Shown: in pieces, positions 1 through 50,861 of the stretch
How the letters are laid out: each line of letters starts with the position of its first letter
Numbering within the stretch: position 1 is the stretch's first letter
NCBI GenBank assembly: GCA_903904835.1
Contig: CAIVEI010000174.1
Coordinates: 1-50,861 of the forward strand
DNA: 50,861 nucleotides
Direction: 5' to 3'
Source of the DNA: an uncultured Schlesneria sp.
GTDB taxonomy: Bacteria > Planctomycetota > Planctomycetia > Planctomycetales > Planctomycetaceae
Position numbers and translations under genes: made by a program
Notes under the pieces: model-generated
What the model saw: the letters and a program-made list of their open reading frames with translations, nothing else
Databases searched by the model: none
Told to the model about the DNA's origin: nothing

Positions 1-248
1 CTGCAAAAACACTATGAAACAGGGAACTTGGCCAACTCTGTCGAACTTGGCCAACTTTTTTCGTGGATTACGAATATCGTTTTGGTTGTTGTTCTGATGG
101 GCCTCGAAGCCTCGACGTCATCTGGTGGTTTCGGGTCCCGAAGATGAGGTGAGAAAGGTTGAAGTTGGCCAAGTTGGCCAACTTCAAACCCGCAGAAACG
201 CTATAAAACAGGGAACTTGGCCAACTATGTCGAACTTGGCCAACTTTT
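1..248. repeat. Tandem TTGGCCAA-rich repeat (two copies, about 189-bp period)
   Basis: Positions 1-59 and 190-248 are two copies of one unit; each carries AACAGGGAACTTGGCCAACT followed by a second AACTTGGCCAACTTT. The core TTGGCCAA occurs six times in 250 bp (28-35, 47-54, 165-172, 174-181, 217-224, 236-243). The left copy starts at the window edge, so the array may continue outside. No gene was recognised in the first 486 bases. Function unknown; it may be an intergenic repeat family or a cluster of protein-binding sites. Confidence 0.75.
161..185. repeat. 25-bp perfect palindrome built from TTGGCCAA
   Basis: The arms at 161-172 (GAAGTTGGCCAA) and 174-185 (TTGGCCAACTTC) are exact reverse complements around a single G. 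It sits between the two 59-bp repeat copies and reuses their core. It could be an operator-like dyad or just the repeat folded on itself. Confidence 0.7.
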
Positions 249-370
249 GTTTTTTGGGGATGGCGATGAGTGTTTCATTCGGTGTTTTGGTGGGCCACGA
301 TATGCTGCATCCCTTTTCGTCCGAGGTCAGAGGCTACAAGCCGCCGATACGGTTCGGACAATGTTGCTCA

Positions 371-440
371 CCATAGTCGCTCAAGCTTGCAGACCGCTGA
401 AATGTCAAAAATACCTGGTTTCCGCCATAGTTGCGCAAAC
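371..440 (-). repeat. Two copies of a dispersed GCGCAACTATGG repeat
   Basis: CCATAGTCGCTCAAG (371-385) and CCATAGTTGCGCAAAC (425-440) are reverse complements of the CGCAACTATGG/GAGCAACTATGG motif that recurs five times at the other end of the window (50094-50513). They lie just beyond the 3' end of the minus-strand sulfotransferase gene. The rest of 249-486 shows nothing gene-like. Confidence 0.6.
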
Positions 441-486
441 TTTAAAAAGGTGTCAATCTTGTTAGAGAATGATTTTTCAAGTCTGA

Positions 487-1074
487 TCACTGGTCCGACA
501 CAGCCGGTTTCCGGTTTCGATAGAGCGACGGATCGATGGCGTTGATCATCATCTCGACTGATGGACGGTGATCGAGAAATTCAGCGATACGATGGACTTC
601 GGGTTCGGGATTGCTGATGAGCTGATTGAAATTCACTTCAAGAACGTTCATGTGGCTTTGCGTCAGTAGCCATTGGGAAAGTCGGTCAAGATGAATCGCA
701 AACGACTGCTTCATCTGATGACGAGGTGCCGCCGGACGCGAAAGTCGGGCGAGCATTTTTTCCTGGGATTCCAGGACTTCGTCGAGATCACGCCTCATGA
801 AAATGACGCGGTAACTTTCAGTTGCGGGCAAATCGTAAAGCAATGCGGACACCATTTTCACCACTTTTCCGCGTGCTTCGGCCAGCCATGATGGATCTTG
901 CTTCGTCTTCTTCGCTTGTTCAAATTCGAAATATCCGCGCGGGTTGTCAGTATCTGCCATGCGAATTTCGTCCGTCATTGTCGTCAGTCCACCCTGATGC
1001 AACATCTGCATCATCAGTGACGTACCGGAACGAGGCAGTCCAGAGACGATGACGATTTGTGAGTCGAGTGACAT
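487..1074 (-). CDS. Sulfotransferase family protein
   Basis: A 195-residue P-loop sulfotransferase-like protein, expected to transfer sulfate from PAPS to a hydroxyl or amine acceptor. The N-terminus carries the 5'-phosphosulfate-binding signature GLPRSGTSLMMQML, and the middle carries FMRRDLDEVLESQ, which fits the 3'-phosphate-binding Arg/Ser motif. It is shorter than classical sulfotransferases (250-350 aa). ATG at 1074 is preferred over an in-frame TTG at 1086, because it starts directly after the upstream stop (1076-1078) instead of overlapping it. It is the last gene of a five-gene minus-strand unit headed by two alkaline-phosphatase-superfamily enzymes, so a role in decorating an exported polymer or lipid is plausible. 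The acceptor is unknown. Confidence 0.85.
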   Translation of the reverse strand: MSLDSQIVIVSGLPRSGTSLMMQMLHQGGLTTMTDEIRMADTDNPRGYFEFEQAKKTKQDPSWLAEARGKVVKMVSALLYDLPATESYRVIFMRRDLDEVLESQEKMLARLSRPAAPRHQMKQSFAIHLDRLSQWLLTQSHMNVLEVNFNQLISNPEPEVHRIAEFLDHRPSVEMMINAIDPSLYRNRKPAVSDQ

Positions 1075-1075
1075 C

Positions 1076-1912
1076 CTAAAAATCAACCTTCAATAAGGGC
1101 CGAGCTACAAAAGCGGCAATTAACGAAGTAAAGAACCAGTAGGCCATCCAGCTTTTTGTTCCCGATGTCCATGAAACGCGATCAGGATACTCGATTTGAA
1201 TGGATTGAACCGGTGAACCAGCAGCAAAGGGTCGCTCGCGTGGATACTTAAGCATGGAACTTGGATTACTCGATGGCCTTTCTCGACTGACCGGAAGAAA
1301 CGAGTTACTGATGGCGAGTTCCTTTGTGAAAATCTGCTCGCCCCATTCGAACGTCAAGTCGTGCAGGCCACGAGAAATTGCTTCGATCTTCCAGCAGATC
1401 ATGTTACTGGCGGGGACTCGAACCGGGCCCATCGTCACATCGACAGCAGAAGTTGGAGTAAGCTTAATTTCAGGGAGCGATTCGTTAATTGTCGGCTTCA
1501 AATGAACGGTAACAATCGCCTGCTCGCCACAGGCGAGTGGACGAGCTTGATACCACAACGACAATTGTGCCAATGCAAGGCACATGGGGACTGCCATGAC
1601 AAGAATTGGAACAGCCGATAACGCAAGCAATCGCCCCGCCTGTGCAAGCAATGTCAGTTGCACTCGAAGACAGACTCGTAGCTCTTCTTTGAAAAGAGAC
1701 AGCGCGATGAGATTCGCTTTGATCTGATTTCGCGTCCGTTTGAGTGCTGACTGATTGGAAGTCTGTTTAAACACAAAGAGCATCACAATGCCCGTGACGC
1801 TCGCAATCAATGAGGCGGACAACCAACCGGGCAACCATGCGATTGGCGCAAGCAGGATATGCGCAATCGAATTCGAAATCGTATTCAGCCAAAGGACCAG
1901 CGTTACCAGCAT
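1076..1912 (-). CDS. Membrane protein of unknown function, weakly EMC3/DUF106-like
   Basis: A 278-residue protein with hydrophobic segments near residues 5-25, 30-50 and 90-120 and a C-terminal helix near 255-272. A basic stretch (KRTRNQIKANLIALSLFKEE) precedes the third segment. An N-terminal transmembrane pair, an amphipathic charged helix and a further membrane helix loosely recall the Oxa1/EMC3/DUF106 insertase superfamily. This is an impression, not a motif match. A soluble beta-rich part follows (about 130-250). ATG at 1912 is chosen because it lies 4 bp after the upstream stop; a longer frame reaching back to 1981 would overlap the small upstream gene. It probably works with the phosphatase-like enzymes encoded upstream. 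Confidence 0.7.
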   Translation of the reverse strand: MLVTLVLWLNTISNSIAHILLAPIAWLPGWLSASLIASVTGIVMLFVFKQTSNQSALKRTRNQIKANLIALSLFKEELRVCLRVQLTLLAQAGRLLALSAVPILVMAVPMCLALAQLSLWYQARPLACGEQAIVTVHLKPTINESLPEIKLTPTSAVDVTMGPVRVPASNMICWKIEAISRGLHDLTFEWGEQIFTKELAISNSFLPVSRERPSSNPSSMLKYPRERPFAAGSPVQSIQIEYPDRVSWTSGTKSWMAYWFFTSLIAAFVARPLLKVDF

Positions 1913-1916
1913 AGGT

Positions 1917-2102
1917 CTACTCGATGTATCCCAGGCCGCGAAGCTGATCGGCAACTTGTTTTTCCGCGTCAGCTTCACCAAGCCGTTTGAGTTCTTTTTC
2001 GATTGCCGTTGTAATCAGTTCTTCCACGCTGCTGAAACCCGCTTTTGTCGCGGCCTGCCTGGCTCGTTCAAACAGATTGGAATCAATCCCCACCTTCGTC
2101 AC
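1917..2102 (-). CDS. Small 61-aa protein, ribbon-helix-helix-like
   Basis: A compact, charged protein. Its pattern of a short strand (TKVGIDSNLFERARQAA), then helix, turn (GFSSVEEL) and helix resembles small ribbon-helix-helix or Arc-like proteins. The C-terminus ends LRGLGYIE, reminiscent of the LxALGY-type segment at the end of many sulfatase/phosphatase domains (the TPR-sulfatase in this window has LNALGYVG). Start is GTG, preceded by GGGAG at a good distance. It sits 15 bp after the Tat-type phosphatase gene and 4 bp before the membrane protein gene, so it is translated within the same operon. It could be a DNA-binding autoregulator or an accessory subunit. Confidence 0.65.
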   Translation of the reverse strand: MTKVGIDSNLFERARQAATKAGFSSVEELITTAIEKELKRLGEADAEKQVADQLRGLGYIE

Positions 2103-2117
2103 GTGTGATACTCCCTT

Positions 2118-4154
2118 TCAGGATTGAAAGATACTTTTTCCCGTCATCGTCTTCGGTGTTGGTAGGCCAAATTCATCGAGTATCGATGGCGCCAGATCGG
2201 TCAGCGATGGCTGGGGTGATCGAATACTCTTGTTACTAAACAAGACGCCAGGAACCTCCAGTGCGTCCGCACAATGATCGGCACTCCAAGGCGATGGGTT
2301 GTCCAGCAGCACTTCGGGAGTCAATTCGCCAAGACACGTTTCCCACGAGGCGCGGTAGCCACGTGAGTAGCCGATAATCAAATCGGGAGCAAATTCCATC
2401 GCTGGTCCGGAATAGATTTCACTCGACCTGTAGACCTTGCGAATGACCTGTTGTCCGTTGACATCGCGAACCGCTTCCAACTGTGCAATTAATTGCTTTG
2501 TCAGCTTCTCGGCAGTGTCGTCGGGTTCGACAATTCCGTCCCGTTCGCGTCCCTTGAGATTCAGATAGAGTGCGTTGATCCCCATTCCATACGCGCGTGT
2601 TCTGGACCAGTCGACATCGGTGAGCACCGACGTGGTTTCCCGTGGATTTAAATAGCCAGAATCACGCAGCCAGGAATTGACATTGAATTGTCTGCCGAAA
2701 TTGGCGAAGCCATGATCGCTCATCACAAACAGAGTTACCTTGCTGCCATAGCGCTGGTCGAGATCGCCGATGATGCCGTCGAGCTTTTGGTAAAGGTCTT
2801 TGACATATTGAAATCGACTGGCTGCTTCTGGCGTGGTCCGGGTGGGATGTAGCGCATCCTCGTCAGAATTCCACCAGAACATATGTGATTGCAGATCGCT
2901 GCTTGAGAAATAAAAGAACAATAGTCCGTCTTCGTAATTCTTAAGGGCATATTCGAAAAGAGTCAGTCGTTCCTCCAGGACCATCGTGGCCTGCTGCCGA
3001 AATTCGTCGTCGTTGAAAATGCCATTCGATCGAGCCTTATGATCCTCCTGAAACCCCGTCGTATAAAACAGGCCGAGGGCATTCGAAATGTCCGTGATAA
3101 AATTCTTCGGCTCAGATAATTGCACCGCAGGTTTCGACGGATCGATATTGATGGGGGTTATGTAAAGACGAAAGTGCGGAGCAACCTCTTGAAGATAAAA
3201 ACGACAGATCCCACTCGCTGACTGACTTGGAAGCGGTCGTGGCGTTGACATCTTAAAATCGAGCCGCGTCCATCCGCTCCATTCCCCTGCCCTCAGCATG
3301 ATTTTATGATCGCCAACAATGAGCAGTGCTGCATCCGACTTTCGATCGCGATGGACGGACATTTCGATCGTTGTCGGCGTCGGCGTTTTCAACATCGCGT
3401 TATCGGGGCCGACGATTGTGGTTTTTGCTGAATCGCGAATGAAGCGTAGCTTTGATCTTCGTCCACCCCCTTCCTCCAGACCTTTTGACGGCGAATCGTC
3501 GCTGAAATATTGATAGGTTCCGTATGTCCCCAGAACATCTGGTGTCCCCATTCCCGAAATGCAGCGATGATGTCCATAGTGCGATGGGCTTGGGGGATAG
3601 TTCGACGGAAGATCGTAAAATGTGGAGGGGATTCCTTTGGCATCCAATTCATCCCAAAATGGAATCCCCTGCCTCCGCAAAACGGTTTTCGGTAGCGTGT
3701 GACTGAACGGAGGAAAATTGAACTGAAGCCGATGATCACCGACTTCGATTGAGCCTTCGCCGGGAAGCGTCTCAGCCGCGGAAAAAAAGGGTGCACACTG
3801 TTGGTGAGGATGTCGGTGGATAAAGTCAAAAATCCCGTGCGATCCCGGTCCTGCACCGTTGATAAAACTGGCCCAAGCCACGGGACTTTGAGGCGGCATG
3901 CTTGTCGCCAGATTGCTGAAGCTGCCGGCGGATGCCAGCTTCGCCAGATTGGGGAGCATTCCGGCCAGCATCATGCTGCGACAAAGCCGAGGGTCCATCC
4001 CGTCAATGCCGATGACGATGACTTTCTTACCCAAAGATCGCGACGCTCGATTGCAACCGCCGAGCCAGCATGCTGTCGCTAATGCCCCCGCGCTGGCAGC
4101 CGCACCCGACAGGATTTTTCTACGGGAGAGTTTGGGTTCACGTCTTGATTTCAT
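2118..4154 (-). CDS. Alkaline phosphatase superfamily protein with Tat-type lipoprotein signal
   Basis: A 678-residue predicted metal-dependent phosphodiesterase/phosphatase. The N-terminus has a twin-arginine motif (SRRKILSG), a hydrophobic stretch and a lipobox-like WLGGC (Cys34), suggesting folded export and lipid anchoring. The catalytic core begins VIGIDGMD (Asp51, metal ligand). A Ser in PPQSPVAWASF (Ser90) aligns with the Thr nucleophile of the NPP/type I phosphodiesterase family, followed by GPGSHGIFDF. Later metal motifs are MSDHGFANF and SADHCADALEVPG. It overlaps the upstream paralogue's stop by ATGA (4151-4154), so translation is probably coupled. The substrate is unknown; the neighbouring sulfotransferase hints at polymer or glycolipid processing. 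Confidence 0.85.
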   Translation of the reverse strand: MKSRREPKLSRRKILSGAAASAGALATACWLGGCNRASRSLGKKVIVIGIDGMDPRLCRSMMLAGMLPNLAKLASAGSFSNLATSMPPQSPVAWASFINGAGPGSHGIFDFIHRHPHQQCAPFFSAAETLPGEGSIEVGDHRLQFNFPPFSHTLPKTVLRRQGIPFWDELDAKGIPSTFYDLPSNYPPSPSHYGHHRCISGMGTPDVLGTYGTYQYFSDDSPSKGLEEGGGRRSKLRFIRDSAKTTIVGPDNAMLKTPTPTTIEMSVHRDRKSDAALLIVGDHKIMLRAGEWSGWTRLDFKMSTPRPLPSQSASGICRFYLQEVAPHFRLYITPINIDPSKPAVQLSEPKNFITDISNALGLFYTTGFQEDHKARSNGIFNDDEFRQQATMVLEERLTLFEYALKNYEDGLLFFYFSSSDLQSHMFWWNSDEDALHPTRTTPEAASRFQYVKDLYQKLDGIIGDLDQRYGSKVTLFVMSDHGFANFGRQFNVNSWLRDSGYLNPRETTSVLTDVDWSRTRAYGMGINALYLNLKGRERDGIVEPDDTAEKLTKQLIAQLEAVRDVNGQQVIRKVYRSSEIYSGPAMEFAPDLIIGYSRGYRASWETCLGELTPEVLLDNPSPWSADHCADALEVPGVLFSNKSIRSPQPSLTDLAPSILDEFGLPTPKTMTGKSIFQS

Positions 4155-6280
4155 TGGACCCCACCTCCCGCAGGAACTAAGTCGTCCTTAGGAATAAGCT
4201 CACCCGCTTGACGCGAACCAACGGAGAGCACTTTTCCATCCATATATTCGGGAATCGGGCAGCCAAACAGATCGAGAACGGTCGGAGCAATGTCAAGCAA
4301 TCGAGAGGACTCGGTAAGTATTTCGTGATTACAGAAAAGGACGCCTGGTACCACCGACGGATCGACGCAATGATCGCCGCTCCAGGCCTTCCGATTGTCA
4401 TGAAATATCTGTTGGCTGGCACGTCCAACGGCCGCATCCCACGATACGCGATAACCGCTGGCGTAGCCGACAATCAGGTCAGGAGCATTTTCTTTATAGG
4501 GACCGCGATAGACTTTGGTTGCCTGATACACCCGCTTAATGGCTTGCGAGCCCGACTGAGGGTCGATGAGTTGACCTAGCTGAGACGCGATCTGATCACG
4601 AATTGTGTCTGCTTCGATGCCAGGCTCAACGATTCCCTGACTGAACTTGCCTCGCAAGTTAATAAAGATCCCTGTCAGGCCAATCGCGAATGCTTTTGTT
4701 TTTGTCCAGTCGATTCCGGCGAGGTAGTCCTTGTCGCGGAGTTCCTCGTTGACGACAAGGAATCCGTTTTCCTCCAGCCATCGATTCAGGTCAATTCCAC
4801 GACGAAATGTATTAAAACCATGATCCGAAAGGACCATCAGCACGTTATCTTTATTATGGCATTTGGCCATCGTACGTCCGACAAGTTCGTCCATGCGAAC
4901 GTAAAGATCTTCAATGGCCGTCTCGAACGTCGCGGGAATGTGTAACGGACGGGCGGGATGTTCTTTGTCCAAATATCGCCAGAACATGTGCTGCATTCGA
5001 TCTGTTCCGTCAAACACACAGACACACAGTCCCGTCGGCACTTTGTCGAGACTGTCGAAGAACATCAATTCACGCTCTTGATCGATGTCAGTGCATTGCT
5101 GAAGGAAATGTTCGTCGCTCAGAACTTCTTCGTTCAGACCCCACGTATCTTCGGCCAGCCCGAGTGTTGCGTAGGGCCCCTGACGTTTCGCGAGATAAAT
5201 CGGATAGACCGGAGGGTAACCAATTGCCATCGCGGGATATTCAGGGTCGATATTGATCGGAGTGACATACAGGTCGAATATGGGTTGAGTACTCAAAAGC
5301 AGGAACCGACAGACTCCTTGAATCGACAGATTCCAGCCCGCGCGAAACTTGACCGAAATCCAGTCGGTGTATACGCCCGGTATTAACTTGAATTTCGCCC
5401 CTTCAATGGTGAGCGTCGCCTGATCACGATCATCAAAGTTCACGGTAAAACGTTGCTTGAGATGCCCTTGATCGGCGTGTGTTGGATGCGGAGGACCAAC
5501 CAGATGGCCTACGATGACATTTCCAGGCTGCTGAACGAAATGGACGTCACCCCCCGTTTTTTGATTTCCAACTTTAGGGCGCGTCGTATATTGCGAAAAC
5601 GTTCCCTGAGTGCCACGCAAATCAGGAACACACATCGCCGATAACTGGACCCCATGCAGTTTTTCAGGGGGGAACGTGATTGGCACTCGGATAATGCAAT
5701 TGAAGATGCCGTACTTGCTCAGGATGCTCCAGAAGGGCTGACTTTTTCGCAGCATGCGTATTTCTGGCCGTTTAATCGTCAAGTTGAACGGCCAGACGCC
5801 GCGGCGACGAGCGGCTGAAAGGATTTCAACTGAGCTGAGTTTTGGCTGATAGGTTTTTTCGTCGGGTGAAAGAAAGTCAAAGATATTGTGTTTGCCTGGG
5901 TTCACCCCTGTTTGAAACGTTGACCATGCCACAGGCGAAATCGGAGGGAGCGTGCTTCCCAGTGAGTGAAAGCTCCCCTGACTTCGCATCGCTGCAAGAT
6001 TTGGCAGTTTTCCTTCGTCAAGCAAACGAGTTGTCAGACTATGATCGAGTCCATCAAGTCCCAGAATCACGACACGTTTGAACCGAGGTTTTCGGGGGGG
6101 ATGCCGCTTAAAGATCAATCGCATCAAACGACGAATCGGCCAAAACAAGAACATTGTAAGCGCAGAGACGATGGCACCAAACACAGCCAGGAAAGAACCC
6201 GCCAACGCAAATCCCGCACCTGGCCCGATATATGCCAAGGTCAAACTGTCGATCAGTTGGTCAACCGTCTGAATCGTCAT
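4151..6280 (-). CDS. Membrane-anchored alkaline phosphatase superfamily protein
   Basis: A 709-residue paralogue of the next gene, with a different N-terminus: a YIGPGAGFALAG segment and a membrane helix (about residues 22-50), then a basic linker. The catalytic domain shows VILGLDGLDH (Asp76), PPISPVAWSTF (Ser115 in the nucleophile position), NPGKHNIFDF, LSDHGFNTFRRG and SGDHCVDPSVVPG. It is inferred to be a membrane-held phosphoesterase or transferase with its active site outside the cytoplasm. It is the first gene of the five-gene minus-strand operon. Having a membrane-anchored and a Tat-lipoprotein paralogue side by side suggests consecutive or complementary steps on one substrate. A 78-bp relic of its 3' part lies inverted upstream at 6458-6535. 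Confidence 0.85.
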   Translation of the reverse strand: MTIQTVDQLIDSLTLAYIGPGAGFALAGSFLAVFGAIVSALTMFLFWPIRRLMRLIFKRHPPRKPRFKRVVILGLDGLDHSLTTRLLDEGKLPNLAAMRSQGSFHSLGSTLPPISPVAWSTFQTGVNPGKHNIFDFLSPDEKTYQPKLSSVEILSAARRRGVWPFNLTIKRPEIRMLRKSQPFWSILSKYGIFNCIIRVPITFPPEKLHGVQLSAMCVPDLRGTQGTFSQYTTRPKVGNQKTGGDVHFVQQPGNVIVGHLVGPPHPTHADQGHLKQRFTVNFDDRDQATLTIEGAKFKLIPGVYTDWISVKFRAGWNLSIQGVCRFLLLSTQPIFDLYVTPINIDPEYPAMAIGYPPVYPIYLAKRQGPYATLGLAEDTWGLNEEVLSDEHFLQQCTDIDQERELMFFDSLDKVPTGLCVCVFDGTDRMQHMFWRYLDKEHPARPLHIPATFETAIEDLYVRMDELVGRTMAKCHNKDNVLMVLSDHGFNTFRRGIDLNRWLEENGFLVVNEELRDKDYLAGIDWTKTKAFAIGLTGIFINLRGKFSQGIVEPGIEADTIRDQIASQLGQLIDPQSGSQAIKRVYQATKVYRGPYKENAPDLIVGYASGYRVSWDAAVGRASQQIFHDNRKAWSGDHCVDPSVVPGVLFCNHEILTESSRLLDIAPTVLDLFGCPIPEYMDGKVLSVGSRQAGELIPKDDLVPAGGGVQ

Positions 6281-6457
6281 TTAAGAGAAATTCTTGCCAG
6301 GATTTTTGCTCATCCTGCACATCACAGGGACTATTTAATGGTAATATCGACTGTCGTTGCCACGCATCGTTTCTGCACGAAGAGATTGCCGAGGGCCTAT
6401 TATAAGCAGAAGCCCTGCTCGCAAACGAGAGGTTCACCGGGCCAGAAATGTCATTCC

Positions 6458-6535
6458 GTGGTACCAGGAATCCTTTTCTGCAATCACGAAATCCTTTCCG
6501 AGTCGCCTCGATTTCTTGACGTTGCTCCGACAGTT
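6458..6535 (+). pseudogene. 78-bp relic of an alkaline-phosphatase-family gene (inverted copy)
   Basis: Read on the plus strand, this stretch encodes VVPGILFCNHEILSESPRFL and then DVAPTV. It matches the C-terminal VVPGVLFCNHEIL segment of the membrane-anchored phosphatase encoded on the minus strand at 4354-4277. By hand alignment about 68 of 78 bases agree, with no gap. Similarity stops abruptly on both sides. A plus-strand open frame running through it does not look like a gene. It is read as the remnant of a second, inverted copy of this gene or a close paralogue. Confidence 0.8.
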
Positions 6536-6810
6536 AATAAATTGTGCGATCGATTTTCCCTGAAATGTGACGCCGTAAAACCATGCAGGCGCTATGAAAT
6601 TCCTTGCAATAATAAGAGGTCGCTCGTGCTCGTTTTTACAAGCGACTTGGCGTCTCGAAGTCATCGATCATTGATCCCAACGGGTGATCGAGTTCCGGCA
6701 ATCGGATTCGAGAGAGAATGGAGTCTGATTGATACCCGATGTGACGAGCCGAAGAGCCTATCACGACTCACCTTGTTCGAAGGGTACTTATTGCTGGTCG
6801 CACGCGGCCG

Positions 6811-6841
6811 CTGCCGATCGCCTTGTTCTTGCGATCGGCAG
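6811..6841 (-). terminator. Hairpin downstream of the signalling operon
   Basis: CTGCCGATCGC (6811-6821) and GCGATCGGCAG (6831-6841) are perfect 11-bp inverted arms around a 9-nt loop. It begins 49 bp after the stop of the ATPase gene on the minus strand. There is no T tract, so it is either a weak terminator or an mRNA 3'-end stabiliser. Confidence 0.5.
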
Positions 6842-6890
6842 GGACAAAGAGTTGTCGCTTGAATCTCAGTGATTATTCGTAAGGAACTCG

Positions 6891-8180
6891 TCAAATGGCT
6901 TCCATGATTTCGCCCCAGAATTCTGCGGATGGAAGCACCCGTTGTAATTCTTCAAAGCTGGTGACACCCTGTGCGACCTTCAGCAACGCCGCACGACGGA
7001 AGTCGATCATCCCTTCGTCCAGTGCCCGTTGATGAATCACATTTGCCGGCGCAATCTGGCTGACCATTGTGCGGATCGCCGGAGACATCGGCATCACTTC
7101 GAATAAACCTGTCCGGCCGACGAAGCCCTCGTCTCCCTGACTGGCGTTCGCAGCATAGATGTAATTCCCCTCATCACCGTGCAGATAAGGACGGACTTCA
7201 TCAAACGTGCGGGGCGCGTGGGTTAAATTCAGACGGATCTTTTTCTCGGGATGGAGTGTTCGCACCAGCCGCTGGCTGATGACAGCAAGGAGAGAGGTAC
7301 AGAGGAAATACGGCGGCACATTCAGTGACAGCATGCTATGGATGGCGGATGCTGCGATCGACGCATGGAGTGTGACGAAGACCAACTGGCCGCTGTTGGC
7401 GGCGAGAACTGCAGTCTCGGCTGTGATGGAATCGCGAATCTCGCCGACCATGATCACGTCCGGACTTTGGCGAACCACTCCACGCAACAGTTCGCTAAAC
7501 TTCGGTCCGTTGACCTCGTCTGCTTCTGATTGCCTCAGTCCCCTGACGCCGTATTCGATCGGATCTTCAATGGTGTGAATCTTGCGCCGCCCATCGTTGA
7601 GGTGGTGCATGCAGGCATACATGGTCGTTGTCTTGCCGGAACCTGTCGGGCCGGAAACGATGACCAGTCCACTCGAGTTTCCCAACAGTGAACGCATTAT
7701 TTCGGTCTGTGGACCGACGAGACCCAGGGATTCGATATCCGTCAACGGTGAGTCTCGTTCCAGCAATCGCATGGCGAAGCTCTCGCCGTGCAACGAAGGA
7801 ATAGAGCTCAACCGCAGATTTGTGACACGACCATTCCTGTTGCGGAATGTCCAGCGGCCATCTTGCGGATGTCTGCGGTCGGCAAATTTCATTCCCGCAG
7901 CGGCCCGGGTGTGAGCGATACACCGATTCCCAGTGTCCGAATCGAGACTGGCGACATACCGGATAATGCCAAGATGCCGAACCGTCACATCGACATCTTC
8001 CTCATTGCAACAGATAAACAGGTCGCTGGCACCGAGGCTAACGGCATGGTCAATCAGTTCGGCGACACTTTGTTCGATCGGCTGATCGGGGAACTCGTCG
8101 ACATCCAGCAAAAAATTACGACCGCTTTCGGCGGTGGATTCATGATCGACGGGAGTGGCCGGCAAAGTGGATCTAAGCAT
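6891..8180 (-). CDS. GspE/PilB-like type II/IV secretion system ATPase
   Basis: A 429-residue secretion/pilus ATPase. It has an N-terminal subdomain (about 35-140, SLGASDLFICC), Walker A GPTGSGKT (177-184), an Asp box (HTIEDPIEYGV), Walker B DVIMVGEIRD and a His-box region (LVFVTLHASIAAS). It should hydrolyse ATP to drive pseudopilus or pilus assembly. The zinc-binding tetracysteine region of GspE/PilB is absent: RLVRTLHPEKK stands where RLVRTLCxxC is usual. The extended N-terminal domain of PilB is also missing. Its start overlaps the STAS gene by 8 bp, so the two are probably translationally coupled. No other secretion genes are nearby; the DUF1559 pseudopilin-like protein at 13.5 kb is a conceivable client. 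Confidence 0.88.
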   Translation of the reverse strand: MLRSTLPATPVDHESTAESGRNFLLDVDEFPDQPIEQSVAELIDHAVSLGASDLFICCNEEDVDVTVRHLGIIRYVASLDSDTGNRCIAHTRAAAGMKFADRRHPQDGRWTFRNRNGRVTNLRLSSIPSLHGESFAMRLLERDSPLTDIESLGLVGPQTEIMRSLLGNSSGLVIVSGPTGSGKTTTMYACMHHLNDGRRKIHTIEDPIEYGVRGLRQSEADEVNGPKFSELLRGVVRQSPDVIMVGEIRDSITAETAVLAANSGQLVFVTLHASIAASAIHSMLSLNVPPYFLCTSLLAVISQRLVRTLHPEKKIRLNLTHAPRTFDEVRPYLHGDEGNYIYAANASQGDEGFVGRTGLFEVMPMSPAIRTMVSQIAPANVIHQRALDEGMIDFRRAALLKVAQGVTSFEELQRVLPSAEFWGEIMEAI

Positions 8181-8556
8181 TTTTGGGGCTTCCGTTGCTG
8201 TAATTCGTGAGTCTGGTCCGTGCGGTCGCTTCGTCCGGAACCAAGTCCAATACGAGATGCATTCGCATCATTTTGAGGAAATCAGAGGTCGTCCGCGAAG
8301 CGGAATGTAAGACGAGTTTTCCTCCCGCGTCTTTGAATTTCTGATCGCTAACAAGCAGCCATTCGACGCCGGTCGAATCGAGATAATTCGCATTCGCCAG
8401 ACTCAACATCACCTTGCGAGAGAAAACGTCGTCTCCACAAGCGGCGGCAATCGGGTCGCGGTTGTCCATCCATTCATCACGGGACAATCGTCCGTGAAGT
8501 TCCAGAACAACGATGTCCCCTTGGCCTAACAGCATTTGAATCTGGACGGGGTTCAT
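8173..8556 (-). CDS. STAS domain anti-sigma factor antagonist-like protein
   Basis: A 127-residue single STAS domain of the SpoIIAA/RsbV type. The conserved loop NYLDSTGVEWLL places Ser61 where the anti-sigma kinase phosphorylates its antagonist. In such partner switches, unphosphorylated antagonist sequesters the kinase and frees a sigma factor or other target. The upstream gene encodes a receiver plus an RsbW-like HATPase domain, a natural partner. The downstream ATPase gene overlaps by 8 bp. The unusually long C-terminal tail (about residues 105-127) has no visible motif. Confidence 0.87.
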   Translation of the reverse strand: MNPVQIQMLLGQGDIVVLELHGRLSRDEWMDNRDPIAAACGDDVFSRKVMLSLANANYLDSTGVEWLLVSDQKFKDAGGKLVLHSASRTTSDFLKMMRMHLVLDLVPDEATARTRLTNYSNGSPKNA

Positions 8557-8614
8557 CAGTCAGTTCCTCAGGTAAACAATTTCTCAATGGTTTAAGTCTA
8601 GCGTTCGACACAAA

Positions 8615-9601
8615 TTATTCATCAGGATGCGTTGTGGCAGGTTCGGCGGTGTCACCGGAAGGATTTTTCGAACGGCGATGAATCATCGTGATTTCATTTC
8701 CTTGAGCGTTGAAGCGGACTTCGCTCATGAACATCCGAATCAAAAACAGGCCCCGCCCGCAGGGTTTCAAGAGGTTATCGCCTTCGAGCGGATCGACGAC
8801 CGAGCCAGGATCAAAACCCGGTCCTTCGTCACGAATCACATAACACGATTCTTCTGGAGATTCGTCGACAGTGAAGATGACACGACGGCTCTCAAAGGGA
8901 GGTAAATGCTGTCGTCTCGCGGCTTCCTGGTAGTACGAGTCTGAATTCTGACGACGCATTTCGGAACTCAATTCCAGGTTGCCGTGGTGCATTGCATTGC
9001 GAAGGGCCTCTTGCAACGCAACACCGACGCGGATGGATTCGGTTTCATCGTAGGCCTGAATTCCCGAATGGTATTGCTGTAGATGGCTGACGAGTGGTGG
9101 AATAATGGAATTGTCGTTTTCCAGTCGAAATGAAAGACCCAGACGTTCCCAACACCCGAAAATTCGACGCTGCTGCTCGCCGACTCTCGATACCTGGACA
9201 ATCTGGCGAACAATCTCCAGAAGTTCCTTCGAGAGCATCCGCTTGGGAACGTAAGATGCAGCTCCCCGACGTAACGCCCGCAAGGCGATATCTTCACTGC
9301 CATTTGCGGTCATCAGAATTGTCGGAACCGAAGGAAACCGTTTGCGGACGGCTTCGACGAGTTCTAAACCATCCATTTCCGGCATCTGCAGATCGGTAAG
9401 GATCAAATTCGGCTTCAGTTTTTCGACGAGTTCAAGTGCCTCAATCCCATTCTTGGCATAGATGATATTTGAGTGTTCGATCTTCGAAAGCAACTTTCCT
9501 GCGAGCAATGAATCCATCGGTGAATCATCCACAACAAGGAACGTTGGGCTCGCAGAAGAACCCCGTGCTTCCTGGCGATCAGTTGTGGTTTCCATGGCCA
9601 T
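8615..9601 (-). CDS. Response regulator with C-terminal RsbW-like HATPase domain
   Basis: A 328-residue two-domain protein. Residues about 20-140 are a receiver domain with acidic pair VVDD, phospho-acceptor Asp70 in LILTDLQMPEMDG, and the conserved Lys in YVPKRM. Residues about 180-305 are a GHKL ATPase domain of the anti-sigma/serine kinase type: N box EALRNAMHHGNLE, G1 box RDEGPGFDP and G2 box GRGLFLIRMFM. This architecture should tie a histidine-kinase signal to phosphorylation of an STAS antagonist, here probably the next gene, 58 bp downstream. No histidine kinase or sigma factor is encoded nearby, so the upstream input and final output are unknown. The start codon is ATG at 9601, with a second in-frame ATG two codons later. 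Confidence 0.9.
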   Translation of the reverse strand: MAMETTTDRQEARGSSASPTFLVVDDSPMDSLLAGKLLSKIEHSNIIYAKNGIEALELVEKLKPNLILTDLQMPEMDGLELVEAVRKRFPSVPTILMTANGSEDIALRALRRGAASYVPKRMLSKELLEIVRQIVQVSRVGEQQRRIFGCWERLGLSFRLENDNSIIPPLVSHLQQYHSGIQAYDETESIRVGVALQEALRNAMHHGNLELSSEMRRQNSDSYYQEAARRQHLPPFESRRVIFTVDESPEESCYVIRDEGPGFDPGSVVDPLEGDNLLKPCGRGLFLIRMFMSEVRFNAQGNEITMIHRRSKNPSGDTAEPATTHPDE

Positions 9602-9908
9602 TCATGCGTTCCAAATCACGCGTACACAAGACGGATTTGCCAAAAACATTGTAATCGGAAAGTCTTTTGTATCATTTCAGCGGCAAGATTTCGTGAAGAA
9701 CCCGCGAACATTTCATGAAGATTTCGCGACCTTGCAGAAAAACGTAACACTCAGTGTATCGAGGCTGACACGGGCGCTAAAATGGCAGAACGTGGAATGC
9801 TCAGCCGCCAATTTCAGACGAGCCTGCCTGACAACATGTTCACGTTCTGCAAGTGATCAACACGAGGATGCCAAGACTGTATCGCAAATGACGCAGAAGT
9901 TTTGAAAT

Positions 9909-9929
9909 CTTTATTAATTATCAATAAAG
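9909..9929. repeat. CTTTATT-N7-AATAAAG inverted repeat
   Basis: Perfect 7-bp arms (9909-9915 and 9923-9929) separated by AATTATC. It lies upstream of the candidate promoter of the GYF_2 gene and is a possible regulator-binding site. Confidence 0.4.
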
Positions 9930-9955
9930 AACAATTCGCAACCAATGAATATGAA

Positions 9956-9984
9956 TTGACTTCTCAGCATTAACAAGATGTAGT
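9956..9984 (+). promoter_or_regulatory. Candidate sigma70-type promoter for the GYF_2 gene
   Basis: TTGACT (9956-9961), a 17-bp spacer, then TGTAGT (9979-9984, four of six consensus bases). The implied start point gives a leader of roughly 40 nt before the ATG at 10029. Assigned by eye only. Confidence 0.35.
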
Positions 9985-10028
9985 GCACGTTCTGAGTCAG
10001 CGGGCTTTCTTCGAACCGAGGTATTAGG

Positions 10029-11744
10029 ATGCCGCAATATTATTACCGAATCTTCGGAGTCAAATTTGGGCCCGTCTCGCTCGATTTGCTGCAACATGAG
10101 ATTGCGTCTGGTCAGTTGTTGGGTGGCCATGAAGTTCGGGCCGAGAATGAATCAAATTGGATGAGCGTTGACGATTTTGTTGGTCAAGTTGCTCAACAGG
10201 TATTTGATCGTAATACGGTCCAGCAGTCCCCCCCGTCGACACTCACTTGGGATGGTGGACACGACGATATCGAACCCATGGTTGTTGGTGTCGCAGATCA
10301 ATCGATAAAAACGACGGCGCTGTGGTTCTGCCGTGGATCGCGAATCGGGCGAGGACCGTACAATTTCGACGAGCTTTGTTCGTACGCTCGTCGTCGAGAG
10401 CTCGGGGCCGCGGACGAATTGTCTCTCACGGAGCACGGCCCATGGACGCCTGTTCGATCAATCGGACGATTGATGGCAGAGATACATCAAATCGAAATAC
10501 CGGGGACCATCAGCCCTTTATTGTCTTGTGCAACAAACGCAGCAACTGAGCCAGTCTCTCAAGCGATCGCCCCATTGTCAGCGGGACAGCAACTTGTCTC
10601 TGCTGACAATCTACCTGTTTTAGCCGACCATCAGCCTGTACTTGGAAATCCCGAGGTCAAAACGCAGTGGTACGTGCGGATGGGGCACGTCGAGCATGGG
10701 CCGATCGAACTTCAGAAGATGATTGAAATGGTGGAAGCAGGGCGCATTCTGCCAATGGATCGAGTTCGGCAGAGTGATACGTCAGAATGGACACAAGCGC
10801 AAGCAATTCCGGCTCTCTTTCCGTCGACTTCCAAATCCAACCAATCTGGATCGACATTTTCGTTGAAATCGGTTCGTCCCACGATCCCGGCACCGCAGAG
10901 TTACACGAAAAAGGGCAGCTATTCGGCACATGTGGTTCCCATTCCGCCAATCTTGCCGGCGGCGAATCCGTATGCGTCGTGGCCGTCCACATCACCTCCC
11001 CCTGCACATTCCGCGGCCCCGCGACCTGCTCGATCAAAGGACCCCGCGACTTTGCCGGTGGCCGAGTCACGAGCGTTGATCGGCGGCTCTGGTTCCCCAA
11101 CAGAATCCAATCGGCAGTCCGCGATTGTTCAAGTAAAAAGTCTGCCTACCCTACCAGCGACAGAACGGAACATCGACGCAAATCAATCCTCGGAGCAGCC
11201 GATCGGTGATCTACCTCGAACTGCTAAAGGTGAAAGCAAACACAAGCTCCGAAGAGGTCAGTTTAAAGAACCGCAGCTAATTGATGCCAAGAATATGATT
11301 ATGCTGGCGGGCATTCTACTTGCTGTGTTGTATGCGTGGAGAAGCATGATGACCGCGAGCGTAGAAGATTTCATCAGTCCATACAATGATTTGAGCGCGA
11401 TTCACCGGACTCTTGAAGAAAAAAGGTCAGAAAATCAAACGATGGAACTATGGGCCTTCTCCAGGAAAGAAGTCGTTCATAAGATCGAATCCGCGAAACA
11501 GAAAATCAGAAACCTGAATTCAAAGCACCCCATTCGTAACCTGCTTCTCACACTCGGCGATAGCCTGGCGGCGGCGGCTAAGTCTGATACACGCGATGAC
11601 GTGACGATGCACATGCAAGATGCATACAAGTTGCTCGTTGACTCTTCGAAGGAATTACGGAAATGGAAGGACGAAGAATTCCAGCGGGAGTTGCAAAGGA
11701 AGCGACGTCCAATTGCAAACGTAGAAACCGGAGCAGATCGATAG
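10029..11744 (+). CDS. Triple GYF_2 (DUF4339) domain membrane protein
   Basis: A 571-residue protein with three GYF_2-type units: about residues 3-55 (YYYRIFGVKFGPVS), 97-148 (WFCRGSRIGRGPYNFDEL) and 216-265 (WYVRMGHVEHGPIEL). Each ends in a W-containing tail (NWMSVDD, PWTPVRS, EWTQAQAI). A long Pro/Ser-rich linker (about 270-410) follows, then one membrane helix (about 420-437, MIMLAGILLAVLYAW) and a charged helical C-terminus of some 130 residues. GYF-like folds usually bind Pro-rich peptides, and the protein's own linker contains such stretches. Start ATG follows GAGGTATTAGG. Its C-terminal end faces the FHA protein gene. Cellular role unknown. Confidence 0.82.
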   Translation: MPQYYYRIFGVKFGPVSLDLLQHEIASGQLLGGHEVRAENESNWMSVDDFVGQVAQQVFDRNTVQQSPPSTLTWDGGHDDIEPMVVGVADQSIKTTALWFCRGSRIGRGPYNFDELCSYARRRELGAADELSLTEHGPWTPVRSIGRLMAEIHQIEIPGTISPLLSCATNAATEPVSQAIAPLSAGQQLVSADNLPVLADHQPVLGNPEVKTQWYVRMGHVEHGPIELQKMIEMVEAGRILPMDRVRQSDTSEWTQAQAIPALFPSTSKSNQSGSTFSLKSVRPTIPAPQSYTKKGSYSAHVVPIPPILPAANPYASWPSTSPPPAHSAAPRPARSKDPATLPVAESRALIGGSGSPTESNRQSAIVQVKSLPTLPATERNIDANQSSEQPIGDLPRTAKGESKHKLRRGQFKEPQLIDAKNMIMLAGILLAVLYAWRSMMTASVEDFISPYNDLSAIHRTLEEKRSENQTMELWAFSRKEVVHKIESAKQKIRNLNSKHPIRNLLLTLGDSLAAAAKSDTRDDVTMHMQDAYKLLVDSSKELRKWKDEEFQRELQRKRRPIANVETGADR

Positions 11745-11871
11745 CGGAACTCTGAATGTCCAAACCAACAAATGAGTGTGCCGCGTCTTGCCTGCAACAC
11801 AGACACGCCCGACCGCTCGCGCGACGTACGAAAGGTTCGCAAGAATTAACGCACGTTTGATAATATATACG

Positions 11872-11894
11872 CTGAACGATCTCGTATCGTTCAG
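11872..11894. terminator. Hairpin between convergent genes
   Basis: CTGAACGAT (11872-11880) and ATCGTTCAG (11886-11894) are perfect 9-bp arms around CTCGT. It lies between the convergent GYF_2 (stop 11744) and FHA (stop 11901) genes, so it may serve as a bidirectional terminator. No clear T tract. Confidence 0.5.
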
Positions 11895-11900
11895 GTGCGG

Positions 11901-12689
11901 TTATGCACTAGCTCTGAGTTCTGTCGGACCATCCGACTTGTTTAATTGATCGAGGATTTCATCGAGTCGCTGTGCAACTCGCTGCTGTGACTCTTCGATG
12001 ATCGATGTTGACGCCAATACTTCCGCTTCTTTTTGATCAAGTTCTCGCGACCGGTCGACGATCGTCTCGTGAAGATCCTGGATCTGCTCGAAAAGCGCGT
12101 CATACGAGACTAACTCTTCCGGCATTGGAAGGGTCCCGCCTTCGACTATTTCACCAAGTCCTGGTTCGACGCGAACAGCTTCAATCGCGTGCAGTAATGC
12201 TTGCCATCCAGAGCGTTCATCGTCCGACAACTCTTGGACCATCGCTTGTTCTATGGCGATTCGATCGCACAATTCTTCAGCGGTGAGCGAATATAAGTCC
12301 TCTACGGTGTGCTCATCGCTCTTGGATTTACCCACACGGAGATCGCTTTGAAATCCGAGATCGACCACCAATTCTGCGGACCCAATTTTGACCCGATCTC
12401 CGTGTCGAAGTGCCATACGACGACACGGTTGGTCATTAACGAGTAGAATTGCCGATTCATCGGCCGCTTCAATCCAGATTGCACCTTGTTGATTGTGGAT
12501 CAGGCTGTGCAAGAATGGGATCGATGGTTCGCTGAACTTCAAATCACAATGGCGACTCGACCCAATTTCAAAGCCGTCGTGAGGCACAGGGATTGATTGC
12601 TGGTCAAGCTGAAGGCGGAGCACAACCTCATCTGTCGTGTCGATGTCTGAAGCTTCCAGCCCAGTCGAGGTCCGTAGTGACTTGAACAT
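11901..12689 (-). CDS. FHA domain protein with C-terminal coiled coil
   Basis: A 262-residue protein. Residues about 22-110 form an FHA-like phosphopeptide-binding domain: GSSRHCDLKF (43-52) stands for the usual GRxxxxDI, then HSLI (61-64) for the SxxH region, and a glycine/Asp turn LRHGDRVKIG (94-103). The canonical Arg of GR is replaced by Ser, so phosphothreonine binding may be altered. Residues about 130-260 are highly acidic and helical (QKEAEVLASTSIIEESQQR), probably a coiled coil. There is no signal peptide, so it should be cytoplasmic. It is convergent with the GYF_2 membrane protein gene; whether they interact is not known. Confidence 0.8.
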   Translation of the reverse strand: MFKSLRTSTGLEASDIDTTDEVVLRLQLDQQSIPVPHDGFEIGSSRHCDLKFSEPSIPFLHSLIHNQQGAIWIEAADESAILLVNDQPCRRMALRHGDRVKIGSAELVVDLGFQSDLRVGKSKSDEHTVEDLYSLTAEELCDRIAIEQAMVQELSDDERSGWQALLHAIEAVRVEPGLGEIVEGGTLPMPEELVSYDALFEQIQDLHETIVDRSRELDQKEAEVLASTSIIEESQQRVAQRLDEILDQLNKSDGPTELRASA

Positions 12690-13542
12690 ATTTGCCGTAT
12701 CTCCAACATCATGTCGGGCGAATGGCCAAAGAGACCATGATCGCTATCTTGATCATCGAACGAACCGATGGCCTGGCATGATCGAAACACGCCGCCGAAC
12801 TTCGCAGAATTTCCGATCGGCGAGATTTATTAAAGTGTCTGTCGTAGACTTTGCGGATTGGGAAAGATTACCGGCGATCGACATCATGCCATGTGGTCGT
12901 CTGCAAGCCTGGATGCGATTTTCCCGCAGGCTTATGACGGCGAAAGGTTCCCGATCGGATTTGTGAATCCATTTTTGACGTTTACGAAAAAGCAGGGGCC
13001 AGGCAACTCATGCATCACACATGCCAGTCAACGAGGCATACGCGGTCCTCGATTTAAGGTTAGACATATTCCGCAAACGCGCCAATACGTTGCATAGCCG
13101 GATTCTTGTACGATTGACGAAGCTCGTTGATATTCTTGCCCTTCAGGTCACCTTGGCGCAGAGTGTGTGTTTATTGATCTGTTTCAGCAAAACACTGCAT
13201 CAAATCCATCCCGAATCATTCCCGGACAGCAAATTCTCATCCATCGCGTTACCGATCCGCCCCCTTTGTTTTAATGTAACTCCCTCAATTCTGAGCAACA
13301 CAAAAGAGACGCTACGAGGAAAGTAGTGAAGCGGATCGTTTCTTGCTCTTAGCGATACGGACTGGTCTTGGCAGCAATGTCGCGAAAACTCAATGATTTC
13401 AACATTAATTTTGAGTTATGTGCGGTGATGACAATTGAAATCAGGGTTGTAAATTCTTAGGCTGTCGGACTCTTGAGGACGCCGATTTCTCGGCATTCGT
13501 CTCATTTTGTTTCTAAGTTCAATTCTTTATTCGGAGCCTTAT
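12690..13542. other. 853-bp divergent intergenic region
   Basis: Separates the start of the FHA gene (minus) from the DUF1559 gene (plus). Short open frames exist but show no family resemblance, codon regularity or ribosome-binding sites. A GGAG at 13533-13536 serves the DUF1559 start. A weak TTGAAA-N17-TAGGCT pair at 13435-13463 is not good enough to call a promoter. Confidence 0.5.
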
Positions 13543-14694
13543 ATGAAAAAGCGTCGTGGTGGTTTTACTTTAATCGAGTTGCTCGTGGTAATTGCGATCA
13601 TTGCGGTTTTGATTGCGTTGTTGTTGCCTGCTGTTCAGCAAGCTCGGGAAGCAGCACGCCGAACGCAGTGCAAAAACAACCTGAAGCAATTGGGCTTGGC
13701 ATTCATGAATTACGAGTCGACGTATCAAATGTTCCCTGCTGGCGTTCAATTCATCATGAATGCGAATGACAACTCTGGACTCAGCGGAATTGGAGAAGGG
13801 CTCACGACGACGCGAACGTATAATAATGTTACAGATCCAAATATTCATAGCTGGAGTGAGTTCTTGCTCCCATACATGGATCAAGCTCCGTTGTACAATC
13901 AGCTCAACTTCTCTGTCCCAATGGGCTTTTCGTCATCAACCGGGGGAAAAATCTCGGTAGCGAATGGTGGCGGGACGGTATCGTATTCCGGCTCACAACC
14001 TTACCAGGCCCTGCAGTCGACGGTAATTACAGCATTCATTTGTCCGTCCACACCGCGACCAACAGGCACGCTGACTTACATGCAAGACTGGTGGACCGGC
14101 AGCACTGGGACACCCAACTTCTGGATTGTTGGCAGTCCTTCTGATTATGTTGCCACAGAGCCCGATACGAAAATCGCAGCGAATGGACAGCAAATTCAAA
14201 ATGATGCCATTCTCGATGCCAACGACAACGCCAATGTCTTGTGCTGCACAATCGCCATGGTGACTGACGGAACTTCAAACACAACTTTAGTCGGCGAAGG
14301 GGCTGATCTGCAGAGTGTGTGGTCGATGGGCAAGCGCCTCGGGGCCTCTGGTAATTCCGCACCAGGAAGCAACACTGGTTATACTGGTGGCCCATCAAGG
14401 CAAGCTGGTGCGTGGAACGATTGGGTGATGGGTGCATCACAGCTTCACGAAATTGTTCCAGGATCCACGACGGCCAATGGAAATTCGAATCACGTGAATG
14501 ATTCGACGAATGGGGGGCCAGGCGGATGCTTGATTAACTGTTCGAATCAAGACAACCTTTATAGCTTCCACATTGGAGGAGTTCAGGTACTGATGGCTGA
14601 TGGCAGTGTAAGATTCATCAGCCAAAACACGAGTTCGACGACGTTGATTAAGCTCATGTCTCGAAACGACGGGCAGGTTGTAGGCGATTTCTAA
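13543..14694 (+). CDS. DUF1559 domain-containing pseudopilin-like protein
   Basis: A 383-residue protein of the planctomycete DUF1559 family. It starts MKKRRGGFTLIELLVVIA, a type III (prepilin-like) signal with cleavage expected after the Gly before FTLIE. Then comes the long N-terminal helix with AVQQAREAARRTQCKNNLKQ. The C-terminal FHIGGVQVLMADGSVRFIS is the H-X9-DG motif region. Such proteins are thought to be assembled through type II/IV-pilus-like machinery, although their role is unproven. ATG at 13543 is chosen because it is preceded by GGAG and gives the canonical prepilin start; an in-frame codon at 13507 would add 12 unneeded residues. The PilB/GspE-like ATPase gene lies 5 kb away. 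Confidence 0.93.
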   Translation: MKKRRGGFTLIELLVVIAIIAVLIALLLPAVQQAREAARRTQCKNNLKQLGLAFMNYESTYQMFPAGVQFIMNANDNSGLSGIGEGLTTTRTYNNVTDPNIHSWSEFLLPYMDQAPLYNQLNFSVPMGFSSSTGGKISVANGGGTVSYSGSQPYQALQSTVITAFICPSTPRPTGTLTYMQDWWTGSTGTPNFWIVGSPSDYVATEPDTKIAANGQQIQNDAILDANDNANVLCCTIAMVTDGTSNTTLVGEGADLQSVWSMGKRLGASGNSAPGSNTGYTGGPSRQAGAWNDWVMGASQLHEIVPGSTTANGNSNHVNDSTNGGPGGCLINCSNQDNLYSFHIGGVQVLMADGSVRFISQNTSSTTLIKLMSRNDGQVVGDF

Positions 14695-14722
14695 AGTATT
14701 TCGACGCTGAATTGCTTTCGCG

Positions 14723-14755
14723 CACCGGCTCGCCAGATTGGCGAGTCGGTGTTTT
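14723..14755 (+). terminator. Rho-independent terminator or attenuator after the DUF1559 gene
   Basis: CACCGGCTCGCCA (14723-14735) pairs with TGGCGAGTCGGTG (14739-14751), a 13-bp stem with one G-T pair and a 3-nt loop, followed directly by TTTT. It lies 29 bp after the stop at 14694 and 44 bp before the lipoprotein start. Confidence 0.75.
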
Positions 14756-14798
14756 CGTTCGACCAGATACATATTTGAAAATACTGTGGGAGTTGATC

Positions 14799-15263
14799 TT
14801 GATTTCAGCCTGCCTGAAACCCATTTCCTGCTTTTGTTTATTGCTGCTCGTCGGTTGCGGGTCAGGAGCCAAGATGTCGAAAGAACGCCTGGAAAAAATT
14901 ACTGGCGGTTCTTTAAAGGAGACCGTTCCGGTGAGCGGTGTCGTCACTTTGGACGGAAACCCTGAAGAGGGAATTGTCATTCTGCTCTACCCTAAAACCG
15001 CTGGTGATGGAACCGATCCCATTTCACAGGTTCGCACGGATGTTGGCGGGAAGTATTGCTGGTCAACATATTCGAATTGTGACGGAGTTGTGCCTGGTGA
15101 ATATAAGCTGCTCTTTAAGAATATGCCAAAAGTCAATAAGGCAGGTGAGGGGAAAGATCTCTTTAACGGCCGCTATGCGAATCTCAAGAAACCAGAATTT
15201 ACTTTGACCGTCGGCAGCGAATCTCCACAGGAAGACGTCGATTACGAATTGAAGTCGAAATAG
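14799..15263 (+). CDS. Small exported lipoprotein, carboxypeptidase-regulatory-like
   Basis: About 154 residues. The N-terminus is a short hydrophobic signal ending in the lipobox LLLVGC. The remainder is beta-rich: TVPVSGVVTLDGNPEEGIVI resembles the small Ig/transthyretin-like lipoproteins that planctomycetes often encode next to DUF1559 genes (VxGxVTLDGxP pattern). Then TDVGGKYCWSTY and VVPGEYKLLFKN follow the expected extension and turn. No ATG gives a sensible signal peptide. TTG at 14799 is preferred because GGGAG precedes it by about 6 nt; TTG at 14793 or 14712 are alternatives. Probably an envelope accessory of the DUF1559 protein; function unknown. Confidence 0.75.
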   Translation: MISACLKPISCFCLLLLVGCGSGAKMSKERLEKITGGSLKETVPVSGVVTLDGNPEEGIVILLYPKTAGDGTDPISQVRTDVGGKYCWSTYSNCDGVVPGEYKLLFKNMPKVNKAGEGKDLFNGRYANLKKPEFTLTVGSESPQEDVDYELKSK

Positions 15264-15339
15264 AAATGAAAAAGGAAGTCCATTGCAAGGCCCTTGATTT
15301 GTGCGTCGGGCCAATAAATAAATCCGGGCTAGTGTCGCC

Positions 15340-17472
15340 ATGAATGCTTTGAAGTCGCGATGGCGATTAGTCCTCTTGATTGTCACCGCATCCGCCTTGT
15401 TAATCGCCGTCTTAACTCAAATGTATTGGGAACGACGCGTCAATGTCATCCTGATCACATTGGATACAACCCGAGCTGACCGGTTGGGGGTTTACGGTTA
15501 TCGGTATGGACTCACTCAAGCATTCGATCGTTACGCGGAAACGGGAGTTGTCTTCGATCGCGCGTATTCTTCCGCGCCAATCACTCTCCCTTCGCACACA
15601 ACGATGCTGACAGGTTTGTATCCACCTGAACATGGATTACGTGTTAACGGTCAGGGGCGACTTGCGGTTAACATTCCCTTTCTTCCAGAAATTCTCAAAA
15701 AACAGGGGTATGAAACCGCAGCCATCTTATCGGCGGCGGTTCTGGATGCCGCTTATGGTTTGGATCGCGGCTTTGATCTTTATGACGACTATTCGTCGCA
15801 ACGAAAATCTAAGCACCTGAAGCAGCGTCGGCGTCCGGGTAGTGATGTTGTCGATCAGGCTCTCGCATGGCTCTCAGGCCGGGCGTCGAAGCCATTCTTT
15901 TGTTGGATCCATCTATTCGATGCGCATGCTCCTTACAATGCGCGAGCAGAAACGTTTGGTGAGCGATTTAATGATACCCCTTATGATGCGGGAATCGCCG
16001 CCGAACTCAGTGAAGTAGAACGAGTTCTGGCGGCATTACGGGAACGGCAGCTTGACAAGAAGACATTGGTGATCATTGCTGCCGACCACGGGGAAGGTCT
16101 CGGTGACCACGGCGAAATGGAGCACGGAAATCTGGCGTATAACTCGACACTGCACGTTCCACTCGTCTTTGCGGGAATTCGCCAATGCCAACCTGGACGG
16201 AGAATTTCCACGACGGTTTCGCTTGCCGACATCACGCCTACAGTACTTGATCTTCTGGGAATTTCCCCGCCGAAACATGTGAGCGGGCGAAGTCTTAAAG
16301 CCGCACTGGCAGGTCGCGAGATTTCGGCGCGACCCGTCTATGCCGAGGCCGAATCCCCATTAGTTTTCAATCACTGGTGCCCACTTCATTTGGTCATTTC
16401 AGACCGCTGGAAGTACATTCAATCGACAAGGCCCGAACTTTATAACATGCGGTCTGATTTCTCTGAGGAGACCGATCTTGCAGAGACTACCATTGATCAA
16501 CGAAAAGAAATGGAGAACACGCTTGAGATCCTGCAAGAATCATTCGCATTGACCGTTGCTGATCAAGTCAAGCTTTCCGACAAAAAAATAAGTGATCTTA
16601 ATGCACTGGGATACGTCGGGATCCGTCATCCAGCAAGTGGAAATGAAGGCCGAAATGCGGTCGTCCTCAAAGACATCAAGGATATGATTCCTTCACTGGA
16701 AAAATTTGACCGGGCGAAACAGTTGAGTATCGGCGGACATCTGTTCGAGGCGATTGGGTTGTTGCGTGAAATCGATCAAATCCTCGATCAGGGCGAATTT
16801 GTGGAAGCATCGTATCTGTTGGGAGATTGCCTGGTTCTCACAGATCGTCCGGAGGAGGCGGTGGCCGTCTTTCAACAGATACTGGCAAAACGACCAGATC
16901 TTGTGAATACGCATTATCGACTTGGCTCAGCATTGGCAAAACAAGGAGAATTCGACCTCGCAGCGGAGGAATTTCGCAGGATCGTCGAAGCAGAACCGAA
17001 TGCGGCTTCGGCTCATTGCGAGTTGGCAAGAATGATGGCTCGAACACGAAAATATGAAGGCGCCATTCGTGAATATCGCGAAGCACTTCGGATCGCACCG
17101 GAAATGGCGAACGCGAACCGGGAGTTGGGATTGCTATACGGAAGTCTAAAGCGCCCGAAAGAGGCTGCCGCCTGTTTTGAAAATGCCATTAAGTACGATC
17201 CCCAGGATGCCGTGGCATGGGCAAATCTCTGGGGCGCTCTGGTACAACTGGGGCAATATGAAAAAGCACTTTATTATGGAAAAAAAGCAGTCGAAATTGA
17301 TCCCAAGTCATTTGAGGCACGTTACAACCTGGGGGTGTTCCTGGTTTCCCTGAATCGTGCGCGAGAAGGAATTGAGCAACTTCGTGAAGCCCAAAAGCTA
17401 CAGCCAGACGATCTGCGCCCTGCCCAACAAATTCAACAGGCCGAAGCGGGGTTAAATCGGGGGCGAAAATAA
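15340..17472 (+). CDS. Sulfatase-like hydrolase/transferase fused to TPRs
   Basis: A 710-residue protein with an N-terminal membrane anchor (about residues 10-28), a sulfatase/alkaline-phosphatase-fold domain (about 33-425) and five or six TPRs (about 470-700). Metal motifs are VILITLDTTRADRLG (Asp42, Asp47) and IIAADHGEGLGDHGEMEHG. At the nucleophile position it has ITLPSHTTMLTG: Thr82 replaces the Cys/Ser of the formylglycine signature (C/S-x-P-x-R). It is therefore unlikely to be a true sulfatase; Thr nucleophiles are found in phosphoglycerol/phosphoethanolamine transferases and phosphodiesterases. Expected to act outside the cytoplasm. The preceding lipoprotein gene ends 76 bp upstream. 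The TPRs suggest docking to other envelope proteins. Confidence 0.88.
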   Translation: MNALKSRWRLVLLIVTASALLIAVLTQMYWERRVNVILITLDTTRADRLGVYGYRYGLTQAFDRYAETGVVFDRAYSSAPITLPSHTTMLTGLYPPEHGLRVNGQGRLAVNIPFLPEILKKQGYETAAILSAAVLDAAYGLDRGFDLYDDYSSQRKSKHLKQRRRPGSDVVDQALAWLSGRASKPFFCWIHLFDAHAPYNARAETFGERFNDTPYDAGIAAELSEVERVLAALRERQLDKKTLVIIAADHGEGLGDHGEMEHGNLAYNSTLHVPLVFAGIRQCQPGRRISTTVSLADITPTVLDLLGISPPKHVSGRSLKAALAGREISARPVYAEAESPLVFNHWCPLHLVISDRWKYIQSTRPELYNMRSDFSEETDLAETTIDQRKEMENTLEILQESFALTVADQVKLSDKKISDLNALGYVGIRHPASGNEGRNAVVLKDIKDMIPSLEKFDRAKQLSIGGHLFEAIGLLREIDQILDQGEFVEASYLLGDCLVLTDRPEEAVAVFQQILAKRPDLVNTHYRLGSALAKQGEFDLAAEEFRRIVEAEPNAASAHCELARMMARTRKYEGAIREYREALRIAPEMANANRELGLLYGSLKRPKEAAACFENAIKYDPQDAVAWANLWGALVQLGQYEKALYYGKKAVEIDPKSFEARYNLGVFLVSLNRAREGIEQLREAQKLQPDDLRPAQQIQQAEAGLNRGRK

Positions 17473-17869
17473 AGACTCGATATGCTGAATTTTTCACCAC
17501 GAAAGAGTGAGTACGCCGCGCAGATCCCTAACGCCACAAATGCCAACCGGAAACTATCGTTTGGATAACGTTCGAAGCAAGTTGGAACAATACAAAAGAG
17601 TTTTAATCACGAGTCTCACGAATAAGAATCATAAGAAAATAAAGCAAAAACCTCTGTCACGGAGTGCCGAAAGGAAAACCTGACCATAAAAACAAATGGA
17701 TTAACGAACTCGGTACACTGCAGCATTTTATTCGTCAATTTCGTGATTACCTTCTTTTTAAATTGGGATTGTACGTGAGGCCCCTGACGTGGTCACTCTG
17801 GTCTTATTGCTGGAAAATCATTAATTAAACCCACGTTCATCAATCGTCGCTGCCAACTGAGAAAACGTC
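17473..17869. other. 397-bp AT-rich intergenic region
   Basis: No gene is seen between the TPR-sulfatase and the next plus-strand gene. It contains faint traces of the repeat seen at 49955-49990 (CACCACGAAAGAG near 17503 and CACGAATAAGAATCA near 17616). No clear hairpin was found. Confidence 0.45.
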
Positions 17870-19600
17870 ATGTCGGTCGCCGCTCAATCAACTCCGTCGA
17901 ATGCCTGCGCTCAGCAGTCGTCCGAAGTTCGAACTTCTTCCGGACGTTGGATCATCAATTCCTGGGTCGACGTTGTTTTGTTCGTCTGGACGCCGCTATT
18001 CATCGCGCCTCTGATTATGTTCCTGAATTCCTCGTCTGTTGGGATTGAGGCAGAAACCATTGGCCTGATTGTGGTCGCATTCGGTGCCTTAGGGCACCAT
18101 CTTCCCGGCATGATTAGGGCGTATGGCGATCGAGATCTCTTTCAACGGTTTCGGCTGAGATTTATTCTCGCGCCTGCCATTCTTTTTGCGGTTTTCTTCC
18201 CGCTTTACCACAATCACTTTGGTGTGATGAAATTGATTCTGACTGTCTGGGCCTGTTGGCACGGTTTCATGCAGATCTATGGATTCGTTCGCATTTACGA
18301 CGCCAAAGTTGGCTGCATCTCGCCAGTGACGGCCTACTGGGACTGGCTGATGTGTCTTAGCTGGTGCTCAACCGCCCAGATTTTCTCGCATGAAAAGACG
18401 TCTGGGTTTTTGGACTATTGGTACAAATCTGGCGGCCCCTTAATTCCGCCTACGTATGTCCATACGATCCGCTGGATTTGCCTTGTCGCGTCAATGGCGG
18501 TGCTGATTGGATTTCTTGTCAATCATGTGGCACAGGTTCACCGAGGTCCTGCACCAAACTCAACCAAATTGATGATGCTTGCGAGCGGGATTGGTTTTTG
18601 GTGGTTCTGTATGTTCGGAATCGGAAATATCGTTCTCGGTGCGGCGTTGTTTGAGGTCTTTCACGATGTGCAATATCTGACGATTGTCTGGTTGTACAAT
18701 TGCCGTCGAGTGACTTCGAATCCAGACAATGGCGCGTTCATGAAATTCGTTTTCCGACGCGGCATGTTGATGTTATATATCGGATTGGTCTTTGCTTACG
18801 GTGTCATTGGTCTCGTCCCTTACTTCGCGAAAAACGAGGCAATCAAGACGACGTTTATGGGAATCCTCTGGACGTCGACAATTTTGCATTACTACTATGA
18901 CGGTTTTATCTGGAAAGTCCGTGAAAAAGCGATGCAAGCGGGACTGGGGCTGAGTGTCGGAAAAGCGCTCGTCAACAGTACCTTGATTCAAGGAGGATTT
19001 TTACACCTCGTGAAATGGAGCCCCTTGATTCTCATCCTCGGCGGGCTCTTTGTTACCGATCTCGTGGAGTCACCTTCGTTGCCTCAGAGCCGTATGGACG
19101 AACTGTCCCAACGTTATACTCAGTCGCTCTTGGGGTCTTCGGCGTTACCAGACAGCCTCGAAGAGCGTGCATGGCTTTATTCTCAATTTGAGAGACTGCA
19201 AAACATTGCTGCAGCCAACTCGGCCGACGCAAGTGCCCAAGTTCGTGCCGCCATCATCATGGCTAATTTTGGGCGGAATGACGAAGCGGTTCAAAAGTTA
19301 GAGAATCTGGTAAAACAACAGTCTGAGAACTGCAGCGCCTTTTTAGCACTGGGAGAAATCCATCGTTATCGGGGGAGGCTTGACGAAGCGGTCACGTTCT
19401 TTGAACGGGCACTTTCGTCAGCTCGGACCAGTGACGATCGATCTAAAGCCAACCTCAAGCTTGGGACGGTCTTCCTCCAGCAGGATCGGCCCGACATGGC
19501 AAAATCGAAGTTCCGCGACGCCCTGCGTGATAATTCCCAACTGGAATCGTCCGTACGGGCTTTCGAACAGAGTAATGAATCGAAGAACTTGGTGAGATAA
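17870..19600 (+). CDS. Polytopic membrane protein with conserved-looking histidines and C-terminal TPRs
   Basis: A 576-residue protein not assigned to a named family. Residues about 30-405 hold roughly eight to ten membrane helices. Histidines sit in striking contexts at or near helix ends: GALGHHLPGMIRAYGDRD, YHNHFG, WACWHGFMQIYGF, FEVFHDVQYLTI and ILHYYYDGFIWKVR. This constellation suggests metal or haem binding, as in membrane di-iron enzymes or Brp/Blh-type oxygenases, but no diagnostic motif was matched. Residues about 410-576 are soluble and contain two to three TPRs (ENCSAFLALGEIHRYRGRLD, ANLKLGTVFLQQDRPDMAKS). Start ATG at 17870 follows GAGAAAACGTC. It is probably independent of the gene upstream. 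Confidence 0.75.
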   Translation: MSVAAQSTPSNACAQQSSEVRTSSGRWIINSWVDVVLFVWTPLFIAPLIMFLNSSSVGIEAETIGLIVVAFGALGHHLPGMIRAYGDRDLFQRFRLRFILAPAILFAVFFPLYHNHFGVMKLILTVWACWHGFMQIYGFVRIYDAKVGCISPVTAYWDWLMCLSWCSTAQIFSHEKTSGFLDYWYKSGGPLIPPTYVHTIRWICLVASMAVLIGFLVNHVAQVHRGPAPNSTKLMMLASGIGFWWFCMFGIGNIVLGAALFEVFHDVQYLTIVWLYNCRRVTSNPDNGAFMKFVFRRGMLMLYIGLVFAYGVIGLVPYFAKNEAIKTTFMGILWTSTILHYYYDGFIWKVREKAMQAGLGLSVGKALVNSTLIQGGFLHLVKWSPLILILGGLFVTDLVESPSLPQSRMDELSQRYTQSLLGSSALPDSLEERAWLYSQFERLQNIAAANSADASAQVRAAIIMANFGRNDEAVQKLENLVKQQSENCSAFLALGEIHRYRGRLDEAVTFFERALSSARTSDDRSKANLKLGTVFLQQDRPDMAKSKFRDALRDNSQLESSVRAFEQSNESKNLVR

Positions 19601-19702
19601 TTTACTACTGCGGGAATTGACTGGAATGACTTCCACACTGATCTCCGTTATTTTTGACAGCCGCGAAATTCTTCCATCTGTCGCCCCGAAGGACGCTATG
19701 TT

Positions 19703-20803
19703 ATGAGAGCTGCCTCGCTGGTCTGGTGTTTGATGATGTTGGTTCGAGGGATTTCACTCTCTGCTGCCGATCCTGAGACCGAAAATAAACCTCTCCCACC
19801 TCGTTGTGTCGTTTACGCATCCGAAGCCGATACGGAGATTGGATCGTCTTTGTTTCGTGCGCTTTACAGTAATGGCAAGCGAGAGCGATTCGTCAAAGCA
19901 CAGACGATAGAGCAGGCCGTAGAGTCTGGGGCAGATGTTTTGGTCCTCGTACTTCCAACTCGTGATTTGCCGAAGCTTGAAAAGGGGACGCTCGAATCGC
20001 TTAAAAAACACAAGATCGTTGGGATCGGTTATGGTGCGGCACAACTCTTCGGACAACTCGGCTTGGAAATCAACGGCGGAGCCTGTGCACATGGTGTCGT
20101 GGGGCCGCCGAGTTTGACGATCGTCAAGAACGAGTTGCTCGGTGAGCCAAAACATAGGAAGCCCCTGCTGGTACTGCAGGATAGGCCTGTCACAGAACTG
20201 GAAGCAGCCAAACTTGATCTCATCGCCGCTTTTCTGCCGCCACGTGGACCAGAGGCATCCGTTGTTGACGTGATCGCACGTTGGACAAGCGATTGGAACT
20301 ATGCACCCATCGTCCGTCAGGGCAATTGCATTTTGATTGGCATTCCGGCACCAGCAACTCAGTGGACATCCGCCTATTCCGACTTGGTCCGTGAGACATG
20401 CCTGGCCCTCCAGAAACGCAAGATGGAGACTTTCTCCACAGCCCGCTGGGAAGTGACCAAGTCTGGAAACTACGAATTCAACCTGGCTCCACTCGGGAGC
20501 ACCGACATGCCATTTGATAAAACCTATTACTTTCGCTTTTCTGAAGCCAAAGGATTTCGAGCAGAGCTTGAGCACAAGGGTTCAAATTCGATGATGCTTC
20601 TCTTCTCGGGACAGGGTGATGGCCGAGAACACTGGACACGGATGGATGCCCGCCAAGGAGAAACCCTCACGATCAACGCGGAAATTTCAGGTGAGGATAT
20701 CAAGAAACTCGGTGATCGCTATTGGACCTTACAAGTGACCAATTTCGGGGACAACATGCCAGCAGAATGCAAACTGACGATTACAATTGAGGAACCGCAG
20801 TAG
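19703..20803 (+). CDS. Exported 366-aa protein of unknown function, copy 1
   Basis: It has a signal peptide (about residues 1-21, ending SLSAADP), followed by an alpha/beta-like region (about 33-240). That region contains RCVVYASEADTEIG, ADVLVLVLPTRDLP and VGIGYGAAQLFG. The last looks like the nucleophile elbow of a ThuA/class I glutamine-amidotransferase-like fold, with Tyr where Cys would be, so it may be a non-catalytic version. A beta-rich C-terminal domain (about 250-366) contains YYFRFSEAKGFRAELEH and ends ECKLTITIEEPQ. It is 366 residues, the same length as its paralogue at 25544-26644, and most residues match. Start ATG at 19703 follows GAAGGAC. Family not recognised. Confidence 0.8.
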   Translation: MRAASLVWCLMMLVRGISLSAADPETENKPLPPRCVVYASEADTEIGSSLFRALYSNGKRERFVKAQTIEQAVESGADVLVLVLPTRDLPKLEKGTLESLKKHKIVGIGYGAAQLFGQLGLEINGGACAHGVVGPPSLTIVKNELLGEPKHRKPLLVLQDRPVTELEAAKLDLIAAFLPPRGPEASVVDVIARWTSDWNYAPIVRQGNCILIGIPAPATQWTSAYSDLVRETCLALQKRKMETFSTARWEVTKSGNYEFNLAPLGSTDMPFDKTYYFRFSEAKGFRAELEHKGSNSMMLLFSGQGDGREHWTRMDARQGETLTINAEISGEDIKKLGDRYWTLQVTNFGDNMPAECKLTITIEEPQ

Positions 20804-20893
20804 CTTACTGTCGACGGGAACACTTGCTACTTTGACAAGCGCACAAATGGTCGCCGCGTGATCCAACCATCTCGTTTACCAAGGAATTCCTGA

Positions 20894-22378
20894 ATGCCTT
20901 GTCTCAGAATTTTCGCCTTTGTTGTGGCGACACTGCTCGGAAGCACGTTGTGGGCCGCGCCTCCGAACATTGTTTTGATCTATGCTGACGATATCGGCTA
21001 CGGCGATCTCGGTTGTTACGGCGGGACCGGGGCCAGGACGCCGAATGTCGATCGGCTCGCACGGGAAGGGCGGCGGTTCACGTCAGGGTATTGTTCGTCT
21101 GCCACCTGCACGCCGTCGCGATATTCAATGCTGACAGGCGAGTACGCCTTCCGCCGCAAGGGTACCGGCGTGCTCCCCGGTGACGCCTCGCTGATTATCG
21201 AACCAGGGCGGGCGACGCTGCCTCGCTTGATGCGAGACGCCGGGATGCGAACGGGTGTCGTCGGTAAGTGGCATCTCGGCATCGGTAAAGAAACCGGCGG
21301 GCAGAATTGGAACAGCGATCTCTCGCCCGGTCCGTTCGACGTCGGCTTTGACGAGTCATTCATTCTCGCTGCGACAGGAGACCGCGTCCCGTGCGTCTAC
21401 CTCGAAAATCAAAGAGTGTTCGGGCTCGATCCGGCCGATCCGATTTCCGTCAGCTACAAGTCGCCGTTTCCCGGCGAGCCGAACGGCGTCGATCAACGGA
21501 ACTCGCTCACGCTGGATTGGAGCCACGGCCACAATATGGCGGTGGTCAATGGCGTTGGCCGCATTGGTTACATGAAGGGGGGCAAGGCGGCGCTGTGGAA
21601 GGACGAGGACATGGCCGAGGTCTTCACGCGGCGCGCGGTCGATTTTATCACGCGCCACAAAGGGCGACCGTTTTTCCTTTATTTCTCGACACACGACATC
21701 CATGTCCCGCGGGTGCCGCATCCAAGGTTCGTTGGCACGAGCGCGATGGGACCGCGCGGCGACGCCTTGGTTCAGTTCGATTGGTGCGTGGGAGAGGTGC
21801 TGCGGACGCTCGACGACCTCGCTCTCGCCGAAAAGACATTGGTGCTGTTGTCGAGTGACAACGGCCCTGTGCTCGACGACGGTTACAAAGACCAGGCTGT
21901 CGAAGCCCTTGGCGATCACAAGCCGGCCGGCCCGCTGAAGGGGGGAAAGTACAGTCTGAACGAAGGGGGAACGCGAGTGCCGTTTCTCGGTCGATGGCCG
22001 GGTAAGGTCAAGCCGGGGGACTCGCCGGCGATGATCTGTCAGGTCGACCTGTGCGCTACGCTCGGGAAACTCGTCGGGACAAAATCAGATCCGGCTGTAA
22101 GTCCAGATAGCCGCGATCTCTCTTCGGCGCTGCTCGGCGTGACTGAAGTCGGTCGTGACCACATCATCGAGCACGCAAACGGACTGGCAATCCGAGAGGG
22201 ACGCTGGAAACTGATTCCCGGTACCGCAGCCGCAGCGAAGAACGCGCAGCCGACGGTGTTGTACGATTTGGAGACCGACCTTGGCGAGACGACGAACCTC
22301 GCGGACCGACATCCAGAGATTGTCGTGCAGATGAAGGGGACGTTGGAGCGTATCCGGACCGGCAGGGACGGTGATTGA
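20894..22378 (+). CDS. Formylglycine-dependent sulfatase (arylsulfatase A family)
   Basis: A 494-residue exported sulfatase that should cleave sulfate esters, likely from polysaccharides. It has a signal peptide to about residue 21 (STLWAAPP), metal motif IVLIYADDIGYGD (Asp32/Asp33) and CTPSR at 72-76, where Cys72 would be oxidised to formylglycine. GKWHLG, a DIHVPRVPHPRF segment and SSDNGPVLDD are further active-site motifs. The last 100 residues contain the usual REGRWKL and LYDLETDLGETTNLA. Base composition is visibly richer in G+C than the flanking genes, and codons end in G/C more often, which may mark separate ancestry. It sits between the two copies of the 366-aa family. Start ATG follows AAGGAATTCCTGA. 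Confidence 0.93.
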   Translation: MPCLRIFAFVVATLLGSTLWAAPPNIVLIYADDIGYGDLGCYGGTGARTPNVDRLAREGRRFTSGYCSSATCTPSRYSMLTGEYAFRRKGTGVLPGDASLIIEPGRATLPRLMRDAGMRTGVVGKWHLGIGKETGGQNWNSDLSPGPFDVGFDESFILAATGDRVPCVYLENQRVFGLDPADPISVSYKSPFPGEPNGVDQRNSLTLDWSHGHNMAVVNGVGRIGYMKGGKAALWKDEDMAEVFTRRAVDFITRHKGRPFFLYFSTHDIHVPRVPHPRFVGTSAMGPRGDALVQFDWCVGEVLRTLDDLALAEKTLVLLSSDNGPVLDDGYKDQAVEALGDHKPAGPLKGGKYSLNEGGTRVPFLGRWPGKVKPGDSPAMICQVDLCATLGKLVGTKSDPAVSPDSRDLSSALLGVTEVGRDHIIEHANGLAIREGRWKLIPGTAAAAKNAQPTVLYDLETDLGETTNLADRHPEIVVQMKGTLERIRTGRDGD

Positions 22379-22575
22379 GGCGGGGATTAAACGCGGTCGC
22401 GTCGTCCGCCAAAATCGCCCTTATTTGGAGATACGTCTGTTGGATCTCACGAAAACGCTGTGTTCCCGAGAGCGCGCGTGCGTATAATAGGAGCTTACGC
22501 GATACGCAAACATTCATTGCCCTCAACGAACCGGAATACAGGAGAAGCACAATTACAGACGTGAAGACGAACAAA

Positions 22576-22845
22576 ATGAGTTACACGATGTTGAACTCCG
22601 CTGAGGAGCAAAAGCTTTCAACGTTCGAAGAGATTGTCGTCCGCTTCGTCAGCAAAGTGCTTGGTGGTACCGATCAACCGATCTGGGCGGGCGGAACCGC
22701 AAGCGAAGGCCGAAGAATCCGACTTGTGGTCCCCGGCTTGATGCCCCCGGTGATTCTCGAACTGCTACCAAGCGATATTCCCAATCTGACAACGAAATCA
22801 CTCATGGAGTCTCTAAACGCTCAGATTTGTCGGCAACGCAAATGA
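22576..22845 (+). CDS. Hypothetical small protein (89 aa)
   Basis: The open frame extends upstream to 22375, but the credible part begins at ATG 22576. From there the protein reads as a folded domain: a helix (EEQKLSTFEEIVVRFVSKVL), beta strands (GRRIRLVVPG, PVILELLP) and a C-terminal helix. GTG at 22561, with AGGAG 15-20 nt upstream, is an alternative start. No family recognised, and no signal or membrane segment. It is convergent with the LRR gene. Confidence 0.5.
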   Translation: MSYTMLNSAEEQKLSTFEEIVVRFVSKVLGGTDQPIWAGGTASEGRRIRLVVPGLMPPVILELLPSDIPNLTTKSLMESLNAQICRQRK

Positions 22846-22908
22846 CTTTTTCAACTTGATCAGATTGTCAGCCAAAGTTTAGGAGAGGGCCAGTCAAAAG
22901 CCGACCTC

Positions 22909-24585
22909 TTAATGAGTGATGTTCAGATTGGGCAGAGCTTTCCGAAGTTCCAGAACACCGTCGCTCGTGACTTTGGTGCCCGCCACGCCGAGATTCCTCA
23001 GGCTTTGGAATTTGCCAATTTCCCTTAAACCTGCATCAGTTATCTTTGTATCATTAAGATAGAGAGTGGTCAGGTTGCTCAGTTGATTGAGATGTTTCAA
23101 ACCGTCATCAGTGATCGGCGTATCCTCAAGGTTGAGGTTCGTAAGGCTTTTAAGTTTTCCAATCTCTTTCAGGTTAACGTCGGTCGTTTGAGTGGAGCCG
23201 AGAAAAAGCATCGTGAGCTCTTTCAATTCGGCAAGATCTTTAAAACCGTCGCCTGTGACGGCATTCCAACCCAAGGCCAACGTCTTTAAATGTGTCAGTC
23301 CTCGCAGGTTCTTGAGTCCGTCATCCGTGATTGGCGCATAACATAGGTCGACGACTGTCAGTCCCTTCATTTCCCCGATTTCTTTCAATCCGGCGTCTGT
23401 AATTGAAACACGATTCGCATCGAGATACGTCAGATTTGGCAAGTTTCGGAGTTCTCTCATCCCCGCATCTGTGATTTTGGGACTGTCAACGAAAAGCGTC
23501 GTCAGGTTTTTGAGTTGACTGATTTCTTTCAGGCCGTTGTCTGTGATTTGACATCCGTAGAGGTTGAGTGAAGTTAAGTTTGCGAGGTTTCGGATGCTGT
23601 CTAAACCGCGATCCGTAATATCGCCGAACTTGCCTAACAAATCTTTTTGAAGATTGAGAGTTGTCAGTGTCGTCAGTTTGCTGATTTCAAACATGCCATC
23701 GTCTGTGATTTGCGTTTCTTCCAAAATGAGCGTGGTCAGGCCTGTTAGCTTTCTGAGTCCGATCAAGCTGTCGTTCGTGATTCTCGTTCGTTTGAGATTC
23801 AATGTCGTCAAATTCTTCAGGTCACTGAGGTTGCTCAACCCGGCTCCAGAAACCGTTGTTGCGAAAAGGCTCAGGCTCGACAGGCTTGTGAGTCGATTCA
23901 GGTCTTTGAAAACCTCGTCCGTAATCGAAGTACCGTCGAGTGTGAGCGTCGTCAGGTTTTTGAGTTCACTGAGTTCCTTCAACCCCAGATCCGTAATCCG
24001 GGTGTAATTCAAATTCAGCGATTTCAAGAGACGAAAGGTTTTCACAAGCTGCAATTCATCGTCGTGCAGCTGATCGTTCATTTGATTTTTCAACTCAAAC
24101 GTGATGCCAACAATCGGATGCCCCAGCAATGTGTTGTCCCGCGTGACTTTACCGCCAAGCTGCTCAACCAACGCAATTGCCTTGAATTCGTCAGCGTTCT
24201 CGTAAATGACCGTTGAGTTTGGCAGCGACTTCTTGAGTTCCCTCAATTCTTCGTCTGAGATTTCCGTTCCATGAAGCCGAAGATCCGTCAAGTTGTTGAG
24301 TCTGCTGACTTCCTTCAGGCCGGTGCCAGTAATTTTGGTGCCCTCAAGATTAAGCGACTTCAGGCTTTTGAACCCCGTCAGCAGATGCACGTATTTGTCG
24401 TTGAATCTCTTGCTTCCTTGAAGGTCGATTCCAATCACGTGGCCTCCTGGCAGCGCACCATCCTTCGTGACGTTGCCGCCAAGCAGCTCAATCTTCCCAA
24501 TGGCTTTCGACTCATCGCGGTTGTCGTCAGCAAAAACGACACTACCAACCAGAAGAAGTGCAATCATCGAAAAGTGAATCCACAT
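22909..24585 (-). CDS. Exported leucine-rich-repeat protein (large)
   Basis: About 558 residues with a signal peptide (IALLLVGSVVFADD) and some 17 to 18 LRRs of 24 residues, pattern GLKELSELKNLTTLTLDGTS-ITD. This short unit is typical of bacterial/planctomycete LRR proteins and forms a solenoid for protein or carbohydrate binding. The N-terminal cap module (IELLGGNVTKD..LPGGHVIGI) is repeated at about residues 140-195 (VEQLGGKVTRD..LGHPIVGI), so the protein may be two fused LRR units. ATG at 24585 is preferred because GGAG lies 7 nt upstream; an upstream TTG at 24615 would add ten residues. It shares its cap with the LRR gene at 48696-49760. Confidence 0.88.
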   Translation of the reverse strand: MWIHFSMIALLLVGSVVFADDNRDESKAIGKIELLGGNVTKDGALPGGHVIGIDLQGSKRFNDKYVHLLTGFKSLKSLNLEGTKITGTGLKEVSRLNNLTDLRLHGTEISDEELRELKKSLPNSTVIYENADEFKAIALVEQLGGKVTRDNTLLGHPIVGITFELKNQMNDQLHDDELQLVKTFRLLKSLNLNYTRITDLGLKELSELKNLTTLTLDGTSITDEVFKDLNRLTSLSSLSLFATTVSGAGLSNLSDLKNLTTLNLKRTRITNDSLIGLRKLTGLTTLILEETQITDDGMFEISKLTTLTTLNLQKDLLGKFGDITDRGLDSIRNLANLTSLNLYGCQITDNGLKEISQLKNLTTLFVDSPKITDAGMRELRNLPNLTYLDANRVSITDAGLKEIGEMKGLTVVDLCYAPITDDGLKNLRGLTHLKTLALGWNAVTGDGFKDLAELKELTMLFLGSTQTTDVNLKEIGKLKSLTNLNLEDTPITDDGLKHLNQLSNLTTLYLNDTKITDAGLREIGKFQSLRNLGVAGTKVTSDGVLELRKALPNLNITH

Positions 24586-24717
24586 CACCAATCTCCGCAG
24601 AAACCTCACGCTCAATCAAACCCGATTGACTCCCTCAAGACATTTTGACACTGTATTCCGATCTGAATAAGACACGCAAGGCCGTTGGAGTGATCGTCGA
24701 TTCGTCTGGGAGGAATC

Positions 24718-25206
24718 ATGAGCGAGTTCTTTCGTGGATGGCGACGAAAGTTCGGCGTTGTGACGCTGGTGATGGCATTTGTGTTTATGGTTGGGTGGGT
24801 ACGGAGTGTCTATCAATCCGACATCCTTACGTTTCCGAACGACGACTACAATTCTGAAATATGGCATTCCGGTGGAAACCACCTTGCATGGGTTACGTAT
24901 GCTCGGCGTCACCCGAACAATTTACCGAGCTGGCCAACCTGGGAGACATTCCAATACTCCGAGAGAATCAAAGTACGCAACGCCCATGAAACAGCCGGTA
25001 TCAATTGGAACTGGCGAGTTTTTGGATTCGGCTATGGAACTCTTGATACGATCGATAAGTCTCGATTGACATTTCGCATTGCCCCCTACTGGTCCATCGT
25101 GATGCCGCTCACATTGCTTTCAACATACCTGTTGCTCGTCAAGTCACGAGAAGCGATTAAGAACCACGACAAAGTTCTTCTACGGAATCAAGTCTTTGGC
25201 GGTTAG
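24718..25206 (+). CDS. Small membrane protein, two transmembrane segments
   Basis: A 162-residue protein with an N-terminal membrane helix after a basic start (WRRKFGVVTLVMAFVFMVGW) and a second helix near residues 122-143 (PYWSIVMPLTLLSTYLLL). The roughly 95 residues between should lie outside the cytoplasm and contain many Trp/Tyr/Asn. The layout WRRK...helix...IPYWS...LTLLSxYLLL is common among short planctomycete membrane proteins of unknown function. Divergent from the LRR gene; it precedes another tiny membrane protein gene by 25 bp, so the two may be cotranscribed. Confidence 0.75.
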   Translation: MSEFFRGWRRKFGVVTLVMAFVFMVGWVRSVYQSDILTFPNDDYNSEIWHSGGNHLAWVTYARRHPNNLPSWPTWETFQYSERIKVRNAHETAGINWNWRVFGFGYGTLDTIDKSRLTFRIAPYWSIVMPLTLLSTYLLLVKSREAIKNHDKVLLRNQVFGG

Positions 25207-25231
25207 ATGAAGAAGTGAAAAGAGTGCCGAC

Positions 25232-25402
25232 ATGCCGTTAACAACTGGAATCTTAATCGGGGTTGTGGCCGTTGTGGTTGGAGTGGCAATCTACGTTGGG
25301 ACCACACAGAAGAAGGCGGCCATGTTTGTGATTTGCTTCGGGCTTGGCGTGGTCTTGCTGACCCTCGGAGTCGTGGTGTTGTCGATTAAATCGGGGATGT
25401 GA
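25232..25402 (+). CDS. Tiny membrane protein (56 aa), two transmembrane helices
   Basis: ATG at 25232 opens a 56-codon frame ending in TGA at 25400-25402. The product starts MPLTTGILIGVVAVVVGVAI and has a second helix (FVICFGLGVVLLTLGVVVL) separated by a short polar TTQKKAA turn, so it is a helical hairpin. A purine-rich stretch (GAAGTGAAAAGAG) precedes the start. It lies 25 bp after the two-helix membrane protein gene. It is easily missed because of its size. Function unknown. Confidence 0.6.
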   Translation: MPLTTGILIGVVAVVVGVAIYVGTTQKKAAMFVICFGLGVVLLTLGVVVLSIKSGM

Positions 25403-25543
25403 TTGCTAAGGAAAAGGCGAGCAAGACTACTCACGAGGAACGACCGAGTGACGGCAAGTTGATTGGGATGACATCCGCGCAATGCTTAGCTACTGTGATG
25501 GGTACGTTAATTTACCATAAATCGCCTCAGATGAGACTTTGTC

Positions 25544-26644
25544 ATGAGTGCCGTTGCGCGTGTCGTCTTTTTGCTTTTCATCATTCAAGCCGTTTCACTA
25601 TCGGCCGCCGATCCCGAGGCCGATAGTAAACCGGTGCGCCCTCGATATGTTGTTTATGCATCGGAAGCCGATGGTGAGTTTGGCTCGTCCCTGTTCCGGG
25701 TGCTGTACAGCAAAGGCCAACGTGAGCGATTCGATAAGGCGCAAACGATCGAACAGGCCGTCGAGTCAGATGCAGACGTTTTAGTCCTGATACTTCCGAC
25801 TCGTGAACTTCCGACGCTGGAAGAGGGGACGCTGGAATCGCTCAAAAAACGTAAGATCATCGGGATCGGTTACGGCGCGGCGCAACTCTTCGGAAAACTT
25901 GGCCTGGAGATCAACGGTGGGGCTTGTGCGCATGGTGTACGCGGTTTACCCAGTTTGACGATCGGCAAGAGCGAGTTGCTCGGAGATTCGAAACAAGCGG
26001 AGCCACTGTTGGTACTGCTGGATAGTCCTGTCGCTGAACTGGGCGCTGACAAACTGGACCTCTTCGCTGTTTTTCTACCACCGCGCGGACCAAAGGCATC
26101 CGTTGTCGACGTGATCGCACGTTGGACAAGCGATATGAACTATGGCCCCATCGTCCGCCAGGGCAATTGCATTTTGATTGGCATTCCGGCACCAGCAACA
26201 CAGTGGACGCCCGCCTATGCCGACCTGATCCGTGAAACGTGCCTGGCGCTGCAGAAACGCAAGATGGAGACTTTCTCCGCGGCGCGCTGGGAAGTGACCA
26301 AGCCTGGAACTTATGAATTCAAACTGGCCCCCGGCGGGAGCACCGACCTGCCGTTTGGAAAGACATATTACTTTCAACTCACGGAACCCAAAAAAATCCA
26401 CGCGCAGCTCGAGCATAAGGGTTCAAATTCGGTGATGCTTCTCTTCATGGGGCAGGATGAAGGCCGAAATCACTGGACGCGGGAGGATGCCCGTCAAGGG
26501 GAGACACTCAAGATCACGGCGGAAATTTGCGAAGACGATATCAAAAAACTCGACGATCGCTATTGGGTTTTACAAGTGACAAATTTCGGAGCCAACATGC
26601 CTGCGGACTGCAAATTGACGATTACGATTGAAGATCCGCAGTAA
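25544..26644 (+). CDS. Exported 366-aa protein of unknown function, copy 2
   Basis: Paralogue of the gene at 19703-20803, same length and layout: signal peptide ending SLSAADP, alpha/beta region with GIGYGAAQLFGKLGLEINGG, and a beta-rich C-terminal domain ending CKLTITIEDPQ. Identity is highest around codons 185-250, where long DNA runs are identical (for example CAGGGCAATTGCATTTTGAT in both), and lower near the N-terminus and in the C-terminal domain. The last 23 bases overlap the 3' end of the minus-strand modC gene. Start ATG at 25544. Function unknown. Confidence 0.8.
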   Translation: MSAVARVVFLLFIIQAVSLSAADPEADSKPVRPRYVVYASEADGEFGSSLFRVLYSKGQRERFDKAQTIEQAVESDADVLVLILPTRELPTLEEGTLESLKKRKIIGIGYGAAQLFGKLGLEINGGACAHGVRGLPSLTIGKSELLGDSKQAEPLLVLLDSPVAELGADKLDLFAVFLPPRGPKASVVDVIARWTSDMNYGPIVRQGNCILIGIPAPATQWTPAYADLIRETCLALQKRKMETFSAARWEVTKPGTYEFKLAPGGSTDLPFGKTYYFQLTEPKKIHAQLEHKGSNSVMLLFMGQDEGRNHWTREDARQGETLKITAEICEDDIKKLDDRYWVLQVTNFGANMPADCKLTITIEDPQ

Positions 26645-27734
26645 TTGGCTGGCGGGGAATCAAATGGATTGCCGGGGCTTTGATCATCGCCGTAACGCGC
26701 GCACCAACCTGAAGCTGCAAGTCTTCGCTGGCGGGGCGTGTGATGAGCGCCGTGAGTTCGAAACCGCAATCGAGGGCGACTCGGATCAGCGGTCCCTCTG
26801 GCATCAACGACTTAATAATGGCCGGTAATTGATTGCGGACGGTTGTTGCGCCATTTAACTCCTTACTCAAAGAAACGTCTTCCCCTTTGATGCAAACGTA
26901 AACCAGATTTGCAGGCGGAGATGGGGCGACGGCCAACACGGACGCCGAACCGACGCGCACTGTGGCAAGCCCCTCATGTGTCTCGACGATTTCTCCAGGT
27001 AAGACCGTTTCAACTCCGACAAGTCGCGCCAGATTGGCATACTTTGGACGAGAGAAAACTTCCTGGATCGAACCGATCTGCTCGATCTTTCCAGCCTCCA
27101 TCACGGCCACCCGGTCGGCCAGCGAAATCGCTTCCACTCGGTCATGGGTTACCAGGATGACAGGCGTTTGAAATTCACTCAGCATTTGACGTAGCTCGAC
27201 TCGCAATTGTTCTCGCAGCATCGTATCCAGGGCGGAAAGCGGTTCGTCCAATAACAGCAGCTTAGGTCTGCGTGCCAATACTCGCCCCAGCGCGACTCGT
27301 TGTTGTTGTCCGCCGGAAAGTTCACCGGGAAAGCGTCGCTCAAGCCCGGCCAGGTCAAACTGTTTGACAATCTCGGTCACACGTGACCGTCGTTCGACGT
27401 CGGATTGATGCCGCAGACCAAATCCGATGTTCTCTTCGACCCTCATGTGTGGAAACAGCGCATAACCTTGAAAGAGAAATCCGATGTCCCGCTGTTGGGG
27501 GGAAAGATCGGTATTCGTTTTTTTGTCGAACCATGTTTGATTACAAAACCGGATGGATCCCTGATCAGGCTTCGTCAGACCTGCCAGGCAACGCAACATG
27601 GTCGATTTGCCACACCCCGACGGACCAATCAATGCCGTCACGGAAAAACCTGCCGTTGACTGCTCGAAATCAATGTCGATCGTGGGGCCGCGCACGAATC
27701 GCTTCTCAAAGCGAGCGACAAGATTGGTTGTCAT
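26622..27734 (-). CDS. modC: Molybdate ABC transporter ATP-binding protein
   Basis: A 370-residue importer ATPase with Walker A GPSGCGKST, Q-loop FLFQGYALFPH, signature LSGGQQQRVALGR, Walker B LLLLDEPLSALD and switch His in VILVTHDRVEA. The C-terminal part (about 230-365) holds a TOBE/MOP-like regulatory domain ending MIKAPAIHLIP, as in ModC. It should power ModB-dependent molybdate (or tungstate) uptake. It overlaps modB by ATGA (27731-27734), indicating translational coupling. Its 3' end overlaps the convergent copy-2 gene by 23 bp. CysA-type ATPases are the nearest alternative, but the ModB-like partner argues for molybdate. Confidence 0.9.
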   Translation of the reverse strand: MTTNLVARFEKRFVRGPTIDIDFEQSTAGFSVTALIGPSGCGKSTMLRCLAGLTKPDQGSIRFCNQTWFDKKTNTDLSPQQRDIGFLFQGYALFPHMRVEENIGFGLRHQSDVERRSRVTEIVKQFDLAGLERRFPGELSGGQQQRVALGRVLARRPKLLLLDEPLSALDTMLREQLRVELRQMLSEFQTPVILVTHDRVEAISLADRVAVMEAGKIEQIGSIQEVFSRPKYANLARLVGVETVLPGEIVETHEGLATVRVGSASVLAVAPSPPANLVYVCIKGEDVSLSKELNGATTVRNQLPAIIKSLMPEGPLIRVALDCGFELTALITRPASEDLQLQVGARVTAMIKAPAIHLIPRQPITADLQS

Positions 27735-28393
27735 GTCGCTTCACCTCGTTGACCAAGCCACTGTGTCACTAACAATACGATGAACGAAAATGCCAGCAAA
27801 ACGGAGGCTGCCTTTCCCGCGGATGTATAGTCGAGACCCTGTACTGAATCGTAGATTGAGATCGACAAAGTCCGTGTAACGCCGGGGATATTACCCCCGA
27901 CCATTAATACGACCCCGAACTCACCCACAGTATGGGCGAATGTGAGAATCAGTCCCGTCAGTATGCCCGGCCAGCAAAGTGGTAATGTAACTCGACGAAA
28001 CGTTTCGAACCGCGACACTCCCAGACACCACGATGCTTCGATCAATTGCAGATTCATTCCCGAAAATGCGGCTGTAAAGGGGCGAACGGCGAACGGTAGA
28101 TTGAATAATACAGCCCCGATCAGGATTCCCGTGAACGTAAATGGCAACCGCATTCCAAACAGGCGGTTTGCCACAAATCCCAATGGACCTTGCGGTCCCA
28201 TTGCCAGAAGAAGATAAAACCCCAGCACCGTCGGCGGCAGGACGAGCGGCAAGGCCACGATGGCTTCAACCAGAAAACGCCCACGCCATCGCGTCATGGC
28301 CAACCAATAAGCCAGCGGAAGGCCGACGAGGAATAGAATCGCCGTAACGACGGTGGCCAGCCGCATCGTCAGCCAGACTGCGCCCCATTCCAC
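27731..28393 (-). CDS. modB: Molybdate ABC transporter permease
   Basis: A 220-residue inner-membrane permease with about five to six helices. The EAA-type loop contacting the ATPase is EASWCLGVSRFETFRRVTLP, followed by LTFAHTVGEFGVVLMVGGNIPG, a segment characteristic of ModB. The start is GTG at 28393, preceded by GGAG and AGGA; no in-frame ATG fits. It lies 34 bp after metH on the same strand and overlaps modC by 4 bp. The periplasmic binding protein gene modA is not in the window, although it usually precedes modB. Confidence 0.92.
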   Translation of the reverse strand: MEWGAVWLTMRLATVVTAILFLVGLPLAYWLAMTRWRGRFLVEAIVALPLVLPPTVLGFYLLLAMGPQGPLGFVANRLFGMRLPFTFTGILIGAVLFNLPFAVRPFTAAFSGMNLQLIEASWCLGVSRFETFRRVTLPLCWPGILTGLILTFAHTVGEFGVVLMVGGNIPGVTRTLSISIYDSVQGLDYTSAGKAASVLLAFSFIVLLVTQWLGQRGEAT

Positions 28394-28427
28394 GTTCCTG
28401 ACTCCATCATCAAAACGTTTTGTTTAT

Positions 28428-31400
28428 TCACGTATCGTATCCGAGGTTGGGAGATAGCCATCTTTCCAGCGTATTGAGCGGCATCCCTTTTCGTCTGGCA
28501 TAATCCTCAACCTGATCCTTCGTGATCTTATCGACCGCGAAATATCTTGCCTCAGGGTGTGCAAAATACAGGCCGCTGACACTCGATGCCGGGTGCATTG
28601 CAAAGCTCTCGGTCAGGCGAATACCCGTTTGTCGTTCGGCGTCAAGCAGCTCAAACAGCTTCGTCTTTTCGGTGTGATCTGGACATGCAGGATAACCGTG
28701 AGCCGGTCGAATACCGCGATATTTTTCTTCGATCAGATCATCGGTCGACAATTTTTCGTTCTTGCCGTAACCCCACGCATCCCGGGCATGCTTGTGCAAG
28801 TATTCGGCGAACGCTTCCGCCAATCGATCGGCCAGTGCTTTGGTCATGATCGATAGATAATCGTCGTGCAGCTCGTTCTGGAATTTGTCGGCCAGTTCAT
28901 CACAACCAATCCCCGTCGTGACAGCAAATGCACCCAGATAATCCTTGCAGCCGGATTCGGCGGGGGCGATGTAGTCGGCGAGCGATCGGAAATCGTTTTG
29001 ACCCTGCCGCTCCCACTGCTGGCGAAGCATCGAGAACCGATACGACGGTACGTTGGGATCAATCTTTCCATTGGATACGCCAGAGACAACGATGTCGTCC
29101 CCTTCGGACACAGCTGGCCAGAAGCCGTAGACCCCTTTAGCGGTCAGCAGTTTTTCATCAACGATCCGTTTGAGAAGCGCCTGCGCATCGTCAAAAACCT
29201 TTCGCGCCTGCTCACCCACAACCGGATCATTAAAGATCTTCGGATATTTTCCTCTCAGTTCCCATGTTTGGAAGAATGGTGACCAGTCGATGTACGGAAC
29301 CAATTCGCTTAACGGAACATCGTCGAGTAATCTCGTACCGAGAAACGCTGGGGTATCAATCTGAACTTTCGACCAATCGGTCACAAACCGGCGAGCCAGC
29401 GATTCGGCATACGGAACCAGTTTTCGATTGGATTGCATCGCTTCATAGTTCGAACGATCGCGCGACTGGGAGGCAAGATTCTTTTCGATGAAATCAGCTC
29501 TGCGCTCTGCATCGAGCAGATTCTCGACGACCGGAACCGACAGCGACGCATCGACGACGTGGACGACGGGGTGTTTGTAATGCTGGGCAATTTTCACCGC
29601 CGTATGTTTGGCTGACGTTGTCGCCCCACCGATTATCAACGGAATCGAAAAGTCGAGTCGCTGCATTTCCTTGGCGACGTGCACCATTTCGTCGAGTGAC
29701 GGAGTGATCAGGCCGCTGAGGCCGATCACATCAGCTCCCTTGGCTTTTGCCGTTTCCAGAATCTTGTCGCACGAGACCATCACCCCCAGATCGATCACGT
29801 CGAAGCTGTTACATCGTAAGACCACGCCGACGATGTTCTTGCCGATATCGTGGACGTCCCCCTTGACGGTGGCGAGCACAACACGACCGCGACCGCGTGT
29901 CGTATCGACGACCGCAGCGGTTTCGCCTGGTGCCAGTGCCGCTTCAGCGGCAACTCGTTCGGCTTCCATGAACGGTTCGAGATACGCGACCGCCTTCTTC
30001 ATCACTCGAGCACTTTTCACGACTTGAGGCAGGAACATTTTTCCCGCTCCAAACAGTTCGCCGACGACATTCATTCCGTCCATCAACGGTCCCTGAATAA
30101 TGTCCAAGGGTTTGCCGTATTTAAGACGTGCTTCTTCGGTGTCGACGTCGATATGGTCGGTAATTCCCTTCAGCAGAGCATGTTTCAGTCGATCTTCCAC
30201 AGAACCGAATCGCCATTCTTCAACTGCGTCTTCCGTCGTCTCTTTCGCCCCGTGTTTGAATTTCTCAGAGAATGAGATCAGCCGTTCGGTCGCATCGGGT
30301 CGGCGGTTAAGCAGCACATCTTCGATATAGACGATCAGTTCTTTATCAATCTCCTCGTAGACTTCCAGTTGGCCCGCGTTGACGATGCCCATATCGAGCC
30401 CCGCCTGTATCGCGTGGTACAGGAACGCCGCGTTCATTGCTTCGCGGACGACATCGTTGCCGCGGAACGAAAAGGAAACGTTACTGACACCGCCGGACGT
30501 TTTCGCACCGGGACATTCCGCTTTGATCCGGCGAAGTGCTTCGATGAATTCGACGGCATAATTAGAATGCTCTTCCATCCCCGTGCCAACGGTCAGGATG
30601 TTGGCGTCGAAAATAATGTCTTCAGGGGGGAAACCCGCCTGCGTCGTTAGCAGATCATAGGCTCGCTTGCAGATTCGGACCTTATCCGCGCAGTCCGTGG
30701 CTTGCCCCTTTTCGTCAAAGGCCATGACGACGACCGCAGCGCCGTATCGGCGAATACGTCTGGCTTGAGCAAGAAACGCGGCTTCCCCTTCCTTCATGCT
30801 GATCGAGTTGACGACCCCTTTGCCGTCGAGGCATTTCAGGCCCGCTTCAATCACGCTGAACTTGGAACTATCGACCATGACGGGAACCTTGTTCACGTCG
30901 GGGTCGTCGGAAATCAGATTTACAAAGGTCGTCATGGCCGCCTGGCTGTCGAGCAACCCTTCGTCCATATTGACGTCGATCATGTTCGCCCCGCCTTCGA
31001 CCTGTTCACGAGCAACGGCCAAGGCGTCGTCGAATTTCCCCTCTTTGATCAGACGTGCAAACTTCCGGGAACCAGTTACGTTAGTTCGCTCGCCGATCAT
31101 CATAAAGTTGGCGCTCGGCCTCAGATCGACTCGTTCTTTCCCGCAGTAGGACGAAATCGGTGAGACGTCAGGTATGCGTCGCGGTGCGACTCCGTCAACG
31201 GCTTCAGCGATCGCCTTGATGAAGTCCGGGTTTGTTCCACAACATCCACCGACGATATTCACCCAGCCGTTTTGTGCGAACTCACGCAAATTGGCTGCGA
31301 CTTCAGCGGGATTCGAATCGAATCCGCCAAAACCATCGGGCATCCCGGCGTTGGGGTAGCAACTGATGTATTTCGGTGCGAGGTTTGCCAGGGTCTCAAC

Positions 31401-32165
31401 GTGCTCTCGCATCTGCTTCGGACCCAATGCGCAGTTCAGCCCTATCGTCAACATGTGGGCGTGAGAGACCGATGTCCAGAACGCTTCAACCGACTGACCG
31501 GTCAGCGTACGTCCGCCGTTGAAAATCGTACCTGAGACCATCACCGGCAACCGGACACCCAGTTCGGCAAATACATCTTCGATCGCGAAGAGACAGGCCT
31601 TCATGTTCAGCGTATCAAACGAAGTCTCTGGCAGCAGCAGATCGATACCACCTTCAATCAGTCCGCGAATCTGGATGGCATAAGAGTCGACCATTTGATC
31701 GAACGTCACGGGTCGATATCCAGGTTTATCAGCATTGAACGACAACAAGACCTTCGTCGGTCCGATACTTCCTGCCACAAAGCGAGGCTTGTTCGGGGTT
31801 GTTGACGTGAATTCGTCACACGCCGCTCGGGCGAGTCTTGCCGCAGTGACGTTGATTTCGCGAGTGAACTCAGCTAACCCGAACTCTTCCATCGAAATGA
31901 TATTTGCATTGAACGAATCTGTCTCGATGATGTCAGCGCCAGCCGCCAGATATTGGCAATGGATCTCGCTGATCATTTTCGGCTGGGTAAGCACCAGCAC
32001 ATCGCCCGCATTCTTGAGATCGATCGGATGTTTAGCAAACCGTTCGCCACGATAGTCGGTCTCTGTCGGCGAATACCTCTGAATCATCGTCCCCATCGCA
32101 CCATCGAGCACGAGAATTCGTTCAGAGAGAAGTTGTTCGAAATAACCAGTTGGTCGGGTCGGCAT
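28428..32165 (-). CDS. metH: Cobalamin-dependent methionine synthase
   Basis: A 1245-residue, full-length MetH (E. coli: 1227). It transfers the methyl group of 5-methyltetrahydrofolate to homocysteine through cob(I)alamin. Domains in order: homocysteine-binding TIM barrel (about 1-330; zinc ligands in GLNCALGP and GGCCGTNP), pterin-binding barrel (about 350-615; [16 protein letters not shown]), four-helix cap (about 640-740), B12 domain (about 760-890; GDVHDIGKN, the D-x-H-x-x-G base-off motif) and AdoMet reactivation domain (about 915-1240; [18 protein letters not shown]). ATG at 32165 is chosen over the in-frame TTG one codon earlier. It is likely cotranscribed with modB-modC downstream. 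No B12 riboswitch was recognised upstream. Confidence 0.97.
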
Positions 32166-32456
32166 CAAGATGTCGCTTAATGAAATTTGTCAGAAAATAC
32201 AGTCTAACGCGGAATCTGTGAGTTTACGACAAACGACACAGAAGTTCGAATCCGGTTCGATCAATTCATCTTTTATTCATGGAAGAATCCGTTTGTTTCG
32301 GAGGTTGAAGATGCCTCTAAGTCATCTCGGCAATATTCTATATGCGATTGTGAGCTTACGTCGAGACAATCGCGATCAGTACCACTTGATAACGTCAATA
32401 GAAATCGAGCCGTGCTGCAATCGATTTTTTCGGAAGACTTTTTTCGAACTTGGCCG
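32166..32456. other. metH leader / dcd-metH intergenic region
   Basis: 291 bp on the minus strand between the dcd stop and metH. It should contain the metH promoter or leader. I could not identify a cobalamin, SAM or SAH riboswitch consensus. GTTCGAATCC at 32244-32253 resembles a tRNA T-loop, but no tRNA can be folded around it. Confidence 0.45.
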
Positions 32457-33071
32457 CTACTCCGACATTTCCTGACCAAACGACAGTCGCATTTGCGGGT
32501 CTTTTGGTGCGGCTTGCAGCTCCTTGAAGAACAGGCTGGGCTGGATGTCATGGTTGTTCTGATATTTCCCACCGCGATACTCGGAGACATCGCCGACGAT
32601 GGTATGGTAAAATATTTGGCAGATTGGCAGGCCCGGATAGATGCGAATGGGGTGGATCGCATAAAGCTCAAGCGTCCAGTATCCGCAAAAACCAACGTCA
32701 CCGAATCCGGCGCTGACATGTACGAAAAGACCAAGCCGCCCGATCGATGAACGACCCTCCAGCATCGGCACAAGGTTATGCGTTTCGGTTCGTTCTAAGG
32801 TTCGGCCAAGATACAACTGCCCAGGATGAAGAACGAGTCCTTCCGGGGGTATGATGTGGCGTCGATAACGGTTCGGTCGGCGAACATCGAGCACAATTTC
32901 CTCGTAAACCAGCAACTCGTCGTGCAGGCTGAGGTTGTAGCTATTGGGGTTAAGCATCGAGTGATCGAATGGCTCGATCACGATGTTTTTTCCCAACTGA
33001 GCTTTGATTTCTTCGCCGGTCAGGATCATTAACGGTTGCAGCGCACGAGGAATGGAGTAGGCCGTTTGCAT
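32457..33071 (-). CDS. dcd: dCTP deaminase
   Basis: A 204-residue trimeric dUTPase-fold enzyme that deaminates dCTP to dUTP (or to dUMP in bifunctional members) for thymidylate synthesis. Recognisable are the PNSYNLSLHDEL strand pair, LEGRSSIGRLGLFVHVSAGF (nucleotide/phosphate binding) and GFCGYWTLEL with the catalytic Glu. The C-terminus has the closing segment KYQNNHDIQPS. The start at 33071 is fixed by a near-perfect Shine-Dalgarno GGAGGTGA (33076-33083), so the first 14 residues before MILTGEEI are probably real. It is a single gene between metH and the TPR-sulfotransferase. Confidence 0.95.
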   Translation of the reverse strand: MQTAYSIPRALQPLMILTGEEIKAQLGKNIVIEPFDHSMLNPNSYNLSLHDELLVYEEIVLDVRRPNRYRRHIIPPEGLVLHPGQLYLGRTLERTETHNLVPMLEGRSSIGRLGLFVHVSAGFGDVGFCGYWTLELYAIHPIRIYPGLPICQIFYHTIVGDVSEYRGGKYQNNHDIQPSLFFKELQAAPKDPQMRLSFGQEMSE

Positions 33072-33075
33072 GGAA

Positions 33076-33083
33076 TCACCTCC
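33076..33083 (-). promoter_or_regulatory. Strong ribosome-binding site deciding the dcd start
   Basis: On the minus strand, GGAGGTGA lies 4 nt before ATG at 33071. It supports the longer N-terminus over the internal ATG at 33029. Confidence 0.8.
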
Positions 33084-33130
33084 ACGGTACGGGCATAACG
33101 AATGAGATTCAACCGAAACGGCTGATTTAC

Positions 33131-35305
33131 CTAATCGTTTGGCAAAGCCGTAAACAATTGTGACAACGCAAATTCGTAATTCTTCCAGCGAGCGACTGAA
33201 GATCCATAAATCGGCTGACGAACTTGAGTGACACTGGCCGTTCTGACCGGTCGCTGGTGTTCATAAAAGGCGACACAGGCCTGGTCCCAATCGAGGCCGA
33301 TCCAACTGACGAGCCGCCGCGCTGTCCCTTCCACATCCAAAACCGTTTCCTCATAATCGACATCGAGAATTGGAGTTGGAAGTGCCCGTTTCCAATGGTT
33401 CATCAATCGAAGGTACGCTCGAAAACGTGCAGCGATATGTTTCTGATCATTCGCCCAGCGGATTTGGCGGAAGTTAGTCATCCAGCACGATACTGCTGTA
33501 TCACGCAAGTCACGCCGACAATGTATGATTCTGGCTTGGGGAAACAGTTTCGAAATCAGGCCGACATACAAGTAATTGTCGGGCATTTTGTCGACCACGC
33601 GGTGGGCCGTCGGCTCTAGTGCCGACAGGCGGTTAAGAAATTGGCTGGCCAACTCTTTAATCAGGGGACCGTCAAGATTACCTGCGCATTGCCAATCAGG
33701 AGCGTTGGAAGACATGATCTGAGGAAGTTTTGCGAACGTCGATCCAGCCCAGCCCAACTCGCCCGCACCGAATACGTGTGGATGACTGGCCAGAATTTGC
33801 TCCGTCAAGGTTGTCCCTGAACGCGGTAGTCCGATGATAAAGACGGGCCGATCGGAATTGATACCGCTCCCGCGGACTCGCTCGAAATAGGCCGGAGTGT
33901 AGATCTCGATTAATCTATCGACGAATTCGTCGTGCATTTCGGGATCGTATTGCTGACCGCGCCGGGTTCGGTCCGCAAGGCTAAGTGAATTGGCAACACG
34001 CAACTCATCCGCAGCAGTCAGATAGTCCTTTCGAGCGTCATCGACATGAGCCAAACCAAAAATGAGTGCCGATCGCTTGCCGTCCGTCAGATTGGGGTTG
34101 GCGGCGAGTTTCCTGCTCGCCGCCAAGTCGCTGTCGGGCAGTCTGCCTCGTAACAGCGTTGCCAACTGTGCGTGAGCACCCGAGTGATCGGGATCGTTAA
34201 GCAGTGCCTCGCGAAAGGATCGTTCAGCCTGTTCGAGATGTCCTAGTTCCTCTTGAATCGTCCCGAGACTGCAGTGAGCTGCTGCGAAGTGAGGACGTCG
34301 CCGTAAGGCCTCGCGAAAGTGTCCGAGAGCCGAAGGAATATCCCCTTGTTCAAGTAAGATCGAGCCACGCCCGTGGTGCGCTTCGGCAAGAGATGGATCG
34401 AGTTGTAACGAACGATCATAGTACTGTTCCGCAATCTCATACTGCTCTCGCTCTTGAAACAAGCTGCCAAGATTACAGTGAATTCGAGCCGAATCAGGAT
34501 CAATGAAGAGGCCACGACGATACCACTCCAGTGAGGTTTCCAGGTCACCCTCTTCCTGAAATGATTGACCAAGGTTATTGCAGGTCAGGGCAAGCTTTGG
34601 GTTAAGGCGTAGGGCCTCGATGTAGCACGTCTGCGATTCTTTCAGTCGCCCTATCTCGCGGAATGCATTCCCCAGGTTGTTTTGCGCTTCGGGAAACCAG
34701 GGCTGCAATCGGACCGCTTCAAGACAATGGTGAAGGGCTTCCTGACGTTTGTACCGTTCGAGCAGAAGCTGGCCAAGGTTCGAATGGGCTGCAGCAAGAC
34801 CCCGGTCAATATGAACCGCGTTTCGAAAGTGGTGAAGCGCTTCCTCAGTACGACCAGCATGCTGCATCACCGTTCCGAGATTGTTATGAGCGAGGGCGAA
34901 GCCTGGCTGTAACCTGATCGCGGTTTCAAATTGCGAAATCGCTTCCTCGATCCGACCCATCGCTTGCCAGCTTAAGCCAAGATTATTTGCGGCACCGGGA
35001 GAATTCGGTTCCAGTTGAAGTGCGGTCTGACAACTTGAAACGGCTTGATCGTAAAGTCCGACCGCACGGTAGGCCTCGGCGAGGTTCGAATGAAATGCGG
35101 GTTCGAGTGGCCTCAATGAGATTGCTCGACGAATGAGTTCAATCGAGCGCCAATGGTCTCCGCGTTGATGTGCCATCACTCCTGATAAATTCCAGACGAC
35201 CGCATCTTGCGGATTTTCGGCAAGGATTCGATCGTATACCCTGGCCGCCTCATCAAGCCGCCCTTGTTCATGATTGCTGATTGCAGCTTTCAGATCGGCC
35301 TGCAT
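33131..35305 (-). CDS. TPR repeat and sulfotransferase fusion protein
   Basis: A 724-residue cytoplasmic-looking protein. Residues about 1-400 hold eleven or so TPRs (for example FALAHNNLGTVMQHAGRTEE). A linker and then a sulfotransferase domain (about 480-715) follow, with the PAPS motif FIIGLPRSGTTLTEQILASH, GAGELGW, the 3'-phosphate loop HCRRDLRDTAVSCWMTNF and a terminal LDVDYEETVLD region. This fusion is widespread in planctomycetes and proteobacteria; tyrosylprotein-sulfotransferase-like activity has been suggested for relatives, but the substrate here is unknown. The start ATG at 35305 lies 3 bp after the stop of the cyanophycinase-fusion gene, so the two are in one operon and the exported fusion protein is a candidate substrate. 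Confidence 0.9.
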   Translation of the reverse strand: MQADLKAAISNHEQGRLDEAARVYDRILAENPQDAVVWNLSGVMAHQRGDHWRSIELIRRAISLRPLEPAFHSNLAEAYRAVGLYDQAVSSCQTALQLEPNSPGAANNLGLSWQAMGRIEEAISQFETAIRLQPGFALAHNNLGTVMQHAGRTEEALHHFRNAVHIDRGLAAAHSNLGQLLLERYKRQEALHHCLEAVRLQPWFPEAQNNLGNAFREIGRLKESQTCYIEALRLNPKLALTCNNLGQSFQEEGDLETSLEWYRRGLFIDPDSARIHCNLGSLFQEREQYEIAEQYYDRSLQLDPSLAEAHHGRGSILLEQGDIPSALGHFREALRRRPHFAAAHCSLGTIQEELGHLEQAERSFREALLNDPDHSGAHAQLATLLRGRLPDSDLAASRKLAANPNLTDGKRSALIFGLAHVDDARKDYLTAADELRVANSLSLADRTRRGQQYDPEMHDEFVDRLIEIYTPAYFERVRGSGINSDRPVFIIGLPRSGTTLTEQILASHPHVFGAGELGWAGSTFAKLPQIMSSNAPDWQCAGNLDGPLIKELASQFLNRLSALEPTAHRVVDKMPDNYLYVGLISKLFPQARIIHCRRDLRDTAVSCWMTNFRQIRWANDQKHIAARFRAYLRLMNHWKRALPTPILDVDYEETVLDVEGTARRLVSWIGLDWDQACVAFYEHQRPVRTASVTQVRQPIYGSSVARWKNYEFALSQLFTALPND

Positions 35306-35308
35306 CTG

Positions 35309-38300
35309 TCACGTACCTGTTGTGTCATCTGAGTTAAGCTTGGTTTTATTATTATTGTGAAGTGCAAACGAAATCGGGGTGAGACTGGTATAAACGTTTT
35401 TACCCGATGTCAAACCGGGTCGGCCGTTTGTTTTACCTGATCCACCCGATCCACCAGCAATCGAGTTGGCGACAATGACGTCCGAAGCGAGTGACGGTTG
35501 CACTTGTTGCAGGAACAAACCACCCCCCAAACCCGCTCCGCCAGTCCCCCCAACACCTCCGCCGATGATCACTGTCGAAGGAAGAACTCCACCGATGATG
35601 ACTGCACCGCCTGCGCCCCCTTGAGCCTTATTGGAAACCAAAGTGTCAGCAATCAACGAAACTGCAAATTGACTTAAATCGCGATTTACTAACAGGCCAC
35701 CCCCCTCACCTGCCCCTCCGGCTCCACCTTGACCGTCAGGGCCACCTTGACCTCCAAGCCCTCCATTCGCGGAATTCGACGCGATCGTGTCGAATTTGAC
35801 GAGCAGCGAACCGGCGTTAAACAGAGCTCCGCCTCCTTGTCCTGAGCCGCCAACTCCGGCCGAATTTCCATTTCCACCACGACCTCCTGTGACCGAGTTT
35901 GACAGAAGTAAATCGCCAACTGAACTGATGTTGATCAGATCACCGCTCGCGTAGATTCCGCCTCCCGCCGCCGAACCGCCCGATCCGCCAAAAGGTGAAT
36001 TCGTAACATCGCCACCGCTTCCACCAATCACTGAGTTCGAGGCGATCAAGTTGCCAGATAGACTGATGCTACCACCGCTTGCGTAAAGCCCTCCTCCTTG
36101 CCCTACCCCTCCGGCGCCGCCACCGTCTGTGACAGCTCCCCCCAAGGCAACGTTCGATGTGAGTATATTCGATTTCAAACTTAACGTCCCACCGCTAGCG
36201 AAGATTGCTCCTCCCTGTGCATCTCCTCCTTGGGATCCATTTCCCGCCAGTGCGACATTGTTCGAAAAACTGTCGTGCGACAAGTTCAAAACACCACCGC
36301 TGAAATAAATGCCAGCTCCTTGTGCCGATCCACCATGATTCGTAGAGGAACCAGTAGGTCCCCCGCGTCCGCCACTGGCCCTGTTTGATTGGAACGAATC
36401 GCCGGAAGAAGTCACGACGGTCGAAACTGTTCCTCCACTGACGTAGAGACCAGCCCCCTGAGCGATACCACCGGTCCCTGAGACGCCCGACTTACCGCTT
36501 CCGCCGGTTCCAGCTTGAGCGTAGTTTGTTGAAATGGATGCGTGAGTCATGTTGAGCGACAACGCCATCGTTCCACCACCGACATAAATTCCGCCCCCTT
36601 GAGCGTTACCACCGTTTCCACCAGTTGGCCCGCTGCTCCCGCTCCCCCCAAGCGCGCGATTGGATTCAATTTTGTCCGGATTCGACGCTGATCCCAATAT
36701 GATTGACCCAGCGGCGGCGTAGAGACCGCCCCCCTGACCATTCCCCCCAATGTAGCCTTTGTCATTCGAGCTGCTCGATCCACCGGCAGCCGAGTTTGTC
36801 GCAATCAGCGATCGGTAGATCGAAAGGTTCCCCCCGCCGAGATAGATGCCGCCCCCCTGTGCGTGGATGCCAGGGGCGGGACCTTGAGCCTTGTTTCCGA
36901 TGACCCAGACGTTGTTCAATGTCAGCCCCTGGCCGTTATCAAGAATCGCCCCCCCTCGCGCTGGCCCGACACCAGAAACGCCATCGTCTTTGGCAACGCC
37001 ACCCGTCAGGATCAAGTTATTCAAAACAACAGTCACCCCCGGCAACAATTGAAAGATTCGATCTGTCAACAGAGTCGCATCGATCATCGTCGCACCCGAA
37101 CCAGAAGTTCCCGTGCCGTTGATCACCAACGTATGAATCTTGCTGCTGACAACCAGATTCCCATTTGTACCGTCCTCTTGCCCACCTTGAGGCAGTGACA
37201 GGGTATAAGTTCCTGCTTTCAGGTTGATCGTCACCGTCCCCGTGGCGCTGCTGGCGTTGGCGGCAGCCACGGCATCACGCAGGCTGACCACCGTTCCTGG
37301 GATGCTCGCGTAACTGTCTGAGAATGATGACGGTGTAAAGCTTGTGACTGTCGTTGTCGCTAACGTAGTAAGCACCGGAGACGAGTTCGCCGTGGTGAAT
37401 CCGCTTGTCTGTGGCGAATTCAATGTCGAAGACGAAATCACGGGAGGTGTTGCTTTTGCTATCGATGCGGTCGTTGTCACCTGCTGAGTTTTTGTCAGAA
37501 CGCCCTGACTGACTGAAACAGTGTAATGGGTGGTGTACGAGTTATTGACGGGAAAACTCGCGTTCCAGTTACTAAGATTGAAAGTTCCCCCTGGCGTCAC
37601 TTCGTCATCGAGAACAGATGTGTATGTCAATGACTGACCAGGTTGATCCACTTGGGGTAATCCGGGTGTCTCCAGAAAATCCACTGAACTATTACCGTCG
37701 TTCCCAACCACTTGAGCGGTCCCATTGGGGCTGATTAACAGTGCCGTCCCCACGTTGATTCCAATTCCCATCGGACGGTGATTAGGTGACCAGCCGTTCG
37801 TGTTGACTCGAGCAAGAAACGACACCAATCGACCTAGTCGGTCACGCTTTACAAAATGAGTGTCCACGATCGTGTTGTTGAGAAATGGAAGCAGGTTCGC
37901 CGAGATAAAATTCTGGTCGAACGTGTTGTTGGGATCGAACGGGTTGGCCATGGCTTGCGTCGAACGGATACCGTCATATTCAGCCGAATAAATGAACTGG
38001 GACATGACATCCGTACCAGCGCTCGTTCCTCCGATGGGAACTCCTTTCGCAATGTCTGCTCCAATCGCCTGTTGCACAGGAGTTCCTTGCCACCAGTCGA
38101 CATACCTGCTCTGACTCCCTCCTTCGATGAAAATCGCATCCGCGCTGGAAATAATTTTCTGAACCGCAGGGTCGAATGCGGAGGCACGATTCGGGATCAC
38201 CAGAGTTGAAACAGAATTTGTGCCTCCAATACTTTGGTAAAGGTAGGAATCGTAGCCCATATCATCTACCGCACTCAGAACCAGAAAGTCCCCTTGCCCA

Positions 38301-38659
38301 CCCATTCGGCTGATCATCCATTGAAAAGCCTGATCGACATCGCTGCCACCACCTTCGAGAGCGACTCCACCCTGACCATGCATCGGGCTGGCGTTTTGCG
38401 GATTTCCGAGCCGGTGATAAATAAACCCGTCGCCCCCTACCTGTGTTGTTACGATCGGTGTAGAAACAACGGCAGTTGTTTCTACGTGGGGTATCGACGC
38501 ACTCAGGCAAAGCCGTTGCTCAACGAATTCAATCGAGGAAAAGAATTCATGGCCAGGCCGTTTCATCCTGCGGCGTTTCAATCGGAAAGCGTCTTTTCTA
38601 AGAAAGGCACGTTGAAGTCGTTGAAAGTAGGCGTTTAAGCGATCTCTGATGATGCGCAT
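35309..38659 (-). CDS. Exported cyanophycinase-like peptidase fused to a glycine-rich beta-helix
   Basis: About 1116 residues. The N-terminus is a long basic leader with an EQRLCLS motif (residues about 45-55), the planctomycete-type export/anchor region. Residues about 65-330 match peptidase S51/cyanophycinase: IFIEGGSQSRYVD, nucleophile Ser213 in GVPIGGTSAGTDV, and DTHFVKRDRLGRL. Residues about 440-500 carry a CSLREA-like segment (TVVSLRDAVAAANASSATG). From about 500 to the end there are some 14 units of a right-handed beta-helix type with GGxGQGGGIYxxGG, as in polymorphic outer-membrane proteins and adhesins. ATG at 38659 is preferred (AGGA 9 nt upstream) over a longer frame to 38764. Cyanophycinases normally hydrolyse beta-Asp-Arg dipeptide polymer; here the enzyme appears exported and attached to a surface stalk. 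Confidence 0.85.
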   Translation of the reverse strand: MRIIRDRLNAYFQRLQRAFLRKDAFRLKRRRMKRPGHEFFSSIEFVEQRLCLSASIPHVETTAVVSTPIVTTQVGGDGFIYHRLGNPQNASPMHGQGGVALEGGGSDVDQAFQWMISRMGGQGDFLVLSAVDDMGYDSYLYQSIGGTNSVSTLVIPNRASAFDPAVQKIISSADAIFIEGGSQSRYVDWWQGTPVQQAIGADIAKGVPIGGTSAGTDVMSQFIYSAEYDGIRSTQAMANPFDPNNTFDQNFISANLLPFLNNTIVDTHFVKRDRLGRLVSFLARVNTNGWSPNHRPMGIGINVGTALLISPNGTAQVVGNDGNSSVDFLETPGLPQVDQPGQSLTYTSVLDDEVTPGGTFNLSNWNASFPVNNSYTTHYTVSVSQGVLTKTQQVTTTASIAKATPPVISSSTLNSPQTSGFTTANSSPVLTTLATTTVTSFTPSSFSDSYASIPGTVVSLRDAVAAANASSATGTVTINLKAGTYTLSLPQGGQEDGTNGNLVVSSKIHTLVINGTGTSGSGATMIDATLLTDRIFQLLPGVTVVLNNLILTGGVAKDDGVSGVGPARGGAILDNGQGLTLNNVWVIGNKAQGPAPGIHAQGGGIYLGGGNLSIYRSLIATNSAAGGSSSSNDKGYIGGNGQGGGLYAAAGSIILGSASNPDKIESNRALGGSGSSGPTGGNGGNAQGGGIYVGGGTMALSLNMTHASISTNYAQAGTGGSGKSGVSGTGGIAQGAGLYVSGGTVSTVVTSSGDSFQSNRASGGRGGPTGSSTNHGGSAQGAGIYFSGGVLNLSHDSFSNNVALAGNGSQGGDAQGGAIFASGGTLSLKSNILTSNVALGGAVTDGGGAGGVGQGGGLYASGGSISLSGNLIASNSVIGGSGGDVTNSPFGGSGGSAAGGGIYASGDLINISSVGDLLLSNSVTGGRGGNGNSAGVGGSGQGGGALFNAGSLLVKFDTIASNSANGGLGGQGGPDGQGGAGGAGEGGGLLVNRDLSQFAVSLIADTLVSNKAQGGAGGAVIIGGVLPSTVIIGGGVGGTGGAGLGGGLFLQQVQPSLASDVIVANSIAGGSGGSGKTNGRPGLTSGKNVYTSLTPISFALHNNNKTKLNSDDTTGT

Positions 38660-38888
38660 CGTAAGATTCCTGCTTAACTGTTCTTGCCGCCGAGCGAAAC
38701 AATAGACGAGGAAAGCTGTCTTTACTTCATCGTAAAAATCTCGTCCGTCGGTTTGCAAGCGCAACCTTCAATCCGATGGAACGAAACCGAACCAACGAAG
38801 GATCAATGGAATTCAATGAACCTCTACCTTATTAGCGAAAAATTTCGGACGACTGGGCGCTGAATTTTCAATTTTCAGGAAAATTATC

Positions 38889-40565
38889 ATGTATTCATTC
38901 CGGCTTTGCTTTGCGCTGGTCTTCAGCCTTTCCTGCGACGCTCAACTGCTACTCGCCGCTGATCCGATTGATCTGGGCGGCGTGACCGAGAAACACGAAA
39001 TGATCCCGATGCGAGACGGAGTGCGTCTGTCTGCCTATATCTACACTCCGCCCGGAACCGGGCCCTGGCCTGTGCTCTTGGAACAACGCTATGCCAACGC
39101 GAACGATCCAGGAACGCAACAATACTTCGCCAGGCTGGCCAAAACGGGTGGATATGTCACCGTACTGGCGAACTTTCGCGGCTCGCAGAAGTCCGAAGGA
39201 GATTGGCGCGGTTACCGATCGCTGGGCTGGGGTGAACGCAAAGATGGTTACGATCTCGTCGAATGGTTGGGGACTCAATCTTGGTCGACGGGCAAAGTCG
39301 GGACGTTCGGCAGTTCGCAAGCGGGATTCGCTCAGAACTTTCTGGCGGTCACGCGCCCTCCGCATCTGACCGCTCAGTACATGATCGATACCGGGCTGAG
39401 CCTGTTTCACGAAGGATACCGAATCGGCGGCACGACTCGTCCTGAACGATTCAAGTCGCTCGATAAAGTGGCCCGAGTTCCACAGCAGAATCGCGAACTG
39501 CTGGCCGAATGGTTGACTCATCCAACCTATGACAGTTACTGGGCCGACGAAGACGGCACTCGGTTCTTTGACCAAATGAACGTCCCCTGCTTTACCGTCG
39601 GAAGCTGGTACGACTTCATGTGTGTCGGCTCCGTCGACAGTTATATCGGACGACAGCATCGTGGCGGTGATAACTCTCGGGGAACACAGCAATTGCTCCT
39701 TGGCCCGTGGCTTCATGGTCGATTTAAAGAGACCAATAAAGCAGGTGAACTCACCTATCCTGAAAACGCCAAGTTCGCGATGGATGCTCATATGATTCGC
39801 TGGTTCGATCACTTTTTGAAAGGGGTTGATAATGGAGTCACCAAAGAGCCAACCATCCGTTACTACGTCATGGGAGCCGTCGACGAGACGGATACTCCTG
39901 GTAACGAATGGCGAACGGCGTCGGACTGGCCAATCCCAATGACTCCGACATCCTATTATCCGCATGTCGACGGAACACTCAGTCAGGCATCACCGCAGTT
40001 GAAGGACGCGCTGGTCACATGGCTGGCCGATCCACTTCATCCTGCATCGATCCCAACAATTGCGTTTCCTGGTGCGAAGGACGCTCGGGATTTTGAAAAA
40101 CAAGCAGAAGCTCGCACTTTTACCAGCGATGTTCTGAAGGAACCGGTTGAATGGACCGGAAAGGTACAGGCGGAATTATTTGTTTCTTCCGACGCCAAAG
40201 ATACAGACTTCTTCGTGCGCGTCAGCGATGTTTACCCGGATGGTCGGTCAATTCTGATCATGGATTATGTTCGCCGAGCCCGTTACCGCGAAGGGTACGA
40301 TCGCGAAGTCTTTCTCAAACCGGGAGAAGTGACGAAAGTGAATTTTGATGTCGGTTGGCTGAGCCAGATTTTCAACAAAGGGCACCGCATCCGAATCACG
40401 GTCGCCAGTACAGGAGCACCTTTCTACGAGCCAAACCCGAACACGGGCGAACCACTCACGCTCGACTTTCCTGCCAATGCCGTCGTTGCCAAAAACAACT
40501 TACATGTTAACACACAACACGCATCGCGCATCATCGCACCAGTCATTTTGAAGACTCTGAAGTGA
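38889..40565 (+). CDS. CocE/NonD family hydrolase (X-Pro dipeptidyl-peptidase S15-like)
   Basis: A 558-residue exported serine hydrolase with a signal peptide to about residue 24 (LLLAADP). The alpha/beta-hydrolase domain begins EMIPMRDGVRLSAYIYTP and has the oxyanion/nucleophile elbow GTFGSSQAGF (Ser143). It is followed by a cap and a C-terminal jelly-roll (about 390-550; SDAKDTDFFVRVSDVYPDGR, GHRIRITVAST) typical of CocE/NonD and PepX. It should hydrolyse an ester or amide, such as an acyl ester or a proline peptide. Start ATG follows AGGA by 8 nt. It is divergent from the cyanophycinase-fusion gene across 229 bp and stands alone. Confidence 0.92.
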   Translation: MYSFRLCFALVFSLSCDAQLLLAADPIDLGGVTEKHEMIPMRDGVRLSAYIYTPPGTGPWPVLLEQRYANANDPGTQQYFARLAKTGGYVTVLANFRGSQKSEGDWRGYRSLGWGERKDGYDLVEWLGTQSWSTGKVGTFGSSQAGFAQNFLAVTRPPHLTAQYMIDTGLSLFHEGYRIGGTTRPERFKSLDKVARVPQQNRELLAEWLTHPTYDSYWADEDGTRFFDQMNVPCFTVGSWYDFMCVGSVDSYIGRQHRGGDNSRGTQQLLLGPWLHGRFKETNKAGELTYPENAKFAMDAHMIRWFDHFLKGVDNGVTKEPTIRYYVMGAVDETDTPGNEWRTASDWPIPMTPTSYYPHVDGTLSQASPQLKDALVTWLADPLHPASIPTIAFPGAKDARDFEKQAEARTFTSDVLKEPVEWTGKVQAELFVSSDAKDTDFFVRVSDVYPDGRSILIMDYVRRARYREGYDREVFLKPGEVTKVNFDVGWLSQIFNKGHRIRITVASTGAPFYEPNPNTGEPLTLDFPANAVVAKNNLHVNTQHASRIIAPVILKTLK

Positions 40566-40752
40566 TCGCCATGCTTCATTCTCCGCAAACCAACCTATTA
40601 GCGTTTTTGAGTTTTGCCATGAATTCTTACTTCCTTGCCATCACAGTGGTCTTAATTCAGTGCGATTTCTTATGATTCCAATGTCTGATCATTATCACCA
40701 TTTAATACGGAACGTTATCCATCGAGAACTTCGAATGCAGGTGAGTAAACAC

Positions 40753-41475
40753 TCAAATATCCTTGCTGCATTCCAACCACGACAGATAGCCTGCTCGAGA
40801 CACCGGTTGCGACATCCAAGATGTATCGGGCAGCGGCAATCGATTCGCCACATCGACGGTGAGCCAACCTTTGGAGAGTGGCATCGTGCTGATGGTTCCC
40901 TTACGGGTTGTCCAGGCAAACGATTTTTTACTTTCGGACTTCACGGCAACCGCTAATGTCGCACTGACGTCCTGCGCAACGTATTTCTTGACGAGGTCAA
41001 ATTGGCCGCTGGCCCACAGTGCGGGGGCCGTGATTCCTTCGACGCCTGCCAGTTTACCTTTTACCCCTAAACCTGAAGCCGCGCTGTTCAACGAGACGGG
41101 AAATCCCTTTTCACAGACCACGTGAAACATCATGTCGACATGGTTTCGAGCCAGCATACGGCACTCATCGATCAGTCCAGACTCCTCGGCTAAAACATCA
41201 AAGTCAAAACTTAGTCCGTTCCATGACAACGGGACAAATCCTTGAGCGGCAGCGTCGGAGAGGTGACGAACAAATGCGGCAACATCGGTTTTCGTCATGT
41301 GTGGTGCCGGAGTTCCAGAATCCATAAGCGAATTCCAGATTCTCGGCTCGACTTCCCCCGTTGCTAGTGATGCAATACACGTAATTCCCAGTGGTCTATG
41401 CGGCTTCCAATGGAAGTCGACCCCAGGAACCTCCTTGGCGGTCTCAATATCAAATACGAGATATTTGCGACTCAT
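40753..41475 (-). CDS. DEDD-family 3'-5' exonuclease-like protein
   Basis: A 240-residue ribonuclease-H-like exonuclease. Exo I is FDIET (Asp9, Glu11), Exo II is SWNGLSFDFDVL and Exo III is KYVAQDVSATL, where the Asp before the last strand is the metal ligand. The layout resembles predicted PolB-associated or stand-alone DnaQ-like exonucleases. It should trim 3' ends of DNA or RNA in the cytoplasm. It is convergent with the hydrolase gene and lies 21 bp after the acetyltransferase gene, with which it may be cotranscribed. Confidence 0.85.
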   Translation of the reverse strand: MSRKYLVFDIETAKEVPGVDFHWKPHRPLGITCIASLATGEVEPRIWNSLMDSGTPAPHMTKTDVAAFVRHLSDAAAQGFVPLSWNGLSFDFDVLAEESGLIDECRMLARNHVDMMFHVVCEKGFPVSLNSAASGLGVKGKLAGVEGITAPALWASGQFDLVKKYVAQDVSATLAVAVKSESKKSFAWTTRKGTISTMPLSKGWLTVDVANRLPLPDTSWMSQPVSRAGYLSWLECSKDI

Positions 41476-41496
41476 TTAGCTTCCGATCTACACTTT

Positions 41497-42066
41497 TTAT
41501 CGATTCTGAAGTGTTTGCCACTGTGAGTGTGTGATCTTATAAAGGCAGTGCGGCCGCAATGGATGACCTTCTGGCACCCCTGGATGCTCGAAATCGGATT
41601 GGCAGTTGATCATACCAATCCGCTGCATGACGGCGATCGACCGCAGGTTGGTCAAAGCGGTGAATGAAACGATCTCGTCCAGGCCCAACTGTTCAAATCC
41701 AAGTCGCAGACAGGCCTTCGCTCCTTCAGTTGCATAGCCCTGTCCCCAGGCCGACCGCTTTAAACGCCAGCCGACTTCCACGCAGGGACTGAATGGTAGC
41801 TGCCGCCTCGGGACTGACAAGCCAATAAATCCAATGAATTCGCCCGTTTCGAGAAGCTCAACTGCCCAGTTACCCCAGCCGCGATCCTGAAAGTGCAGGC
41901 AAGAATTGTCGATACCTGCGTTCGTCTGTTCGGGTGTCATCAGCGCAGGAAAGTACCGCATGACATCCGGGTCTGAATTCATGGCAACGAAACTGGCGCG
42001 ATGTCGGTCTTGCCAGACTCGAAATGCCAGTCGCTGCGTGTTGAATTCGATCGGCTGAACTGCCAC
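41497..42066 (-). CDS. GNAT family N-acetyltransferase (RimJ/RimL-like)
   Basis: About 189 residues of a GCN5-related acetyltransferase. It opens FNTQRLAFRVWQDRH, the ETERLxLR-like start of the RimJ/RimL branch. The acetyl-CoA pyrophosphate loop is AWGQGYATEGAKACL, and VSFTALTNLRSIAVMQRIGM is the motif B region. The substrate could be a small molecule or a protein N-terminus. The start is uncertain: a TTG at 42108 is possible, but GTG at 42066 is preferred because it gives the usual N-terminal length and follows a weak GAGAG. It sits 21 bp upstream of the exonuclease gene on the same strand. Confidence 0.85.
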   Translation of the reverse strand: MAVQPIEFNTQRLAFRVWQDRHRASFVAMNSDPDVMRYFPALMTPEQTNAGIDNSCLHFQDRGWGNWAVELLETGEFIGFIGLSVPRRQLPFSPCVEVGWRLKRSAWGQGYATEGAKACLRLGFEQLGLDEIVSFTALTNLRSIAVMQRIGMINCQSDFEHPGVPEGHPLRPHCLYKITHSQWQTLQNR

Positions 42067-42489
42067 GGATGGGTCTCTCGGGATTCCGGTTTTGAAAGGC
42101 TCGAACAAGTTAGCCAGATCGTCGCCGGCCCAAATGCTCGTTGGATTGTGTTCGGATGCGTTTTAAGGAGTCAACAGGCCGATTCAAGGCAAATGAACGA
42201 AGGCTCATTTCATCCCTTCATGAGCAAACTTGATGATCGATTCACGTTTCCTGTTTCGCAATCCGCGCAAACATCGAATCAGTACAGTAGTGTTTGCCAG
42301 TGCATTCATGCATATCGCCGATTAGGCCGCACAATAATACGAAGCGACTCTGTTAATTTCCGGTGAAGCTCATTGTTCGCTCAGTTCATGCCACCAAAAT
42401 GTTCGTTTGTGACGCTTGGCGCGACGCATTCGGTGCTGTACGTTGCCTGTGCTTTTTCATGCCCCCGCAAAAGTTAACGGATTTTCACC
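42067..42489. other. 423-bp divergent region
   Basis: Between the acetyltransferase (minus) and the haem lipoprotein (plus). No coding pattern, hairpin or promoter was convincing. It must hold the promoter of the haem-protein island; the first gene has no obvious Shine-Dalgarno (CGGATTTTCACC precedes the ATG). Confidence 0.5.
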
Positions 42490-45400
42490 ATGAAATGCTA
42501 TCAGCTAGCTCTCTTTCTCGTAGCGGTTTGGGCGGTTGGATGCGGAAAACCGCAGGTCCCAAAAACAGATCTGCCTGCAAATAAACTCCCTGAGAAGGTT
42601 TCTGCACCTGTTGCCGACGGACAACAGGAGGTTGCCACCGTGCACGTCGACCAAACGGTGCCGCCAAGCATTAATCGGAAGCCAGGTTTCGATGCCCATG
42701 CGTTTCAGTACCTTGATCAAGGGAGTGGCTTCTTTCCCTTCGATGTGGTGAAAGCCCTGATCGACAGCGAAACGAATCGGCCATATCTGGAGAATCTGGA
42801 ACGGTTCGGGCTGCTGCCTGGTGAAAAATCAGAAAGCAATCCCAATGGCTTTCCCGTTGGGATTGTTTTGAACAAGGTCGGTGAAAAGCCAATTGAAATG
42901 TTCGGCTTTACATGCGCCGCTTGCCATACTTCGGACATACGCTTTGAGGGAAAGATCGTTCGAATCGAAGGTGGATCAGGGCTGTTCTATGTCGATGCCC
43001 TGGGAGATGCGATCGCCAACTCTCTGCAGAAGACGTTGAAAGATAAGAAAGAATTGGCGGCATTTCTCAAGCGATTGTTGCAAGAACTCGTAAAGCGCGA
43101 CGGGAAATCATTGCATGGACTTGAGGATTTTCACCGAATCATTGATGACGGTACCTTCGGCAAGGCGTTGATCGAGCACATTGAAGAACGGTTCGCGTCG
43201 GTTCTTACTGACATTAAACCAAAGGCTGACAAATCGGTGCTGGCGGGTATTGCAGCAAAGCTACATCAATTAACACATCGGGCTGACAGTTCACTGAAAA
43301 GTCTGGCCGACGACCATCGGCTCGGTGCAATCACCGACATTTTATCCCGGCTGGAAGAATGCCGCGAGCTGATTGAATATCGACTCAATTTCCTCAAGAT
43401 GAGAGCATGGCTGGCGAAGCCGGGAAACCGTCTGACTGCTGGTTATGGCCGAGCCGACGACTTCGGGACGGCTCGAGTCGAATTGTTCGGACAACTTGAT
43501 GAAACACAGGGAACACCCGAGCATCGAAACATGGAACCGGTCACCGCGCCAGTGAGCGTTCCTCCTCTATGGAATATTGAACAGTTTGCCTGGTTGCATT
43601 GGAACTCGAACACAAACTCCGTTATCCAACGCAGCATTGGTGAATCAATCGGTGTCGGAGCAACGTTCACAAAGGAAAATGTCACCTCTGTCAACATTGC
43701 CAATCAAATGAAAATTGAGCAGCAGATCCCTCACGTTGCTGCACCAGAATGGCCTGAAGACGTTTTAGGAAAAATCGATCCTGCCAAGCGAGAACGAGGC
43801 TGGGCGATCTACAAGGAAAAATGTGCGGAATGTCACAATCCGTCGGAGCGAGACAAAGAAAAAGGACTCTTGGAGTTTCGACACTTCACTCTCGAAGAAG
43901 CCGGTACAGATCCTTCCGATGCCGAGAATTTTGCCAAACCTGTCTTTCTGCCCGATGGCACACAAACAGGATTTGCAACGGCAATCGGAGGTCTGCTTGA
44001 AAAATTGCAGGCGACCGCCAAGTCGACGATGTCCCCTGAAAATCAGCGTTTGATGGAAGAACTTGAACAGCCTCGCCGCCCCGTCAAATGGCGAGATCCG
44101 ATGCACGAAAACGGCGGTAAGGTTTATCCCGCGAAACCACTGGACGGCATTTGGGCGACCGCGCCTTACTTGCATAACGGGTCCGTTCCAACTCTCTATC
44201 ACTTGTTGTTGCCGGCGAAAGATCGGCCAACGGAATTTGTCGTCGGTCCGCAGGACTTCTTGCCAAAAGAAGTCGGTTTCGAGTGGGATCCAAAAAACTT
44301 TCCCACGCTCACCGACAAGCATAATCCGCAAAAGAAACTGACCACGATCCGCACCCAGGATCGGGGTAATTCTAACTCGGGTCACGAACATGGCAAGGAT
44401 TTATCTGATGCTGACCGTTGGGCATTGATCGAATACCTGAAAGTCCACCGAACTCCGTCCCTTTCCGGCGATGCTGCAACATCCAAGAGCGATAAAAAAA
44501 AAGGTTCAAACCCGTGGGCTGAGACTCAGGCTGCAATCGAAAAAACGCACACGGAATATCTTCGAACAAACGCCGAAGGGTACGACTGGTTCGCCAACGC
44601 GTCCGATGGATTTGCAGGTGTCCCCGTAATCCTGCTTCGTTCGTTTCCGGACCTCGCTCCCGAGATTTGGGGCCAACCTGAAGAAAAGTTTTCCCGCTTC
44701 GGTTTGATTCCGAGTCCAACCGAGCCTGATCGTCCCTTACCGCTCGGTTTAAGTTGGGATTCGATGGTTGAGGGGCATTCAACCGGTCCATTCAAGGGGG
44801 CTGCATTGACCTGCGGTGCTTGTCATATTGGACGAGTTCGCATTCCTGAAGGAGATGCCGTTAATTATCGAGCATTAGTCGGAGCGCCCAACACGCAATT
44901 TGATGTGAGGCGCTGGCGGCATGCCTTTGAACAAACCGTCAGCAAGTACTTGAATACACCAGAGAATGTTGCGAAGACCGCCGTCCGACTTCGTGAAATC
45001 GTTGCCTCCAAGCCAGCCAATTACTACTACGGTCAATATCGAGGTCTCGATGCCAATGTCGAGATCAAAGAACGAGGCCTGCTGGCGGCCACCGACCCCA
45101 AGGACGTTGCCGCAGAAATTCTTGCGGGGTTTGCCATGCAGATTTCTCTCAGCAAACTGGCGGTCGACAAACAAAAGGCGACCAGCTATTCCAAAGAGAA
45201 TGCACCCCCTCTCGACGGCGGAAGTCCCGGGCAATCGGATGGAAGCGGCGATTTGATCCCGCGTCTGTGTTTGCTGGACACGGTAGCCTCGATTGGCCCC
45301 GGTGAGACACTGCAAAAATTCGCTGAGATGTCGTTCCCGGCACTCCCGATAAAAAAGGCGACGGTGACCGACATCGTCAGTACGTTTAAACAAGGGGCTC

Positions 45401-46269
45401 GAAATATCGCCCAGATCGATGGCAGCGTGAAATCTCCATTTTATCGGAATGTCGCAGCGAGCCTCGCCGTCGCTGGTGATCCCAGGCAAGTCAACGTCGC
45501 TAACGCGGACATTACTGCCGGGTTTATTCATGCGTTGCCTGCTCCTGCTTACCCGTTTGACGTCGACATGTCCCGAGTAGAACGTGGTCATAAGCTTTAC
45601 AAAGAGAACTGTGGTATGTGTCACCGGGACCACAATGATATCGTTTATAAGGCCGAAAACACGACGTTTGCAGAACAGATCGGAACCGATCCGAATCGCT
45701 CGCAAGTCCTCAACGCCGACGCCTTGCAACTGTTCTTGAGGCATTTCGTGGCAAGCGTCCCCGAGACATATGAAACGAAGGACGCAAATGGAAAGACTTA
45801 CCGTCCCCATGACCTCCATCCCGATGAGATCGTGTTTGATCGGTCTGAGTTAGCGAATCAGGGATACGTGACCAATGCCCTGGAAGGTGCATGGTCTCGT
45901 GCTCCCTATCTCCACAACGGGTCGGTCCCAACGCTTTACCACCTTCTGGTTCCAAGCGAGAGACCGTCGACGTTTGCTCGCGGTTCAATCAGCTACGACC
46001 AGAAGCATGTCGGTTGGCAGTGGAATATTGAAAAGATCGATCAGTTGAAGGAAGTTGATCCCACAGTCTCGGTCTTCAATACAGCTTGGGACAGTTCTTC
46101 GAATCGGGGACACGATAAAAATCTGACGGTCGATCATGACGGAAAGATCCTTCGGATGGATTGGAGCGGAGCCGAGACGCCTGAAGAACACAAAGTCCGA
46201 CTCGATTGGAGCGGTCCTGAAAATGCAGAGGCCCTTTTTGATTTAATTGAGTATTTGAAGACGCTTTGA
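42490..46269 (+). CDS. Lipoprotein with two fused di-haem cytochrome c peroxidase-like modules
   Basis: A 1259-residue exported protein with lipobox AVWAVGC (Cys18). Four c-type haem sites are CAACH (142-146), CAECH (445-449), CGACH (775-779) and CGMCH (1041-1045). The two halves resemble each other. RFGLLPG and RFGLIPS precede haems 1 and 3; RGWAIYKEKCAECH and RGHKLYKENCGMCH surround haems 2 and 4; APYLHNGSVPTLYHLL follows in both. Each half resembles a di-haem cytochrome c peroxidase/MauG-type oxidoreductase, with electron entry and active haem. The fused dimer is unusual. It probably sits on the outer face of a membrane and reduces peroxide or oxidises a partner. Two catalase-superfamily genes follow on the same strand. 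Confidence 0.88.
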   Translation: MKCYQLALFLVAVWAVGCGKPQVPKTDLPANKLPEKVSAPVADGQQEVATVHVDQTVPPSINRKPGFDAHAFQYLDQGSGFFPFDVVKALIDSETNRPYLENLERFGLLPGEKSESNPNGFPVGIVLNKVGEKPIEMFGFTCAACHTSDIRFEGKIVRIEGGSGLFYVDALGDAIANSLQKTLKDKKELAAFLKRLLQELVKRDGKSLHGLEDFHRIIDDGTFGKALIEHIEERFASVLTDIKPKADKSVLAGIAAKLHQLTHRADSSLKSLADDHRLGAITDILSRLEECRELIEYRLNFLKMRAWLAKPGNRLTAGYGRADDFGTARVELFGQLDETQGTPEHRNMEPVTAPVSVPPLWNIEQFAWLHWNSNTNSVIQRSIGESIGVGATFTKENVTSVNIANQMKIEQQIPHVAAPEWPEDVLGKIDPAKRERGWAIYKEKCAECHNPSERDKEKGLLEFRHFTLEEAGTDPSDAENFAKPVFLPDGTQTGFATAIGGLLEKLQATAKSTMSPENQRLMEELEQPRRPVKWRDPMHENGGKVYPAKPLDGIWATAPYLHNGSVPTLYHLLLPAKDRPTEFVVGPQDFLPKEVGFEWDPKNFPTLTDKHNPQKKLTTIRTQDRGNSNSGHEHGKDLSDADRWALIEYLKVHRTPSLSGDAATSKSDKKKGSNPWAETQAAIEKTHTEYLRTNAEGYDWFANASDGFAGVPVILLRSFPDLAPEIWGQPEEKFSRFGLIPSPTEPDRPLPLGLSWDSMVEGHSTGPFKGAALTCGACHIGRVRIPEGDAVNYRALVGAPNTQFDVRRWRHAFEQTVSKYLNTPENVAKTAVRLREIVASKPANYYYGQYRGLDANVEIKERGLLAATDPKDVAAEILAGFAMQISLSKLAVDKQKATSYSKENAPPLDGGSPGQSDGSGDLIPRLCLLDTVASIGPGETLQKFAEMSFPALPIKKATVTDIVSTFKQGARNIAQIDGSVKSPFYRNVAASLAVAGDPRQVNVANADITAGFIHALPAPAYPFDVDMSRVERGHKLYKENCGMCHRDHNDIVYKAENTTFAEQIGTDPNRSQVLNADALQLFLRHFVASVPETYETKDANGKTYRPHDLHPDEIVFDRSELANQGYVTNALEGAWSRAPYLHNGSVPTLYHLLVPSERPSTFARGSISYDQKHVGWQWNIEKIDQLKEVDPTVSVFNTAWDSSSNRGHDKNLTVDHDGKILRMDWSGAETPEEHKVRLDWSGPENAEALFDLIEYLKTL

Positions 46270-46317
46270 ACTGCCGGTATTCGAATGAGCCAATCGTAAC
46301 CAAAGGGAGAGACTTTC

Positions 46318-47361
46318 ATGTCACGAACTGAGTCCGAGTTGCAAGCGGGATTGGACGACGACTTCAAAAAGGTTGCCGAGTCGCTTCGAGCCATTTTCGT
46401 CGGTGCTGCCACCAGATTTCATGGACGAGCAACACATACCTACGGTGCAGGTGCGCGAGGAGAGGCCAGGATCTGCGTTCCGATTGGATTTCCCCAGAAC
46501 GACTTCTTTGTACCGGGAAAGACGTTTCCAGTCATCTTGCGCCATTCATCACCTGGCGGCCAGGAAGATGATCGTACTCGCGATGGTTCGGCAGCCTCCA
46601 TCAAGTTCTATGAAACGACTGCCGATCCCACGCAACTCGGCTTTCACGACATCATGATGAATACCGGGCGAGCACTGTTCGTGCGGACGGCGCGAGCATT
46701 TCATACGATGGTCACCACCCCCAACCCGGAACGGATTGAGAAACTGCTGAAGCCGGGAATTCTGATCGACAGCATTCTTTCCGAAGGTTATCGAAACGGA
46801 GGTTCGTTTACAGACTTCTATTATCATTCGCAAATCTGCTACGAATTCACCGACTTAAGCGGGACGATGCACTATCTCCGCTATCGGTTGATCAACGGTG
46901 ACCGCGGCCCGGAACGAGGTCACTATCCTCAAAGCTGGAAACCGAACGGAATCACCTGGTATCCAAAGCTGGACGATGACTTTCGCGCGCACGACTTTAA
47001 GCGACAGGACTTTCTCCAGCGAGTGACACATGGGGGGCTGAACTATCTGTTGCAGGTCCAGTTACGGCCCTCGGATGATCCCGAAGCGGTGAATTGTACG
47101 GGCATTTGGGATCAACAACGGTTCCCCTGGTTGGACGTAGCGGAATTGCATCTGAACCAGGTTTTGACTGCGGATGAGCTCGACGTTTTGGAACTCGACG
47201 CGAATCGCACACATCCTTGTGTCGCTTTGCCACTCGCGACGACCGGACTTTGGAGCGGGCTGCAAGCCGATAATCACGCCTCGTTGGGACATGCTCGAGC
47301 ACTGGTCTACTGGGCCGCACGAAAGGCACGCGCCGATGCACCCAAACCGCATGTCAATTGA
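46318..47361 (+). CDS. Catalase-superfamily haem protein 1 (allene-oxide-synthase-like)
   Basis: A 347-residue protein with the reduced catalase-like fold. HTYGAGARG (His40) aligns with the distal His of catalases (HAKGxGAxG). RHSSPGGQEDDRTRDGSAAS corresponds to the RFSxxxxxxxxxDxRG segment, and RALVYWAARKAR (Tyr331) to the proximal RxxxY haem ligand. Members of this small-catalase branch include coral-type allene oxide synthases and SrpA-like peroxidases, so the substrate could be peroxide or a fatty-acid hydroperoxide. There is no signal peptide. Start ATG follows GGGAG by 8 nt. It is 48 bp downstream of the di-haem lipoprotein and probably cotranscribed. Confidence 0.75.
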   Translation: MSRTESELQAGLDDDFKKVAESLRAIFVGAATRFHGRATHTYGAGARGEARICVPIGFPQNDFFVPGKTFPVILRHSSPGGQEDDRTRDGSAASIKFYETTADPTQLGFHDIMMNTGRALFVRTARAFHTMVTTPNPERIEKLLKPGILIDSILSEGYRNGGSFTDFYYHSQICYEFTDLSGTMHYLRYRLINGDRGPERGHYPQSWKPNGITWYPKLDDDFRAHDFKRQDFLQRVTHGGLNYLLQVQLRPSDDPEAVNCTGIWDQQRFPWLDVAELHLNQVLTADELDVLELDANRTHPCVALPLATTGLWSGLQADNHASLGHARALVYWAARKARADAPKPHVN

Positions 47362-47438
47362 TGGCAACTCGAAGTCACGAATCGATTCCTGTCTAAGTCG
47401 CGTTTTCTCATTAACGTACTCTTCTTTCGAGTGATACG

Positions 47439-48449
47439 ATGTCGACTGATGGAACTGACCTGGCCAACGGCGGACTTCAAATCGGTAAGGAATACCCTCC
47501 TGCCGGTGAAGCTGATGCCATTAAAAACCTGCGAGAATTGCATCTCAAGGTTCACGGTGTGACCCCGGGCACCAAACTGCGCGGCGAACACCCCAAGCAG
47601 CATGGGGGTGTCTGGGCAACATTTCAAATCGCTTCTGACATTCCTGCTCCTTACAAAGTCGGCCTGTTCCAAAAGGCTGGTACTTATCGAGCGTTCATCC
47701 GATTCTCAAACGGTCGTTCGTTTGATGACCGTGACCCCGACGTTCGAGGGATGGCGATTAAGGTCTTCACCTCCCGATCCGAAGATGAATCACCTGTGAA
47801 TCAAGATTTCATTCTTGCCAGCCATCCCGTATTTTTCGCTCAAAATGTACAGCACATTCTTGATTTCCTCATTGCCACTTCGACCGGAACACCCGCTGCA
47901 AAACTGGCGATGACCACTTTTCCCAAGTTAATTGGCTTCACCTCGCTGGCGACAAAAAGCCCTTTGCAGATGTCCTATTGGAGCCAAACCCCCTACCAGC
48001 TCGGTACCGGAGCCGTCAAATATTTTGCTCATCCCGCACTTGAGCAACCCCAGCCTCAGCCGGATCTTGTCTTGTCGAATTCCGAGAACTCACTTCGAGA
48101 AGCGATGGTCGAACAATTGACCAGACGAAAGATCGGAGTGACCTTCGACTTCGGGATCAATCCACAAACCGATGCCAACACAATGCCCGTGGAAGATCCA
48201 ACAGTCGAATGGATGTCTGCTCCCGTACGCCTGGCAACCATCTCGATTTATCCTCAACGTTTCGATTCGCAAGAACAGATGCAGTTTGTGGAAAACACAG
48301 CCTGGTCACCGTGGAATTTCTTGCCAGAACATCGACCCTTGGGCGGGATCAACCGTGCCCGCCAATGGGTATATTCCGATAGCCAGGACATGCGTCATCA
48401 AGCGAACGGAGTGACTCCTGCAATCCCGACAGGTCGGGAAAGTTTCTAA
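47439..48449 (+). CDS. Catalase-superfamily haem protein 2 (SrpA-like)
   Basis: A 336-residue small catalase-like protein. RGEHPKQHGGVWATFQI provides the distal His (His51). AFIRFSNGRSFDDRDPDVRG with MAIKVF is the typical substrate-channel segment, and RARQWVYSDSQDMR carries the proximal Tyr312. Catalase-related peroxidases of this type use organic hydroperoxides. It lacks a signal peptide. The gene lies 77 bp after haem protein 1, same strand. The two share fold and key residues but little sequence, so they are distant relatives with separate jobs. Start ATG at 47439. Confidence 0.87.
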   Translation: MSTDGTDLANGGLQIGKEYPPAGEADAIKNLRELHLKVHGVTPGTKLRGEHPKQHGGVWATFQIASDIPAPYKVGLFQKAGTYRAFIRFSNGRSFDDRDPDVRGMAIKVFTSRSEDESPVNQDFILASHPVFFAQNVQHILDFLIATSTGTPAAKLAMTTFPKLIGFTSLATKSPLQMSYWSQTPYQLGTGAVKYFAHPALEQPQPQPDLVLSNSENSLREAMVEQLTRRKIGVTFDFGINPQTDANTMPVEDPTVEWMSAPVRLATISIYPQRFDSQEQMQFVENTAWSPWNFLPEHRPLGGINRARQWVYSDSQDMRHQANGVTPAIPTGRESF

Positions 48450-48695
48450 TGGTCCATCCGCTTCGATGTCTTCAGCCTGAAATACAGTAGCTATCTCAAC
48501 GTACCTGATGATCATGAAAGCTCGGTCAATTGATCCTGTGCTCTCGCACTTGTGATCCCGGTTGTGTCAGACGCTTGAATCGAGTTCGCAGCGCATTCAA
48601 ACCCGATTGAGATCCCATAACCGACATGTGTCTTAACATTCTCTTTTAGAGAAACTGTCAGTCCAACGTGTCATAAAAATGTTTTTCCAGCAGTT

Positions 48696-49760
48696 CTAGT
48701 AGTGAATGATTTCCAGGTCTGGCCGATTCCGCTTGTGTTTCGTAATTTCGTCGTCAGATATTTTCGTTCCAGTGATGTAGAGCGTTCTCAGGTGCTGGAA
48801 TCCGACAAGCTTCTCAAGGCCGGTGTCGGTGATTTGAGTCAGCCGGATGCTTAGTGTTGTCAAGTTCTTCAATTCCGCCAGATGAGTGATGCTAGTGTCC
48901 GTCACCTGACAATCACCAATGCTGAATTTCGCCAGGTTTGTCAGGCCCACCAGTTCTGACAGGCCCCTATCTGAAATATTGTTACCTTGTAATGCCAGCC
49001 ACTTGAGGTTTTTGAGATCTTTCAAATGCACGAGGCCGGCATCGGTGATCTGCGAATAGTTTACCAGCAGCGTTTCCAGGTTCGTCAGTTTGCTTAACTC
49101 CTTCAGGTCTTCGATCGACAGTCCAACAAAACCAAGATTCAGCGACTTCAGTTGCTTCAGTTCACCTAACCCGATCAGGCCACCCTCCGAAAGCCGGGTA
49201 TCCTGAAGATCAAGATCAGTCAGATATCTGAGTTCCCGCAATTCCTTGAGGCCTGCCCCACTGACTCTGACGTCTTGCAGGCGTAGACGTTTCAGGTTTT
49301 TCATTTCCTTCAAATAAGCGACACCCACATTGGTGATTCGTGTGGTGCTCATATCAAGCGACGTCAGGTTCTTGAGGTCACACAACCCTCGGACTCCTGA
49401 ATCGGTAATCGACGTGTGATTCAGATTCAGTGATGTGAGACCAGTCAGTTGTTTCCAGGAGGTAACGCCGGCGTCGGTAAACTTGGCTCCGTCTTCAACA
49501 CTGCGAAAGCGACATTCCACTGCCGTCAAGTGTTTGAAAGAGTTCAGAACGTGGATGTACTTATCGGTGAATCGGCAATTATCATTAAACCAGACACGGA
49601 CAACCGGCTGTTCCGGTAATGTCTCGTCACGCTCTACAGATGCACCGAGCAGCGCCAGTTTTGTAATGGTCCGGAATTCGTCGACTTCGTCCTGGGCATA
49701 CGCAACATGGCAAAGGAATCCCCCGGCCATGCTGAGAATCACGAAAAACTTGAGGACCAT
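48696..49760 (-). CDS. Exported leucine-rich-repeat protein (small)
   Basis: A 354-residue protein with a signal peptide (VILSMAGGFLCHVAYAQ) and about ten LRRs of 24 residues (GLKELRELRYLTDLDLQDTR-LSE). The N-terminal cap (KLALLGASVERDETLP..RFTDKYIHVLNSFKHLT) parallels that of the LRR protein at 22909-24585 (IELLGGNVTKDGALP..RFNDKYVHLLTGFKSLK), so they share ancestry. It is expected in the periplasm or outside the cell as a binding scaffold. It converges on the catalase-like gene. Start ATG at 49760 follows a weak GGTAGAAAG. Confidence 0.87.
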   Translation of the reverse strand: MVLKFFVILSMAGGFLCHVAYAQDEVDEFRTITKLALLGASVERDETLPEQPVVRVWFNDNCRFTDKYIHVLNSFKHLTAVECRFRSVEDGAKFTDAGVTSWKQLTGLTSLNLNHTSITDSGVRGLCDLKNLTSLDMSTTRITNVGVAYLKEMKNLKRLRLQDVRVSGAGLKELRELRYLTDLDLQDTRLSEGGLIGLGELKQLKSLNLGFVGLSIEDLKELSKLTNLETLLVNYSQITDAGLVHLKDLKNLKWLALQGNNISDRGLSELVGLTNLAKFSIGDCQVTDTSITHLAELKNLTTLSIRLTQITDTGLEKLVGFQHLRTLYITGTKISDDEITKHKRNRPDLEIIHY

Positions 49761-49954
49761 TTCGACTTTCTACCGGAGACGTTTACCCGTTTCGACAATG
49801 TTGTCATTGACCACTGTAGATCGATTGACATCCTAGGATCGAGCGAACTGGTGACGCAACTCCAACGCGGCTGGCTAACTCGACCGACTTTGAGCAAGCT
49901 TGCATCCAGGTCAAAACCGGCCTGCATTAACGACGAAATGAAATCAAGATTTTT

Positions 49955-49990
49955 AACCACGAAACAGACGAAACACACGAAATAAGAATC
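49955..49990. repeat. ACGAAAC-iterated intergenic repeat
   Basis: AACCACGAAACAGACGAAAC followed by ACACGAAATAAGAATC contains three near-copies of a 9-10-nt unit ending in ACGAAA. On the other strand it reads TTTCGTGTGTTTCGTCTG. Similar iterations are familiar in intergenic DNA of planctomycetes and other environmental bacteria. Traces occur at 17503 and 17616. Confidence 0.55.
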
Positions 49991-50013
49991 AGGAGTAATC
50001 AAAAACAATTTGA

Positions 50014-50109
50014 ATTTCCGGCAATTGAAGTCATCTCCGTGACCTCCGCGCCTCCGTGGTGAAATCCGTTCTGCTTGAATTATTTCAAAAAAACTTTGAG
50101 CAACTATGG
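50014..50109. repeat. 96-bp intergenic repeat, copy A
   Basis: Runs from ATTTCCGGCAATTGAAG through CCTCCGTGGTGAAATCCG to GAGCAACTATGG. The reverse strand reads as iterated CACGGAGG/CGCGGAGG units. It matches copy B at 50399-50493 over its full length with scattered differences and one length difference. Confidence 0.75.
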
Positions 50110-50197
50110 ACATTGACCGAGCTTTTTGCCAATTCCAAAATCTGATTTCCGAAATCTGATATTTGAAATCTGATTTCTGTTTTCCAAGATCTGAAAC

Positions 50198-50232
50198 TTT
50201 GCGCAACTATGGCCCCATTTGAGCAACTATGG
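50198..50232. repeat. Paired CAACTATGG motifs
   Basis: TTTGCGCAACTATGG (50198-50212) and TTTGAGCAACTATGG (50218-50232), 20 bp apart. The same pair recurs at 50479-50493 and 50500-50513, and inverted at 371-440. Confidence 0.65.
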
Positions 50233-50398
50233 CTGCCCCCCTGTCGTGCGCGTGTCTCCCGACCCCGCCCTCTTGGCCGACCAACGGTCTCCCACCCATT
50301 TTGCCGACCCTCATTTCTTACCTTCCTTCCCTTCGTTCCCTTCTGTTCAAAATCTTCCCGTATTTTTCGTGTTTTCGTGATCCGCCTTCGTCTTCCGC

Positions 50399-50493
50399 AT
50401 TTCCAGCAATTGAAGTCTTCTCCGTGACCTCCGTGCCTCCGTGGTGAAATCCGTTCTTCTCGACTTATCTCAAAAAGCGTTGCGCAACTATGG
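50399..50493. repeat. 95-bp intergenic repeat, copy B
   Basis: Direct repeat of copy A at 50014-50109, ending GCGCAACTATGG. A further GAGCAACTATGG follows at 50502-50513, right beside the 3' end of the partial gene at 50508. Confidence 0.75.
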
Positions 50494-50507
50494 CGAAACT
50501 TGAGCAA

Positions 50508-50861
50508 CTATGGGTTCTGCCCACTCGTGACTTCCCCCTCCGATCGGTTTTCCGTTTCGACCTCTTCAGGTTTTGGGTCCAGTTCACTCGGTAGATACCA
50601 GTACCACTTTCCCTGGAATGAATCATGGGCGGACCGGAGATCCAGCGCGTCATACGCCCGACGTAACGTCGCTTTCGAGATGTTGTGGGCATCCCCGTCC
50701 ACCAGAAGTTGTGCCTTTGAGAGAGGTCCATGCTCTGATAAGACTCCCTGCAGCCAGGCAACCGCCTTCGCAAGCTTCGATCGCGCTTCGCGTGCCACCC
50801 GCTTCTGGTCCTGGACATATTCCTCACACTTCGTGAGATACTCGTCCCCCGTGACAGTCGA
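50508..50861 (-). CDS. 3' end of a gene with a C-terminal winged-helix-like domain (partial)
   Basis: The minus-strand frame is open from the window edge (50861) to the stop at 50508, so only the last 117 codons are visible. The upstream part is a charged helix (CEEYVQDQKRVAREARSKLA). Next comes AVAWLQGVLSEHGPLSKAQL, then ISKATLRRAYDALDLRS and GKWYWYLP, which together look like a winged helix. This tail resembles the C-termini of RepA/DnaB-like AAA ATPases and primase-helicases in planctomycetes (TLRRAxxxLGVxxxKxGFxGxWxWxLP pattern). A GTG at 50798 is internal, not the true start. The identity of the missing N-terminal part is inferred. Confidence 0.65.
   Translation of the reverse strand, partial: STVTGDEYLTKCEEYVQDQKRVAREARSKLAKAVAWLQGVLSEHGPLSKAQLLVDGDAHNISKATLRRAYDALDLRSAHDSFQGKWYWYLPSELDPKPEEVETENRSEGEVTSGQNP

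Follow-up and report, generated by a model that had tools for sequence, protein, structure and literature searches.

Three neighbouring genes in the window, by which we mean the whole 50,861-nucleotide stretch analysed here, encode a tetra-haem protein (ORF1) and two small catalase-superfamily proteins (P2 and P3). We propose, with a probability of about one half and from sequence comparison, that they form an oxylipin-type module, forming and then converting lipid hydroperoxides, in which the di-haem protein would oxygenate a lipid and the catalase-like proteins would convert the resulting hydroperoxide. One half of the exported ORF1 might add O2 to an unsaturated lipid in the manner of RoxA and the Pseudomonas 10S-dioxygenase (10S-DOX), and the other half might handle the product or electrons, much as the di-haem diol synthase takes the step after 10S-DOX. 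P2 would take lipid hydroperoxides and rearrange or cleave them at its haem, and P3 would reduce or otherwise convert leftover peroxide. We infer a lipid substrate, this order of steps, these roles of the halves and the passage of product to P2 and P3. ORF1 has the following features:

42490..46269, + strand: ORF1, 1259 aa, tetra-haem, a fusion of an N-type and a C-type RoxA-like di-haem unit (ORF, Pfam, NCBIfam)
42610..44463, + strand: N-type di-haem half, about residues 41-658 (NF040606 374.7 bits, tree)
42913..42927, + strand: haem c site 1, CAACH, residue 142
43822..43836, + strand: haem c site 2, CAECH, residue 445
44161..44208, + strand: APYLHNGSVPTLYHLL in the N half, residue 558, containing the PYxHNGSVP motif
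44557..46266, + strand: C-type di-haem half, residues 690-1259 (tree, profile)
44812..44826, + strand: haem c site 3, CGACH, residue 775
45610..45624, + strand: haem c site 4, CGMCH, residue 1041
45901..45948, + strand: APYLHNGSVPTLYHLL in the C half, residue 1138

The four CXXCH sites (142, 445, 775 and 1041) and two PYLHNGSVP motifs described in the initial annotation are present, and each unit has two CXXCH and one PYxHNGSVP, the combination expected of RoxA-like family members. Pfam PF21419 (RoxA-like_Cyt-c) scores 122.7 bits on ORF1 (cut-off 26.7) in two stretches, and in the genome search each half exceeds this cut-off on its own; NF040606 (cut-off 150 bits) gives 499.3 for ORF1, 374.7 for the N half and 132.6, below the cut-off, for the C half alone. 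The halves had been assigned to the di-haem CCP/MauG family, and here the assignment has to change: the Pfam search of ORF1 at E up to 1 lists 10 families, none of them CCP_MauG, which we take to be the Pfam model for classical CCP/MauG proteins, and the halves belong to the RoxA-like/NF040606 branch instead. That this branch includes lipid and rubber oxygenases favours the oxylipin reading. According to excerpts of PMC4496055 / PMC10837239, RoxA cleaves rubber with O2, RoxB is an oxygenase, RoxC is without rubber-cleaving activity, 10S-DOX oxygenates oleate with an activity that is lost on mutating either haem His, and PA2078 has a lipid hydroperoxide as its substrate. We compared residues of the halves with RoxA by sequence alignment alone; AlphaFold models of the halves (six alignment rows each) have mean pLDDT of 40.6 and 40.0. 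The RoxA Trp302 position is Trp in the N half and Ile in the C half, and in the same excerpts it varies between Trp and Ser within the FadCcp family. The Phe317 position, kept in both Pseudomonas enzymes (PMC4496055 / PMC10837239, excerpts), falls in an ambiguous region where alignment gives Ala, Val, Ile or Leu and Phe in neither half. The Phe317 equivalent apparently missing from both halves, together with the apparent Ile for Trp302 in the C half, speaks against the oxylipin reading.

The two halves align with 146 of 564 columns identical (26%, E 1e-24) and are placed in separate clades, so ORF1 is best seen as a fusion of two old paralogues; the earlier description of a duplicated di-haem protein thus holds as ancient paralogy, and a recent tandem duplication of one half is ruled out. 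The same fused ORF is found in two further species of the genus (G294 and G295; 1257 and 1320 aa), with halves 85-90% identical to those of ORF1, which brings the species known to carry the fusion to three in all and makes this architecture more than chance. The closest relative of the N half is a stand-alone 672-aa protein of genome G257 (tree support 100/100), and N-type di-haems frequently stand alone. The N-type di-haems of NGR234 and genome G413 lie in a different clade (96/90) and were therefore rejected as strict orthologues of the N half. The C half forms a clade with proteins of G413, NGR234 and P. yeei (100/100), and the profile finds further relatives in genomes G663 and G630.

P2 begins 48 bp after ORF1:

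46318..47361, + strand: P2, catalase-related protein of coral allene oxide synthase (AOS) type, 347 aa (1u5u match)
46426..46440, + strand: RATHT, P2 residues 37-41, aligned with coral AOS R64-A-T66-H67-T68
47296..47310, + strand: RALVY, P2 residues 327-331, with proximal Tyr331 aligned with coral AOS Y353

Its best PDB match is coral AOS 1u5u (E 2.2e-34, residues 20-333 of 347), true catalases match it only at 3e-5 or weaker, and it exceeds the Pfam Catalase cut-off (32.2 bits vs 25). The residues R64, T66, H67, R102, N137 and Y353, named as haem-pocket residues of coral AOS in the part of PMC5617202 cited here, align with R37, T39, H40, R75, N115 and Y331 of P2, coral R360 being unscored since it lies beyond the end of the alignment. 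This resemblance, with the haem-pocket residues kept, is one of the arguments for the oxylipin reading. Compared with the coral AOS-lipoxygenase fusion (1u5u, 3dy5), P2 shares the pocket over the aligned stretch but is neither fused to a lipoxygenase nor next to one, and the single PF00305 match of the genome lies on another contig. It also has G80 by alignment in place of coral K107, and F128 at coral position 150, which is Leu in coral AOS and Phe in the coral hydroperoxide lyase (PMC5617202, same part). The lost lysine and lyase-like Phe count against the oxylipin reading, and to judge from these residues a lyase reaction or another hydroperoxide conversion is equally open alongside AOS.

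P3 follows 77 bp after P2:

47439..48449, + strand: P3, small catalase-family protein, 336 aa (Pfam, family profile)
47589..47603, + strand: HPKQH, P3 residues 51-55, distal His and second His (8-row alignment)
48360..48374, + strand: RQWVY, P3 residues 308-312, proximal Tyr312

Both small genes therefore lie, as had been noted, within 125 bp in total, and each protein keeps the distal His and the RxxxY Tyr (H40 and R327-Y331 in P2, H51 and R308-Y312 in P3). P3 scores 31.6 bits against the Pfam Catalase cut-off of 25. Used alone as a query it matches catalases at 1e-4 or weaker, and the best solved match of its family profile is 3e4w (E 4e-14), which is listed as a putative uncharacterized protein and is presumably a mycobacterial relative of catalases that acts as a peroxidase. 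The similarity to 3e4w is remote, and P3-type genes often adjoin di-haem genes. Both His of HPKQH are invariant in the 8-row P3 alignment, and the second is missing from the G295 protein. In monofunctional catalases a catalytic Asn works with the distal His; by alignment its position is Ala or Ser in P3, with His51 kept.

Attachment of haem c requires that ORF1 be exported, and from its N-terminus, which by eye reads lipoprotein-like (MKCYQLALFLVAVWAVGC-G, with AVGC in ORF1 and TVGC in the G295 counterpart), it may be a lipoprotein. Neither P2 nor P3 has a signal peptide by eye, and the upstream room is merely 6 and 8 in-frame codons, so the surface co-location suggested in the initial annotation and an exchange of electrons between the tetra-haem protein and P2 or P3 find no support. 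The hydroperoxide pathway itself is still the best reading, given the type of P2, the recurrence of the genes and their lipid-enzyme neighbours; that P2 and P3 look cytoplasmic and ORF1 exported weighs against it. On a phage contig, an N-type di-haem and a catalase are joined in one ORF, which suggests that in other settings the two partners can be in one compartment.

The module recurs, contrary to the refuting condition set in the initial annotation that the three genes are nowhere else neighbours, and P2-type genes with di-haem and catalase neighbours are found in NGR234 (C-di-haem, catalase, AOS-like, N-di-haem, patatin, the last slightly below its Pfam cut-off at 26.0 vs 27.7) and in G413 (C-di-haem, AOS-like, a single ORF that is catalase-like then patatin-like, the patatin-like part without GxSxG, and N-di-haem). 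In P. yeei, C-di-haem and catalase occur with a COX-2 homologue (E 3.7e-61; YRWH vs COX-2 YHWH), and COX homologues also stand next to the C-di-haem of G630 and the P3-type catalase of M. currus. This recurrence, at some loci with phospholipase or COX homologues, supports the oxylipin reading. Among the C-type loci, phospholipase (patatin) and cyclooxygenase homologues occur at 2/8 each, n=8 comprising six genomes, NGR234 and P. yeei (four near-identical records counted once). The C-type profile matched 20 of 397 genomes. Of these, 14 aligned over only ~190-260 of 603 positions and do not count towards n, nor do forty plasmid records matched in part. Since the window, G413, NGR234 and P. yeei supplied rows to the profile, they match it by construction. 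The AOS-like loci compared exclude one, in G614. A scan of genome contigs with two poor patterns gave a single locus, which by its length and position is contig C636 of G191, already known. Profile searches of viral contigs gave 6 loci with one alignment and none with three others, the 8-row P3 alignment among those. The AOS step is dispensable, because G294 and G295 keep the tetra-haem gene and catalase with no P2 between them, and this, like the presence of patatin beside only 2/8 C-type loci, is a point against the oxylipin reading. So are P3-like catalases with no lipid oxygenase nearby and the often solitary N-type di-haems. With di-haem, COX, lipoxygenase, patatin and lipase references, we found no matches near P3-like catalases: 0/7 loci of family f25, 0/8 distant plasmid copies, 0/2 Nostoc plasmids, and none at G257 C139 or C88 of the window's genome, and the idea that a P3-type catalase always marks lipid loci was dropped.

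G413 (99% complete) has no lipoxygenase match despite its AOS-like gene, whereas 13/14 genomes bearing the other type of P2-like gene have one, a difference that favours the oxylipin reading; the lipoxygenases on other contigs of the window's genome and of both sister species tell against it. Tentatively, we consider it possible that the pathway is lipoxygenase-independent and all-haem, the di-haem pair serving as dioxygenase and hydroperoxide-handling partner and replacing the lipoxygenase for a coral-type AOS, with related loci swapping in a COX homologue and patatin supplying the fatty acid. The fused pair might then parallel, with c-type haems, the fungal dioxygenase-isomerase fusions. The fungal linoleate diol synthase, a dioxygenase-P450 fusion, is alike in concept only, having two successive lipid-oxidation enzymes per chain; the families are unrelated, and both halves of ORF1 are c-type di-haem units. 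Elsewhere in the window's genome, a second cluster holds a plant alpha-dioxygenase homologue (E 5e-115), a patatin, a lipase and a catalase-family protein, which we count in favour of the oxylipin reading.

A close known counterpart is the P. aeruginosa FadCcp pair PA2077 (10S-DOX) and PA2078 (7,10-DS), as described in excerpts of PMC4496055: likewise two paralogous exported RoxA-like di-haems, each with two CXXCH and the PYxHNGSVP motif, and apparently with an equivalent of Trp302 in just one of the two (PA2077 there, the N half here). The ORF1 units are fused in one polypeptide whereas PA2077 and PA2078 are separate, the haem sites are 303 and 266 residues apart in ORF1 and 245 and 235 in the pair, and Phe317 is apparently lost in ORF1 alone, a comparison made against the descriptions of the two enzymes and not their sequences. 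ORF1 also has catalase-superfamily partners at its locus, and the excerpts mention none for PA2077/PA2078.

Of the other explanations, plain peroxide defence survives best, although we think it unlikely. The tetra-haem protein would use respiratory-chain electrons to reduce H2O2 or alkyl peroxides in the periplasm, with P2 and P3 as cytoplasmic back-up peroxidases. NCBI names the NF040606 family di-heme-cytochrome C peroxidase, 3e4w is the closest solved relative of P3, P3-like catalases exist apart from lipid enzymes, the sister species manage without P2, and the single di-haem/catalase ORF of the phage contig would fit as well. However, P2 is AOS-like and not catalase-like, homologues of COX, patatin, alpha-dioxygenase and lipoxygenase adjoin relatives of the module genes, and the family name rests on homology, with the oxygenases RoxA, RoxB and 10S-DOX and the lipid-hydroperoxide enzyme PA2078 on record. 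We find it improbable that ORF1 cleaves an external isoprenoid or unsaturated polymer in the way RoxA does, leaving the oxidised fragments to the catalase-like proteins. In favour are the matches of both halves to the RoxA, RoxB and RoxC models and to structure 4b2n, and the lipoprotein-like N-terminus, which hints at an outer position. Against this, the matches to the three NCBIfam models are weak (46 to 59 bits for each half, 93 to 99 for ORF1, with cut-offs of 900-1000), homologues of fatty-acid oxygenases and phospholipases are what recurs beside these genes, and Phe317 is apparently lost. ORF1 has in common with RoxA, RoxB and RoxC the PF21419 domain, two haems per unit and the conserved motif; its tetra-haem fusion and its neighbours are different. 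Still less probable is a MauG- or MbnH-like maturation, in which the di-haems would oxidise a partner such as the catalase-like proteins to make a cofactor or cross-link. The PYxHNGSVP motif is common to RoxA, FadCcp and MauG (PMC4496055 / PMC10837239, excerpts) and the phage contig joins an N-type di-haem to a catalase partner, but contact with P2 and P3 is doubtful where these have no export signals by eye, and the MbnH NCBIfam match of ORF1 is 14 bits. A chance neighbourhood of three genes with no shared function, for which the absence of P2 from both sister loci might speak, is very unlikely, since a P3-type catalase adjoins 7/8 C-type loci, in Alphaproteobacteria as well as the window's phylum, against a rough chance expectation of 0.007 per locus.

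If the oxylipin reading is right and the module makes and converts lipid hydroperoxides, the NF040606 di-haem family gains a substrate class and becomes linked to coral-type AOS, bacterial cyclooxygenase homologues and phospholipases; it would also suggest that a quite different haem enzyme can stand in for lipoxygenase upstream of a hydroperoxide converter. Should peroxide defence be right instead, the fusion and the recurrence of the module would still mark out a new detoxification unit of several parts. What oxylipins do in prokaryotes is termed largely unidentified in an excerpt of PMC5155153, the excerpted text of PMC11719350 has no mention of catalase-related, diheme, di-heme or 10S-DOX, and the gene set is not described in titles or abstracts among the matches listed, which come mostly from open-access literature.

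Upstream of ORF1 lie further genes that we do not think part of the module:

38889..42108, mixed strands: CocE/NonD hydrolase (+), exonuclease-like (-) and GNAT (-) genes

All three are syntenic in the two sister species.

The locus is a recurring, partly fused module that, judging by the sequences and neighbours of its genes, probably handles lipid hydroperoxides, and no title or abstract among those listed by our literature searches describes it. The window forms a single contig of a genome 8.18 Mb in size, and the prepilin-like proteins encoded in the window suggest a planctomycete. Three genes make up the module here, and their gaps of 48 and 77 bp bear out the initial annotation, which had two catalase-superfamily genes 3' of the tetra-haem gene within 125 bp:

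42490-46269, plus strand: ORF1, fused tetra-haem protein, 1259 aa
46318-47361, 48 bp after ORF1: P2, coral allene oxide synthase (AOS)-type protein
47439-48449, 77 bp after P2: P3, small catalase-family protein

ORF1 begins with MKCYQLALFLVAVWAVGCGKPQ, in which a lipoprotein signal can be read by eye, and contains the four CXXCH sites earlier reported in one polypeptide (residues 142, 445, 775 and 1041) as well as two copies of APYLHNGSVPTLYHLL (residues 558 and 1138). NF040606 matched it at 499 bits (cut-off 150) and the RoxA-like PF21419 at 122.7 bits (cut-off 26.7), RoxA (4b2n) was by far its best solved-structure match, and CCP_MauG was not among the families matching at E up to 1. Taken separately, the N and C halves scored 374.7 and 132.6 bits with NF040606 (cut-off 150), and each half reached 46 to 59 bits with the RoxA, RoxB and RoxC models, whose cut-offs are 900 to 1000. 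Since the halves are only 26% identical and have separate clade partners in a tree of 26 rows (the N half a stand-alone protein of genome G257, the C half proteins of genome G413, NGR234 and Paracoccus yeei, each with support 100/100), ORF1 is, to judge from sequence, a fusion of two ancient paralogues; the earlier reading as a duplicated di-haem peroxidase keeps its two homologous halves and loses ground to their age and to the missing CCP_MauG match. Assembly error is an unlikely source of the fusion, because two other species of the genus, G294 (1320 aa) and G295 (1257 aa), carry the whole fused ORF with the same flank of GNAT, exonuclease and CocE genes.

The initial annotation had proposed a search for the gene order in other genomes, and the module does recur there (G-numbers are compared genomes; C-type and N-type di-haems are relatives of the respective ORF1 halves):

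Sinorhizobium fredii NGR234, plasmid pNGR234a: C-type di-haem, catalase, AOS-like, N-type di-haem, patatin
G413: C-type di-haem, AOS-like (49% to P2), 1729-aa ORF, N-type di-haem
G294 and G295: tetra-haem, then P3 (75-76%), no P2 between
G663: N-type di-haem, catalase, C-type di-haem
Paracoccus yeei plasmid: C-type di-haem, catalase, COX-2-matching protein
G630: COX homologue and C-type di-haem; catalase not matched within the fetched 20 kb

Catalase is present at 7 of the 8 C-type loci (window included), a fused or adjacent N-type di-haem at 6, an AOS-like gene at 3, and patatin and a COX homologue at 2 each, the COX-bearing loci being the two without an N-type di-haem seen (P. yeei by annotation). 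From three P3-family places in the window's genome, the chance of such a gene within 10 kb is ~0.007 and that of 5/6 lineages (genus counted once) ~1e-10, a rough figure, since it was the window that led to the search. Searched singly against 294 genomes of the phylum, own genome counted, P2 matched 2, ORF1 5 and P3 9. Two of the NGR234 genes, the C-type di-haem and the AOS-like one, have interrupted frames (locus L061, 11821-15840), and the patatin, so named by annotation, scores 26.0 bits in Pfam, below the cut-off of 27.7. The start of the 1729-aa ORF of G413 resembles the NGR234 catalase by BLAST (37%, E 1e-63); Pfam Catalase did not match the ORF at E 0.01, and the part that follows the start matches Patatin at 32.1 bits. 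The P. yeei COX homologue matches COX-2 at E 3.7e-61, with YRWH at COX-2's YHWH; on a Methylobacterium currus plasmid a P3-type catalase adjoins a COX homologue, and six more Sinorhizobium plasmid records hold only partial AOS-like copies.

In a phmmer search, residues 20-333 of P2 aligned with coral AOS (1u5u) at E 2.2e-34, and catalases matched P2 only at E 3e-5 or weaker. In that alignment P2 R37, T39, H40, R75, N115 and Y331 correspond to coral R64, T66, H67, R102, N137 and Y353, whose roles are described in PMC5617202, and R327 aligns with R349. The pocket residues are thus kept, but P2 shares with a coral lyase the Phe at coral position 150 and has no Lys equivalent to AOS K107, and we therefore call it AOS-type by sequence without assigning a particular product. 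P2, its relatives in G413 and NGR234, and the protein of G191 keep the proximal Tyr; all six other-clade proteins aligned (G390, G346, G393, G593, G588, G645) lack it in that column (G390 has Tyr one position later), and in them the Thr that precedes the distal His is replaced by Ser. Neither sister species has the gene at the syntenic place (window 46270-47438) or, at E 1e-12, anywhere in its genome, so it was either gained in the window's lineage or lost in G294/G295.

Among 397 genomes of the class, 15 hold AOS-like genes, at 16 places in all; G191 and NGR234 carry them too. All three of the P2 clade (window, G413, NGR234) adjoin C-type di-haem and catalase genes. Among 14 other places whose flanks were read (13 of the class plus G191, G614 left out), the fetched stretch held a di-haem match at none and a lipoxygenase at seven (G593 twice, G368, G662, G669, G588, G191); genome-wide, lipoxygenase was found in 13 of the 14 genomes with other-type genes, the exception being G614 (68% complete). 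The G413 genome (99% complete) gave no lipoxygenase match, which suggests that di-haem proteins may be able to replace lipoxygenase as hydroperoxide source, a reading based on this one genome because NGR234 was covered for plasmid pNGR234a only; the window's genome, G294 and G295 have lipoxygenase on other contigs. Other-clade AOS-like genes adjoin giant Ser/Thr kinase-AAA-TPR proteins at L075-L078, L149, L150 and L153-L155 (four identified by Pfam, five by BLAST). At L079 (7628-10285), L149 (9532-12015) and L151 (8675-11290) the AOS-like domain ends proteins of ~830-885 aa with an uncharacterised N-terminal part and an adjoining lipoxygenase, and in G645 (L150, 12584-14905) a cNMP-binding, neuropathy-target-esterase-like patatin lies ~2 kb from the AOS-like gene.

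P3 keeps H51, K53, H55, R308 and Y312 across an 8-row family alignment. Where catalases have their Asn, P3 has Ala or Ser, depending on the alignment, and the best solved match of its family profile is 3e4w (E 4e-14). How might these proteins work together? According to PMC4496055 and PMC10837239, O2 is held by the N-terminal haem of RoxA, an enzyme for which Phe317 is essential and whose Trp302 sits between its two haems; PA2077 (10S-DOX) requires both haems, and its paralogue PA2078 converts the hydroperoxide to a diol, apparently without its haems. ORF1 could be a PA2077/PA2078-like pair within one chain, a reading favoured by branch, pairing and neighbours. Against it, Phe317 is Phe in neither half in the alignments made, and the C half has Ile at the Trp302 position (its relatives in P. 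yeei, NGR234, G663 and G630 have Trp, the one in G413 Leu). Also against it, P2 and P3 lack signal peptides by eye and have no upstream room for them (6 and 8 codons), which leaves the surface link to the catalase-like proteins proposed initially unsupported, while the neighbours and the AOS-type P2 speak for its lipid-hydroperoxide pathway. If ORF1 is such a pair, its lipid products could reach the P2/P3 side by diffusion or transport, the crossing being our inference.

Both kinds of gene also occur apart from the module. Di-haem, COX, lipoxygenase, patatin and lipase references matched near none of seven P3-type catalases of family f25 (radical-SAM gene at 4 of the 6 loci with a flanking ORF scanned) and near none of eight distant plasmid copies. 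No catalase matched beside N-type di-haems of Ruegeria, Methylobacterium, Bradyrhizobium (oleate hydratase nearby), R. etli (patatin nearby), Ensifer, Geminocystis, G164 (two), G216 or G257 (near a contig end). Trypsin-like peptidase genes lie a few kb from di-haem genes in R. etli, Geminocystis and G295 (L081, L085, L145). One IMG/VR contig with portal, capsid and tail genes, from a phage or prophage, joins the two kinds in a single ORF, and a second cluster lies in the window's own genome:

L115, 5554-8721 (IMGVR_UViG_3300048599_000557): 1055-aa ORF, N-type di-haem then P3-type catalase region (41% to NGR234 catalase, E 1.5e-61, BLAST; Pfam Catalase did not match at E 0.001)
Contig C74 (L057), 1106-7932, minus strand: four genes in a row, namely plant fatty-acid alpha-dioxygenase homologue (4kvj, E 5e-115), patatin (27.9 bits, cut-off 27.7), class-3 lipase and catalase-family protein

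Elsewhere in the window, two uncharacterised 366-aa proteins that closely resemble each other were seen by eye (19703-20803 and 25544-26644, plus strand), as were short overlapping ORFs at 49739-50827 with repeated RRHGGHGEDFNC- and THSCSxxAIVAQ-like stretches, which suggest a dispersed repeat.
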